In this document: one piece after another, positions 1 through 42,858 of the stretch
Numbering within the stretch: the stretch's first letter is position 1
How the letters are laid out: every line of letters starts with the position of its first letter
Origin: Gammaproteobacteria bacterium
GTDB lineage: Bacteria; Pseudomonadota; Gammaproteobacteria; SURF-13
Direction of reading: 5' to 3'
Length of the DNA stretch: 42,858 bases
Assembly (NCBI GenBank): GCA_003599485.1
Contig: QZKM01000001.1
Span: forward strand, 1-42,858
Position numbers and translations under genes: made by a program
The notes under the pieces: generated by a model
The model's database searches: none
What the model was told of the DNA's origin: nothing
Seen by the model: only the letters and a program-made list of their open reading frames with translations

Positions 1-1
1 C

Positions 2-895
2 AGCAACGGTTCGCGCCTGGGCATCAAGGGCTGGGAGTCTTTGGGTAACGGTCTCAAGGCCGTGTTCCTGATGGAATCGGCTGTGGGCTTGGATGGTGAA
101 GGTAGTACCCTGATCGGCGGCGGCCGTGATGGCTACATTGGTATGAGCGGCGACGCCTTCGGCACCGTGGCGCTTGGCTTCCACGGCCAGCCGTACAAGA
201 CCTCCACCAACGGTATGGATATCTTCGGCGACACCATAGCTGACTATGCCGCCATTATGGGCAGCTTTAGTGGCACCAATGGCGATGGCGCCTATGACAG
301 CGGTATCGGCAACGCCGCGATCTGGTTCCTGCCCAACCTGAACGGCTTCAGCGGCCACTTGCAATACGGCTTTGACGAAACCGCCGGCAGCGATGCCGAT
401 ACGTGGGGCGCGCAGTTCAATTACAGCAACGGCCCCCTCTATGTCACCTACGCGCACGCGGCCGTAGAAAGCGCCACGGCCAACAGCGACCGCAGCGCGG
501 ACAAGATCGGCGCCAGCTACACCTTCATGGAGACCACCACCGTGTCGGCCATCTATGAGTGGCTCAGCGCGGACAGCGCGGTGAAGGCAGCCGAGCGTGA
601 CGCCTTTTACATCGCCCTGTCTCACAAGTTTGGCAACAACACGGCGAAGCTTGCCTATGCCAATGCGGACGACAGCGATGCCACGGGTGACAACGACGGA
701 GCCGACTACTGGGCGATTGGCTTGGACCACGACCTGTCCAAGCGCACCAAGGTCTATGCCCTGTACACTAGCCTGGACAATGATGCGGGTGGCGTCTACG
801 GCCTCGGCGCCACGGGTTCCTCTGACAACACGGGTCAGGTTGGAGCCGGAAAGAATCCGACTGCCTTTGCAGTCGGCATGAAGCACAACTTCTAA
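2..895 (+). CDS. Outer-membrane porin, 3' part (5' end outside window)
   Basis: This is the C-terminal part of a Gram-negative general porin of the Porin_4/OmpC-like superfamily, a trimeric outer-membrane beta-barrel for small solutes. The reading frame is open to the window edge: the codons before the first possible start encode SNGSRLGIKGWESLGNG, which aligns with an internal part of the second porin at 3605–4681, so the gene continues upstream. Typical features are alternating short hydrophobic strands rich in Gly, Tyr and Asn, and a C-terminal phenylalanine (KHNF) as the barrel-assembly signal. It is clearly a paralogue of the downstream porin, sharing GLKAVFLMES/A, GTVALGF and GQPYKT. 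A strong terminator follows directly. The substrate cannot be read from the sequence. Confidence 0.92.
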   Translation, partial: SNGSRLGIKGWESLGNGLKAVFLMESAVGLDGEGSTLIGGGRDGYIGMSGDAFGTVALGFHGQPYKTSTNGMDIFGDTIADYAAIMGSFSGTNGDGAYDSGIGNAAIWFLPNLNGFSGHLQYGFDETAGSDADTWGAQFNYSNGPLYVTYAHAAVESATANSDRSADKIGASYTFMETTTVSAIYEWLSADSAVKAAERDAFYIALSHKFGNNTAKLAYANADDSDATGDNDGADYWAIGLDHDLSKRTKVYALYTSLDNDAGGVYGLGATGSSDNTGQVGAGKNPTAFAVGMKHNF

Positions 896-914
896 TAATA
901 AAAACAAGCTGTTT

Positions 915-942
915 AAACGGGCGCTTCGGCGCCCGTTTTTTT
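915..942 (+). terminator. Rho-independent terminator of the first porin
   Basis: The inverted repeat cgggcgc / gcgcccg (918–924 and 929–935) closes on a stable TTCG tetraloop and is followed by seven T residues (936–942). It lies about 20 bases after the porin stop codon. The AAA before the stem can extend pairing into the T tract. Confidence 0.93.
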
Positions 943-962
943 ATCCGCGTTTTATAAAACAC

Positions 963-1045
963 GTAGCATTAGCCCGGATGCAGCGGAATCCAGGAAACGA
1001 TCGCTACAACATCAAAGCGACAGGCGGTCATCCAGGCTGCGCTTG
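963..1045. repeat. REP-like repeat, degenerate copy
   Basis: The stretch contains agcccggatgcagcggaatcc (starting near 971) preceded by GTAGC, and further on an opposed catccaggctgcgc segment (about 1028–1041). The core matches the repeats at 1621–1708 and 31410–31470. This copy is the most diverged, and its second arm is only partly recognisable. Confidence 0.55.
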
Positions 1046-1082
1046 CTTGCAAAAAGCATGAATATGGCTTTATGCTGTTTGC

Positions 1083-1367
1083 TTGTCACACACGGCGTTG
1101 GCGGGAGCGGCCATTGTTCAGCACGCGATTTGCAAGGAAATTGTTATTACAGCGCACGCCCAAGCCAGATTGCGCGAACGCAACGTCAGTCAAGACCAGC
1201 TATTCAGCGTCATTGAACACGGAACAATCCACAAAAAAGATGAGAAGCGCATGTGGATTTTCATGGAAATCGCCGCCCGTGACGATAACCTGATCTGCGC
1301 CGCCCTGGTAGTGGAAAATAGATTGGTGGTAAAAACAGTTACGGTTAACTGTGGACTAGTGGAGTGA
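1083..1367 (+). CDS. DUF4258-type small protein
   Basis: This small protein of at most 94 residues has the look of the DUF4258 family: the segment ITAHAQARLRERNVS followed by an alternating beta pattern (MWIFMEIA, LICAALVVENRLVVKTVTV). DUF4258 proteins are small and often sit in toxin–antitoxin-like or mobile neighbourhoods. No biochemical role can be assigned from the sequence. The start is uncertain: the longest frame begins at a TTG and no convincing ribosome-binding site precedes it, so the true protein may begin nearer the ITAHA segment. The DUF2283 gene follows after three bases, and the end of this gene supplies that gene's ribosome-binding site, which indicates a two-gene operon. Confidence 0.7.
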   Translation: MSHTALAGAAIVQHAICKEIVITAHAQARLRERNVSQDQLFSVIEHGTIHKKDEKRMWIFMEIAARDDNLICAALVVENRLVVKTVTVNCGLVE

Positions 1368-1370
1368 GCC

Positions 1371-1565
1371 ATGGATATCAGCTACGATGAAAAAGACGAC
1401 ATCCTCTTTATTAAATTCAGCAACGAAAAGATCATTAAAGACATCTCCTACGGCTGGAACGTGAATGTTGGCATGACCGAAAAGGGAATTGGTGAGATCA
1501 CGGTGCTCGACGCCAAGGCAGCCCGTCTATTGCCGATTCATATTCCACCCGGCCTTGCCGCCTGA
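1371..1565 (+). CDS. DUF2283 small protein
   Basis: This 64-residue protein matches the DUF2283 pattern: an N-terminal MDISYDEKDDILFIKFS hairpin, a central tryptophan/asparagine region (YGWNVNVG) and a GEITVLDAKAA segment. The ATG at 1371 is preceded by GGAG in GTGGAGTGAGCC, so the start is well supported. DUF2283 genes are frequently found next to DUF4258 genes. The pair is reminiscent of small two-component modules such as toxin–antitoxin systems, but that is inference and no function is established from this sequence. The pair sits in a repeat-rich stretch between two porin loci. Confidence 0.8.
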   Translation: MDISYDEKDDILFIKFSNEKIIKDISYGWNVNVGMTEKGIGEITVLDAKAARLLPIHIPPGLAA

Positions 1566-1620
1566 GGCATATCCGATTCCACGGACACGTGGTTATTTGA
1601 CGTGTGTGTTTAAAGAGCAC

Positions 1621-1708
1621 GTAGCCTGGATGCAGCGTGGCGGAATCCGGGAGACGCCATAACCCGTGCACCCTGTTCCCGGATTCCATTTCATTCCATC
1701 CGGGCTAC
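1621..1708. repeat. REP-like inverted repeat pair
   Basis: Two 32-base arms in opposite orientation form a potential 88-base hairpin. The left arm (1621–1652) begins gtagcctggatgcagc and ends ggaatccggga. The right arm (1677–1708) is its imperfect inverse, beginning tcccggattcc and ending atccgggctac. The ends GTAGC...GCTAC and the CGGAATCCGGG core recur elsewhere in the window. Confidence 0.78.
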
Positions 1709-1710
1709 TG

Positions 1711-1818
1711 TTGCTGGCCCTGATCCACAACGACATCGCCAACACACACCAGCGGCTGAACCATCATGAGCAACACCTGGACCGCATCGAGAAACGGCTC
1801 GCCCTGACTGACCTCTAG
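1711..1818 (+). pseudogene. Possible remnant of a coiled-coil gene 3' end
   Basis: A 35-codon open stretch starts immediately after the REP-like hairpin and ends at a TAG formed inside the left inverted repeat of the MITE-like element. Its translation includes IHNDIANTHQRLNHHEQHL and then DRIEKRLAL, with the heptad-like spacing of a short coiled coil. It has no credible ribosome-binding site. I read it as a fragment of a former gene bracketed by two repeat elements. It could also be chance. Confidence 0.33.
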
Positions 1819-1903
1819 CAGTTTGTTGAAAAAGGCCATCTATGGACTTTTTCAACCCGCATTCCTGCGCTGCACACAGTCTGTTTTTTCAACAGACTGT
1901 TAG
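1815..1903. mobile_element. MITE-like element with 19-bp terminal inverted repeats
   Basis: The ends ctagcagtttgttgaaaaa (1815–1833) and tttttcaacagactgttag (1885–1903) are inverted repeats matching at 17 of 19 positions. The left half also folds on itself: gttgaaaaaggcc (1824–1836) against ggactttttcaac (1843–1855). The right half does too: cagtctgtt (1877–1885) against aacagactg (1891–1899). The 89-bp element encodes nothing. I see no clear target-site duplication. The structure is that of a non-autonomous miniature element mobilised in trans. Confidence 0.6.
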
Positions 1904-2122
1904 TGAGTAAAGTCAAACTCCGTTTTTGCCTCGCTTCTCCTCTCCGATCTAACCTATTTTTAACAATAACCCGCAAGGAGTATTTCCTGCCGTAAATAGC
2001 CGTTTAGAGGTATTTACACTCTGCCGCATGGCTATAGATAGTGACGGTTAATGTGGGCTTTTCAAGTCCTCTTGCGGCATGCTCGACGAAACCTGGACGG
2101 CAGACAGTCCGATTTGAGAGAG
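1904..2122. other. Non-coding leader region upstream of nadA
   Basis: This A+T-richer stretch lies between the MITE-like element and nadA and has no credible reading frame. TTTACA (2013–2018) and TATAGA (2033–2038) resemble promoter boxes, but their 14-base spacing is too short to call. A tgccgca / tgcggca pair around 2022 and 2082 could fold. I recognise no known riboswitch. The nadA ribosome-binding site lies just after it. Confidence 0.4.
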
Positions 2123-2135
2123 GGGAGGTGTCCTG

Positions 2136-3167
2136 ATGGCTATCAATGCAAATGCCAGCGCATGTGAAGAAGAGACCATGCGGCTGTACGACAAACTACG
2201 CACGATAGGATATCGGCGGGATGATTGTGAGCTTATCGCGCCTTACACGCTGGAGATTAACATTCTCAAAAAGAAAAATAACGCGCTCATTCTGGCGCAT
2301 CATTACATGACGCCGGATATCGTGTATGGGGTGGCCGATTACGCGGAGGACGCGCTGGGCCTCATCCGGCGCGGGGAGGAATCGAATGCCGACATGATCA
2401 TTGCCTGCTCGGTGACTTCGCTTGCCGAGATGATTAAAATCGGCTCACCTGAGAAAACAGTGATCTGTCCCAGTACAGAAGCCGGCTGCTCAGTAGCGGA
2501 CAGCATCACGGTGGATGAGGTGTTGGCGCTCAAGGCGCGCCACCCCGGCGCGCCGGCCGTGGCTTATGCTACGACCACTGCCGAAGTAAAGGCCGTGTCG
2601 GACTATATCGTAACTTCCGCCAATGCGCGTAAGGTAATCGCCAATATCCCCGCGCCCAAGATATTGTTTTATCCCGATCATGCGTTCGGCAAGGCCTTGC
2701 AGCAGGAGCAGCAGGCGTTGAACAAGGAGATTGTCACCTGGGAAGGAAAGTGCGTGGTGCACGACAACTACACGATAGATCAGGTGATCAGCTTCAGAAA
2801 GAAAAACCCCAATACCGCCGTGCTGTTCCACTCAGAGGTAGACCCCTCTTTGTATACCTACGGCGACATGCATGGCGGCACGGGCGCAATGAAAAAATAC
2901 GTGGCCGACCATCCGGAGGTGAACGAGTTCTTCCTGGTAACGGAATGCGGCCTCAGTGACCAGATGCGCGTTGAATATCCGGGGAAAAAATTCATCGGCA
3001 CCTGCTCGCTGTGTCCGTTCATGAAGACGATTAATCTGGAGAACATACTGCTCGCCCTGCGCGGCGAGCTGCCGCCGGAAAACACCATCCACTTCCAGCC
3101 GGAAGTGCTCGGAAACATCCAGGCCGCTTACCGGCGCAGCGAGACCGTCGCGGCGCGGGCGGCGTGA
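2136..3167 (+). CDS. nadA: Quinolinate synthase NadA, divergent form
   Basis: NadA condenses iminoaspartate with dihydroxyacetone phosphate to quinolinate in NAD synthesis, using a [4Fe-4S] cluster. The 343-residue length fits the family. Expected elements are LAHHYM (His55, Tyr57), AGCSVAD (Cys118), KCVVH (Cys206, His209), FHSE (His232, Glu234), TSANA (160–164), a Gly-Gly-Thr-Gly loop (247–250) and CPFMK (Cys293). Cys118, Cys206 and Cys293 align with the three cluster ligands. Several normally conserved motifs differ: EDAL where GDSL is usual, SVTSLAE where GVxFMAE is usual, and YATTT where YVN(S/T) is usual, so the family asparagine is replaced. The start has a strong ribosome-binding site (GGGGAGGTG, 7 bases upstream). 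It overlaps the thioredoxin-like gene by four bases. It could be the cell's NadA or a paralogue with an altered substrate. Confidence 0.85.
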   Translation: MAINANASACEEETMRLYDKLRTIGYRRDDCELIAPYTLEINILKKKNNALILAHHYMTPDIVYGVADYAEDALGLIRRGEESNADMIIACSVTSLAEMIKIGSPEKTVICPSTEAGCSVADSITVDEVLALKARHPGAPAVAYATTTAEVKAVSDYIVTSANARKVIANIPAPKILFYPDHAFGKALQQEQQALNKEIVTWEGKCVVHDNYTIDQVISFRKKNPNTAVLFHSEVDPSLYTYGDMHGGTGAMKKYVADHPEVNEFFLVTECGLSDQMRVEYPGKKFIGTCSLCPFMKTINLENILLALRGELPPENTIHFQPEVLGNIQAAYRRSETVAARAA

Positions 3168-3556
3168 AAATCCAAATGGAGACGTCTCCTGTGATCACAG
3201 CAAGCACACGGGCGCCGCTCTCGCCCGATATTCCCCAGTTTTGCCTGGATGAGGGCAATTACTCATGGCTGCTGGGGGAATTCATAGGGAGTGCCGTACT
3301 GCGCTGTTGGGCCCCTTGGTGCACGTCATGCCATGCGCTGGAGCAGGAACTGCTGCTGTTGCTGCAGCAGCATCCCGGTGCATTTCAACTGGTGGAGTTG
3401 AATGTGGATCGAAACTACGGAGTGGCACGCGAGCTGGGCGTAAAGTACCTGCCGGAAACCCTGATCCTGCACGATGGAAAGGAAGTCAACCGGATCATTG
3501 GCGAGGTGGCCGATCTCAAATCGGTGCTGCAGCAGCATATCCCCACGCTGCGCTAA
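3164..3556 (+). CDS. Thioredoxin-like protein
   Basis: This 130-residue single-domain thioredoxin-fold protein carries WAPWCTSC (Cys53 and Cys56 as the redox pair) and the cis-proline segment YLPETL (Pro97). It is expected to act as a cytoplasmic thiol–disulfide exchange factor or as a partner for a particular protein. There is no signal peptide. The GTG start overlaps the nadA stop (GTGA), implying translational coupling; an in-frame ATG at 3176 is an alternative. It may keep the cluster cysteines of NadA reduced, which is inference from context only. The active-site dipeptide Thr-Ser differs from the Gly-Pro of classical thioredoxins, so it is probably not the general housekeeping thioredoxin. 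Confidence 0.82.
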   Translation: MKIQMETSPVITASTRAPLSPDIPQFCLDEGNYSWLLGEFIGSAVLRCWAPWCTSCHALEQELLLLLQQHPGAFQLVELNVDRNYGVARELGVKYLPETLILHDGKEVNRIIGEVADLKSVLQQHIPTLR

Positions 3557-3604
3557 CTCAAGTACGCCAGTGTGGCGCCCAGGTACAAAAAAATAACATC
3601 CATA

Positions 3605-4681
3605 ATGAATAAAAAAACTCTTGCCTTGGCTATTACTGGAGCCTGCAGTATCCCGCTGTCGGCACATGCTGGAGAGTCGCAGGTAACGCTTTATGGGCAG
3701 GCAAATATGGCGGTGGAAATCAGCTCTCAAGGAGGCGGGGGGGCGGGCTTGGGGCAACGGACCCATATTGCGAGCAACGGTTCACGGCTCGGAGTGAAGG
3801 GTTGGGAAAGACTGGGCGGCGGTTTGAAAGCGGTATTCCTGATGGAAGCAAGCGCCGATGGTCTGGACAGCGGCGCGGCGCCGGGAACAACTTCGCTGTT
3901 CGGCGCAGGACGGGAAGGTTACGCGGGCTTAAGCGGCGATTTCGGCACGGTGGCGTTGGGATTTTTTGGCCAACCTTACAAGACGGCTACCGCCACACTG
4001 GATGTGTTCGCCGGCATCATCGCCGATTACGCCTCGATCATGGGCAATGCCAATGGCGTCAATCTCTACGATACCAGCATTACTGACTCAATTATTTATT
4101 TTTCCCCAAAATTGCACGGATTCGGCGGCCAGTTGCAATACGGTTTCGGTGAGAACGCGAGCAATAACCGGGACCGCTGGGGCGCGCAGATCAATTACGG
4201 CAATGGGCCGTGGTATCTCACCTATGCGCACGCGGCGCAGAATAATTTTGATGGCATCAATAGCCGCAGCGCGGATAAAATCGCAGGTAGCTATGTTTTC
4301 AACGGCGCCACGACGCTGATCGCCATCTACGAATCACTGCGTTCAAACGAGGATGTGACCACGACGCAGCGGACTTCAGACCACAATGCCTGGTACATGG
4401 GGCTGACGCATAAATTGGGCAACACTACCCTGCGCTTCGCCCATGCCAGGGCGCAGGACAGTGACGGAAGTTTGGCCGACGACGGGGCACGCTATTTGGC
4501 GCTGGGGATATCGCATACTCTCTCCAAGCGCACCGAGGTCTACGGCCTTTATGCACGCATGGATAACGAGGCCGATGGTACTTATGGCCTGGGCCAGACC
4601 GGCTCAACGAATACCGTACTCCCCGGTGTTCCCGGCATGGACCCATATTCCTTTGCGTTAGGGATCAAACACAGCTTTTGA
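3605..4681 (+). CDS. Outer-membrane porin (paralogue of the first)
   Basis: This 358-residue Porin_4-type outer-membrane protein begins with a signal peptide (MNKKTLALAITGACSIPLSA, cleavage after AHA). The mature barrel starts ESQVTLYGQANMAVE and ends in phenylalanine (KHSF), the usual signal for barrel insertion. The chosen ATG at 3605 puts the signal sequence at the N-terminus; the open frame extends 11 codons upstream without function. No good Shine–Dalgarno is seen close to it. It shares long stretches with the porin at the window start, so the two are duplicates flanking the repeat-rich stretch and nadA. It is co-directional with nadA and the thioredoxin-like gene after a 48-base gap, so it may be read from the same transcript. 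It ends 18 bases before the convergent cysN. Confidence 0.93.
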   Translation: MNKKTLALAITGACSIPLSAHAGESQVTLYGQANMAVEISSQGGGGAGLGQRTHIASNGSRLGVKGWERLGGGLKAVFLMEASADGLDSGAAPGTTSLFGAGREGYAGLSGDFGTVALGFFGQPYKTATATLDVFAGIIADYASIMGNANGVNLYDTSITDSIIYFSPKLHGFGGQLQYGFGENASNNRDRWGAQINYGNGPWYLTYAHAAQNNFDGINSRSADKIAGSYVFNGATTLIAIYESLRSNEDVTTTQRTSDHNAWYMGLTHKLGNTTLRFAHARAQDSDGSLADDGARYLALGISHTLSKRTEVYGLYARMDNEADGTYGLGQTGSTNTVLPGVPGMDPYSFALGIKHSF

Positions 4682-4699
4682 CCCGTACTCAGGCCGGGA

Positions 4700-6010
4700 T
4701 CAAGGCACGCCCCCAATCATCCCCGCCGCGACGGTGTTGTTGCTGTGTTCGTCTATGACGATGAAGGCGCCGGTGGCGCGGTTGGCGCGGTAAGGGTCGC
4801 ACAGCAGCGGTTTTTGCGTCTTGACGCGCACGCGCGCGATGTCGTTCATCTTTAACTCCTGCGCCGGCGCGCGCTCCAGGGTGTTCATGTCCACCTTGTA
4901 TTCGATCTCCGGCAGCAGGGCTTTCACCGTGCGGGTGGTGTGCTTGATGAGGTATTTGCGCCCGGGTTGCAGCGGCTCTTCGCTCATCCAGCACAGCATC
5001 GCGTCCAGTTCCTTGCCGGCGCGTGGCGCGTTGTGCGGGTGGGTGAGCATGTCGCCGCGCGAGATGTCAATTTCATCGGTCAAGGTCAGCGTGACCGACT
5101 GCGGGGCCGAGGCTTCCGGCACGTTGCCTTCGTAGGTGACGATTTCCTTGATGCGGGTGCGGTGGCCGGCGGGCAATACGCTGATTTCATCTCCCACGCG
5201 CACCCGGCCCGACTCGATGCGCCCCATGTAGCCGCGGAAATCCGGCGACGTATAGGGAAGAGCGACAGCGAAGGGTTCTACTAGTGTCGCGGGAGGCAGG
5301 ATGCCGGGAGCGACCATACCCGAAGGGCGACACACGTACTGCACAGGGAAGCGGAAATCGCGCAGGTTGACGTCCTGCGCGATCTTGACCGTTTCCAGCA
5401 CGCCGAGCAGCGTTTCGCCCTGATACCAGGGCATGCTGGCGCTCTTTTCCACCACGTTGTCGCCGTTCATGGCGGAGAGCGGAATATAGCGTGCGTCCTT
5501 GATGCCGAGCTTATCGGCAAAGGCGCTGAATTCGGCGCGGATGGACTGGTAAACGTCTTGCGCGTAATTCACCAAATCCATCTTGTTCACCGCCACCACG
5601 ATGTGCGGGATGCCGAGCAGATGGGCGATGTAGGCGTGACGCCGTGACTGAATAAGCATGCCCTTGCGTGCGTCAATAAGTATGATGGCGAGATTGGCGG
5701 TGCTGGCGCCGGTCACCATGTTGCGCGTGTACTGCTCGTGGCCGGGGGTGTCGGCGATGATGAATTTGCGCCTGGGGGTGGCGAAGTAGCGGTAGGCGAC
5801 GTCTATGGTGATGCCCTGCTCGCGCTCGGCCTGCAGGCCGTCGGTGAGCAGGGACAAGTCCACGACGGCGCCACCACGGCGCTGGGTGGTGCGTTCGATG
5901 GCCTCCAGTTGATCCTCGAAGATGGACTTGGAATCGTACAGCAGACGCCCGATGAGCGTGCTCTTACCGTCGTCCACGCTGCCGGCGGTGGTGAAGCGCA
6001 GTAAATCCAT
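4700..6010 (-). CDS. cysN: Sulfate adenylyltransferase subunit 1 (GTPase)
   Basis: CysN is the GTPase subunit of ATP sulfurylase; GTP hydrolysis drives formation of APS from sulfate and ATP by CysD. The protein has 436 residues. G-motifs are clear: GSVDDGKS (10–17), DTPGH (G3) and NKMD (G4), followed by the translation-factor-like barrels. The start is the ATG sharing one base with the cysD stop (TAATG), so the pair is translationally coupled. The N-terminus lacks the roughly 25-residue lead-in of the E. coli protein. Residues 231–255 are an extra in-frame segment, GMVAPGILPPATL... to ...ALPYTS, that splits the normally contiguous motif QYVxRPxxDFRGY (see the repeat entry). Everything either side aligns without a frameshift, so the enzyme is probably functional. 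Confidence 0.95.
   Translation of the reverse strand: MDLLRFTTAGSVDDGKSTLIGRLLYDSKSIFEDQLEAIERTTQRRGGAVVDLSLLTDGLQAEREQGITIDVAYRYFATPRRKFIIADTPGHEQYTRNMVTGASTANLAIILIDARKGMLIQSRRHAYIAHLLGIPHIVVAVNKMDLVNYAQDVYQSIRAEFSAFADKLGIKDARYIPLSAMNGDNVVEKSASMPWYQGETLLGVLETVKIAQDVNLRDFRFPVQYVCRPSGMVAPGILPPATLVEPFAVALPYTSPDFRGYMGRIESGRVRVGDEISVLPAGHRTRIKEIVTYEGNVPEASAPQSVTLTLTDEIDISRGDMLTHPHNAPRAGKELDAMLCWMSEEPLQPGRKYLIKHTTRTVKALLPEIEYKVDMNTLERAPAQELKMNDIARVRVKTQKPLLCDPYRANRATGAFIVIDEHSNNTVAAGMIGGVP
5246..5323 (-). repeat. In-frame palindromic insertion inside cysN
   Basis: About 75 bases (25 codons) interrupt a conserved CysN motif: without them the protein would read QYVCRPSPDFRGY, which matches the E. 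coli pattern QYVNRPNLDFRGY position for position. The insert is flanked on both sides by the serine codon TCG. On the plus strand it contains the nested pairs gtcgc (5286–5290) with gcgac (5310–5314), and ggca (5295–5298) with tgcc (5302–5305), the intervening ggga being repeated symmetrically. This resembles protein-coding palindromic elements such as those of Rickettsia, but I see no second copy in this window. Confidence 0.6.
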
Positions 6011-6975
6011 TAAAAATAACCTTCGCGCTTGCGCAGTTCCATCGAAACCTCCGAGGTCTTGTCGTCCATGCGCGTGGCGCCGCGCTCGGTGATGCGCGTC
6101 GCGGCGGTTTCCCGGATGATCTCTTCCGGCGTCGCGGCGCTGGATTCCACCGGGCAGGTGCAGCTCATGTCGCCCACGGTGCGGAAACGCACCATGAGGT
6201 TTTTCACCTGCTCGCCTTCCTTGGGCTGCACCAGGTGCGACACCGGCAGCCAGCCTCCGCGCCATACCACGTCGCGCCGGTGGGCGTAGTAAATCTCCGG
6301 CACTTCCAGCTTTTCCTCCGCAATGTACTGCCAGATGTCCATCTCGGTCCAGTTGCTCAACGGGAACACGCGCATGTGCTCGCCGGGATGCACGCGGGTG
6401 TTGTACAGGTCCCACAATTCGGGGCGCTGGTTTTTCGGGTCCCACTGGCCGAACTCGTCGCGGAAGGAGAAGATGCGTTCCTTGGCGCGCGCCTTTTCCT
6501 CGTCGCGCCGCGCGCCGCCGAAGCAGGCGTCAAAGCCGAACTCCTGGATGGCGTCGAGCAGGGTTACGGTCTGGTGTACATTGCGGCTTTCATCCGGCCT
6601 GCGCAGCTTGACGCGGCCTTTGTCTATCGAATCCTGCACCGAGCGCACGATGAGGCGTTCGCCCAGTTCGGCGGCGCGCTTGTCGCGGAACGCGATCACC
6701 TCCGGGAAGTTGTGCTCGGTGTCTATGTGCATGAGCGGGAACGGGAAGCGGCCGGGACGAAACGCCTTTTCCGCCAGGCGCAGCATGACGATGGAATCCT
6801 TACCTCCGGAAAACAGCAGCACCGGATTTTTGCACTCGGCCGCCACCTCGCGCATGATGTGGATCGCCTCGCTCTCCAGTACCCGCAGGTGGGTGAGCGT
6901 TGCTGCGGACGTGGTGGACGATGAATTGTTCAGTGGTATGGCGTTCATTGTTAATGATTGCTTGTCTCTTGACAT
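6010..6975 (-). CDS. cysD: Sulfate adenylyltransferase subunit 2
   Basis: CysD is the catalytic subunit of ATP sulfurylase and adenylates sulfate to APS with CysN. It belongs to the PP-loop N-type ATP pyrophosphatase family: the loop is FSGGKDSIVM, followed by HIDTEHNFPE, FGGARRDEEKARAKER and RVFPLSNWTE, all hallmarks of CysD. The start chosen is the ATG at 6975, which has AGGAA five bases upstream and gives 321 residues; an internal ATG at 6948 would give 312 and aligns better with the shorter E. coli protein (302). A frame extending further upstream runs into a repeat and has no start signal. It overlaps cysN by one base. The 87-base gap to cysH holds two inverted repeats. Confidence 0.95.
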   Translation of the reverse strand: MSRDKQSLTMNAIPLNNSSSTTSAATLTHLRVLESEAIHIMREVAAECKNPVLLFSGGKDSIVMLRLAEKAFRPGRFPFPLMHIDTEHNFPEVIAFRDKRAAELGERLIVRSVQDSIDKGRVKLRRPDESRNVHQTVTLLDAIQEFGFDACFGGARRDEEKARAKERIFSFRDEFGQWDPKNQRPELWDLYNTRVHPGEHMRVFPLSNWTEMDIWQYIAEEKLEVPEIYYAHRRDVVWRGGWLPVSHLVQPKEGEQVKNLMVRFRTVGDMSCTCPVESSAATPEEIIRETAATRITERGATRMDDKTSEVSMELRKREGYF

Positions 6976-6984
6976 CCGTTTCCT

Positions 6985-7018
6985 ATCTCTCGCTCCCTTT
7001 CCCATAAGGGGAGAGGGA
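6985..7018. repeat. CCCTCTCC / GGGAGAGG-type repeat, copy 1
   Basis: The sequence ctccctttcccataagggg followed by agaggga is an imperfect hairpin in the leader of cysD. It belongs to the same CCCTCTCCC...GGGAGAGGG class as the next copy and lies just upstream of the cysD ribosome-binding site. Confidence 0.6.
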
Positions 7019-7062
7019 AGCTGCCCCAGCGCCATGTGCGCTCGTTGCCGGCGGAAAGGGCT

Positions 7063-7839
7063 CTATTTGACTCCCTCTCCCACCTGTGGGAATGGGCCGG
7101 GGAGAGGGTTCTCCCGACCGGCGGCCGTCTGCTTGACGTGCAGACCGCACTCCTTGGCGCTCTCCTGCTCCCACCACCAGCGCCCGGCGCGCTCATCTTC
7201 GCCGGCGCTGATGGCGCGCGTGCAGGGTGCACAGCCGATGCTCGCGTAACCTTTGTCATGCAGGACATTATAGGGGACGTCGAAGTGACGGATGTAGCTC
7301 CACACTTCGTCGCGCGTCCAGTCCGCCAGCGGGTTGAATTTTCTCAGACCGTGATCTGCGTCCCATTCCGACAACGCCAGGTCTTTGCGCGCCGCGGACT
7401 GCTGCCGGCGCAGGCCGGTAATCCAGGCCTTTTTGCCTTGCAGGGCGCGCTGCAACGGCTCCACCTTGCGCATGTGGCAGCACGCCTTGCGCAGCTCCAC
7501 GCTCTCGTAAAAGGCATTCGGCCCATGCTGGGCGACATACTGCTGCACCGCTTCGGCGCGCGGGGAATAGCTCGTCAAGCGGCGGCCATAACGGCCGCGA
7601 ATAAGCTGGATGAGCCGATAGGTCTCCTCCGGCAGGCGGCCGGTGTCGAGCGTGAAGATTTCTATCGCGGGCGCGTGCTTGCAGATAACGTCGGCAAGCA
7701 CCATGTCCTCGGCGCCCAGGCTGCTGGCCAGCGCGGCGGGCGCATGATCGCGCGCAATCTCCCGCAGCGCGTTTTCCAGCGCGGCGATTTTTTTCTCCAG
7801 GACGGAGGAGAGGCCAGCGGCTACGATGCGCTCAGGCAT
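7063..7839 (-). CDS. cysH: Adenylylsulfate (APS) reductase, assimilatory
   Basis: CysH reduces activated sulfate to sulfite with thioredoxin or a similar donor. It is a 258-residue PP-loop protein (SSLGAEDMV near 39–47; DTGRLPEET near 65–73). Cys120–Cys121 (ACCHMRK) with Cys203 and Cys206 (GCAPC) form the [4Fe-4S] ligand set of the APS-using type rather than the cluster-free PAPS type, in line with no cysC in the window. The catalytic cysteine is Cys231 in KECGLH. Normally the protein ends soon after this motif; here about 22 further residues (QTAAGRENPLPGPF...) are translated from a repeat. The start overlaps the end of the siroheme reductase gene by eight bases, indicating coupling. Confidence 0.94.
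   Translation of the reverse strand: MPERIVAAGLSSVLEKKIAALENALREIARDHAPAALASSLGAEDMVLADVICKHAPAIEIFTLDTGRLPEETYRLIQLIRGRYGRRLTSYSPRAEAVQQYVAQHGPNAFYESVELRKACCHMRKVEPLQRALQGKKAWITGLRRQQSAARKDLALSEWDADHGLRKFNPLADWTRDEVWSYIRHFDVPYNVLHDKGYASIGCAPCTRAISAGEDERAGRWWWEQESAKECGLHVKQTAAGRENPLPGPFPQVGEGVK
7072..7109. repeat. CCCTCTCC / GGGAGAGG-type repeat, copy 2, translated as the CysH tail
   Basis: The left arm tccctctcccacctgtggga and the right arm gccggggagaggg form a palindrome-like element. On the minus strand it is read through as the last residues of CysH (…NPLPGPFPQVGEG…), and the cysH stop codon lies just beyond it. Copy 1 is about 55 bases away in the same intergenic gap. Confidence 0.7.
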
Positions 7840-10207
7840 GAACCGCCGCCCGCGCCTTTTGCACGCGCACGCGCGTCAGCGCGCCGTCGGGATGCGCGTG
7901 CAGAATAACATGGCCTTCCTTCTGCAAACTTTCCGAGACCTGCTGCGCGGGGTCGCCCGGCTCGAGCAGAAAATCTATCACCGCGCCGCTGTCGAGCTTG
8001 CCGAGCTCGATGCGCGCGCGCATGAAGTGCACCGGGCAGGCGTAGGACGATAAATCCACGGTGGCGGTCACGTCTCCGCTGCCCGCGGCGGCGGGGCTTT
8101 GCGCCTTGGCCGCGCGCGCCTGGGCGGGCGCCACGTACACCGGCGTGTTGACAGGCGGCAGGGTGGCGGACAGATCAAGCTGTGGATCAAACGCCTCGCA
8201 GGCGCGCGCGGCTTGAGTCATCCACGCATCGAGCCCGGCCATGAGCGCGTTAAAGCGCGTCTCGTCCTGATGCTCTTTGAGCGCCGGCAACGCCTGCGCG
8301 ATCTCGGACAGCTTCATGGCGAGCGGCAGGTATTCCGGCCGCAATTCCTGCAATTGGGTGTGCACGTTCTGAGCGATGGCGGCGAGGTCATCAAGCGATT
8401 TCTGCCCGGTCACAAACAACAGCGACTGCCCGACCAGGCGAGCCATGGCTTCGGCGCACTCGATGGCGTCCGGCAGCTTGTGCTGGTAGATGAAGGCGTT
8501 ACGGCAGCTGCGCTCGTAGGCGGCCTCGGCGAAGCGCGAGGACACCAGTTCCTGCGCCGCGCCCGCGCACTCGCCGCCGCCGAGTTGCAACACCTTGAAG
8601 GCGCCCTGTTCACCGTGGTCGAGGAGCAGAGCGGGGACTTCTTCTGGAGTGACCACGGTGAGATCGGCGAGCAGCTCCTTGAAGGAGTCCTTGCCGCGCC
8701 GCCGCGTCCAGTGGAAAAAGCTCTCGCCGTTCACGCGCTCCTGCGCATACGCCTGTTGCACGCGCGCGATGGCGGTCTCCACGCGCTGCGCGGGCACCGA
8801 CACGCTCTTGAAACCCAGGCCGCCTCCGGCGCGCCCGTCGCCGCCGAAGTACATCTGATAGTGCGGCACCAGCTTGCCGTGCAGACGGTTGCCTTCACCG
8901 TAGATGCCGATGTCGCCGGTCTCCGGTTGCGCGCAACCGTTATGGCAGCCGCTGGCGCGGATGCGCAAGTCCGCCGCACCGCCGCTTAATTTCACGCCGA
9001 TGATCTTGGATGAGGTGATGCCCAGGCGGCAGGTGGAGGTGCCGGGGCAGGCGACTACGTCGTCGCCGGGTGTGGGTTCACTTAAGCCCAACGCCGCAAG
9101 CGCCTTGCGTATCGGCTCGATGCGCGCGTCCGGCACGTGCATCATCATCAGGTTCTGATCCTGCGTGGTGCGGATGTCGTTCAAGCCTTCATCGTGCATG
9201 ATTTTGGCAATGCCGCGCAGTTGCGCCGCGTTGATGTCGCCGATCTTGAGGCTGATGGGGAATACGTTCAGGCCGCGCTGCTTCTGCGCCAGCACCTCGC
9301 GCGGCGCACCTGCGCCGCAGGCCGGGCCAGACTGCGCCACACCGCTCCAGTCGCCTCTCGGATAGGGCTTGCCCGCGAACGCGGCTCTGGTGCGCGCGTA
9401 TTCCTCGCGGTATTTTTCCCGGAAACCGTCCGGCCCGAAACGATCCACCAGGAACTTGATACGCGCCTTGGCGCGCTTGACGCGATCGGAATAACGGTGA
9501 TGCAGGGAGACGATGGCCTCCATGCACGGCAGCAAATCCTGTTCCTCGATGAATTCCTCGACCACGATGGCCTCGTGCGGCTTGTGGCCGAGACCGCCGC
9601 CGGCCAGCACCTTGAAGCCGTAGCGCCCGTCTTTTTGCGCCGCCACCACGCCGAGGTCGTGCATCATGCCCTGCGCGCAGTCGTGCTCGCAGCCGGAGAA
9701 GCTGATCTTGAACTTGCGCGGCAGATGCTGGGTGAGCGGATGGCGCAGAAAGTGCGCCACCGCGCCGTCCAGCAGCGGCGTGATATCCAAGTGCTCGCGC
9801 GGACATACGCCGGCCAGCGGACAGGCGGTGATGTTGCGCACCGTGTTGCCGCACGCCTCGCGCGTGGTAAGCCCGGCCTGCGCCAGGTGCTTGAGCACCG
9901 CGGAGGTGTCGGCCGTGGGTACGTAGTGAATCTGGAAGTCCTGGCGCGTGGTGACGTGCACCACGTCGTGCTTGACGTACTGCTCCAGCACCTCGGCGAT
10001 GGCCACCAACTGATGCGGCAGCATCTTCCCGCCCGGCGCCTTGACGCGCACCATGTGCAGGCCATCCTGACGCTGGCCGTACACGCCCTGTTGCAGGCGC
10101 GCGGCCATGAAGCGGTCGGCATCCAGCTCTTTATTCAAAAAGGCGTGTACCGCCTGCTCGTAGCGCTCGATCTCGTCGTGATTGACCAGTACGCTCGATG
10201 GGTTCAT
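7832..10207 (-). CDS. Siroheme nitrite/sulfite reductase fused to a TusA-like domain
   Basis: This 791-residue protein is expected to reduce sulfite to sulfide, given its place next to cysH, cysD and cysN. Residues 1–~510 are a nitrite/sulfite reductase with the usual internal duplication. The first half has TTRQDFQIHY (87–96), Cys129/Cys135 (ACPLAGVC) and Cys173/Cys177 (SGCEHDC). The second half has TTQDQNLMMM (347–356), Cys387/Cys393 (ACPGTSTC) and Cys421/Cys425 (SGCHNGC). Each half therefore carries a full C-x5-C plus C-x3-C siroheme/[4Fe-4S] signature, whereas E. coli CysI has it only in the second half. A helical linker region (about 540–680) is followed by an Ala/Pro-rich hinge and a TusA-like domain (715–785) with YACPVHFMRARIELG (Cys724). 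No flavoprotein partner (cysJ) is nearby, so the electron donor is probably ferredoxin-like. The ATG has AGGAG upstream. Confidence 0.9.
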   Translation of the reverse strand: MNPSSVLVNHDEIERYEQAVHAFLNKELDADRFMAARLQQGVYGQRQDGLHMVRVKAPGGKMLPHQLVAIAEVLEQYVKHDVVHVTTRQDFQIHYVPTADTSAVLKHLAQAGLTTREACGNTVRNITACPLAGVCPREHLDITPLLDGAVAHFLRHPLTQHLPRKFKISFSGCEHDCAQGMMHDLGVVAAQKDGRYGFKVLAGGGLGHKPHEAIVVEEFIEEQDLLPCMEAIVSLHHRYSDRVKRAKARIKFLVDRFGPDGFREKYREEYARTRAAFAGKPYPRGDWSGVAQSGPACGAGAPREVLAQKQRGLNVFPISLKIGDINAAQLRGIAKIMHDEGLNDIRTTQDQNLMMMHVPDARIEPIRKALAALGLSEPTPGDDVVACPGTSTCRLGITSSKIIGVKLSGGAADLRIRASGCHNGCAQPETGDIGIYGEGNRLHGKLVPHYQMYFGGDGRAGGGLGFKSVSVPAQRVETAIARVQQAYAQERVNGESFFHWTRRRGKDSFKELLADLTVVTPEEVPALLLDHGEQGAFKVLQLGGGECAGAAQELVSSRFAEAAYERSCRNAFIYQHKLPDAIECAEAMARLVGQSLLFVTGQKSLDDLAAIAQNVHTQLQELRPEYLPLAMKLSEIAQALPALKEHQDETRFNALMAGLDAWMTQAARACEAFDPQLDLSATLPPVNTPVYVAPAQARAAKAQSPAAAGSGDVTATVDLSSYACPVHFMRARIELGKLDSGAVIDFLLEPGDPAQQVSESLQKEGHVILHAHPDGALTRVRVQKARAAVHA

Positions 10208-10235
10208 AACCTGCTTCTCCTGATAAACGCGCGCT

Positions 10236-11003
10236 TCAATGCGCGATAAGCCTGAAGCCGACCAGCATCAACATGCTGGCGAGCGCAATGCGCAACACCT
10301 TCTCCGGGATATTGACGCTCAAGTGACTGCCGAGATAGATGCCTGGCAGCGAACCCAGCAACAGACTGCCCAGCAGCACGAAGTCCACGTTGCCCATGCC
10401 GAGATGCCCCAAACCCGCGACCAGGGTGAGCGGCACGGCGTGCGCGATGTCCGAGCCGACGATTTTTGTGGTGGCGATCAACGGATAGAGCAGAAACAGC
10501 GCGACCACGCCTATCGCTCCCGCGCCGATGGAGGTGAGCGTGACCAGCGCGCCCAGCACCGCGCCGGTAATGACGGTGGAGACGTTCAGGCTCGCCGGAT
10601 GAGAGCGCGTCTTGAACCAGGGATGACGCTGTAACTGCGTCTTGAAGATGAGCGCAAGCGCGGTCAGCATCACCGCCGCGCCGATAAGCGGCACGATAAT
10701 GACGTCCACCTTCCAGCCGCGCGCCTCCAGATAATGCAGCAGCAGCAAGGACAACAGCGACGCGGGCAGGCTGCCCGCGGCCAGCAGGCCGACAATGCGC
10801 CAGTCTACCGTTTTCTTTCTGGCGTGCACCCACACTCCGCCCACCTTGGTAATGCAGGCGAACAGCAGGTCGGTGCCCACCGCCTTCACCGGCGGGATGC
10901 CGAACAGGATCAAGAGCGGCGTCATGAGCGAACCGCCGCCCACGCCGGTCAAACCGACCAACAGGCCGACTACAAAACCCGATAAAGTATAGGCGAGATC
11001 CAT
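10236..11003 (-). CDS. TauE/SafE-family sulfur-anion permease
   Basis: This integral membrane protein of about 255 residues belongs to the TauE/SafE family (also called TSUP), known for transporting sulfite, sulfoacetate and related anions. The paired glycine-rich motifs GLLVGLTGVGGGSLMTPLL at the N-terminus and ALVTLTSIGAGAIGVVAL in the middle are typical, with about eight hydrophobic segments. The ATG at 11003 is chosen because it begins just before the first membrane segment and lies downstream of a plausible promoter; a GTG at 11039 would fall upstream of the predicted transcript start. It is first in the sulfate-assimilation operon, 28 bases before the reductase. It may import sulfate or export sulfite; direction cannot be told. 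Confidence 0.88.
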   Translation of the reverse strand: MDLAYTLSGFVVGLLVGLTGVGGGSLMTPLLILFGIPPVKAVGTDLLFACITKVGGVWVHARKKTVDWRIVGLLAAGSLPASLLSLLLLHYLEARGWKVDVIIVPLIGAAVMLTALALIFKTQLQRHPWFKTRSHPASLNVSTVITGAVLGALVTLTSIGAGAIGVVALFLLYPLIATTKIVGSDIAHAVPLTLVAGLGHLGMGNVDFVLLGSLLLGSLPGIYLGSHLSVNIPEKVLRIALASMLMLVGFRLIAH

Positions 11004-11041
11004 TGTAAGGGATGCACGTGGCGCAGAGAAATCTGACACGC

Positions 11042-11070
11042 AGTATAGCAGGAGCGTATATACTCATAAA
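11042..11070 (-). promoter_or_regulatory. Candidate promoter for the sulfate-assimilation operon
   Basis: On the minus strand, TATACT (11047–11042) lies 17 bases after TTTATG (11070–11065). The region is strongly A+T-rich compared with its surroundings and is shared with the divergent cysB promoter, so CysB binding here is likely by analogy with enterobacterial cys promoters. Confidence 0.5.
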
Positions 11071-11079
11071 AGAATATAA

Positions 11080-11109
11080 TTGTATATGTATATCGTTTTT
11101 TGTTATAAT
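11080..11109 (+). promoter_or_regulatory. Candidate sigma70 promoter of cysB
   Basis: TTGTAT (11080–11085) and a consensus TATAAT (11104–11109) are separated by 18 bases, ending 29 bases before the cysB ATG. It faces away from the permease promoter, with under 50 bases between the two –10 boxes and –35 boxes together, so one bound regulator could affect both. Confidence 0.6.
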
Positions 11110-11137
11110 AAGGCGGCCGGGAGGGCTTTATAACACC

Positions 11138-12061
11138 ATGAATCTACAGCAGTTACGCTACATCTGCGAAGTTGAGCGGCAAAACTTGAGCATCTCGCTC
11201 GCCGCCGCCAGCCTGCATACCTCGCAACCCGGGGTGAGCAAGCAAATCCACCTGCTGGAGCAGGAACTCGGCGTGCGCATCTTCGAGCGTAGCGGCAAGC
11301 GCCTGACCGGCGTGACCGCGCCGGGGCGCATCATACTCGCGCAGGCGAAAGAAGTGCTGCGCGATGTGCAGAACATCAGGCAGATCGGCACCGAGTTCAC
11401 CAACGAAATCGCGGGCAGCCTGTCCATCGCCGCCACTCACACCCAGGCGCGCTACGCGCTGCCCAGGGCAATCAAGCAATTCACCGGGCGCTATCCGCAG
11501 GTCAATCTGCACATTCACCAGGGCAACCCGACCCAGATCGCCGAGATGGTGGAGTCCGGCCTCGCGGACATCGGCATCGCCACCGAGGCGCTGGCGCTGC
11601 ATGAACAATTGGTGGTGATGCCCTGCTATCAATGGAACCGCTGCGTGGTCGCGCCGCCTGGCCACCCCATCCTGAAACAAAAAACGCTCACGCTGGAGGC
11701 CATCGCGCATTATCCCATCGTGACCTATGATTTCGCCTTCGCCGGGCGCTCGCTCATCAACAAGGCGTTCGAGGCGCGCGGCCTTACGCCCAACGTGGCG
11801 CTCACCGCGCTCGATTCGGACGTGATAAAAACCTATGTGGGACTCGGCTTAGGGATAGGCCTGCTCGCCAGAATGGCGTTTGATCCGGAACAGGACAAAA
11901 ATCTGCGCATGCGCGATTGCGCGCACCTGTTCGAACCCAGCACCACGCTGATCGCGGTGCGGCGCGGGACGTTTCTGCGCGGCTATATGTACGACTTCAT
12001 CGAGTTTTTCGCGCCGCATCTCACGCGCGAGACGGTGGATAAGGCAATGCAACGGGATTAA
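11138..12061 (+). CDS. cysB: LysR-family regulator of cysteine biosynthesis
   Basis: CysB activates sulfate-assimilation genes in response to O-/N-acetylserine and sulfur status. The 307-residue protein follows the CysB/Cbl pattern along its length: MNLQQLRYICEV, the recognition helix region TSQPGVSKQIHLLEQELG, GKRLTGVTAPG, then the ligand-binding domain with TTHTQARYALP-like (ATHTQARYALPRAIK), HQGNPTQIAEMV, ATEAL and PCYQWNR, and the C-terminal RRGTFLRGYMYDFIEFF. Codons upstream of ATG 11138 are open but not CysB-like; GGGAGG about a dozen bases before the ATG supports this start. It is divergent from the sulfur operon it probably controls. Its stop overlaps the convergent topA stop. Confidence 0.95.
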   Translation: MNLQQLRYICEVERQNLSISLAAASLHTSQPGVSKQIHLLEQELGVRIFERSGKRLTGVTAPGRIILAQAKEVLRDVQNIRQIGTEFTNEIAGSLSIAATHTQARYALPRAIKQFTGRYPQVNLHIHQGNPTQIAEMVESGLADIGIATEALALHEQLVVMPCYQWNRCVVAPPGHPILKQKTLTLEAIAHYPIVTYDFAFAGRSLINKAFEARGLTPNVALTALDSDVIKTYVGLGLGIGLLARMAFDPEQDKNLRMRDCAHLFEPSTTLIAVRRGTFLRGYMYDFIEFFAPHLTRETVDKAMQRD

Positions 12062-14358
12062 TTGGCGGCCGCAGTCTGCTGCTCCGGCGGCTCATAGGGC
12101 GTGGCGTAACCGCATTCCTTGCGCGGGCATACCTTTTCCGTACCGCGGCGCTTGGTGGTCTTGATGGTGACGAGCGGCCAGGCGCAGCGCGGGCAGGGTT
12201 CGTTCACCGGTTCATTCCATACCGCGTAGTTGCACGCGGGGTAGGTGGCGCAGGAATAGAAAATCTTGCCGTAGCGCGATTTGCGTTTGAGCAGATTGCC
12301 CTTGTGGCACTGCGGGCATTCGACGCCGGTGTCGGCCGGTTTCTCCAGCGGCTCCATGTGCTTGCAGTTGGGGTAGTTGCTGCAGCCGATGAATTTTCCG
12401 TAGCGCCCGCTCTTGATGACCAGCGCGCTGTTGCATGAGGGACAGCTGCGGCCTTCCACGACTTGCGGGCCTTCCGCGCCCGGCTTGTCGTCCAGGTTGC
12501 GCGTGTAATCGCAGTCGGGGTAAGCGGTGCAGCCGATGAAACGCCCGCGCCGGCCGAGGCGGATGGACAAGGGCTTGCCGCACTTGGGGCAGTTTTCATT
12601 CATCGCCTCCTGTGTTACGTCCTTGCGCTGCACGGTTTCATCCTTGGTGCTCACCTGTTTCTTGAATGGCCCCCAAAACTCCTTCATCACCGGCACCCAT
12701 TCCTTTTCGCCGCGCGCGATGGCGTCCAGTTCATCTTCCAGGCGCGCGGTGAAATCGTAGTCCACGTATTGGGTGAAGTGCTGGGTGAGAAATTTATTGA
12801 CCACGCGCCCCAGATCGGTCGGGGTGAAGCGGTGCTTGTCGAGCGTGGCGTATTCACGGTCCACCAGGGTGGTGATGATGCTGGCGTAGGTGGAAGGGCG
12901 GCCGATGCCGTGATCTTCCAGCGCCTTGACCAGGCTTGCCTCGCTGTAGCGCGGCGGCGGTTCGGTGAAGTGCTGCTCGGCGCGCAACGCGCGCAGTTCC
13001 ACCTCGTCGCCCGCTGCAAGCGGCGGCAGGGTGCGCTCTTCCTCCTGCTGCGCGGCGTCGTCCACGCCTTCTTCGTACACCGCGAGAAAGCCGGGGTCCA
13101 CGATGGTGGAGCCGTTGGCGCGGAATACGCCCGCATCGCCCGCGGCCAAATCCGCCGCCACGGTGTCTATGGTGGCGTGCTGCATCTGGCAGGCGATGGT
13201 GCGGCGCCAGATGAGCTGGTACAGCTTGAACTGGTCGGGCGTCAAATGGGTCTTGATCGTCTCCGGCACAAGCTGCGCCGAGGTGGGGCGGATCGCCTCG
13301 TGCGCCTCCTGCGCGTTTTTCGAGCGGGTTTTATAGACCTGCACCTGGGCGGGCAGGGCCTGCTTGCCGAAGCGCTGCTCGATGACCGCGCGGATTTCCG
13401 CCAGCGCCTCCTGCGCCAGATTGACCGAATCGGTGCGCATGTAGCTGATTAAACCGACCGCGCCTTCGCCGGTGTCTATACCTTCATACAACTGCTGCGC
13501 CACGCGCATGGTGCGCTGTGCGCCAAAACCCAGTTTGCGCGCGGCCTCCTGTTGCAGCGTGGAGGTGGTAAACGGCGCGGACGGATTGCGCTTGCGCTGC
13601 TTTTTGTCCACCCTGGCGACGGTGAGTTTGCCCCGCGCCGCCTGCAGCAGTTCGTCACGCAATGCGTGCGCCTGCGCGGCGCCGGTAACGCTGAACTGGG
13701 TAAGCTTGGCGCCACGGTGCTCGGCCAGGCGCGCCATGAAGGGCTGGTCTTTCACGGCGGCATCGGCCTCCATCGTCCAGTATTCGCGCGCCTGGAATTT
13801 TTCGATCTCGTCTTCGCGCTCGCAAATGAGTCGCAGCGCCGGACTCTGCACGCGCCCGGCGGACAACCCTCTGCGTATCTTGGTCCACAGCAGCGGGGAA
13901 AGATTGAAGCCCACCAGATAGTCCAGCGCGCGCCTGGCCTGCTGCGCGTTTATCAGTTCCTGCGCCAAACCGCGCGGGTGCTGGATCGCCTCCTGTATCG
14001 CGCGCTGGGTGATTTCATTGAACACCACGCGCCGCACTTCCTTGTCCTTGAGCAGCTTTTTCTGCTTGAGGATTTCGTACAAATGCCAGGAGATGGCCTC
14101 GCCCTCGCGGTCCGGATCGGTGGCAAGATACAGGGCATCGGCCTTCTTGAGCGCCCTGGCGATGGCCTCGACGTGTTTTTCGTTCTTCTCGATCAGCTGG
14201 TACTTCATGGCGAAGCCGCGCTCCGGGTCCACCGCGCCCTCTTTCGGCAGCAGATCGCGCACGTGGCCGTACGAAGCCATCACCTCGAAGTCCTTGCCCA
14301 GGTACTTCTTGATGGTCTTGGCCTTGGCCGGCGACTCAACGATGACGAGATTTTTCAT
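12058..14358 (-). CDS. topA: DNA topoisomerase I
   Basis: Type IA topoisomerase relaxes negative supercoils by passing a strand through a transient break. The 766-residue protein begins with the TOPRIM domain (VIVESPAKAKTI with Glu8; DPDREGE with Asp81 and Asp83) and carries the catalytic tyrosine in SYMRTDS (Tyr306). The C-terminus has four cysteine zinc-ribbon units starting CPKC, CPSC, CPQC and CPRC, followed by a short acidic/Gln-rich tail. It lies at the end of the minus-strand dprA–smg–topA series, with a terminator and an inverted repeat between smg and topA, so it likely has its own promoter there. Its stop codon shares bases with that of convergent cysB (12058–12061). Confidence 0.97.
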   Translation of the reverse strand: MKNLVIVESPAKAKTIKKYLGKDFEVMASYGHVRDLLPKEGAVDPERGFAMKYQLIEKNEKHVEAIARALKKADALYLATDPDREGEAISWHLYEILKQKKLLKDKEVRRVVFNEITQRAIQEAIQHPRGLAQELINAQQARRALDYLVGFNLSPLLWTKIRRGLSAGRVQSPALRLICEREDEIEKFQAREYWTMEADAAVKDQPFMARLAEHRGAKLTQFSVTGAAQAHALRDELLQAARGKLTVARVDKKQRKRNPSAPFTTSTLQQEAARKLGFGAQRTMRVAQQLYEGIDTGEGAVGLISYMRTDSVNLAQEALAEIRAVIEQRFGKQALPAQVQVYKTRSKNAQEAHEAIRPTSAQLVPETIKTHLTPDQFKLYQLIWRRTIACQMQHATIDTVAADLAAGDAGVFRANGSTIVDPGFLAVYEEGVDDAAQQEEERTLPPLAAGDEVELRALRAEQHFTEPPPRYSEASLVKALEDHGIGRPSTYASIITTLVDREYATLDKHRFTPTDLGRVVNKFLTQHFTQYVDYDFTARLEDELDAIARGEKEWVPVMKEFWGPFKKQVSTKDETVQRKDVTQEAMNENCPKCGKPLSIRLGRRGRFIGCTAYPDCDYTRNLDDKPGAEGPQVVEGRSCPSCNSALVIKSGRYGKFIGCSNYPNCKHMEPLEKPADTGVECPQCHKGNLLKRKSRYGKIFYSCATYPACNYAVWNEPVNEPCPRCAWPLVTIKTTKRRGTEKVCPRKECGYATPYEPPEQQTAAAN

Positions 14359-14366
14359 AAAGATTC

Positions 14367-14420
14367 AGTGGCGAGCAGCGAGTGGCCAGGCATCAATTCT
14401 TTTCCTCGCTACTCGCCACT
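14367..14420. repeat. Inverted repeat in the topA leader
   Basis: The arms agtggcgagcagcgag (14367–14382) and ctcgctactcgccact (14405–14420) match at 15 of 16 positions with a 22-base loop. The left arm is followed by another GTGGC, so the unit looks built from reiterated GTGGCGAG-like modules. It lies 9 bases upstream of the topA start. Confidence 0.7.
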
Positions 14421-14445
14421 AGTAGATACTGTCTTAATTAAAGCA

Positions 14446-14466
14446 AAGCCCGCATGACGCGGGCTT
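14446..14466 (-). terminator. Rho-independent terminator of smg
   Basis: On the minus strand the stem AAGCCCGC / GCGGGCTT with a five-base loop is followed by TGCTTTAATT. It lies about 30 bases after the smg stop codon. The T tract is modest, so termination may be incomplete. Confidence 0.68.
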
Positions 14467-14494
14467 GGTAAAGATGATGCACCGGAATAGAAGG

Positions 14495-14977
14495 TCAATG
14501 CAACTCTTGCGTGACCTCATCCATCACCAGCACTTTCATGCGCGCGAGCGCGTTTTCCTGGCCGGGCTGATTGAACAGCACCATCAGCACCACCCACTTT
14601 AATTCTTCCAGGTTGATTTCGTCCGTCTCCAGCGCCATGACGCGGTCTATGACCAGTTCGCGGCTCACCCCATCAAGCACTCCGACCTGCTCCAGGAACA
14701 GCAGAAAGCCGCGCCCGTCCATGCCGAGCTTGCCTATTTCCTGTTCGGTGAACACGCGAAACGAGGGCCGCACGCCGCTGTCTTGCCGCTCCGCGTGGCC
14801 GTCCTGCAACCCGGCCAGGCCTTCCAGCCAGGCCAGCGCCTTGTTGATTTCGGCTTGCGGGAAACCCGCCTCCAGCAACTCGGTTTTCAGTGACTCTTGA
14901 TCGGAACTGATCTCGGCCTCTTCATCCATATAGCTTTCGAACAGGTACATCAATACGTCCAGTACATTTTCTTTCAT
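14495..14977 (-). CDS. smg: Smg / DUF494 family protein
   Basis: This 160-residue protein of the Smg (DUF494) family starts MKENVLDVLMYLFESYMDEEAE, the characteristic opening of the family, and continues with an acidic helical region and a C-terminal DEINLEELKWVVLMVLFNQPGQE segment that is highly typical. Its molecular function is unknown; it is conserved beside dprA in many beta- and gammaproteobacteria, as here. It probably shares a transcript with dprA, whose stop lies 30 bases upstream of its start. It is cytoplasmic, with no membrane segment seen. Confidence 0.95.
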   Translation of the reverse strand: MKENVLDVLMYLFESYMDEEAEISSDQESLKTELLEAGFPQAEINKALAWLEGLAGLQDGHAERQDSGVRPSFRVFTEQEIGKLGMDGRGFLLFLEQVGVLDGVSRELVIDRVMALETDEINLEELKWVVLMVLFNQPGQENALARMKVLVMDEVTQELH

Positions 14978-15007
14978 GTCAGTTCCTTAATTTTAAGAAA
15001 CGTTGAT

Positions 15008-16156
15008 TTAATCAGCATTTCCTTTTGTCACTCTGGAGTACAGGCCGCCGGCGGCCGGCGCCACGTAGCCGTGCAATTCCAGCACCAACAGCATGGAGGA
15101 AACCGTCTCCGGCGTCAATCCACTGCGCTCAATCAATATATCGGTCGAGGCGGGGTCGAAACTTAGGCATTCCAGAACTTTTAATGCCTCGCCCGGAAGG
15201 ACGTCATGGCCCTGTGGCAGGCGGCGGGCGGTTATAGCCATATCAATATGACCCGTTACAGGCCGGTTCAGTTCCCCCGGGTCTTGCCTCAGTTCTTCCA
15301 GGATGTCCTGTGCCGTCTCGACCAGCTTGGCCCCGTCGCGGATCAGCTTGTGGCAGCCGCGCGCGAGCGGATTGTGGATCGAGCCGGGAATGGCGAACAC
15401 CTCGCGCCCCTGTTCCGCCGCAAGGCGCGCGGTGATGAGCGAGCCGCTCTGCGCCGCCGCCTCCACCACCAGCGTGCCGAGCGACAGGCCGCTGATGATA
15501 CGGTTGCGGCGCGGGAAATTGTCCGGCAGCGCCGGGGCGCCGATGGGGAATTCGGACACCAGCGCGCCGCGCGCCGCGATCTCGTGCGCCAGCGCCTTGT
15601 GGCGCGCCGGATACACCCGGTCCAGCCCGGTGCCGACCACCGCCACGGTGTATCCGCCCGCCTTGAGCGCGCCGCGGTGCGCGGCGGCGTCTATCCCCAG
15701 GGCCAAACCGCTGGTGATGACCAGGCCGCAGGCTGCAAGGTGTCCGGCGAACTCCGCCGCGGTTTGCATCCCTTGCGGGGTGGGGTTGCGGCTGCCCACA
15801 ATGGCAAGCTGCGCTCGCGCGAGCAGATCAGCATCACCGTGTACGAACAACAGCGGCGGCGCGCCGCCGGTCTCATGTAACAGGGACGGGTAGCGCGCAT
15901 CGCTCACGGTGAGTACGTGGTGGTCCGGCCCGGCCAGCCAGTCGAGATCTTTTTGCACCGCGTCCCAGTCCGGCTGATTGAGGTAGGCCAGGGTCGCGGC
16001 GCCGAGCCCCAGGCCGCTGCGCTCTCCGGGGCGGGACTCAAACAGCGCACGCGCGCCGCCGAAACGCTCGATCAGATGGTGAAAGGTGGCTCCGCCGACG
16101 CCGGGGGCGCGCAGCAGGGCCAAGTCATAGGCGATATCCGGTAGTGCTGCGCTCAC
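15008..16156 (-). CDS. dprA: DNA-processing protein DprA
   Basis: DprA binds incoming single-stranded DNA during natural transformation and loads RecA. The 382-residue protein has an N-terminal helical SAM-like part (APGVGGATFHHLIERFGG), the Rossmann-like DprA domain (AIVGSRNPTPQG, SGLALGIDAAAHRGAL, VVGTGLDRVYPARH, SEFPIGAPALPDNFPRRNRIISGLS given here in part, AAQSGSLITARLA) and a C-terminal winged-helix-like region (ALKVLECLSFDPASTDILIERSG). I chose GTG 16156, ten bases after the LysM gene ends; the frame is open for another 13 codons to a GTG at 16195 inside the LysM gene, and neither has a good ribosome-binding site. It indicates a capacity for DNA uptake or recombination, not proof of competence. 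Confidence 0.94.
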   Translation of the reverse strand: MSAALPDIAYDLALLRAPGVGGATFHHLIERFGGARALFESRPGERSGLGLGAATLAYLNQPDWDAVQKDLDWLAGPDHHVLTVSDARYPSLLHETGGAPPLLFVHGDADLLARAQLAIVGSRNPTPQGMQTAAEFAGHLAACGLVITSGLALGIDAAAHRGALKAGGYTVAVVGTGLDRVYPARHKALAHEIAARGALVSEFPIGAPALPDNFPRRNRIISGLSLGTLVVEAAAQSGSLITARLAAEQGREVFAIPGSIHNPLARGCHKLIRDGAKLVETAQDILEELRQDPGELNRPVTGHIDMAITARRLPQGHDVLPGEALKVLECLSFDPASTDILIERSGLTPETVSSMLLVLELHGYVAPAAGGLYSRVTKGNAD

Positions 16157-16166
16157 GCGCGGGATG

Positions 16167-17231
16167 CTAAGGGCTGCGTACCCTGTCGCCCACACGCAGC
16201 GGGCGCGTGGCCTTCATCACCAGCGCATAGCTGACCCGTTCAAACGGGCGGAACACCATGAGCAGCGCGGCGCGCTCGTCGGGCAGGCGCACCGTATCCT
16301 TTGGATCCGGGCTGACCAGGTCGCGCACCTCATGTCCGGCCTGATAGGCCGCGAGCACGTGGCCGGCTTCCATACCCTGCTGCCGCCCCAGGCTGAGCAC
16401 CACGACTTGATACTGGCCGACCTGTGATACGCCCTCAATCACCGAGATGATGCGCCCGCGCACGTCGCCGCCGGGCGCGCGCGGCTGAAAGCTTGCCTCC
16501 TGCTCCTGCGCGCCGGCGGGCAACAGCCGGTCACCGTTACGCGCCTCCTGACGCGAGCCGTCCAGCACAAACGTGGCCGGATCGCCGCTCTGCTGCAGCA
16601 CGGCGTCAGCCACGTAGACCGCCTCGTAGCCCAGGATGTCCTGTTTCTTGTTTTTCGCTTCCGCGCTCGCGTCCGGATCATAATACGCCTGGCCGAGGCG
16701 CAGCACGCTGTAGCGCTCTGCCGCCTCGCCCTGGATGCCGCGCACATATACGCGGTTGCCGGTAGCGGCGATCAGGTGCTCGTCCGCGCTCTGCACGATA
16801 TACGGCGCGGCCTGCATTTCTTCACTGGTCACCACGCGCGGACGCGTCAAGAACGGCTGGATCACGGCCAGCGGGATGGTGGGAATGGCGCGTGCGATTT
16901 CACTCGAACGCACTTGCGGCGAGAGCTTGATGGTGTTGCGTGCCTCGCCCTCACGCTCCAGATGCAGCTCCGGAACGCCGTTGTTGAAGCGCAGCGCCAG
17001 CACATCGCCCGGATAGATCAGGTGAGGATTCTTGACCTGCGGATTGGCCTTCCAGATGTCCGGCCAGCGCCATGGATCTTTGAGGAAGCGCGCGGAAATG
17101 TCCCATAGCGTGTCGCCCTTCACCACCGTGTAGCGCTCGGGATGGCCAGGATTGAGTTCCGGCCCATCCACTGCGGCCGCCGGCGCCGCGAGCGCGATGG
17201 ACAATAACAGCCCACAAAGCATTTTCTTCAT
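16167..17231 (-). CDS. Secreted LysM-domain protein
   Basis: This 354-residue exported protein has a signal peptide (MKKMLCGLLLSIALAAPAAA) followed by a LysM peptidoglycan-binding domain (YTVVKGDTLWDISARF...NPHLIYPGDVLAL, about residues 34–80). The rest is a roughly 250-residue beta-rich region without a motif I can name; genes of this kind sit beside dprA in many gammaproteobacteria. It probably anchors to the cell wall. The ATG at 17231 puts the signal peptide at the N-terminus; codons upstream are open but not signal-like. It is divergent from def with 151 bases between them, where TATAAT (17300–17305) on the plus strand and TATACT on the minus strand overlap as possible –10 boxes. Confidence 0.87.
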   Translation of the reverse strand: MKKMLCGLLLSIALAAPAAAVDGPELNPGHPERYTVVKGDTLWDISARFLKDPWRWPDIWKANPQVKNPHLIYPGDVLALRFNNGVPELHLEREGEARNTIKLSPQVRSSEIARAIPTIPLAVIQPFLTRPRVVTSEEMQAAPYIVQSADEHLIAATGNRVYVRGIQGEAAERYSVLRLGQAYYDPDASAEAKNKKQDILGYEAVYVADAVLQQSGDPATFVLDGSRQEARNGDRLLPAGAQEQEASFQPRAPGGDVRGRIISVIEGVSQVGQYQVVVLSLGRQQGMEAGHVLAAYQAGHEVRDLVSPDPKDTVRLPDERAALLMVFRPFERVSYALVMKATRPLRVGDRVRSP

Positions 17232-17382
17232 CTTGCAGCAAGCCCCCTGTTCAATCGCATGGTCAGGCACTACGCTGGCGGAAACTGCCCGCCATCCAGT
17301 ATAATAAGGATTCAGAACTTTCATTACTTTAGCAGCTTAAGTCGGTATTTTGCCAGTGCTTTTTACTTGAATTTCCACGCCC

Positions 17383-17889
17383 ATGGCACGCCTTAATATA
17401 CTGCATTACCCCGACCCGCGCCTGCGCCACGTGGCCCAGCCTGTGGCGCAGGTGGACGGCAAGGCGCGCAAGCTGGTGGACGACATGCTGGAGACCCTGT
17501 ACGCCGCGCCCGGCATCGGGCTCGCCGCCACCCAGGTGGGCGTAACCCAGCGCGTGGTGGTGATAGACCTCTCGGCGGAAAAAAATCAGCCGCTGTGTCT
17601 CATCAATCCCGAACTGCTCTACCGCGACGGCGAGGAAGAGACGGAGGAGGGTTGTCTGTCGGTGCCCGGCGTGTATGACGTGGTGCGGCGCGCCGAACGC
17701 ATCCGGTTTCGCGCCCTGGACCGCGACGGCAAGCCGTTCGAGCGGGAGGCGGACGGCCTGCTCGCGGTGTGCGTGCAGCACGAAATAGATCACCTCGACG
17801 GCAAGCTGTTCGTGGATTATCTTTCCGAGATGAAGCGCACCCGCATCCGCAAGAGCCTGGAGAAGGAACGCCGCCGCGCCACGCTGTGA
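17383..17889 (+). CDS. def: Peptide deformylase
   Basis: Def removes the formyl group from the N-terminal methionine of new proteins. The 168-residue length is typical. The three metal/active-site motifs are intact: GIGLAATQ (44–51), EGCLSVPG (Cys91 as metal ligand) and QHEIDHLDG (His133, Glu134, His137). It is first in the def–fmt–rsmB series and functionally paired with fmt. The ATG at 17383 gives the standard N-terminus ([15 protein letters not shown]). A TATAAT at 17300–17305 may be its –10 box, but I see no good –35 sequence. Confidence 0.97.
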
Positions 17890-17931
17890 GCGGCGCGCGT
17901 GGCCGCCGCCTGCATGATGCGGCCTGATCTT

Positions 17932-18867
17932 ATGTCCGTGCCCAATATCGTCTTTGCCGGCACCCCTCCCTTCGCGGCCAGCGTACTGCAAGCGCTGCTG
18001 GATGACGGGCAACGGATCAGCGCCGTGTACACCCAGCCCGACCGTCCGGCCGGGCGCGGACGCAAGCTCGGCCAGAACGCAGTGAAACAACTCGCGTTGC
18101 AGCACGGTCTGCCGGTGCTGCAACCGCCCAGCCTGAAAGACGCCGGGGCGCAGCAGGAATTGCGCGCGCTCCAGCCCGATCTTCTCATCGTCGTCGCCTA
18201 CGGCCTGATCTTGCCGCACGCGGTGTTGGAGATTCCGCGCCTGGGGTGCCTCAACGTGCACGCCTCGCTGCTGCCGCGCTGGCGCGGGGCGGCCCCGATC
18301 CAGCGCGCCATCCTGGCCGGCGACCGCGAGACCGGCGTCACACTGATGCAGATGGACGAAGGACTGGACACCGGCCCCATGCTGGCGCGGCGCGCGTGTC
18401 CAATTCTGCCCGATGACAGCGCGCAGACCTTGCACGACCGGCTGGCTGCGCTGGGCGGGGACCTGCTGGTCGAATCCCTACCCGCGCTGGCGCAAGGCAA
18501 GCTCAGCGCCACGCCGCAGGATGACACACTCGCCAGCTACGCGCGTAAAATCGAAAAGCGCGAGGCGCAACTGGATTGGCGCGAGAGCGCCGCGCAACTG
18601 GAGCGGCGCGTGCGCGCCTTCAATCCGTGGCCGGTGGCGTATACCTCCTGGCGTGGCGAAACGCTGCGCATCTGGGCGGCGCAGGCACTGACGCAACACG
18701 CCCAGGCGGCGCCGGGCAGCGTGCTCGCTACCTCCAAACAAGGCATTGATGTCGCCACCGGCGAGGGCATAGTGCGCCTCACCCGCGTGCAGCTTCCCGG
18801 CGGGCGGCCATTGAGCGCGGAGGAATTTCTCAGCGCCCGCAGCCTGCGGGATGCGCGCTTCGGATGA
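17932..18867 (+). CDS. fmt: Methionyl-tRNA formyltransferase
   Basis: Fmt formylates initiator Met-tRNA using 10-formyltetrahydrofolate. The protein of 311 residues (ATG 17932) begins MSVPNIVFAGTPPFAA, the usual N-terminus; the frame is open 11 codons upstream. Key motifs are TQPDRPAGRGR, the folate-binding/catalytic region NVHASLLPRWRGAAPIQ, and MDEGLDTGPM, followed by the C-terminal tRNA-binding domain (LDWRESAAQLERRVRAFNPWP). Its end overlaps rsmB by four bases (ATGA). Confidence 0.96.
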   Translation: MSVPNIVFAGTPPFAASVLQALLDDGQRISAVYTQPDRPAGRGRKLGQNAVKQLALQHGLPVLQPPSLKDAGAQQELRALQPDLLIVVAYGLILPHAVLEIPRLGCLNVHASLLPRWRGAAPIQRAILAGDRETGVTLMQMDEGLDTGPMLARRACPILPDDSAQTLHDRLAALGGDLLVESLPALAQGKLSATPQDDTLASYARKIEKREAQLDWRESAAQLERRVRAFNPWPVAYTSWRGETLRIWAAQALTQHAQAAPGSVLATSKQGIDVATGEGIVRLTRVQLPGGRPLSAEEFLSARSLRDARFG

Positions 18868-20159
18868 ACCCGCGCGCCGCCGCAGCCAAGGCGCTCACCC
18901 AGGTGTTGCAGCGCAAACAACCGCTGAGCCATGTCCTGCCGGCGCAACTGGCCAAACTGCACCTGCCGCGCGAGCGCGCGCTGGCGCAGGAGTTGTGTTA
19001 CGGCGCGTTGCGCTGGTATTTCCGTCTTGAAACCCTGCTCGGCAAATTAATAAAAGAAGCGCCGAAGGATCGCGACCTGCACGGGCTGCTGCTGATCGGC
19101 CTGTATCAACTCATTTATCTCAACATCCCCGCCCACAGCGCGGTGGATGAAACGGTGAACGCGTGCGGGGCCCTGCACAAACCGTGGGCCAAGGGGCTGG
19201 TCAACGCGGTGCTGCGCAACTATCTGCGCGAGGCCGCGCGTTTGCTGGCCGAGGCCGATCACAAGGAAACCGCGCGCTACTCGCATCCGGCCTGGTTGCT
19301 CGGCAGCCTGAAACAGGCCTGGCCGCATGATTGGCAAGCCGTCGCCGCCGCCAACAATACCCATGCGCCGATGTGGCTGCGCGTGAACGCGCGCCGCATG
19401 ACGCGCGACGATTACCTGCAAAAACTTGCCGCCGCCGGCATCGCCGCGGAGGGCCCTCTGCACAGCCCGCACGCCGTGCGCCTGGAAAAACCGCTCGCGG
19501 TGGAATATCTGCCCGGCTTCGCCGAAGGATGGGTGTCGGTGCAGGACGCGGCGGCGCAGCAGGCGGCTTACCTGCTCGACGCGCAACCCGGCCAGCGCGT
19601 GCTGGATGCCTGCGCCGCGCCCGGCGGCAAGGCGTGCCACATCCTCGAAGTGCAGCCCGCTCTGCTAGAATTGCAGGCTGTGGACAGCGACGCGGCACGC
19701 CTGACGCGGGTGCAGGAAAACCTGACGCGGCTGGGGCTCAAAGGGCGTCTGCTTACGGGCGATGCGGGCTCGCCCCGGTCATGGTGGGACGGAAAACCGT
19801 ATGAGCGCATCCTGCTCGACGCGCCGTGCTCCGGCAGCGGCGTGATCCGCCGCCATCCGGACATCAAGCTGCTGAAGTCCGCCGTCGGCGTGGCGGCGCT
19901 GGCCGCGCAGCAGGCGCGCCTGCTAGCGGCGCTCTGGCCGCTGCTCAAGAACGGGGGGATAATGGTGTACGCCACCTGCTCGGTGCTGCCGCAGGAAAAC
20001 GAACAGCAGGTGCAAACATTTCTCGACGCCCATCCTGACGCGGCGGAGGAGAGCATCGCGTGGCCGTGGCGCGCGGCGGCGAACACGCCCGGCGCATACA
20101 TACTGCCCGGGGAGCAGGAGATGGACGGCTTTTATTATGCAAAGCTGCGCAAACAATAG
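18864..20159 (+). CDS. rsmB: 16S rRNA (cytosine-967-C5)-methyltransferase
   Basis: RsmB methylates C967 of 16S rRNA using S-adenosylmethionine. The 431-residue protein has an N-terminal NusB-like RNA-binding domain (about 1–140, with AVDETVNACG and KGLVNAVLRNYLR) and a C-terminal methyltransferase domain with DACAAPGGK (SAM binding), LDAPCSGSGVIRRHPDIK (first active cysteine) and YATCSVLPQEN (catalytic cysteine). It starts within the fmt stop (ATGA) and overlaps the DUF4390 gene by 23 bases, so the three genes are tightly coupled. Confidence 0.97.
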   Translation: MNPRAAAAKALTQVLQRKQPLSHVLPAQLAKLHLPRERALAQELCYGALRWYFRLETLLGKLIKEAPKDRDLHGLLLIGLYQLIYLNIPAHSAVDETVNACGALHKPWAKGLVNAVLRNYLREAARLLAEADHKETARYSHPAWLLGSLKQAWPHDWQAVAAANNTHAPMWLRVNARRMTRDDYLQKLAAAGIAAEGPLHSPHAVRLEKPLAVEYLPGFAEGWVSVQDAAAQQAAYLLDAQPGQRVLDACAAPGGKACHILEVQPALLELQAVDSDAARLTRVQENLTRLGLKGRLLTGDAGSPRSWWDGKPYERILLDAPCSGSGVIRRHPDIKLLKSAVGVAALAAQQARLLAALWPLLKNGGIMVYATCSVLPQENEQQVQTFLDAHPDAAEESIAWPWRAAANTPGAYILPGEQEMDGFYYAKLRKQ

Positions 20160-20724
20160 GGGTGTGGCATGGCTTGTTGTCCTGTGCCTGTGCGCCCCCG
20201 GCCTGGCGGCGCAGGAGGAACAGGGCTCCGCGCCACGGCGCTTTAGTGTGTTGCACGCGGACACCACACTGGTGGACGGCGTATACCTGCTGAACGCGCG
20301 CGTGGATTACCCGCTGGGCGAGGCTGCTGTGGAAGCCCTGCGGAGCGGCGTCACGCTCACCTTGCTGCTGGAGATCGAGGTGGAGCGTGAACGTACCCTG
20401 CTCTGGGATGCCGAATTGACCCGTCTCTCGCAGCGCTATGAACTGCGCTATCACGCGCTCACGCGCCGCTATCTGGTAAAAAATCTCAGCACCGGAGTGC
20501 AGCAGGCGTTCCCCGCACAGGAGGCGGCGCTGTCCGCCCTGGGCGAGATCAAGGATATGCCGCTGCTCGATGAGCATCTTTTGACCCCCGGCGCGAACTA
20601 CCACGCGCGTCTGCGCGCGCGGCTCGATCACTCCAGCCTGCCGGCCCCGCTGCGCCTCATCGCCTTGCTGTCTCCGGCCTGGCAAACGTCAAGCGAGTGG
20701 TACACATGGCCCTTGCAACACTGA
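20137..20724 (+). CDS. DUF4390 exported protein
   Basis: This 195-residue protein has a hydrophobic N-terminal segment (VAWLVVLCLCAPGLAA), likely a signal peptide, and the DUF4390 pattern: LVDGVYLLNARVDYPLGEAAVEALRSG, LLLEIEVERERTLLWD, RYELRYHALTRRYLVKNL. DUF4390 genes regularly sit between rsmB and ntrY, as here; the function is unknown, and a periplasmic partner of the NtrY sensor is a reasonable guess from position alone. The ATG at 20137 lies inside rsmB; a GTG at 20164, just after the rsmB stop, is an alternative start that would still leave the signal segment. Confidence 0.86.
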   Translation: MQSCANNRGVAWLVVLCLCAPGLAAQEEQGSAPRRFSVLHADTTLVDGVYLLNARVDYPLGEAAVEALRSGVTLTLLLEIEVERERTLLWDAELTRLSQRYELRYHALTRRYLVKNLSTGVQQAFPAQEAALSALGEIKDMPLLDEHLLTPGANYHARLRARLDHSSLPAPLRLIALLSPAWQTSSEWYTWPLQH

Positions 20725-22898
20725 AACATCCGCGCTTCGGCCTCGCGCTCATGATGGCGCTGCTCGCGCTGCTGCTGGGCTCGCTTCATTTAATGAGCAA
20801 CGTGACACAAAGCTCGGAGCAGTTCAGCCGCCTCTATCTGCCGCTGCTCGCGCTCAACGGCGTGGCGCTGGTCGCCTTGAGCGCGCTCATCGTGACCAAC
20901 CTGGCGCGCCTGTTGCGCCAGTTCCGGCAGGGCGTGGCCGGCTCGCGCCTCACGCTGCGCATGATGCTCCTGTTCGTCACGCTCGCGGTGGCGCCGGTGT
21001 CGGTAGTGTTTTACTTCTCGCTCGGTTTTTTACACCGCAGCATAGACAGCTGGTTTGACGTGCGCATCGAACGGGCCCTGGATGACGCCCTGGAACTCTC
21101 CCGCGTATCGCTGGATGCGCGCCTGAGCGAACTGCTCAATCAGACCGCAAGGCTGGTGCTGGAACTGGAAGGCGCGCCCGACGGCGCCGCGCTCAGCGTA
21201 CTCAACGAACTGCGCGCGCGCAGCAGCGCCGGTGAGTTGACGCTGTTTACCCAGAAGGGGCGCGTCATCGCATCAAGCGGCGGCGAGTTTTCCAGCATCG
21301 TGCCGGACACGCCGGGCGAGGCCATCCTGTTGCAGCTTGGCAAGGGACAGAATTACGTGGGGCTGGACCCGATCCGTGACACGGGCCTGCACGTGCGCGT
21401 GGTGGTCTCCGCTCCGCCGGGCGGCGCGGGCGAGGAACGGCGCGTGCTGCAGGCGTTGTTTCCCGTCGCCGCGCGCCAGAGCGAGCTGGCCGCCGGCGTG
21501 CAGGCGCAGGTTACCCAATACAAGCGGCTCGCCTATCTGCGCCAGCCGCTCAAGTACACGTTCACCGTGACCTTGAGCCTGGTGCTGGCGCTGTCCCTGC
21601 TGTCCGCGGTATGGGCGGCGTTCTTCTCCACGCGCCGCCTGGTGGCGCCGATCCGCGATCTGGCCGAAGGCACGCGCGCGGTCGCGGCGGGCGACTACAC
21701 CCTGCGCCTGCCCTTGCAAAGCAGAGACGAACTCGGTTTCTTGGTGATGTCATTTAACGACATGACGCAGAAAATCGCGCGGGCGCGCGACGCCCTCAAC
21801 CAGAGTCAACAGCGGGCCGAGGGCCAGCGCGCCTATCTGCAGGCGCTGCTGCAACATCTTTCCTCCGGCGTATTGACCCTGGATCACCAACAGCGCCTGC
21901 GCACCGCCAATGCCGCGGCGAGCGAATTATTGGGCATCGCGCTCGACGATCACGCCGGCACGCCGCTCGACACCATCGCCGAACGCCACCCGCGGCTCGC
22001 CGCCTTCATCGCAACCCTGCGTCACCATCTGGCCGCGCCGGCTGGCGAGTGGCGCGAAGAGGTGATTCTGGAAGGGGCGGGAACGCGCAAGATACTGCTG
22101 TGCCGCGGCACGGCCTTGCCCGCCACGGAGAGCGGGGGCGATTACCTGATTGTGTTCGACGACATCACCGCGCTGATCCAGGCGCAGCGCGACGCCGCAT
22201 GGGGCGAAGTAGCGCGGCGCCTGGCGCACGAATTCAAGAACCCGCTCACACCGATCCAGCTTTCGGCGGAACGCCTGCGCCACAAATATTTAAAGACGCT
22301 GGACGCCGGGGAGGGCGAGTTGCTGGACCGGCTCACCCATACCATCGTGCAGCAGGTGGAGGTGATGAAAGACATGGTGAACGCCTTCGCCGATTACGCG
22401 CGCAACCCGCCGTTGCAAACGCGTCCGCTTGATCTCAATCGCCTGATTAATGAGGTACTCGATCTGTATCGCGGCCAGCGCGCGCAGTTTCAGACTCGGC
22501 TTGAAGCCGGCCTGCCGCCGGTCGAAGCCGACGCTGGACGTCTGCGTCAGCTGCTGCACAACCTGATTAAAAACGCGCTGGAGGCGGCGCCGGACAGCCG
22601 CGCGCACATCACGCTGGAAACGCACAGCCTGCCTGGTTTCGTTGAACTCAGCGTGCGCGATCACGGCCCCGGCATACCAAAGGAAATCATGGCGCAACTG
22701 TTCGAACCGTACGTCACCACCAAGCCCAGGGGCACGGGGCTCGGCCTCGCCATCGTGAAAAAAATCGCGGAAGAGCACGGCGGCAGTTTGAGCGCGGAAA
22801 ATCCGCAGGACGGCGGCGCGCGGCTCGTGCTGCGCCTGCCTGTTTCCGCGGCGGCGCCTGACATGCAGCCTCTCCCGCATGAGGCGCGCACGTTATGA
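20706..22898 (+). CDS. ntrY: NtrY-type membrane sensor histidine kinase
   Basis: NtrY is the sensor of the NtrYX two-component system, linked in other bacteria to nitrogen, redox or envelope control. The 730-residue protein has several N-terminal membrane segments (about 10–105) with a periplasmic region, another membrane segment near 290, a HAMP domain (RRLVAPIRDLAEGTRAVAAGD), a PAS-like domain (HLSSGVLTLDHQQRLRTANAAAS) and a kinase core: H-box RRLAHEFKNPLTP (His508), N-box LIKNALEAA, and the G-boxes DHGPGIP and GTGLGLAIVKKI. The ATG at 20706 is preferred to a GTG nine bases before it. It overlaps DUF4390 by 19 bases and ntrX by 4. Confidence 0.95.
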   Translation: MALATLKHPRFGLALMMALLALLLGSLHLMSNVTQSSEQFSRLYLPLLALNGVALVALSALIVTNLARLLRQFRQGVAGSRLTLRMMLLFVTLAVAPVSVVFYFSLGFLHRSIDSWFDVRIERALDDALELSRVSLDARLSELLNQTARLVLELEGAPDGAALSVLNELRARSSAGELTLFTQKGRVIASSGGEFSSIVPDTPGEAILLQLGKGQNYVGLDPIRDTGLHVRVVVSAPPGGAGEERRVLQALFPVAARQSELAAGVQAQVTQYKRLAYLRQPLKYTFTVTLSLVLALSLLSAVWAAFFSTRRLVAPIRDLAEGTRAVAAGDYTLRLPLQSRDELGFLVMSFNDMTQKIARARDALNQSQQRAEGQRAYLQALLQHLSSGVLTLDHQQRLRTANAAASELLGIALDDHAGTPLDTIAERHPRLAAFIATLRHHLAAPAGEWREEVILEGAGTRKILLCRGTALPATESGGDYLIVFDDITALIQAQRDAAWGEVARRLAHEFKNPLTPIQLSAERLRHKYLKTLDAGEGELLDRLTHTIVQQVEVMKDMVNAFADYARNPPLQTRPLDLNRLINEVLDLYRGQRAQFQTRLEAGLPPVEADAGRLRQLLHNLIKNALEAAPDSRAHITLETHSLPGFVELSVRDHGPGIPKEIMAQLFEPYVTTKPRGTGLGLAIVKKIAEEHGGSLSAENPQDGGARLVLRLPVSAAAPDMQPLPHEARTL

Positions 22899-24265
22899 AG
22901 CGCGCCTACATTCTGGTGGTGGACGATGAGCCCGATATCCGCCGCCTGGTTCAGGAAATCCTGGAAGACGAAGGTTACGAAGTGCAGGCGGCGGAAAACG
23001 GCGCCGCCGCGCGCGAGAAACGGCGCACGCGCCGGCCCGACCTGATCCTGCTCGACATCTGGATGCCGGACGTGGACGGCGTCACGCTGCTCAAGGAATG
23101 GTCGGCGGAAGACGCGCTCGCCGTGCCGGTCATCATGATCTCCGGTCACGGCACGGTGGAAACCGCGGTCGAGGCCACGCGCCTCGGCGCGTACGACTTT
23201 CTGGAAAAGCCGCTGTCCATGGCCAAACTCCTGCTCACCGTGCGCCGCGCGCTGGAGGCGGACAAGCTGCGCAAGGAGAATCTCGGCCTGCGCCGGCACG
23301 TGGCCGCGGTTTCCGAACCCATAGGCAAAAGCGCCGTCATGCAACGTCTGCGCGAGCAGGCGCGGCGCATCGCGCAACACGACAGTTGGCTGCTGATCCG
23401 CGGCGAGCCGGGCAGCGGCAAAGAGGTGCTGGCGCGTCATATTCACTCGTTGAGCGCGCGCGGGGAAGGCCCGTTCGTGGAGGTGGGCGTGGCCTCTATC
23501 GCGCGCGAAAACGCCGCCACTGAGCTGTTCGGCGCGGAAAAGGAAGGCAAGGTGCACTTCGGCCTGCTGGAGCAGGCAAACGGCGGCACGCTGTTTCTGG
23601 ACGATATCGCCGACATGGCGCTCACCACCCAGGCGCCACTGCTCTCCGCGCTGGAGACCCAGTCCTTCCTGCGCGTCGGCGGCGCCGCGCCGGTGCGCGT
23701 CAACGTGCGCGTGATCGCCGCCACCCAGCGCGACCTGGCGCAGGAAGCCGCTGCGCACCGTTTCCGCGAAGACCTGTACTATCGCCTCAACGTATTGACG
23801 CTTGCCATACCCGCGCTGCGCGAGCACGGCGAGGACGTGCCCGAACTGCTCAATTATTACGTCAACTGGTTCGTCACCCACGAGGGTCTGCCTTACCGCA
23901 GTTTCACGGTGGCGGCGCAAAACCGGCTGCGCCATCACCCCTGGCCGGGCAACGTGCGCGAACTGAAAAACCTGGTGCAGCGCGTGCTGATACTGGGCAG
24001 CGGCGCGGAGATCGCCCTGGAAGAAGTGGAAACGGCGCTGGGCGCAGTGACTGCTCCACCCGCGGCGCCCGCCGGACCCGTGACCAGCGAATTCGACTTG
24101 CCGCTGCGCGAAGCGCGCGAGCGGTTCGAAAAGGCCTACCTCGAACACCACCTGCGCAAATCCGGCAGCATGGTCCAGCTCGCCCAGCTCACCGGCATGG
24201 AACGCACCCACTTATACCGCAAGCTGAAAAGCCTGGGAATCAACCCGAAACAGGAGTCGGATTAA
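22895..24265 (+). CDS. ntrX: NtrX-type response regulator without GAFTGA loop
   Basis: NtrX is the partner regulator of NtrY. The 456-residue protein has a receiver domain (acidic pair at 10–12, phospho-acceptor Asp54, Lys105 in EKPLS), an AAA+ domain with Walker A GEPGSGKE (170–177) and Walker B GGTLFLDD (230–237), and a C-terminal Fis-type helix-turn-helix (MVQLAQLTGMERTHLYRKLKSLGI in part). The region between ELFG (210–213) and GLLEQANGG is only about ten residues, so the GAFTGA loop that contacts sigma54 is absent, and the Walker B glutamate is replaced by aspartate. NtrX proteins are known to vary here; this one probably controls genes without remodelling sigma54. Confidence 0.93.
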   Translation: MKRAYILVVDDEPDIRRLVQEILEDEGYEVQAAENGAAAREKRRTRRPDLILLDIWMPDVDGVTLLKEWSAEDALAVPVIMISGHGTVETAVEATRLGAYDFLEKPLSMAKLLLTVRRALEADKLRKENLGLRRHVAAVSEPIGKSAVMQRLREQARRIAQHDSWLLIRGEPGSGKEVLARHIHSLSARGEGPFVEVGVASIARENAATELFGAEKEGKVHFGLLEQANGGTLFLDDIADMALTTQAPLLSALETQSFLRVGGAAPVRVNVRVIAATQRDLAQEAAAHRFREDLYYRLNVLTLAIPALREHGEDVPELLNYYVNWFVTHEGLPYRSFTVAAQNRLRHHPWPGNVRELKNLVQRVLILGSGAEIALEEVETALGAVTAPPAAPAGPVTSEFDLPLREARERFEKAYLEHHLRKSGSMVQLAQLTGMERTHLYRKLKSLGINPKQESD

Positions 24266-24304
24266 GGCAGAGAAAAGATACGACAGAAAAGATACAATGA
24301 CGCC

Positions 24305-25678
24305 ATGAAAATCATCATTCTCGGTGCGGGTCAGGTGGGGGCTTCGGTCGCCGGGGCGCTGGTGAGCGAAGCCAACGACATCACGGTGGTGGACACCGAC
24401 GTGAAGCGCTTGCAGGAGTTGCAGGTGCGGCTTGATCTTCGCACCGTGGCGGGGCAGGCCTCGCACCCGGAGGTGCTGTTGCGCGCCGGGGCGGAGGACG
24501 CGGACATGATTCTCGCCGTGACTAACAGCGACGAGACCAACATGGCGGCCTGCCGCGTGGCCGCGACCTTGTTCCACACCCCCACCAAGGTGGCGCGGGT
24601 GCGCGCCGTGGAGTATCTGAATTATCCGCAATTATTCTCCGCGCAGGCGTTTGACGTGGACGTGCTCATCAGCCCGGAGCAACTGGTCACCAATTACGTG
24701 CAGCGCCTGATCGAGTTTCCCGGCGCGCTGCAGGTGCTGGATTTCGCGCGCGGCCTGGTGCAGCTGGTCGCGGTGCGCACCTACCACGGCGGCCCGCTGG
24801 TGGGGCGCGAACTGCGCGAACTGCGCGAACACATGCCCGGCGTCGAGACGCGCGTGGTGGCGCTGTTCCGGCGCGGCCAGTCCATCGTGCCGCAGGGCGA
24901 CACGGTAATCGAGGCGAACGACGAGGTATTTTTCATCGCTGCCACCAAACACTGCCGCGCGGTGATGAGCGAATTGCGCAGACTCGACAATCCTTACAAA
25001 CGCATCACAATTGCGGGCGGCGGCAACATCGGCAAGCGTCTCGCCATGGCGCTGGAAAACGCCTATCAGGTGAAGCTCATCGAGCACAACGCGGGACGCG
25101 CGCGCGCCATCGCCGAGGAGTTGCACAACACCACGGTGCTGCACGGCGACGCCACCGATGAAGAACTGCTGCGCGAGGAAAATATCGAGGAATGCGACAT
25201 CTTCTGCGCGCTGACCAATGACGACGAGGATAATATCCTCTCCGCCATGCTCGCCAAGCGCCTGGGCGCGCGCAAGGTGATGGCGCTCATCAACCGCGCT
25301 GCCTACACCGACTTGATGGAGAGCGGCGCGATAGACATCGCCATCTCGCCCCAGCAAACCATGATCGGCAGCCTGCTCGCGCACATACGGCGCGGCGACG
25401 TGGCGGTGGTGCATTCCCTGCGGCGCGGCGCGGCGGAGGCCATCGAGGCGGTGGCGCACGGTGACCATAAGTCCTCGCACGTGGTGGGGCGCGCGATTGA
25501 AGACATCAAGCTGCCCGCCGGCGTCACCATCGGCGCCATCGTGCGCGGCGATCAAGTATTGATCGCGCATCACGACACCGTCATTCAAGCCGAGGATCAC
25601 GTGATCCTGTTCCTGGTGGACAAAAAACGCATCCATGAGGTGGAGCGTCTGTTCCAGGTGGGCGTGACGTTTATTTAG
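24305..25678 (+). CDS. trkA: Trk potassium uptake regulatory protein TrkA
   Basis: TrkA is the peripheral NAD(H)-binding subunit that gates TrkH/TrkG potassium uptake. The 457-residue protein is a tandem duplication of TrkA-N (Rossmann) and TrkA-C domains: MKIIILGAGQVGASVAGAL at the start and ITIAGGGNIGKRLAMALE near 236–253 are the two nucleotide-binding loops, with acidic ends of the second strands (VVDTD, LIEHN). The ATG is preceded by a purine-rich stretch (gagaaaagatac, twice) rather than a clear Shine–Dalgarno. It forms a pair with trkH downstream. Confidence 0.96.
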   Translation: MKIIILGAGQVGASVAGALVSEANDITVVDTDVKRLQELQVRLDLRTVAGQASHPEVLLRAGAEDADMILAVTNSDETNMAACRVAATLFHTPTKVARVRAVEYLNYPQLFSAQAFDVDVLISPEQLVTNYVQRLIEFPGALQVLDFARGLVQLVAVRTYHGGPLVGRELRELREHMPGVETRVVALFRRGQSIVPQGDTVIEANDEVFFIAATKHCRAVMSELRRLDNPYKRITIAGGGNIGKRLAMALENAYQVKLIEHNAGRARAIAEELHNTTVLHGDATDEELLREENIEECDIFCALTNDDEDNILSAMLAKRLGARKVMALINRAAYTDLMESGAIDIAISPQQTMIGSLLAHIRRGDVAVVHSLRRGAAEAIEAVAHGDHKSSHVVGRAIEDIKLPAGVTIGAIVRGDQVLIAHHDTVIQAEDHVILFLVDKKRIHEVERLFQVGVTFI

Positions 25679-25806
25679 AAACAGGGGAAAGATACAAGGG
25701 AAAAGGGCAAAGGGGAAAAGAAACATGATTTCGTCCAGCATCAGCCGTGCCTTGCTTAATTTATTCTCTTTTCCCTTTTCTCTTTTTCCTTTTCCCCCGT
25801 ATTCGT
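25679..25806. repeat. Purine/pyrimidine-rich hairpin repeat between trkA and trkH
   Basis: The left part (25681–25723) is almost all purine, with aggggaaa, gatacaaggg, aaaagggcaaagggg and aaaagaaac. The right part (25763–25800) is almost all pyrimidine (ttctcttttcccttttctc, then tttttccttttcccccgta). Together they make an imperfect hairpin with about 40 unpaired bases between the arms. The same modules build the repeat between gspE and gspF. Confidence 0.72.
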
Positions 25807-25810
25807 AGTC

Positions 25811-27265
25811 ATGCAATTCCTCGTCATCCAGCGCATCATGGGCCTGCTGCTGATGCTGTTCAGCCTTGCCATGCTGCCCTGCATCGCGCTTTCGTGGTTC
25901 GACCAGGACGGCGGTTTTGCGCCGTTTCTCAAGGCCGGCCTCATTACGTTCGTGACGGGCTTTCTGCTGTGGCTGCCGGTGCGCCGCCAGGTCAAGGAAT
26001 TGCGCACGCGCGACGCATTCGTCATCGTGAGTCTGTTCTGGGGCTTGCTCGCGCTGTTCGGCGCGCTGCCTTTCCAGTTTGTCGGCACCACTACCCACAT
26101 GGTGGACGCCTATTTCGAAACTATGTCGGGGCTCACCACCACCGGTTCCACGGTGCTGAGCGGCCTCGATCATCTGCCTCCGTCCATGAATCTGTGGCGC
26201 GGCATTCTGCAGTTTCTGGGCGGCATGGGCATCGTGGTGCTGGCGGTGGCGATCCTCCCCATGCTGGGCGTGGGCGGCATGCAGCTCTACAGGGCCGAAA
26301 CGCCGGGGCCGATGAAGGAAAGCAAGCTCACACCGCGCATCAAGGAGACCGCCAAAGCCCTGTGGTTTATTTATCTCGGCCTTACGGTTGCCTGTATGCT
26401 CGCCTTGTGGCTGGCCGGTATGACGCCGTTTGACGCCCTGTTTCACAGCTTCACTTCGGTCGCCACGGCCGGTTTTTCCACGCATGACGCGAGCATTGCT
26501 TACTTCAACAGCCCCGCCATTGAGATGATACTCACGCTGTTCATGTTTTTAGGCGGCGCGAGCTTCACGCTGCATTTTCTGGCGTTTCGCGGCCGCACCT
26601 TGCGCCATTACTGGCAAGACACCGAGTTCCGCATCTACGCCGCCATCCTGGCGACGGCCACGCTGGCGACCGCGCTTTATCTGTATATTTCCGCGACCTA
26701 CTCCGATCCGCTCCAGGCGTTACGCTATGCGCTGTTTCAGGCGGTCAGCCTGGCCACCACAACGGGTTATACCAGCGCCGACTATGTGGCATGGCCGCCC
26801 GTGCTCGGCGCACTGCTTATCATCCTGAGCTTTTGCAGCGTCTCGGCGGGCTCTACCGGCGGCGGTATGAAGGCCGTGCGCGCCGTGCTGCTGTTCAAGC
26901 AAACCTTGTGCGAGATACGCCGCCTGATTCATCCGCATGCCTTGGTGCCGCTGAAACTCTCCGGCAAGGTGGTGCCGGAGCGCGCCATCGCCGCGGTGTC
27001 GGCCTTCTTCGCCACCTATCTCGCCAGCTTCGCCCTCATCGCGCTTGCTCTCGCGGCGATGGGCGTGGACCTCGTCAGCGCCTTTGGCGCGACGGCGGCC
27101 TCGCTCAACAATCTGGGGCCCGGCTTGGGCATCGTGGGCCCCGCGCTCAACTACGCCAGCCTGCCCGAAGCGGCCAAATGGCTGCTGTGCTTTGCCATGC
27201 TCATCGGGCGTCTGGAATTGTTCACCCTGTTCGTGATCTTGACTCCGGCCTTCTGGCGCAAGTGA
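25811..27265 (+). CDS. trkH: Trk potassium transporter membrane subunit
   Basis: TrkH is the potassium-translocating membrane subunit of the Trk system. The 484-residue protein has the four pore-loop repeats with selectivity-filter sequences: TTTGSTVLSG, SVATAGFSTHD, ATTTGYTSAD and SLNNLGPGLG, each between membrane helices. It is 132 bases downstream of trkA, its usual partner. There is no Shine–Dalgarno next to the ATG; the bases before it are the pyrimidine arm of the hairpin repeat, while the purine arm contains several GGGGA-like stretches further up. Confidence 0.96.
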   Translation: MQFLVIQRIMGLLLMLFSLAMLPCIALSWFDQDGGFAPFLKAGLITFVTGFLLWLPVRRQVKELRTRDAFVIVSLFWGLLALFGALPFQFVGTTTHMVDAYFETMSGLTTTGSTVLSGLDHLPPSMNLWRGILQFLGGMGIVVLAVAILPMLGVGGMQLYRAETPGPMKESKLTPRIKETAKALWFIYLGLTVACMLALWLAGMTPFDALFHSFTSVATAGFSTHDASIAYFNSPAIEMILTLFMFLGGASFTLHFLAFRGRTLRHYWQDTEFRIYAAILATATLATALYLYISATYSDPLQALRYALFQAVSLATTTGYTSADYVAWPPVLGALLIILSFCSVSAGSTGGGMKAVRAVLLFKQTLCEIRRLIHPHALVPLKLSGKVVPERAIAAVSAFFATYLASFALIALALAAMGVDLVSAFGATAASLNNLGPGLGIVGPALNYASLPEAAKWLLCFAMLIGRLELFTLFVILTPAFWRK

Positions 27266-27268
27266 CCC

Positions 27269-27604
27269 TTGGCACTGATTGAAAACCTGGAAAAGATGCT
27301 GGCAGACGGCCAGGACAGTGCACTGCTGCGCTACAGCCTGGGCAGCGCCTATCTCAAGCAAGGCGCGCCCGGCTTGGCGCGCGAGCACTTAAAAATGGCC
27401 GTGACGCTGGACCCCGGCTACTCGGCGGCATGGAAAAGTTACGCGCAGGCGCTCAGCGCGCTGCAAGAACTGGACGCGGCGTGTGCGGCCTACGAAACCG
27501 GCATCCGCGCCGCCGAGCAAAAAGGCGATTTACAGGCGGCGAAAGAGATGAAGGTGTTTTTACAACGGCTTGGAAAAGCCGCACCGGGGAACGCGGGAGA
27601 CTAA
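27269..27604 (+). CDS. Small TPR protein
   Basis: This protein of about 111 residues is made of tetratricopeptide-like helices: LRYSLGSAYLKQGAPGLAREHLKMAVTLDP and YSAAWKSYAQALSALQELDAACAAYETGI (quoted in part) show the TPR spacing of small and large residues. It probably serves as a protein-interaction scaffold; no enzyme motif is present. The start is a TTG three bases after the trkH stop; an ATG at 27296 is the alternative but would cut the first helix. Its stop overlaps that of the convergent DUF2007 gene. Confidence 0.8.
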   Translation: MALIENLEKMLADGQDSALLRYSLGSAYLKQGAPGLAREHLKMAVTLDPGYSAAWKSYAQALSALQELDAACAAYETGIRAAEQKGDLQAAKEMKVFLQRLGKAAPGNAGD

Positions 27605-27852
27605 GCTTCAAACTCATCACCGCTGTCCGGCAAACTCGAAGAGTAGTCCGCGTCGAGCACGGCGCGCGCACGTCCTGCGAATTCCGCCTCCACCTGCAAC
27701 TTGATGCCGCCCACGGCCGGACTGTACAGCCAGTCGGCCTGCACCAGGTGCTCATCGGCCAGAACGGCAGGGATGCCCTCCGCCTCCAGCCTGCCCTTCG
27801 CGATGTGCGCGTAGGGCATCAGGTCATAGGTCGCCACCGTCACCAGCTTCAT
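27601..27852 (-). CDS. DUF2007 family protein
   Basis: This 83-residue protein of the DUF2007 family (sometimes called putative signal-transducing protein) reads MKLVTVATYDLMPYAHIAKGRLEAEGIPAVLADE..., the typical opening in which a helix that resembles an ABC-type or ferredoxin-like fold follows the first strand. Its function is unknown. The ATG at 27852 shares one base with the upstream stop (TGATG), with ACAGG just before it, so it is translated together with the TtcA-family gene. Its acidic C-terminus (PDSGDEFEA) ends in the convergent overlap. Confidence 0.85.
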   Translation of the reverse strand: MKLVTVATYDLMPYAHIAKGRLEAEGIPAVLADEHLVQADWLYSPAVGGIKLQVEAEFAGRARAVLDADYSSSLPDSGDEFEA

Positions 27853-28583
27853 CAAACCTGTCCCGCCATCAACGGCTTTAAGGTGGTCAACATGCTCTTG
27901 AACAAACCCTTGTTGCCGGACTCCTCCGCCGCGAGCAATTCCTTCATATGCTGGCGCTGCATGGGCATGCGGAAACAGGCCGGACAGTTGTCGCGGATCA
28001 CCGGCAACCTTGCCTCCCCGGCAAACGCCCTGGTCTGGCGCTCGCGCGCGTACACCAGCGGACGGATCACGCGCACGTCGCCCGCGTCGTTCACGTAATG
28101 CGCCTGCATGGTGCGCAGCTTGCCGCCGTGAAACGCGGACATCAAGAAAGTTTCGGCAAGATCATCCAGATGCTGCGCCAGCGCGAGCACGTTGTAGCCG
28201 TTCTTGCGTGCAGCGTCGTACATCACACCGCGCTTCATGCGCGAGCAGTAGGCACAGAACGAGTCGTTGTCCATGTTCTGTTTGGCCTGTTCCATGATGG
28301 GCTGGGAGCGGTAGAAATAGGGCACGCCCAAATCGGCCATCACGTGTTTTAACGGCGAGGGATCGAAACCCTCCACCATCGGGTCCACGGTCACCGCGCC
28401 GAGTTCGAATTGCACCGGCGCTCGGCGTTGCAGATGCAGCAGGATGTGCAGCAGCGAGAGCGAATCCTTGCCGCCGGACACGCCGAGCAGCACGCGGTCG
28501 CCGTCGCGGATCATGCCAAAGTCGGCAATGGCCTTGCCTGCCAGGCGCAGCAGGGATTTGGGGGGCGTATTGTGAGTGTGCAT
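27852..28583 (-). CDS. ttcA: TtcA-family tRNA thiolation ATPase
   Basis: TtcA makes 2-thiocytidine at position 32 of certain tRNAs. The 243-residue protein has the PP-loop SGGKDS (36–41) and two CxxC pairs (Cys110/Cys113 in FCAYCSRMKRG; Cys200/Cys203 in NCPACFR), the pattern of TtcA-type enzymes that bind an iron–sulfur cluster. Other typical segments are ALAQHLDDLAETFLMSAFHGG and RPLVYARE. It is shorter than E. coli TtcA (311), lacking parts of both ends, so it could be a related family member with another target nucleotide. It is first of a two-gene minus-strand unit with DUF2007. Confidence 0.87.
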   Translation of the reverse strand: MHTHNTPPKSLLRLAGKAIADFGMIRDGDRVLLGVSGGKDSLSLLHILLHLQRRAPVQFELGAVTVDPMVEGFDPSPLKHVMADLGVPYFYRSQPIMEQAKQNMDNDSFCAYCSRMKRGVMYDAARKNGYNVLALAQHLDDLAETFLMSAFHGGKLRTMQAHYVNDAGDVRVIRPLVYARERQTRAFAGEARLPVIRDNCPACFRMPMQRQHMKELLAAEESGNKGLFKSMLTTLKPLMAGQV

Positions 28584-28697
28584 ACACCTATTTTACGCCA
28601 TGCACACAGTACCGGAACAGGCGCTTGCATTTAAGAGCGCCTCCAGATATTAATAGCCGCCTTGGGCGGCAAAGCCGCCGCCAGCAGAACTACTGAT

Positions 28698-28940
28698 ATG
28701 TCGCCGTTCGACCACATCACTTATTGGCATTGGTGGATCGTCGCGGGCACGCTGCTCGTCATCGGACTCACCACGCCCAGCTTTTATTTTTTGTGGCTGA
28801 GCGCGGCCGCGGCCGCCATCGGCGTGCTGCTGTTTTTCATCCCGCTCGGCTTTATCTATCAACTGGTTCTGTTCGTCGCGCTCGCCGCGCTCATCATCGG
28901 TATAGCGCGCTTTTATTTCAAAACCCCGCCCGTAGCGTGA
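28698..28940 (+). CDS. Short NfeD-like membrane protein
   Basis: This 80-residue protein has the N-terminal part of the NfeD/YbbK family: HITYWHWWIVAGTLLVIGL, PSFYFLWLSAAAAAIGVLLFF and a third hydrophobic segment. The soluble OB-fold domain that usually follows is missing; the protein ends after RFYFKTPPVA. In the full-length family the protein accompanies a stomatin-like partner at the membrane, but no such gene is nearby. The ATG at 28698 is chosen since the sequence from there aligns with the family. The stop overlaps the rsmE GTG start by four bases (GTGA). Confidence 0.78.
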   Translation: MSPFDHITYWHWWIVAGTLLVIGLTTPSFYFLWLSAAAAAIGVLLFFIPLGFIYQLVLFVALAALIIGIARFYFKTPPVA

Positions 28941-29674
28941 CCGCGCCGCGCATCCATCTTCCGGTTTCCCTGCAGGGCGGCGCGACCGTCACCCTGGACA
29001 AGCACGCCGCGCGGCACGTGCTGCGCGTGTTGCGTTTGCAGCCGGGCGACGCGCTCACGCTGTTCGATGGCCGGCTGGTCAATGACCGTTACGGCGAATA
29101 CCACGCCACGCTGCTCGATGCAAAGGGCGCGGTGCGGATAGGCGAGTTTGTCCCGCGCGATACGGAATCGCCGCTCACCATCACCCTGGCGCAGGGCGTC
29201 TCGCGCGGCGAGCGCATGGATTACGCGGTGCAAAAGGCGGCGGAACTGGGCGTCACACGCATCGTGCCGCTGCTTACCGAATTCTGCGTGGTCAAGGTGC
29301 AGGAGGAGCGCAGGGAAAAACGCCTCGCGCACTGGCGGGGCATCGCCACTTCGGCCTGCGAGCAATCGGGCCGCGTGCGCGTGCCGGACATCGCCGCGCC
29401 ACTCGACTTCAGAGCCTGGCTGCCAACGGCGCAAGCGGCTGTAAAGCTGGTGCTCGACCCGTTCGCTACGCTCACCCTGCCGCAATTACCCAAGCCGCAA
29501 GGCGAGATCATCGTGCTGGCCGGTCCCGAAGGGGGGTTGAGCGATGCAGAGGTCGTGCAGGCCAAACAAGCGGGTTTTATTCCGGCGCGCCTGGGGCCGC
29601 GCATCCTGCGCACCGAAACCGTGCCCGCCGCGGCGCTGGCCGCATTGCAAACCTTGTGGGGCGACTGGAGCTAA
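28937..29674 (+). CDS. rsmE: 16S rRNA (uracil-1498-N3)-methyltransferase
   Basis: RsmE methylates U1498 of 16S rRNA with S-adenosylmethionine and belongs to the SPOUT class. The 245-residue protein has an N-terminal PUA-like domain (HAARHVLRVLRLQPGDALTLFDG in part), then RGERMDYAVQKAAELGVTRIVPL, and the knotted SAM-binding end with VLAGPEGGLSDAE and LGPRILRTETVP. The GTG at 28937, overlapping the NfeD-like stop, is the only start that fits the family; the frame is open far upstream but in NfeD-coding DNA. Confidence 0.95.
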   Translation: MTAPRIHLPVSLQGGATVTLDKHAARHVLRVLRLQPGDALTLFDGRLVNDRYGEYHATLLDAKGAVRIGEFVPRDTESPLTITLAQGVSRGERMDYAVQKAAELGVTRIVPLLTEFCVVKVQEERREKRLAHWRGIATSACEQSGRVRVPDIAAPLDFRAWLPTAQAAVKLVLDPFATLTLPQLPKPQGEIIVLAGPEGGLSDAEVVQAKQAGFIPARLGPRILRTETVPAAALAALQTLWGDWS

Positions 29675-29733
29675 AGCCATCCTTGCGCGGACGGCAATAG
29701 CCACATAATATGTGAGCATTAAACCAATCCTGA

Positions 29734-30657
<924 letters not shown>

Positions 30658-30690
30658 ATCACGCCCCGCCTGAACTGAAGCAGGCGTCAC

Positions 30691-31413
30691 ATGACCGCCA
30701 ACGCGCACGAGCAATTTCACTGCCCGATTTGCGAAACCGACAAACCGGCGAACGGCGCCGTGCCGCGCGAGCTGATCTACGGCCCGGTGGCGGATCTCAT
30801 CCAGCGCAAACGTCCCCATTGGCCCGCGCACGGCCTTATCTGTTCCGATTGTCTCAATCATTTTCGTACCGAATACGTGGAAGACGTGCTTGAGTTGCAG
30901 AAGGGCGAGCTTTCCACGCTGGAACAGGAAGTGCTGCGAAGCCTGCGCGAGCATGAGGTGCTGGCCAAAAACATCAACCTGGAATTTGAGCAGCAGCTCA
31001 CCCTGAGCGAGCGCGCCGCCGACAAGCTCGCGGAGTTCGGCGGAAGCTGGGCGTTTATCGGATTATTTTTCGCCGTGGTGATAACTTGGATCACCTTCAA
31101 CGCCGGACTGCTGCTCACCCGTCCCTTCGATCCCTACCCATACATCCTGCTCAATCTGGCGCTGTCCTGCATCGCCGCGATACAAGCGCCCGTCATCATG
31201 ATGAGCCAGAAACGCCAGGAGGCCAAAGACCGCCTGCGCTCCGAGCATGATTATCAGGTGAACCTCAAGGCGGAACTCGAAATCCGCCACCTCAACGGCA
31301 AACTGGATTTACTTCTCACCCGCCAATGGCAACGCCTGCTGGAAATACAGCGTATCCAGCTCGACGCCATGCAGGACTTCGCGCGCAAAGCGCCGCCCAA
31401 CCAGAACACGTAG
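30691..31413 (+). CDS. DUF1003 membrane protein
   Basis: This 240-residue protein begins with a cysteine pair region resembling a zinc ribbon (FHCPICETDKP ... LICSDCLNHF; CxxC twice) and continues with the DUF1003 domain: RAADKLAEFGGSWAFIGLFF, FDPYPYILLNLALSCIAAIQAP (in part), MMSQKRQEAKDRLRSEHDYQ and LKAELEIRHLNGKLD. Two membrane segments are evident (about 110–130 and 145–165). The function of DUF1003 proteins is unknown. The stop codon TAG falls inside the GTAGC end of a REP-like repeat. Confidence 0.9.
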   Translation: MTANAHEQFHCPICETDKPANGAVPRELIYGPVADLIQRKRPHWPAHGLICSDCLNHFRTEYVEDVLELQKGELSTLEQEVLRSLREHEVLAKNINLEFEQQLTLSERAADKLAEFGGSWAFIGLFFAVVITWITFNAGLLLTRPFDPYPYILLNLALSCIAAIQAPVIMMSQKRQEAKDRLRSEHDYQVNLKAELEIRHLNGKLDLLLTRQWQRLLEIQRIQLDAMQDFARKAPPNQNT

Positions 31414-31470
31414 CAGGGCGGCCCGGATTCCGCCTGCCTGCGCAGACAGGCTGCGCTGAATCCGGCTACG
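31410..31470. repeat. REP-like repeat between convergent genes
   Basis: The stretch runs from gtagcagggcggcccggatt through a central cctgcctgcgcagacagg hairpin to gctgaatccggctac. The ends GTAGC...GCTAC and the gcccggattcc core match the repeat at 1621–1708. It fills the whole gap between the DUF1003 gene and the convergent ABC ATPase gene, and the TAG stop codons of both genes are made by its two ends. Confidence 0.75.
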
Positions 31471-32155
31471 CTTGCTGATCCGCGCTTGCAATGACGCCAT
31501 CCACCAGCCGTATCTGGCGCTGGGTGAGGGCGGAGAGTTGGGGGTCGTGGGTGACGGTGATGACGGCTTGGTGGTTTTGCGTGGCCAGGCGTTTGAAGAT
31601 GTCGAATACGAGGCGGCCGTTTTTGGTGTCGAGGTTGCCGGTGGGTTCGTCGGCGAGAATAATCAGCGGGTCGTTGGCGAGGGCGCGGGCGATGGCGACG
31701 CGCTGGCGTTCGCCGCCGGAGAGCTGGTCGGGCCTTTTATTCAACAGCGCCTCCATGCCCAACTCTTGCAGGATGCGCGTGGCGCGGGCGCGCATTTTCT
31801 GTTCGCTTTCCTGCGCCAGTTTTTTCATCGGGATCATCACGTTTTCGAGCACGGAAAATTCCGGCAGCAGAAAGTGAAACTGGAACACGAAGCCGAGTTT
31901 TTTCAGGCGCAGCGCGGCGAGTTCGCCACGGCTCATGCGCGAGGTCTCGCGCCCTTCAAGCAGGATGGCGCCGGCGCTCGGCACGTCGAGCAGGCCGAGC
32001 AAATACAAAAGTGAAGACTTGCCTGAGCCGGAAGGGCCGGTGATGGCGATGAATTCGCCGGGCTGCACCGCAAGATGGATGTCGCGCACCAAGGTCACCG
32101 GCAGCGGGCCGGGCAGCACGCGTATGACGCCGCGCGCTTCCAGCAGCGCGCTCAT
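31466..32155 (-). CDS. ABC transporter ATPase (LolD/MacB-type)
   Basis: This 229-residue ATPase of the LolD/MacB/FtsE group has Walker [10 protein letters not shown]-loop [18 protein letters not shown] (in part), signature [15 protein letters not shown], Walker [13 protein letters not shown] and a switch histidine in TVTHDP. It drives the adjacent FtsX-like permease by a mechanical, non-transport type cycle typical of the group. The start overlaps the permease stop by four bases (ATGA). The usual MacB permease domain is a separate gene here. Its TAG stop lies in the REP-like repeat. Confidence 0.92.
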
Positions 32156-33396
32156 GCCGCACCCCGGATGATGTCCACTGGATTCAGCCGCGCGGCCTTG
32201 CGCGCGGGCAGCCAGGCAGCGGTCGTGGCGGACAGAATGGCGAAGCTGCCCGCGATGAGATAATGCGTGATCGAATAATCCAGAAGAAATCCCTGCGCCG
32301 TGACGAAGCCTTCGATGTGGAAACGTATCGTGCCCAGCAGGCGCGTCAGACTGTAGCCCAGCATCCAGCCGAGCAGCGTGCCAACCAGGCCGACCAGCAA
32401 TCCTTCAATGAGAAAGATGCGGCGGATGTCGCCTTCCTCAAAGCCGATGGATTTCAGAATGCCGATGTCGCGCGTTTTCTCATGAATGACGGTAGAGATG
32501 ATATTGAAGATGCCGAACGCCGCGACGATGAGTATCGCGCCGACGGTGGAGTACATGATGGCGTTTTGAATCACGAAGATGCCGAGGATATTTTCGTAGG
32601 TTTCTTCCCATGATTCGGTGCGGTAGCCGAGGCGCGCCTCGATGGAACTGGCGGTGCTGCGCGCCTGATTGACATCACGCAACCGGATGCGGATTTGATT
32701 GATGACGTTGGGGCGGTTTTGCAGGATTTGCGCCTTTTTCAGGAGCGCGTAGGATTCAAAATTGTCTATCGGCGTGATGCCGGTGCGGAAGATGCCGACC
32801 ACCTTCATCTTGAGTATCACGCCGGCGGGCGAGATTACCGACAGAGTATCGTTCAGTTCGGCGCCGGCTTTTTTCGCCACGCCCTCGCCCAGTATGATGC
32901 CGTTCGCCGCGCTGTACAGGTTATTCAAATGCCCGGCGACGAGATCACGCTCCAGATGGCTCACGCGCCGCTCGTGTTCCGGCTCGATGCCGACCAGGGT
33001 GGCGGACACGTCTTTGGAGCCGTAGCGCAAGAAGACCTGCCCGCGCAGCGTCGGCGCGGCGGCGAGATCGCTCCGCCGGTTAAGCCCGTCCAGCACGCTT
33101 TCGGCGTCCTTGATGCCGCGCAATTCGTCGCGCGGTTTTAACCCGTACAGCGCCACCACGCCACCGTTGAACAGGCGCTGCACCGGCTGCAGCGGCGCGG
33201 CGCGGTATTCATCCTTGATGGTGACGTGCGGCCACACGTCTATCACCTTGTTGATGAAGTACACGTGAAAGCCCTGCATCATCGCCGCCATGGCGATGAA
33301 AAAACCCACGCCCATCGCCACCCCCAGCACCGAGACCAGCGTCTGGCGCTTGCGGTTGCGCAGATGGGTGAGGGCGATGGCGAGCGTGAGCGGCAT
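32152..33396 (-). CDS. FtsX/MacB-type ABC permease
   Basis: This 414-residue permease has the four-helix layout of the MacB/LolC class: one N-terminal membrane segment (LVSVLGVAMGVGFFIAMAAM), a large periplasmic domain (about 45–265), then three C-terminal segments, including AILIVAAFGIFNIISTVIHEKTRDIGILKSIG (in part), the family's most conserved region, and ending in ARLNPVDIIRG. With the neighbouring ATPase and adaptor it should form an envelope export or lipoprotein-handling system. Substrate unknown. It lies 18 bases after the adaptor gene. Confidence 0.9.
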   Translation of the reverse strand: MPLTLAIALTHLRNRKRQTLVSVLGVAMGVGFFIAMAAMMQGFHVYFINKVIDVWPHVTIKDEYRAAPLQPVQRLFNGGVVALYGLKPRDELRGIKDAESVLDGLNRRSDLAAAPTLRGQVFLRYGSKDVSATLVGIEPEHERRVSHLERDLVAGHLNNLYSAANGIILGEGVAKKAGAELNDTLSVISPAGVILKMKVVGIFRTGITPIDNFESYALLKKAQILQNRPNVINQIRIRLRDVNQARSTASSIEARLGYRTESWEETYENILGIFVIQNAIMYSTVGAILIVAAFGIFNIISTVIHEKTRDIGILKSIGFEEGDIRRIFLIEGLLVGLVGTLLGWMLGYSLTRLLGTIRFHIEGFVTAQGFLLDYSITHYLIAGSFAILSATTAAWLPARKAARLNPVDIIRGAA

Positions 33397-33414
33397 GGGC
33401 GGGGACCAAAAAAA

Positions 33415-34416
33415 TTACCGCGCCTTGACGCGCACCGCCTGGCCTTCCTTTAAACCCGCAGGCGGCGTCACGATGATGTTCTCCGCGCCGGTGAGTCCTT
33501 CAGTAATCTCGATCTGTTTGTCATCAACGGCCCCGGTTTTAACGCCGCGGCGCTCCGCCTTGCCGTCCCGCACCAGCCACAGCGCGCCGTTCGCCACCGC
33601 GCTCAAGGGAACCAGCAGGGCATCGGGCGTAGCGCGCGTGATGATGTTGACCTCGGTGGTCATGCCGATTTGCAATTTGGTATCCGGCGGCAGGGTGACG
33701 CGCACGCGGTAACTCTTGTTGAGCGGGTCGCCCTTGGGGGTGATTTCGGCTATCACGCCTTCCAATGTCTCGGCGGGGAAGGCGTCGGCCTTGATGACCA
33801 CGCGCTGGCCGGGCCGCACGCGCGGGATGTCTTCCTCGTCCACCTCGGCGGTGATGCGCAGCGGACTCGCCTCGCCCACCCAGAACAGCACCTGGGCGCC
33901 GGTCGCCGTTTCACCCGGTTCGCCGTCCTGGCGCAGCACGACGCCGTCCATGGGCGCGCGCAAACTCAATTCCTCCACCACGTACCGGGCTGCATCGAGA
34001 TTGGCCTGCGCTTGGCGGTGCTCGCTCACAGCCCGGTCATACGCCTGTTTGCCCACATAGCCTTTATTGAACAGCGGCGTAAGGCGCTTGACCTCGTCGC
34101 GCAGCAGACGCTCCTGTGCGGCCAGCTGATCCGCGCGTGCGCGCGCCTCATCGTCATTCAGGCGCGCGAGCAACTGATTGCGCTTCACCCGTTCGCCTTC
34201 GCGCGCCAGGATTTCCACGATGCGCGCGGTGCTTTTCGGCCCCACCTTGGCCCAATGCACCGGCTCCACGTTGCCGGTGGCGTACACCGCCTCCACCGCC
34301 GGGCCGCGCAGGGGAGCGGCCACCTGCACGCGCGGAGCACCGGTAAAAATAAACCACAGCGCGGCGGCGCCCAGCGCAACAGCGGACAATGCGAACAGCC
34401 AGTAACGGGGGTGCAT
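33415..34416 (-). CDS. Periplasmic adaptor (HlyD/MacA-like)
   Basis: This 333-residue membrane-fusion protein has an N-terminal membrane anchor (LFALSAVALGAAALWFIF), lipoyl halves (AKVGPKSTARIVEILAREGERVKRNQLLARLN in part; LRAPMDGVVLRQDGEPGETATGAQVLF in part), a short coiled-coil hairpin between them, and a beta-barrel/membrane-proximal region to the C-terminus. It is the first gene of the adaptor–permease–ATPase unit, a MacAB-like layout. An outer-membrane TolC-type channel would be needed and is not in the window. The ATG at 34416 precedes the anchor. Confidence 0.9.
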   Translation of the reverse strand: MHPRYWLFALSAVALGAAALWFIFTGAPRVQVAAPLRGPAVEAVYATGNVEPVHWAKVGPKSTARIVEILAREGERVKRNQLLARLNDDEARARADQLAAQERLLRDEVKRLTPLFNKGYVGKQAYDRAVSEHRQAQANLDAARYVVEELSLRAPMDGVVLRQDGEPGETATGAQVLFWVGEASPLRITAEVDEEDIPRVRPGQRVVIKADAFPAETLEGVIAEITPKGDPLNKSYRVRVTLPPDTKLQIGMTTEVNIITRATPDALLVPLSAVANGALWLVRDGKAERRGVKTGAVDDKQIEITEGLTGAENIIVTPPAGLKEGQAVRVKAR

Positions 34417-34573
34417 TTTTTATAGAGGCGCTGTTGCGTTAACGTGGGAGTCAAAAGAGTGCCATGACCATATTGCCATCACCGGCGCAGACATACCAGT
34501 TATGGACTCCCCAGGCGTGGGGCATTCTGTTAAGATTCGGTTAAGATAGCAGATTTTCGCCCTGTTGCCGCCC
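34417..34573. other. Divergent intergenic region between the ABC adaptor and gspC
   Basis: It holds the 5' ends of two divergent operons. A tandem gttaagatt/ggttaagat (about 34529–34547) is A+T-rich and may contain the gsp –10 box, but no matching –35 box is convincing. A small hairpin, ccccaggcgtgggg, lies at about 34510. Confidence 0.4.
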
Positions 34574-35515
34574 ATGCAAACGCTTGCCTGGAATACTGCC
34601 TTTTTACGTCATGCGTTAAGCGGACGCTTCATGCAGCATACCGCACAGGCGGCCAATATCGCATTGCTGATACTCATCGCCTGGAGCGTGGGGAGTCACG
34701 CCTGGACCTGGTGGGCGAAATCCAGGGCCCCGGCCGCTGCCGCGGCGCCTGCCGTTCCCGCCGCGCCACCCGCGCCGCAGGTGGATATCGCGGCGCTGCA
34801 TCTGTTTGGCGAGAGCCACGCGGAGCCGGGCGCCGAAACGGCGGCCGATGCGCCGGAGACGCCGCTCAATCTCACCCTGCGCGGGGTGTTTTCCAGCGAT
34901 GATCCGGAAGCCGCCTACGCCATCATCGCCGGGCCGGACGGTAAGGAAACGGGTTACGCGCTGGAGGATGAACTGCCCGGCGGCGCGGTATTGAAGGCGG
35001 TGTTTCCCGACCGGGTGACGCTGATGCGCAACGGGCGCAACGAGAGCCTGAGCCTGCCCAGACAACCGCTGGAGAATACGTCACCGCCCCAGCCCGCGCC
35101 GCTCATCAGCGCGCCTGTCCCTCAGCCCAGCGTGCTTCCGCCTGTCATCGCCCGAGGACAGGATGGACAGGAAGCCCCCGCTCCGCAGGGCCCGGATATC
35201 GGCGCGGCGCTGCGTAATTACCGTGAGGCGCTCAAGGCCAATCCGCAAAGCCTCGCGGGCCTGGTGCACACCGAACCGGTGCAGCAGGACGGCAAGTTCA
35301 TGGGCTACCGCCTGCAACCCGGGGCCGATGCCGGGCTGCTCGGCCGCATGGGTCTGCAACCGGGTGATGTGGTGACGGCGGTGAACGGCGTCACCCTGGA
35401 TAGCCCGGCGCGCGGCCAGGAGGCGCTGCGCGCGCTTGCCTCAGCCAGCGATCTGCGCCTGACCCTGCTGCGCAACGGCACGCCGCACAGTGTGGCGTTT
35501 TCGGTGCAGGAATAG
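34574..35515 (+). CDS. gspC: Type II secretion protein GspC
   Basis: GspC links the inner-membrane platform to the outer-membrane secretin. The 313-residue protein has one N-terminal membrane segment (ANIALLILIAWSVGSHAW), an Ala/Pro linker, the HR domain (PLNLTLRGVFSSDDPEAAYAII in part, about 100–165), a second Pro-rich linker and a C-terminal PDZ domain (YRLQPGADAGLLGRMGLQPGDVVTAVNGV in part). The ATG at 34574 is preferred to a TTG nine bases before. It is the first gene of the gsp operon. Confidence 0.92.
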   Translation: MQTLAWNTAFLRHALSGRFMQHTAQAANIALLILIAWSVGSHAWTWWAKSRAPAAAAAPAVPAAPPAPQVDIAALHLFGESHAEPGAETAADAPETPLNLTLRGVFSSDDPEAAYAIIAGPDGKETGYALEDELPGGAVLKAVFPDRVTLMRNGRNESLSLPRQPLENTSPPQPAPLISAPVPQPSVLPPVIARGQDGQEAPAPQGPDIGAALRNYREALKANPQSLAGLVHTEPVQQDGKFMGYRLQPGADAGLLGRMGLQPGDVVTAVNGVTLDSPARGQEALRALASASDLRLTLLRNGTPHSVAFSVQE

Positions 35516-35559
35516 TGCTACACTGGGCGGCTGGGCATTGTTTATTTAAGGTATAAATA

Positions 35560-37572
35560 ATGAGACACCCCCGCCTTATCACAAGCCATCTGCGCCGGGC
35601 GGCGCTGTTTGCGCTGTGCCTGGCGCTCGCCGCCCCGGCGCGCGCCGAACCGGTGACGCTCAATTTCCGCGACGCCGACATCCATGCCGTCATCAGCACC
35701 GTGTCGGAGATCACCGGCAAGAATTTCATCGTGGACCCGCGCGTGAGCGGCAAGATCACCATCGTCTCCACCCGTCCGATGGAGAAGGACGAGGTGTACC
35801 AGGTGTTTCTCTCGGTGCTGGAGGTGCACGGCTTCGCCACCGTGCCGGGCGGCAAGGTGATCAAGATCGTGCCGGACGCGAACGCCAAGTTCGGCGACAT
35901 CCCCACCGCCACTGACGAAGAACCCGGCGCGGGCGACGAGATCATCACGCGCGTGATTGAGGTGAAACACGTGCAGGCCGCGCAACTGGTGCCGATCCTG
36001 CGGCCGCTGGCCAGCCCGCAGGGGCACATGGCGGCGTTTCCACAGAACAATACGCTGATTGTCTCCGACCGCGCGGGCAACACCGAACGCCTGGCGAAAA
36101 TCATCCGCCGCGTGGATCAGCCCAGCTCCGATGAGGTGGAGATCATCCCGGTGCAGAACGCCTCCGCCGCCGAACTGGTGCGCATCCTCACCACGCTGGA
36201 GCAGCAGAGCAAACGCTCCGATCCCAGCGCCAAACAGGTGACGCTGCTCGCCGATGAGCGCACCAACAGTATCCTGGTCAGCGGCGATCAAAACGAGCGG
36301 CTGCGCGTGCGCGCCACCATCTCCCATCTGGATACTCCGATTGATGAAGGCGAGGGCAACATCCACGTGGTCTACCTGCGCTACGCCAAGGCCAGCGACC
36401 TGGTCGCGGTGTTGACCGGCGTGGGTAAAACCGCCAAGGCGGGCAAAGCGCCGGGCGCGCCCGCCGCTGCGACTCCCGCGCCGGCGGATGCGGGAGCGCC
36501 CTCTCCCGTAACGGGCGGTGCTGGCAACAGCGCCTTGAGCATCCAGGCCGATGACGCCACCAACGCGCTCATCATCACCTCCACGCCGGAGCAGTTCCGC
36601 GCACTGCAAAGCGTGATCCGCCAGCTCGACGTGCGACGCGCGCAGGTGCAGGTGGAGGCGCTGATCGCCGAAGTATCATCCGACAAGGCCACGGATCTCG
36701 GCGTGCAGTGGCGCTTCAGCGGCGACCCTGATGTCACCGGCACGGTGGGCGCGGCGACCGTTACCAACAGCGCCATCACCCTCAGTCCCACCTCGCCGGC
36801 GAGCGGCCTGACCCTGGGCTTTTTCAGGAACAGCACCACGCTGCGCGCGCTCATCAACGCCATCAGCAAGGATACCGATACCAACGTCCTGTCCACACCC
36901 ACGCTGGTCACGCTGGACAATCAAGAGGCCGAAATCACTGTGGGGCAAAACGTGCCGTTCATCACCGGGCAGTTCACCAATACCGGCGCTACGACAGGCG
37001 CCACCAATCCATTTCAGACCATCGAGCGCAAGGACGTGGGCGTGAAGCTCAAGATCAAGCCGCAGATCAACGAGGGCAACGCGGTCAAGCTTGACATCGA
37101 ACAGGAAGTCTCCAGCGTCTCGCGCACCACGGTCACCGGCGCGAGCGACCTCGTGACCAACAAGCGTTCCATCAAGACCAGCGTACTGGTGGATGACGGC
37201 AAAATCGTGGTGCTGGGCGGGCTGGTGAAGGATGATCTCAGCGAGACGGTGGAAAAGGTGCCGGGGCTGGGCGATCTCCCCTTGCTCGGTAAATTATTCA
37301 GCACCACCAAAACCGCTCTGGTCAAAACCAACCTGATGGTGTTTTTGCAGCCCACCATCGTGCGCAACGCCAACGATGCGACGCGGCTGGCGAGCGACAA
37401 GTACAACTACATCCGCGCCAGGGAATTCGAGAGCGCGGAGGACGGCGTGGAGTTGATGCCGTTTGAAAAGGCGCCGCTGCTGCCGCCGCTGGAAAATGCA
37501 TTGCCCGGCGCGCCGGTGGCCAAACCCTGGCGTAATCCCGATGGCGACCCTGCTGCAGAGCCCGCTCCCTGA
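35560..37572 (+). CDS. gspD: Type II secretion secretin GspD
   Basis: GspD is the multimeric outer-membrane channel of type II secretion. The 670-residue protein has a signal peptide (cleavage after APARA, about residue 29), the N0 domain ([25 protein letters not shown] in part), three KH-like N1–N3 domains, an Ala/Pro-rich spacer between the N3 halves, and the C-terminal secretin domain (about 370–610) with [54 protein letters not shown] (in part). TAAGGT about ten bases upstream is the likely ribosome-binding site. It overlaps gspE by 32 bases. Confidence 0.96.
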
Positions 37573-39076
37573 GACGGCGGCGGACCTCACCCAGGACGAA
37601 GCCCGCGCGCCGCGCGCGCTGGCGTTTGCCTTCGCCAAGCGCCACGGCGTACTGCTGGCGGGCATGGAGGAAAACCGGCGCGTCATACTCCACCGCCCCG
37701 GTGTGAGCGTACAGACGTTCGCCGAGTTGCGGCGGCATCTCGGCACGGCGCTCACGCTGCGCGAAGTCTCCGGGGAAGAATTCGAAACCCGTCTGCAACA
37801 GAGCTACGAGCAGGGCTCCGGCGAAACCATGCAGATGATGGAAGACATCGGCGAGGCGACCGATCTGCTGCGCGTGGCGCAGGAGCTGGAAGAGCCCCAG
37901 GACCTGATGGAAAGCGAAGACGACGCGCCCATCATCCGTCTCATCAACGCGCTGCTCACCGAGGCGATCAAGATGAACGCTTCGGACATTCACATCGAAC
38001 CGTTTGAAAACCGCCTGGTGGTGCGCCTGCGCGTGGACGGCATCCTGCGCGAGATACTGGAACCCAAGCGCGCGCTGGCGCCGCTGCTGGTGTCGCGCAT
38101 CAAGGTGATGGCGAAACTGGACATCGCCGAGAAGCGCCTGCCGCAGGACGGGCGCATCTCCCTGCGCATCGCGGGCCGCCCGGTGGACGTGCGCGTCTCC
38201 ACGCTGCCCTCCGGGCACGGCGAGCGCGTGGTGCTGCGCCTGCTCGACAAGCAGGCCGGGCGCCTCGACCTGCAGCACCTCGGCATGCCGGAGCAGGTGA
38301 TGAACACGCTCGACAAGCTCATCCACCTGCCGCATGGCATCGTGCTGGTCACCGGCCCCACCGGCTCCGGCAAGACCACCACGCTGTACGCCGCGCTCAC
38401 CCGCGTCAACGACAAGAAGCGCAACCTGATGACGGTGGAAGACCCGATCGAATATTTTCTCGACGGCGTGGGCCAAACCCAGGTCAACCCCAAGGTAGAC
38501 ATGACCTTCGCGCGCGGCCTGCGCGCCATTCTGCGCCAGGATCCGGACGTGGTGATGGTGGGCGAAATCCGCGACCTGGAAACCGCGCAGATCGCGGTGC
38601 AGGCGAGCCTCACCGGCCACCTGGTGCTGTCCACGCTGCACACCAACAGCGCGGCGGGCGCGGTGACGCGTTTGCGCGACATGGGCGTGGAGCCGTTCCT
38701 GTTGTCGTCCAGTCTGGTTGGCGTGCTGGCGCAGCGCCTGGTGCGTCTGCTGTGTCCCGCGTGCAAGCGCCCCTATACCGCCAATGGCCTGGACTGTGCG
38801 CAACTCGGCGTTTCCGCCGCCAGCCCCCCGGTTCTGTACGCGCCGGCGGGCTGTGTCGAGTGCAATCAACTCGGTTACCGCGGCCGCACCGGCATCTATG
38901 AGCTCATTCCGGTGGACGACAAGCTGCGCAACATGATTCACGACGGCTCCGGCGAACACGCGCTGGAAACGCACGCGCGCACCCTCACCCCCAGCATCCG
39001 CCAAGACGGCATGCGCCGCGTGCTGGCAGGCGACACCGCGCTGGAGGAGGTGTTGCGGGTAACACGTGAAGACTGA
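37541..39076 (+). CDS. gspE: Type II secretion ATPase GspE
   Basis: GspE is the cytoplasmic hexameric ATPase that drives pseudopilus growth. The 511-residue protein (ATG 37541) has an N-terminal domain that binds the platform protein GspL, an N2 domain ([21 protein letters not shown] in part) and the C-terminal ATPase with Walker [10 protein letters not shown], the Asp box ([15 protein letters not shown]), Walker [17 protein letters not shown] and the His box ([13 protein letters not shown]). Its zinc-binding cysteines are CPAC and CVEC. The frame is open for 26 codons upstream, but that part lies in gspD. Confidence 0.96.
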
Positions 39077-39169
39077 TAAATACAGGGGAAAGGGAAAAGA
39101 GACAAGGGCAAAGGGAAGTACCGCCCACCCTTGTATCTTTTCCCTTTGCCCTTTTCCCTGTATTTTAGT
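39076..39169. repeat. Purine/pyrimidine-rich hairpin repeat between gspE and gspF
   Basis: The left arm (about 39077–39118) reads tacaggggaaagggaaaag, then agacaagggcaaaggg. The right arm (39130–39168) is its imperfect inverse: cttgtatcttttccctttgc followed by ccttttccctgtatttt. The loop is only about ten bases. The modules TACAGGG(G)AAA, GATACAAGGG and AAGGGCAAAGGG are shared with the repeat between trkA and trkH. Confidence 0.75.
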
Positions 39170-40384
39170 ATGTCCGCCTTCGAATATCTCGCATTAGACA
39201 CCGCCGGGCGCCGCCACAAGGGCGTGCTGGAGGCGGACAGCGCGCGCCAGATACGCGGCCAGTTGCGCGAGCGCGGCATGACGCCGCTGTCGGTGGAAGA
39301 GGTGCGCAAGCGCGAGGCGCGCGCGCGGGTTGCGTTCACCTTCCAGCGCGGCGTCAGCGTCACCGGCCTGGCGCTGATCACGCGCCAGCTTGCCACGCTG
39401 GTGCGCGCGGCGCTGCCGGTGGAAGAGGCGCTGCGCGTGGCCGCGCAGCAAAACGAAAAGCCGCGCCTGCGCAACATGCTGATGGGCGTGCGCGGACGCA
39501 TCCTGGAGGGCCACACGCTGGCGCACGCGCTGGGTGATTTTCCGCACGTGTTTCCCGCGCTGTACCGCTCCACCGTCGCGGCGGGCGAGCAATCCGGGCA
39601 TCTGGAAAGCGTGCTGGAGCGCCTGGCCGATTACGCCGAGGCGCATCAGCAGTTGCGCCAGAAGCTGGGCCTGGCGCTGATTTACCCGGCGATCATGACC
39701 GTGGTCGCGCTCGCCATCGTCATCGGCCTGCTCACCTACGTGGTGCCCCAGGTGGTGGAGGTATTCGAAAACATCGGCCAGAAATTGCCGCTGCTCACGC
39801 GCGGCCTGATTGCGGTGAGCGACTTTCTGCGCGCCTATGGTTTGTTGCTTGCGCTGGGGCTGATCGCGGCGGGCGTGACGTTCAGGTTCTCGCTGCGCCA
39901 GCCGGCCGCGCGTTACCGGTTCCATCAGTTCGTGCTGCGCCTGCCGCTCATTGGACGCCTGACGCGCGGCGTCAACGCGGCGCGGTTCGCGCGCACCTTC
40001 AGCATCCTCACCGCGAGCAGCGTGCCGGTGCTGGAGGGCCTGCGCATCTCGGCCGAGGTGATCGGCAACCTGCCCATGCGCAAGGCGGTGGAGGAAGCGG
40101 CGGTGCGCGTGCGCGAGGGCGCGAGCCTGCACAAATCGCTCGACGCCACGCAACTGTTCCCGCCCATGCTCATCAACCTCATCGCCAGCGGCGAGGCGAG
40201 CGGCAACCTGGGCGACATGCTGGAGCGCGCGGCGCAGAGCCAGGAGCGCGAGATGGAAACGCTAATGGCCGCCATGCTCGCCCTGTTCGAACCCTTGCTC
40301 ATCGTCACCATGGGCGCCATCGTGCTCGTGATAGTATTAGCCATACTGTTGCCCATCTTTGACCTGAACCAAATGGTGAAATAA
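39170..40384 (+). CDS. gspF: Type II secretion platform protein GspF
   Basis: GspF is the polytopic inner-membrane platform protein. The 404-residue length is typical, with two T2SSF domains (about 65–190 and 265–390) and three membrane segments (around 165–190, 215–235 and 370–395). Characteristic segments are FEYLALDTAGRRHKGVLEADSA (in part), LATLVRAALPVEEAL, YPAIMTVVALAIVIGLLTYVVPQVVEVFE (in part) and LIASGEASGNLGDML. The ATG at 39170 directly follows the pyrimidine arm of a hairpin repeat and lacks a Shine–Dalgarno sequence; the open frame into the repeat is not GspF-like. Confidence 0.95.
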   Translation: MSAFEYLALDTAGRRHKGVLEADSARQIRGQLRERGMTPLSVEEVRKREARARVAFTFQRGVSVTGLALITRQLATLVRAALPVEEALRVAAQQNEKPRLRNMLMGVRGRILEGHTLAHALGDFPHVFPALYRSTVAAGEQSGHLESVLERLADYAEAHQQLRQKLGLALIYPAIMTVVALAIVIGLLTYVVPQVVEVFENIGQKLPLLTRGLIAVSDFLRAYGLLLALGLIAAGVTFRFSLRQPAARYRFHQFVLRLPLIGRLTRGVNAARFARTFSILTASSVPVLEGLRISAEVIGNLPMRKAVEEAAVRVREGASLHKSLDATQLFPPMLINLIASGEASGNLGDMLERAAQSQEREMETLMAAMLALFEPLLIVTMGAIVLVIVLAILLPIFDLNQMVK

Positions 40385-40813
40385 ATGCAGCGTACCCACA
40401 GCGGTTTTACCTTGATCGAAATCATGGTGGTCGTGGTCATCCTCGCCATCCTCGCCACCATCGTGCTGCCGCGCGTGATGAGCCGCCCGGACGAGGCGCG
40501 CATCACCAAGGCGAAGCAGGACATCCGCACCCTGGAGGGCGCGCTCAACCTGTACAAGCTCGACAACTTCGATTATCCCACCACCGACCAGGGTCTGGAG
40601 GCGCTGGCGCAGAAGCCCGGCGCGCCGCCGGAGCCGCGCAACTGGAAGCAGGGCGGCTACATAGACCGTCTGCCCAAGGACCCATGGGGCGAAGCCTATC
40701 AATATCTCAATCCCGGCACGCACGGCGCGATAGACATCTATAGCTTGGGCGCGGATCGCCAGCCGGGCGGCGAGGGCAACAATGCCGACATCGGCAACTG
40801 GAATCTGGAGTAG
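40385..40813 (+). CDS. gspG: Major pseudopilin GspG
   Basis: GspG is the main subunit of the type II pseudopilus. The 142-residue precursor has the prepilin peptidase site SG|FTLIEIMVVVVILAILA (in part), with the conserved glutamate at mature position 5. The calcium-binding C-terminal region is typical: DNFDYPTTDQGLEAL, PWGEAYQYLNPG and DIYSLGADRQPGGEGNNADIGNW (in part). The ATG directly follows the gspF stop. Confidence 0.97.
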   Translation: MQRTHSGFTLIEIMVVVVILAILATIVLPRVMSRPDEARITKAKQDIRTLEGALNLYKLDNFDYPTTDQGLEALAQKPGAPPEPRNWKQGGYIDRLPKDPWGEAYQYLNPGTHGAIDIYSLGADRQPGGEGNNADIGNWNLE

Positions 40814-41315
40814 CGCCCGCACAGCCCCGCCCCAGGCAGGCTTCACGCTGCTGGAAGTGCTGGTGGTGGTGTTCATCATCGGCGTCACCCTGACGCTGGC
40901 CACACTCACGGTAGGCAATCGCACCCAGGAGGCGCTGGAGCAGGAAGCGCTGCGCTTGAGCGCGCGCCTCAAGCTCGCCGGTGAAGAGGCGGTGATGCAG
41001 GCCAGGGAATACGCGCTTGAATTCACCGCGGACGGCTACCGTTTCCTGGTGTTTGAAAACAACGAATGGCGTGCGCTCAAGCAGGACGGCACGCTGCGCG
41101 CGCGCCGTCTGCCGGACGGGTTATGGATGAAGGTCAGTCTGCCGGACGAAGCGGCGCAGGAGCAACCGGACGAAAAAGCGCCGCAGCGCATCTATCTGCT
41201 CTCCAGCGGCGAGATGAGCGCGTTTGAAATTGACTTCGGCTCAAACCAAACCGCGGACTACCGGCTCACCGGTGAATTCGACGGTTCGATTAAGTTAAGC
41301 CGCGCCGGCCTGTGA
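40782..41315 (+). CDS. gspH: Minor pseudopilin GspH
   Basis: GspH is a minor pseudopilin near the tip of the pseudopilus. The 177-residue protein has a short leader and the prepilin site QAG|FTLLEVLVVVFIIGVTL (in part), followed by a GspH-type beta domain (EQEALRLSARLKLAGEEAVMQAREYALEFT in part). The ATG at 40782 lies 32 bases before the gspG stop and gives a 20-residue leader. It overlaps the gspI GTG start by four bases. Confidence 0.92.
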   Translation: MPTSATGIWSSARTAPPQAGFTLLEVLVVVFIIGVTLTLATLTVGNRTQEALEQEALRLSARLKLAGEEAVMQAREYALEFTADGYRFLVFENNEWRALKQDGTLRARRLPDGLWMKVSLPDEAAQEQPDEKAPQRIYLLSSGEMSAFEIDFGSNQTADYRLTGEFDGSIKLSRAGL

Positions 41316-41689
41316 ACACCTCACGCGGTTTCACCCTGATTGAAGTCATGGTGGCGCTGGCGGTGCTGGCCATCGCGCTCTCCGCCATCGCCAAGAGCGT
41401 GAGCCAGAACACCGCCAATCTCGGCTACCTGCGCGACCGCACCCTGGCGCACTGGGTGGCGATGAATAAAATCGCCGAACTGCAAATCCGCCGCGATTGG
41501 CCCGGGCCCGGCGCCACTCAAGGCAGCAGCGAGATGGCCGGGCGCGAATGGCATTGGACGGTGACGGTAAAGGAAACCGCCGACGCCAACGTGCGGCTGC
41601 TCGAGGTCGCGGCCGGCGCCGGCAAAGACGAGCCGCTGACCCATTTACTCGGCTACCTGGGCAAGCCGCAGGCAGAGTCATCACCCTGA
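41312..41689 (+). CDS. gspI: Minor pseudopilin GspI
   Basis: GspI is a minor pseudopilin that forms the tip complex with GspJ and GspK. The 125-residue precursor begins MNTSRG|FTLIEVMVALAVLAIAL (in part), with the glutamate at mature position 5, and contains the family-typical NTANLGYLRDRTLAHWVAMNKIAELQ region (in part). The GTG start overlaps the gspH stop (GTGA). Its TGA shares one base with the gspJ ATG (TGATG). Confidence 0.94.
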   Translation: MNTSRGFTLIEVMVALAVLAIALSAIAKSVSQNTANLGYLRDRTLAHWVAMNKIAELQIRRDWPGPGATQGSSEMAGREWHWTVTVKETADANVRLLEVAAGAGKDEPLTHLLGYLGKPQAESSP

Positions 41690-42306
41690 TGGCGCATTCC
41701 AGTTATTACGCCAAACGCCCGGCGCGCGGCTTCACGCTGCTGGAGTTGCTGGTGGCGCTGTCCATCTTCGCGCTGATCGGCGCGCTCGCCTACAGCGGCC
41801 TGTCCGGGGTGCTGGAAACGCGCAAACAAGCACAACACAAGGCGGAGCAACTCGCCGCGTTGCAGCTCGCTTTTTTCTTCATCGAACGTGACCTGGAACA
41901 GGCCAGCACGCGCGGGGTGCGCGACATTCTGGGCGATGCCCAGCCGGCGCTGCGCGTCAATCAGGATAAGACGCTGGAGCTCACGCGCGGCGGCTGGCGC
42001 AACCCCGGCGCCGTCGCGCGCAGCCATTTACAGCGCGTGGCGTACCAGCTCAAGGAGGGCGCACTGCTGCGCCTGACCTGGCCGGTGCTGGATCAGGCGC
42101 AAAACAGCGCGCCGCGCGAAGCCGTGCTGCTGTCCGGCGTCAAGACGTTCGAGGCGCGCTTTTACGATCAGGCGCTGGCCGTGCAATCCGGCTGGCCCGC
42201 GAGCGCCGGCAACGCGCGGCCCCTGCCGCGCGCCGTCGAGATCAGCATCGAGCCGGAAGGCTTCGGGCGCGTCACGCGCCTGTTCCGCGTCGCGGACGGC
42301 GCATGA
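41689..42306 (+). CDS. gspJ: Minor pseudopilin GspJ
   Basis: GspJ is a minor pseudopilin of the tip complex. The 205-residue precursor has the prepilin site PARG|FTLLELLVALSIFALIG (in part), then FFFIERDLEQASTRGVRDILGD (in part) and a large beta domain ending EISIEPEGFGRVTRLFRV. ATG 41689 is the only start that fits; the open frame upstream runs through gspI. It overlaps gspK by four bases (ATGA). Confidence 0.94.
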   Translation: MAHSSYYAKRPARGFTLLELLVALSIFALIGALAYSGLSGVLETRKQAQHKAEQLAALQLAFFFIERDLEQASTRGVRDILGDAQPALRVNQDKTLELTRGGWRNPGAVARSHLQRVAYQLKEGALLRLTWPVLDQAQNSAPREAVLLSGVKTFEARFYDQALAVQSGWPASAGNARPLPRAVEISIEPEGFGRVTRLFRVADGA

Positions 42307-42858
42307 ACCGCGCGCTTCAATCCGGCGTCGCGCTCATCACCGCGCTCATCATCACCGCGCTGGCGGCGGTGATCGCGGTGAACATGGTGTCCGCACAGCA
42401 GATTGACATCCGCCGCACCGGCAACGTGCTGGACGGCGATCAGGCCTACCTGTACGCGCTCGGCATCGAAAGCTGGGCGCAAGGCGTGCTGGCCGGGGAC
42501 CGGCGTAAAAATCAAACCGACACGCTGCAAGACGCCTGGGCCACGGTGCTGCCCCCGATAGACGTGCAAGGCGGCAAGGTAGCGGGGGAAATCCTGGATC
42601 AGCAAGGTTTGTTTAATCTCAACAACCTGGTGCAGAACAAACAAAAGAGCGAAGCGGACATCAAAATCTTTCAGCGCCTGCTCATCACCCTCAAGCTCGA
42701 CCCCGACCTGGCGTGGCCGCTGGTGGACTGGATGGACCCGGACGTGGAACTGAGCTTCCCCAACGGCGCGGAGGACGCCGAATACCTCAAGCGCACGCCG
42801 CCCTATCGCACCGCCAACGCGCCGCTGGTGAGCGTAAGCGAACTGCTGCTGGTGAACG
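42303..42858 (+). CDS. gspK: Minor pseudopilin GspK, 5' part (cut by window edge)
   Basis: This is the first 185 codons of GspK, which caps the pseudopilus. The start ATG overlaps the gspJ stop. The N-terminus MNRALQSGVALITALIITAL is the hydrophobic pilin helix with the typical GspK opening, where residue 5 of the mature form is not glutamate. Further GspK-like segments are YLYALGIESWAQGVL, DQQGLFNLNNL, WPLVDWMDPD and YRTANAPLVSVSELLLV. The reading frame stays open to the end of the window. Confidence 0.93.
   Translation, partial: MNRALQSGVALITALIITALAAVIAVNMVSAQQIDIRRTGNVLDGDQAYLYALGIESWAQGVLAGDRRKNQTDTLQDAWATVLPPIDVQGGKVAGEILDQQGLFNLNNLVQNKQKSEADIKIFQRLLITLKLDPDLAWPLVDWMDPDVELSFPNGAEDAEYLKRTPPYRTANAPLVSVSELLLVN

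Follow-up and report, generated by a model that had tools for sequence, protein, structure and literature searches.

According to the published picture of assimilatory sulfite reductases, as given in the excerpted text of PMC10229431, two single-centre copies of a siroheme reductase unit were fused and one half then lost its cluster motif, leaving one siroheme-[4Fe-4S] centre. Mycobacterium tuberculosis NirA (1zj8), plant nitrite reductase (NiR), and PA4130 of P. aeruginosa have such a fused, duplicated core, with a set of basic residues in the first half and the cluster motif in the second. PA4130 is described as a nitrite reductase whose activity on sulfite is minimal (PMC8092218, in the portion available). 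CysI of the E. coli type serves sulfate assimilation and works with CysJ, DsrAB consists of two chains with inserted ferredoxin domains, and Fsr is a homodimer in which each chain comprises a single half plus an F420 oxidase domain, every half having a siroheme. In the excerpts of PMC10229431, the siroheme of Fsr is held mainly by positive side chains from one protomer, and the neighbouring cluster is bound by the other; Arg355, Arg423, Lys460, and Lys462 of Fsr are given as perfectly conserved across sulfite reductases, and assimilatory enzymes add an Arg at 388.

The window analysed here, a stretch of 42,858 nucleotides from a gammaproteobacterial genome, encodes a further protein of this kind, hereafter the SiR protein, in a single open reading frame. 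The initial annotation had read it as a siroheme-reductase-type protein, probably of a subfamily, with all the cluster ligands present in each half, and the analysis supports this. The gene and its parts are as follows.

7832-10207 (-), entire gene, 791 aa, for a duplicated sulfite/nitrite reductase core followed by GECA tail, HEPN-fold domain, and TusA domain
8678-10177 (-), SiR core, residues 11-510, both halves, from matches to solved structures
8561-8575 (-), GECA tail, residues 545-549, including C547 (8567-8569), from motif conservation
8165-8557 (-), HEPN-fold helical domain, residues 551-681, from a fold match to 2hsb
7850-8077 (-), TusA domain, residues 711-786, including C724, from PF01206 and fold matches

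Pfam finds NIR_SIR_ferr (PF03460) on two stretches, NIR_SIR (PF01077) over cut-off in the first half, and a C-terminal TusA domain (PF01206, 33.9 bits, cut-off 28.6) with its CP motif, C724 followed by Pro; the second NIR_SIR copy, in the second half, scores 23 bits, below cut-off. The two halves of the core align with each other by profile (probability 99.5%, E 4e-22), and Pfam, this alignment, and the fold together give two NIR_SIR_ferr plus NIR_SIR units. An AlphaFold2 model drawing on 72 relatives has high confidence (mean pLDDT 91.1, pTM 0.83). In this predicted structure, the core (residues 11-510) matches M. tuberculosis NirA (1zj8_A; Z 40.4, 475 aligned residues, 2.7 Å) and E. coli CysI (1aop; Z 31.3, 414 aligned, 3.1 Å), the nearest solved folds being NirA and plant NiR. 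Residues 551-681 resemble the HEPN-domain protein 2hsb (Z 14.3, 122 aligned, 2.5 Å), at a Z that just exceeds the warning level of about 13 for helical bundles; Pfam HEPN has no match in the SiR protein itself and is over cut-off in two relatives (L070 and L092). The predicted fold of residues 711-786 matches the TusA-type structures 8k1r_A (Z 12.0, 76 aligned, 2.3 Å) and 3lvj_C (Z 11.0).

The protein falls short of the curated models for CysI (TIGR02041, 117.9 bits against a cut-off of 756.55), NirA (NF007126, 226 against 523; NF007125, 211.2 against 594), DsrA (TIGR02064, 32.9 against 392.85), and DsrB (TIGR02066, 23.1 against 341.5). No Pfam ferredoxin match, such as the inserted domain of DsrAB would give, was found in it. 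Its fold and predicted chemistry are those of the known siroheme sulfite/nitrite reductase superfamily, with the cluster motif in the second half and the basic sulfite-binding set in the first, as in NirA, plant NiR, and PA4130. It resembles CysI in fold, in the residues of the catalytic centre (site A), and in a probable role in sulfate assimilation, at 22-23% identity over the aligned core. With Fsr it shares the fold and, by the excerpts of PMC10229431, the C-x5-C and C-x3-C motif and the R, R, K, K sulfite set.

The gene lies in a sulfate-assimilation operon, with a permease gene upstream, CysH, CysD, and CysN downstream, and a divergent CysB-type regulator.

7063-7839 (-), CysH, APS-reductase type (TIGR02055, 264.4 bits, cut-off 235.3)
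6010-7035 (-), CysD (TIGR02039, 432.3 bits, cut-off 396.6)
4700-6445 (-), CysN (TIGR02034, 592.4 bits, cut-off 336.1)
10236-11039 (-), TauE/SafE-type permease (PF01925, 162.1 bits)
11012-12061 (+), CysB-type regulator, divergent (NF009327, 489.8 bits, cut-off 402)

The CysH and SiR genes overlap by 8 bases, and CysN likely starts near 6016, the listed frame beginning upstream of that point. Elsewhere in the window, 20697-27265 and 35560-37572 hold ordinary genes: a sigma-54 two-component pair, TrkA with TrkH, and a GspD-type secretin.

In the organism's own genome (G000; 1.69 Mb, estimated 96% complete), the one other NIR_SIR protein is of the NirB type, and no further SiR was found. The genome encodes a siroheme-synthase-type protein (match of 114 bits), and the TusA domain fused to the SiR protein is its sole TusA match. 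No match to FAD_binding_1 (PF00667, CysJ-type) was found in this genome at its estimated 96% completeness, and thus no CysJ-type partner of the sort with which CysI works. Among 80 relative loci, a CysH homologue lies nearby in 52, CysD in 39, CysN in 38, CysB in 23, and TauE in 14, many of these loci being truncated by contig ends. In two Nitrosospira genomes, no open frame other than that of the SiR-type protein has NIR_SIR matches. The operon, the genome survey, and the Nitrosospira cases together indicate that the SiR protein is most likely an assimilatory sulfite reductase, which would probably supply sulfide for cysteine synthesis. As a separate observation, at one Mariprofundus locus (L079, 8310-10949) the SiR gene is directly followed by an 879-aa frame that combines a sodium:sulfate symporter domain with a weak match to radical SAM.

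The cysteine positions first proposed are exact in both halves, as are their C-x5-C and C-x3-C spacings and the motifs that precede them, TTRQDF at residues 86-91 and TTQDQN at 347-352. From first to last, the cysteine codons cover 8933-9823 (-), within the 8906-9830 originally marked.

9677-9823 (-), first-half quartet C129, C135, C173, C177 (predicted extra [4Fe-4S], site B), from conservation
8933-9049 (-), second-half quartet C387, C393, C421, C425 (ligands for the cluster of site A, the catalytic centre), from conservation

In a first sample of relatives, nine of 56 genomes (own included) had a complete first-half quartet, and two more had gene fragments. We then counted the quartets in a scan of genome contigs with two peptide patterns free of all eight cysteines, which gave at least 592 stretches, of which the best 80 loci (L033-L112) were kept. 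Among the 81 relative open reading frames of these 80 loci, the second-half quartet is complete in 81 and the first-half quartet in 77, more than chance would give; the set is biased toward the scan patterns and the best-scoring loci. The four exceptions read DCCH (L104), ESSA (L106), CSCH (L110), and CDCC (the second copy in L096). In L096 (3660-7264, Methylomirabilota), two SiR genes stand in tandem, one CCCC and the other CDCC in the first half.

A wider set of 159 rows was drawn from 192 loci, leaving out 17 repeats or other NIR_SIR genes of the searched genomes. The second-half quartet is complete in 157 of the 159. Ninety-two fused rows carry four cysteines in the first half (L031, of the NirB type, was left out of these); that all eight cysteines occur in 92/92 is circular, as these rows were chosen for their cysteines, the unbiased count being 77/81. 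Among the remaining 61 full-length fused relatives, conservation at 90% or more is confined to the four second-half cysteines. SiR-HEPN and SiR-HEPN-TusA proteins annotated as nitrite/sulfite reductase make up the subfamily of the SiR protein, in Nitrosospira, Gallionella, Nitrospira, Nitrospina, Mariprofundus, and others; the relatives of the genome scan come from, among others, Nitrosospira, Nitrosomonas, Gallionella, Nitrospira, Nitrospina, Mariprofundus, Magnetospirillum, Acidobacteria, Latescibacterota, and Methylomirabilota. Thirty-three pattern matches fell in viral contigs, none of them a relative of the SiR protein, and 11 phage records, among the matches listed, covered no more than 63% of the query at below 60% identity. 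Cys119 was considered as a mark of the subfamily and rejected, being Cys in 91 of the 92 four-cysteine rows and also in 38 of 65 other rows.

The contrast with known enzymes proposed at the outset holds for the sequences compared: Salmonella CysI, of the E. coli type, keeps at most one of the four first-half cysteines (CEPD), and three aligned tobacco NiR chains have no Cys at these positions. The single-cluster protein L131, by its neighbours the PA4130 locus, likewise has no first-half quartet, and, unlike the SiR protein, it has no GECA tail and is just 557 aa long. The first-half positions do align with the cluster cysteines of the second half and of DsrA (all four present) and NirB. DsrAB, by the excerpted text of PMC10229431, also carries cluster ligands on both pseudo-twofold sides. 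A second [4Fe-4S] cluster in the first half is well supported as a prediction from conservation.

The initial annotation had gone further and suggested that a single chain might bind two siroheme-[4Fe-4S] centres. Because the siroheme is anchored mainly by basic residues of one half and its cluster by the other, a second siroheme would call for such residues in the second half, at the mirror positions of those in the first.

9707-10048 (-), basic residues R54, R88, R124, K165, K167 (predicted siroheme/sulfite anchors, site A), from alignment and comparison with Fsr
8963-9259 (-), second-half mirrors P317, D350, D382, D413, R415 (decayed pocket, site B), from profile alignment and counts

R54, R124, K165, and K167 match the four sulfite-binding residues of Fsr and R88 matches its Arg388, all in the first half; the profile alignment of the halves pairs R54/R88/R124/K165/K167 with P317/D350/D382/D413/R415. 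In the 93 rows whose first quartet is complete (the 92 fused rows and the NirB-type L031), residues 54, 88, 124, 165, and 167 are Arg or Lys in 92, 92, 93, 93, and 93 rows, and the mirrors 317, 350, 382, 413, and 415 in 0, 0, 8, 1, and 47. No mirror is basic in 39 rows, one in 52, two in 2, and three or more of the five in none, and Asp or Glu prevails at 350 and 382. Across the 92 fused rows, 16 positions in the first half are Arg or Lys at 90% or more, vs. 4 in the second. Lys167 was also tried as a marker of sulfite reduction and rejected: it is Asn in aligned wild-type tobacco NiR chains and most NirA-like rows read RRRKN, but L131 (by its neighbours PA4130, a nitrite reductase according to the available text of PMC8092218) has Lys.

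We find the cysteine half of the two-centre proposal and not its siroheme half: cluster ligands are present in both halves, basic anchors in one, and a canonical second siroheme at site B is unlikely on these alignments. On balance we favour a ferredoxin-dependent assimilatory sulfite reductase with one catalytic siroheme-[4Fe-4S] centre and one siroheme-free cluster kept as a relic. Sequence, conservation, predicted fold, and operon are shown directly; the two clusters, the lack of a second siroheme, the electron donor, and the role of site B are inferred. Sulfite from the ATP sulfurylase and APS reductase encoded next to it would be reduced at the single centre, site A, where siroheme and sulfite would sit in the basic pocket of the first half and the cluster on the cysteines of the second. 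At site B, the first-half cysteines would carry a second [4Fe-4S] cluster, siroheme-free because the second-half pocket for that siroheme has decayed. Site B may descend from an ancestor that was fused and had two centres, and may have been retained because it transfers electrons or stabilises the protein; a siroheme-free cluster there may lie too far from the siroheme of site A for fast electron transfer. The electron donor is probably ferredoxin, given the lack of a CysJ match in the genome and the precedent of PA4130.

The main alternative, that one chain holds two siroheme-[4Fe-4S] centres with the second structural as in DsrAB, appears unlikely. It would account for the conservation of all eight ligands, and in DsrAB a non-catalytic siroheme or sirohydrochlorin does persist beside the active one (PMC10229431, excerpts); mirror 415 is also basic in 47/93 rows. 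Against this, at most two of five mirrors are basic in any of the 93 rows, and the second half of the SiR protein keeps one, while DsrB of G056, whose chain type holds the structural siroheme in DsrAB, keeps three (T, R, G, R, K, judged by eye). The prevalence of acidic residues at 350 and 382 and the 4 conserved basic positions against 16 weigh the same way. A siroheme at site B could be anchored by residues outside the mirror set.

The first-half sets of related proteins are graded: CCCC; C[D/T/H/S]CC, among NirA-like proteins, a haloarchaeal NirA being one of them; CSCH, seen in Thermus oshimai; DCCH; ESSA; and DAAR and similar sets, in the common proteobacterial single-cluster proteins. 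The NirA-like group with three of the four cysteines (L127, L130, L139, L150, L153, and L157-L165) could hold a site-differentiated or three-iron cluster. A tree was prepared from the 148 rows that remained after removal of 11 incomplete or atypical loci and of rows with fewer than 380 filled columns; these were thinned by identity to 86 and, after removal of L187 (long branch), to 85; the nine trait columns were excluded. On this tree the four-cysteine state needs at least 7 changes, a count that does not separate gain from loss. A single clade for all four-cysteine rows was rejected (34 rows vs. 51, p-AU 0.00015), so that repeated loss of the ligands is probable. The single-cluster proteobacterial clade that includes L131 nests beside Nitrospirota four-cysteine proteins (96/96), on a long branch. 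We infer that loss of the first-half ligands is likelier than gain, because DsrA and NirB carry cluster cysteines at these positions and repeated regain of four is implausible. Three planctomycete SiR-CysH fusions (L183, L186, and L188; Pfam PAPS_reduct was seen in L183) have the reverse pattern, with Arg at all five second-half mirrors and no first-half Cys, and this complementary loss suggests an ancestor with both pocket and ligands.

A variant we consider quite unlikely turns the SiR protein into a self-contained, sulfur-delivering enzyme, in which zero-valent sulfur would pass from siroheme to C547 and on to C724, like DsrC for DsrAB, with little free sulfide released and the second cluster feeding or gating electrons. 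That the GECA tail and the TusA domain take over sulfur is the more speculative part of our account. A GEC motif follows the core in 88 of the 92 four-cysteine fused rows, vs. 22 of the 61 other full-length rows; three of the four rows without it have frames that break or end early, the fourth being L175. In short members the GECA tail is the very C-terminus (e.g., GRGECAV in T. oshimai; L032), and its conserved C547 is reminiscent of a swinging-arm cysteine. A fused TusA domain occurs in 45 of the 92 four-cysteine rows vs. 6 of 65 others, two of which (L008 and L009) are fragments of the SiR protein's own kind. According to the available part of a 2026 study, four assimilatory sulfite reductases yield zero-valent sulfur as their direct product, and that part names no assimilatory carrier (PMC13188885); a relay from siroheme to C547 and C724 would fit this claim.

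It is more doubtful still that the first-half cysteines bind no cluster and instead coordinate a different metal or serve as redox or sulfur-carrying thiols. The partial sets in related proteins (C[D/T/H/S]CC, CSCH, and DCCH) need not be clusters, but the first-half spacing is that of the catalytic motif, and the positions coincide with the cluster cysteines of the other half, DsrA, and NirB. Least probable is nitrite as the cellular substrate: NirA and plant NiR are the nearest solved folds, and the nested single-cluster clade contains the PA4130 locus, a ferredoxin-dependent nitrite reductase (PMC8092218, available text) with the same basic set as the SiR protein, so the fold does not fix the substrate, yet the operon is one of sulfate assimilation, the genome has a NirB-type protein and no other SiR was found in it, the NirA-type models stay far under cut-off, and M. 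tuberculosis NirA is itself called a sulfite reductase in the title of a reference within PMC8092218.

In line with the initial annotation, no biochemical description of the subfamily turned up in full-text searches of open-access papers, in which we found no fused sulfite reductase with both clusters, nor its TusA or HEPN fusion. The predicted function of the SiR protein is ordinary; its predicted cofactor layout is unusual and informative. Set against the published course of fusion followed by loss of one cluster motif, the SiR subfamily looks like an intermediate step, fused and with ligands in both halves, its second siroheme pocket already decayed. Related proteins show the next steps (three cysteines, partial sets, and none), and the planctomycete group shows the opposite loss, with the pocket kept and the ligands gone. 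The fused TusA domain bears on the zero-valent-sulfur claim of 2026, for which the available text of PMC13188885 gives no known carrier. The order of the losses becomes testable with living enzymes.
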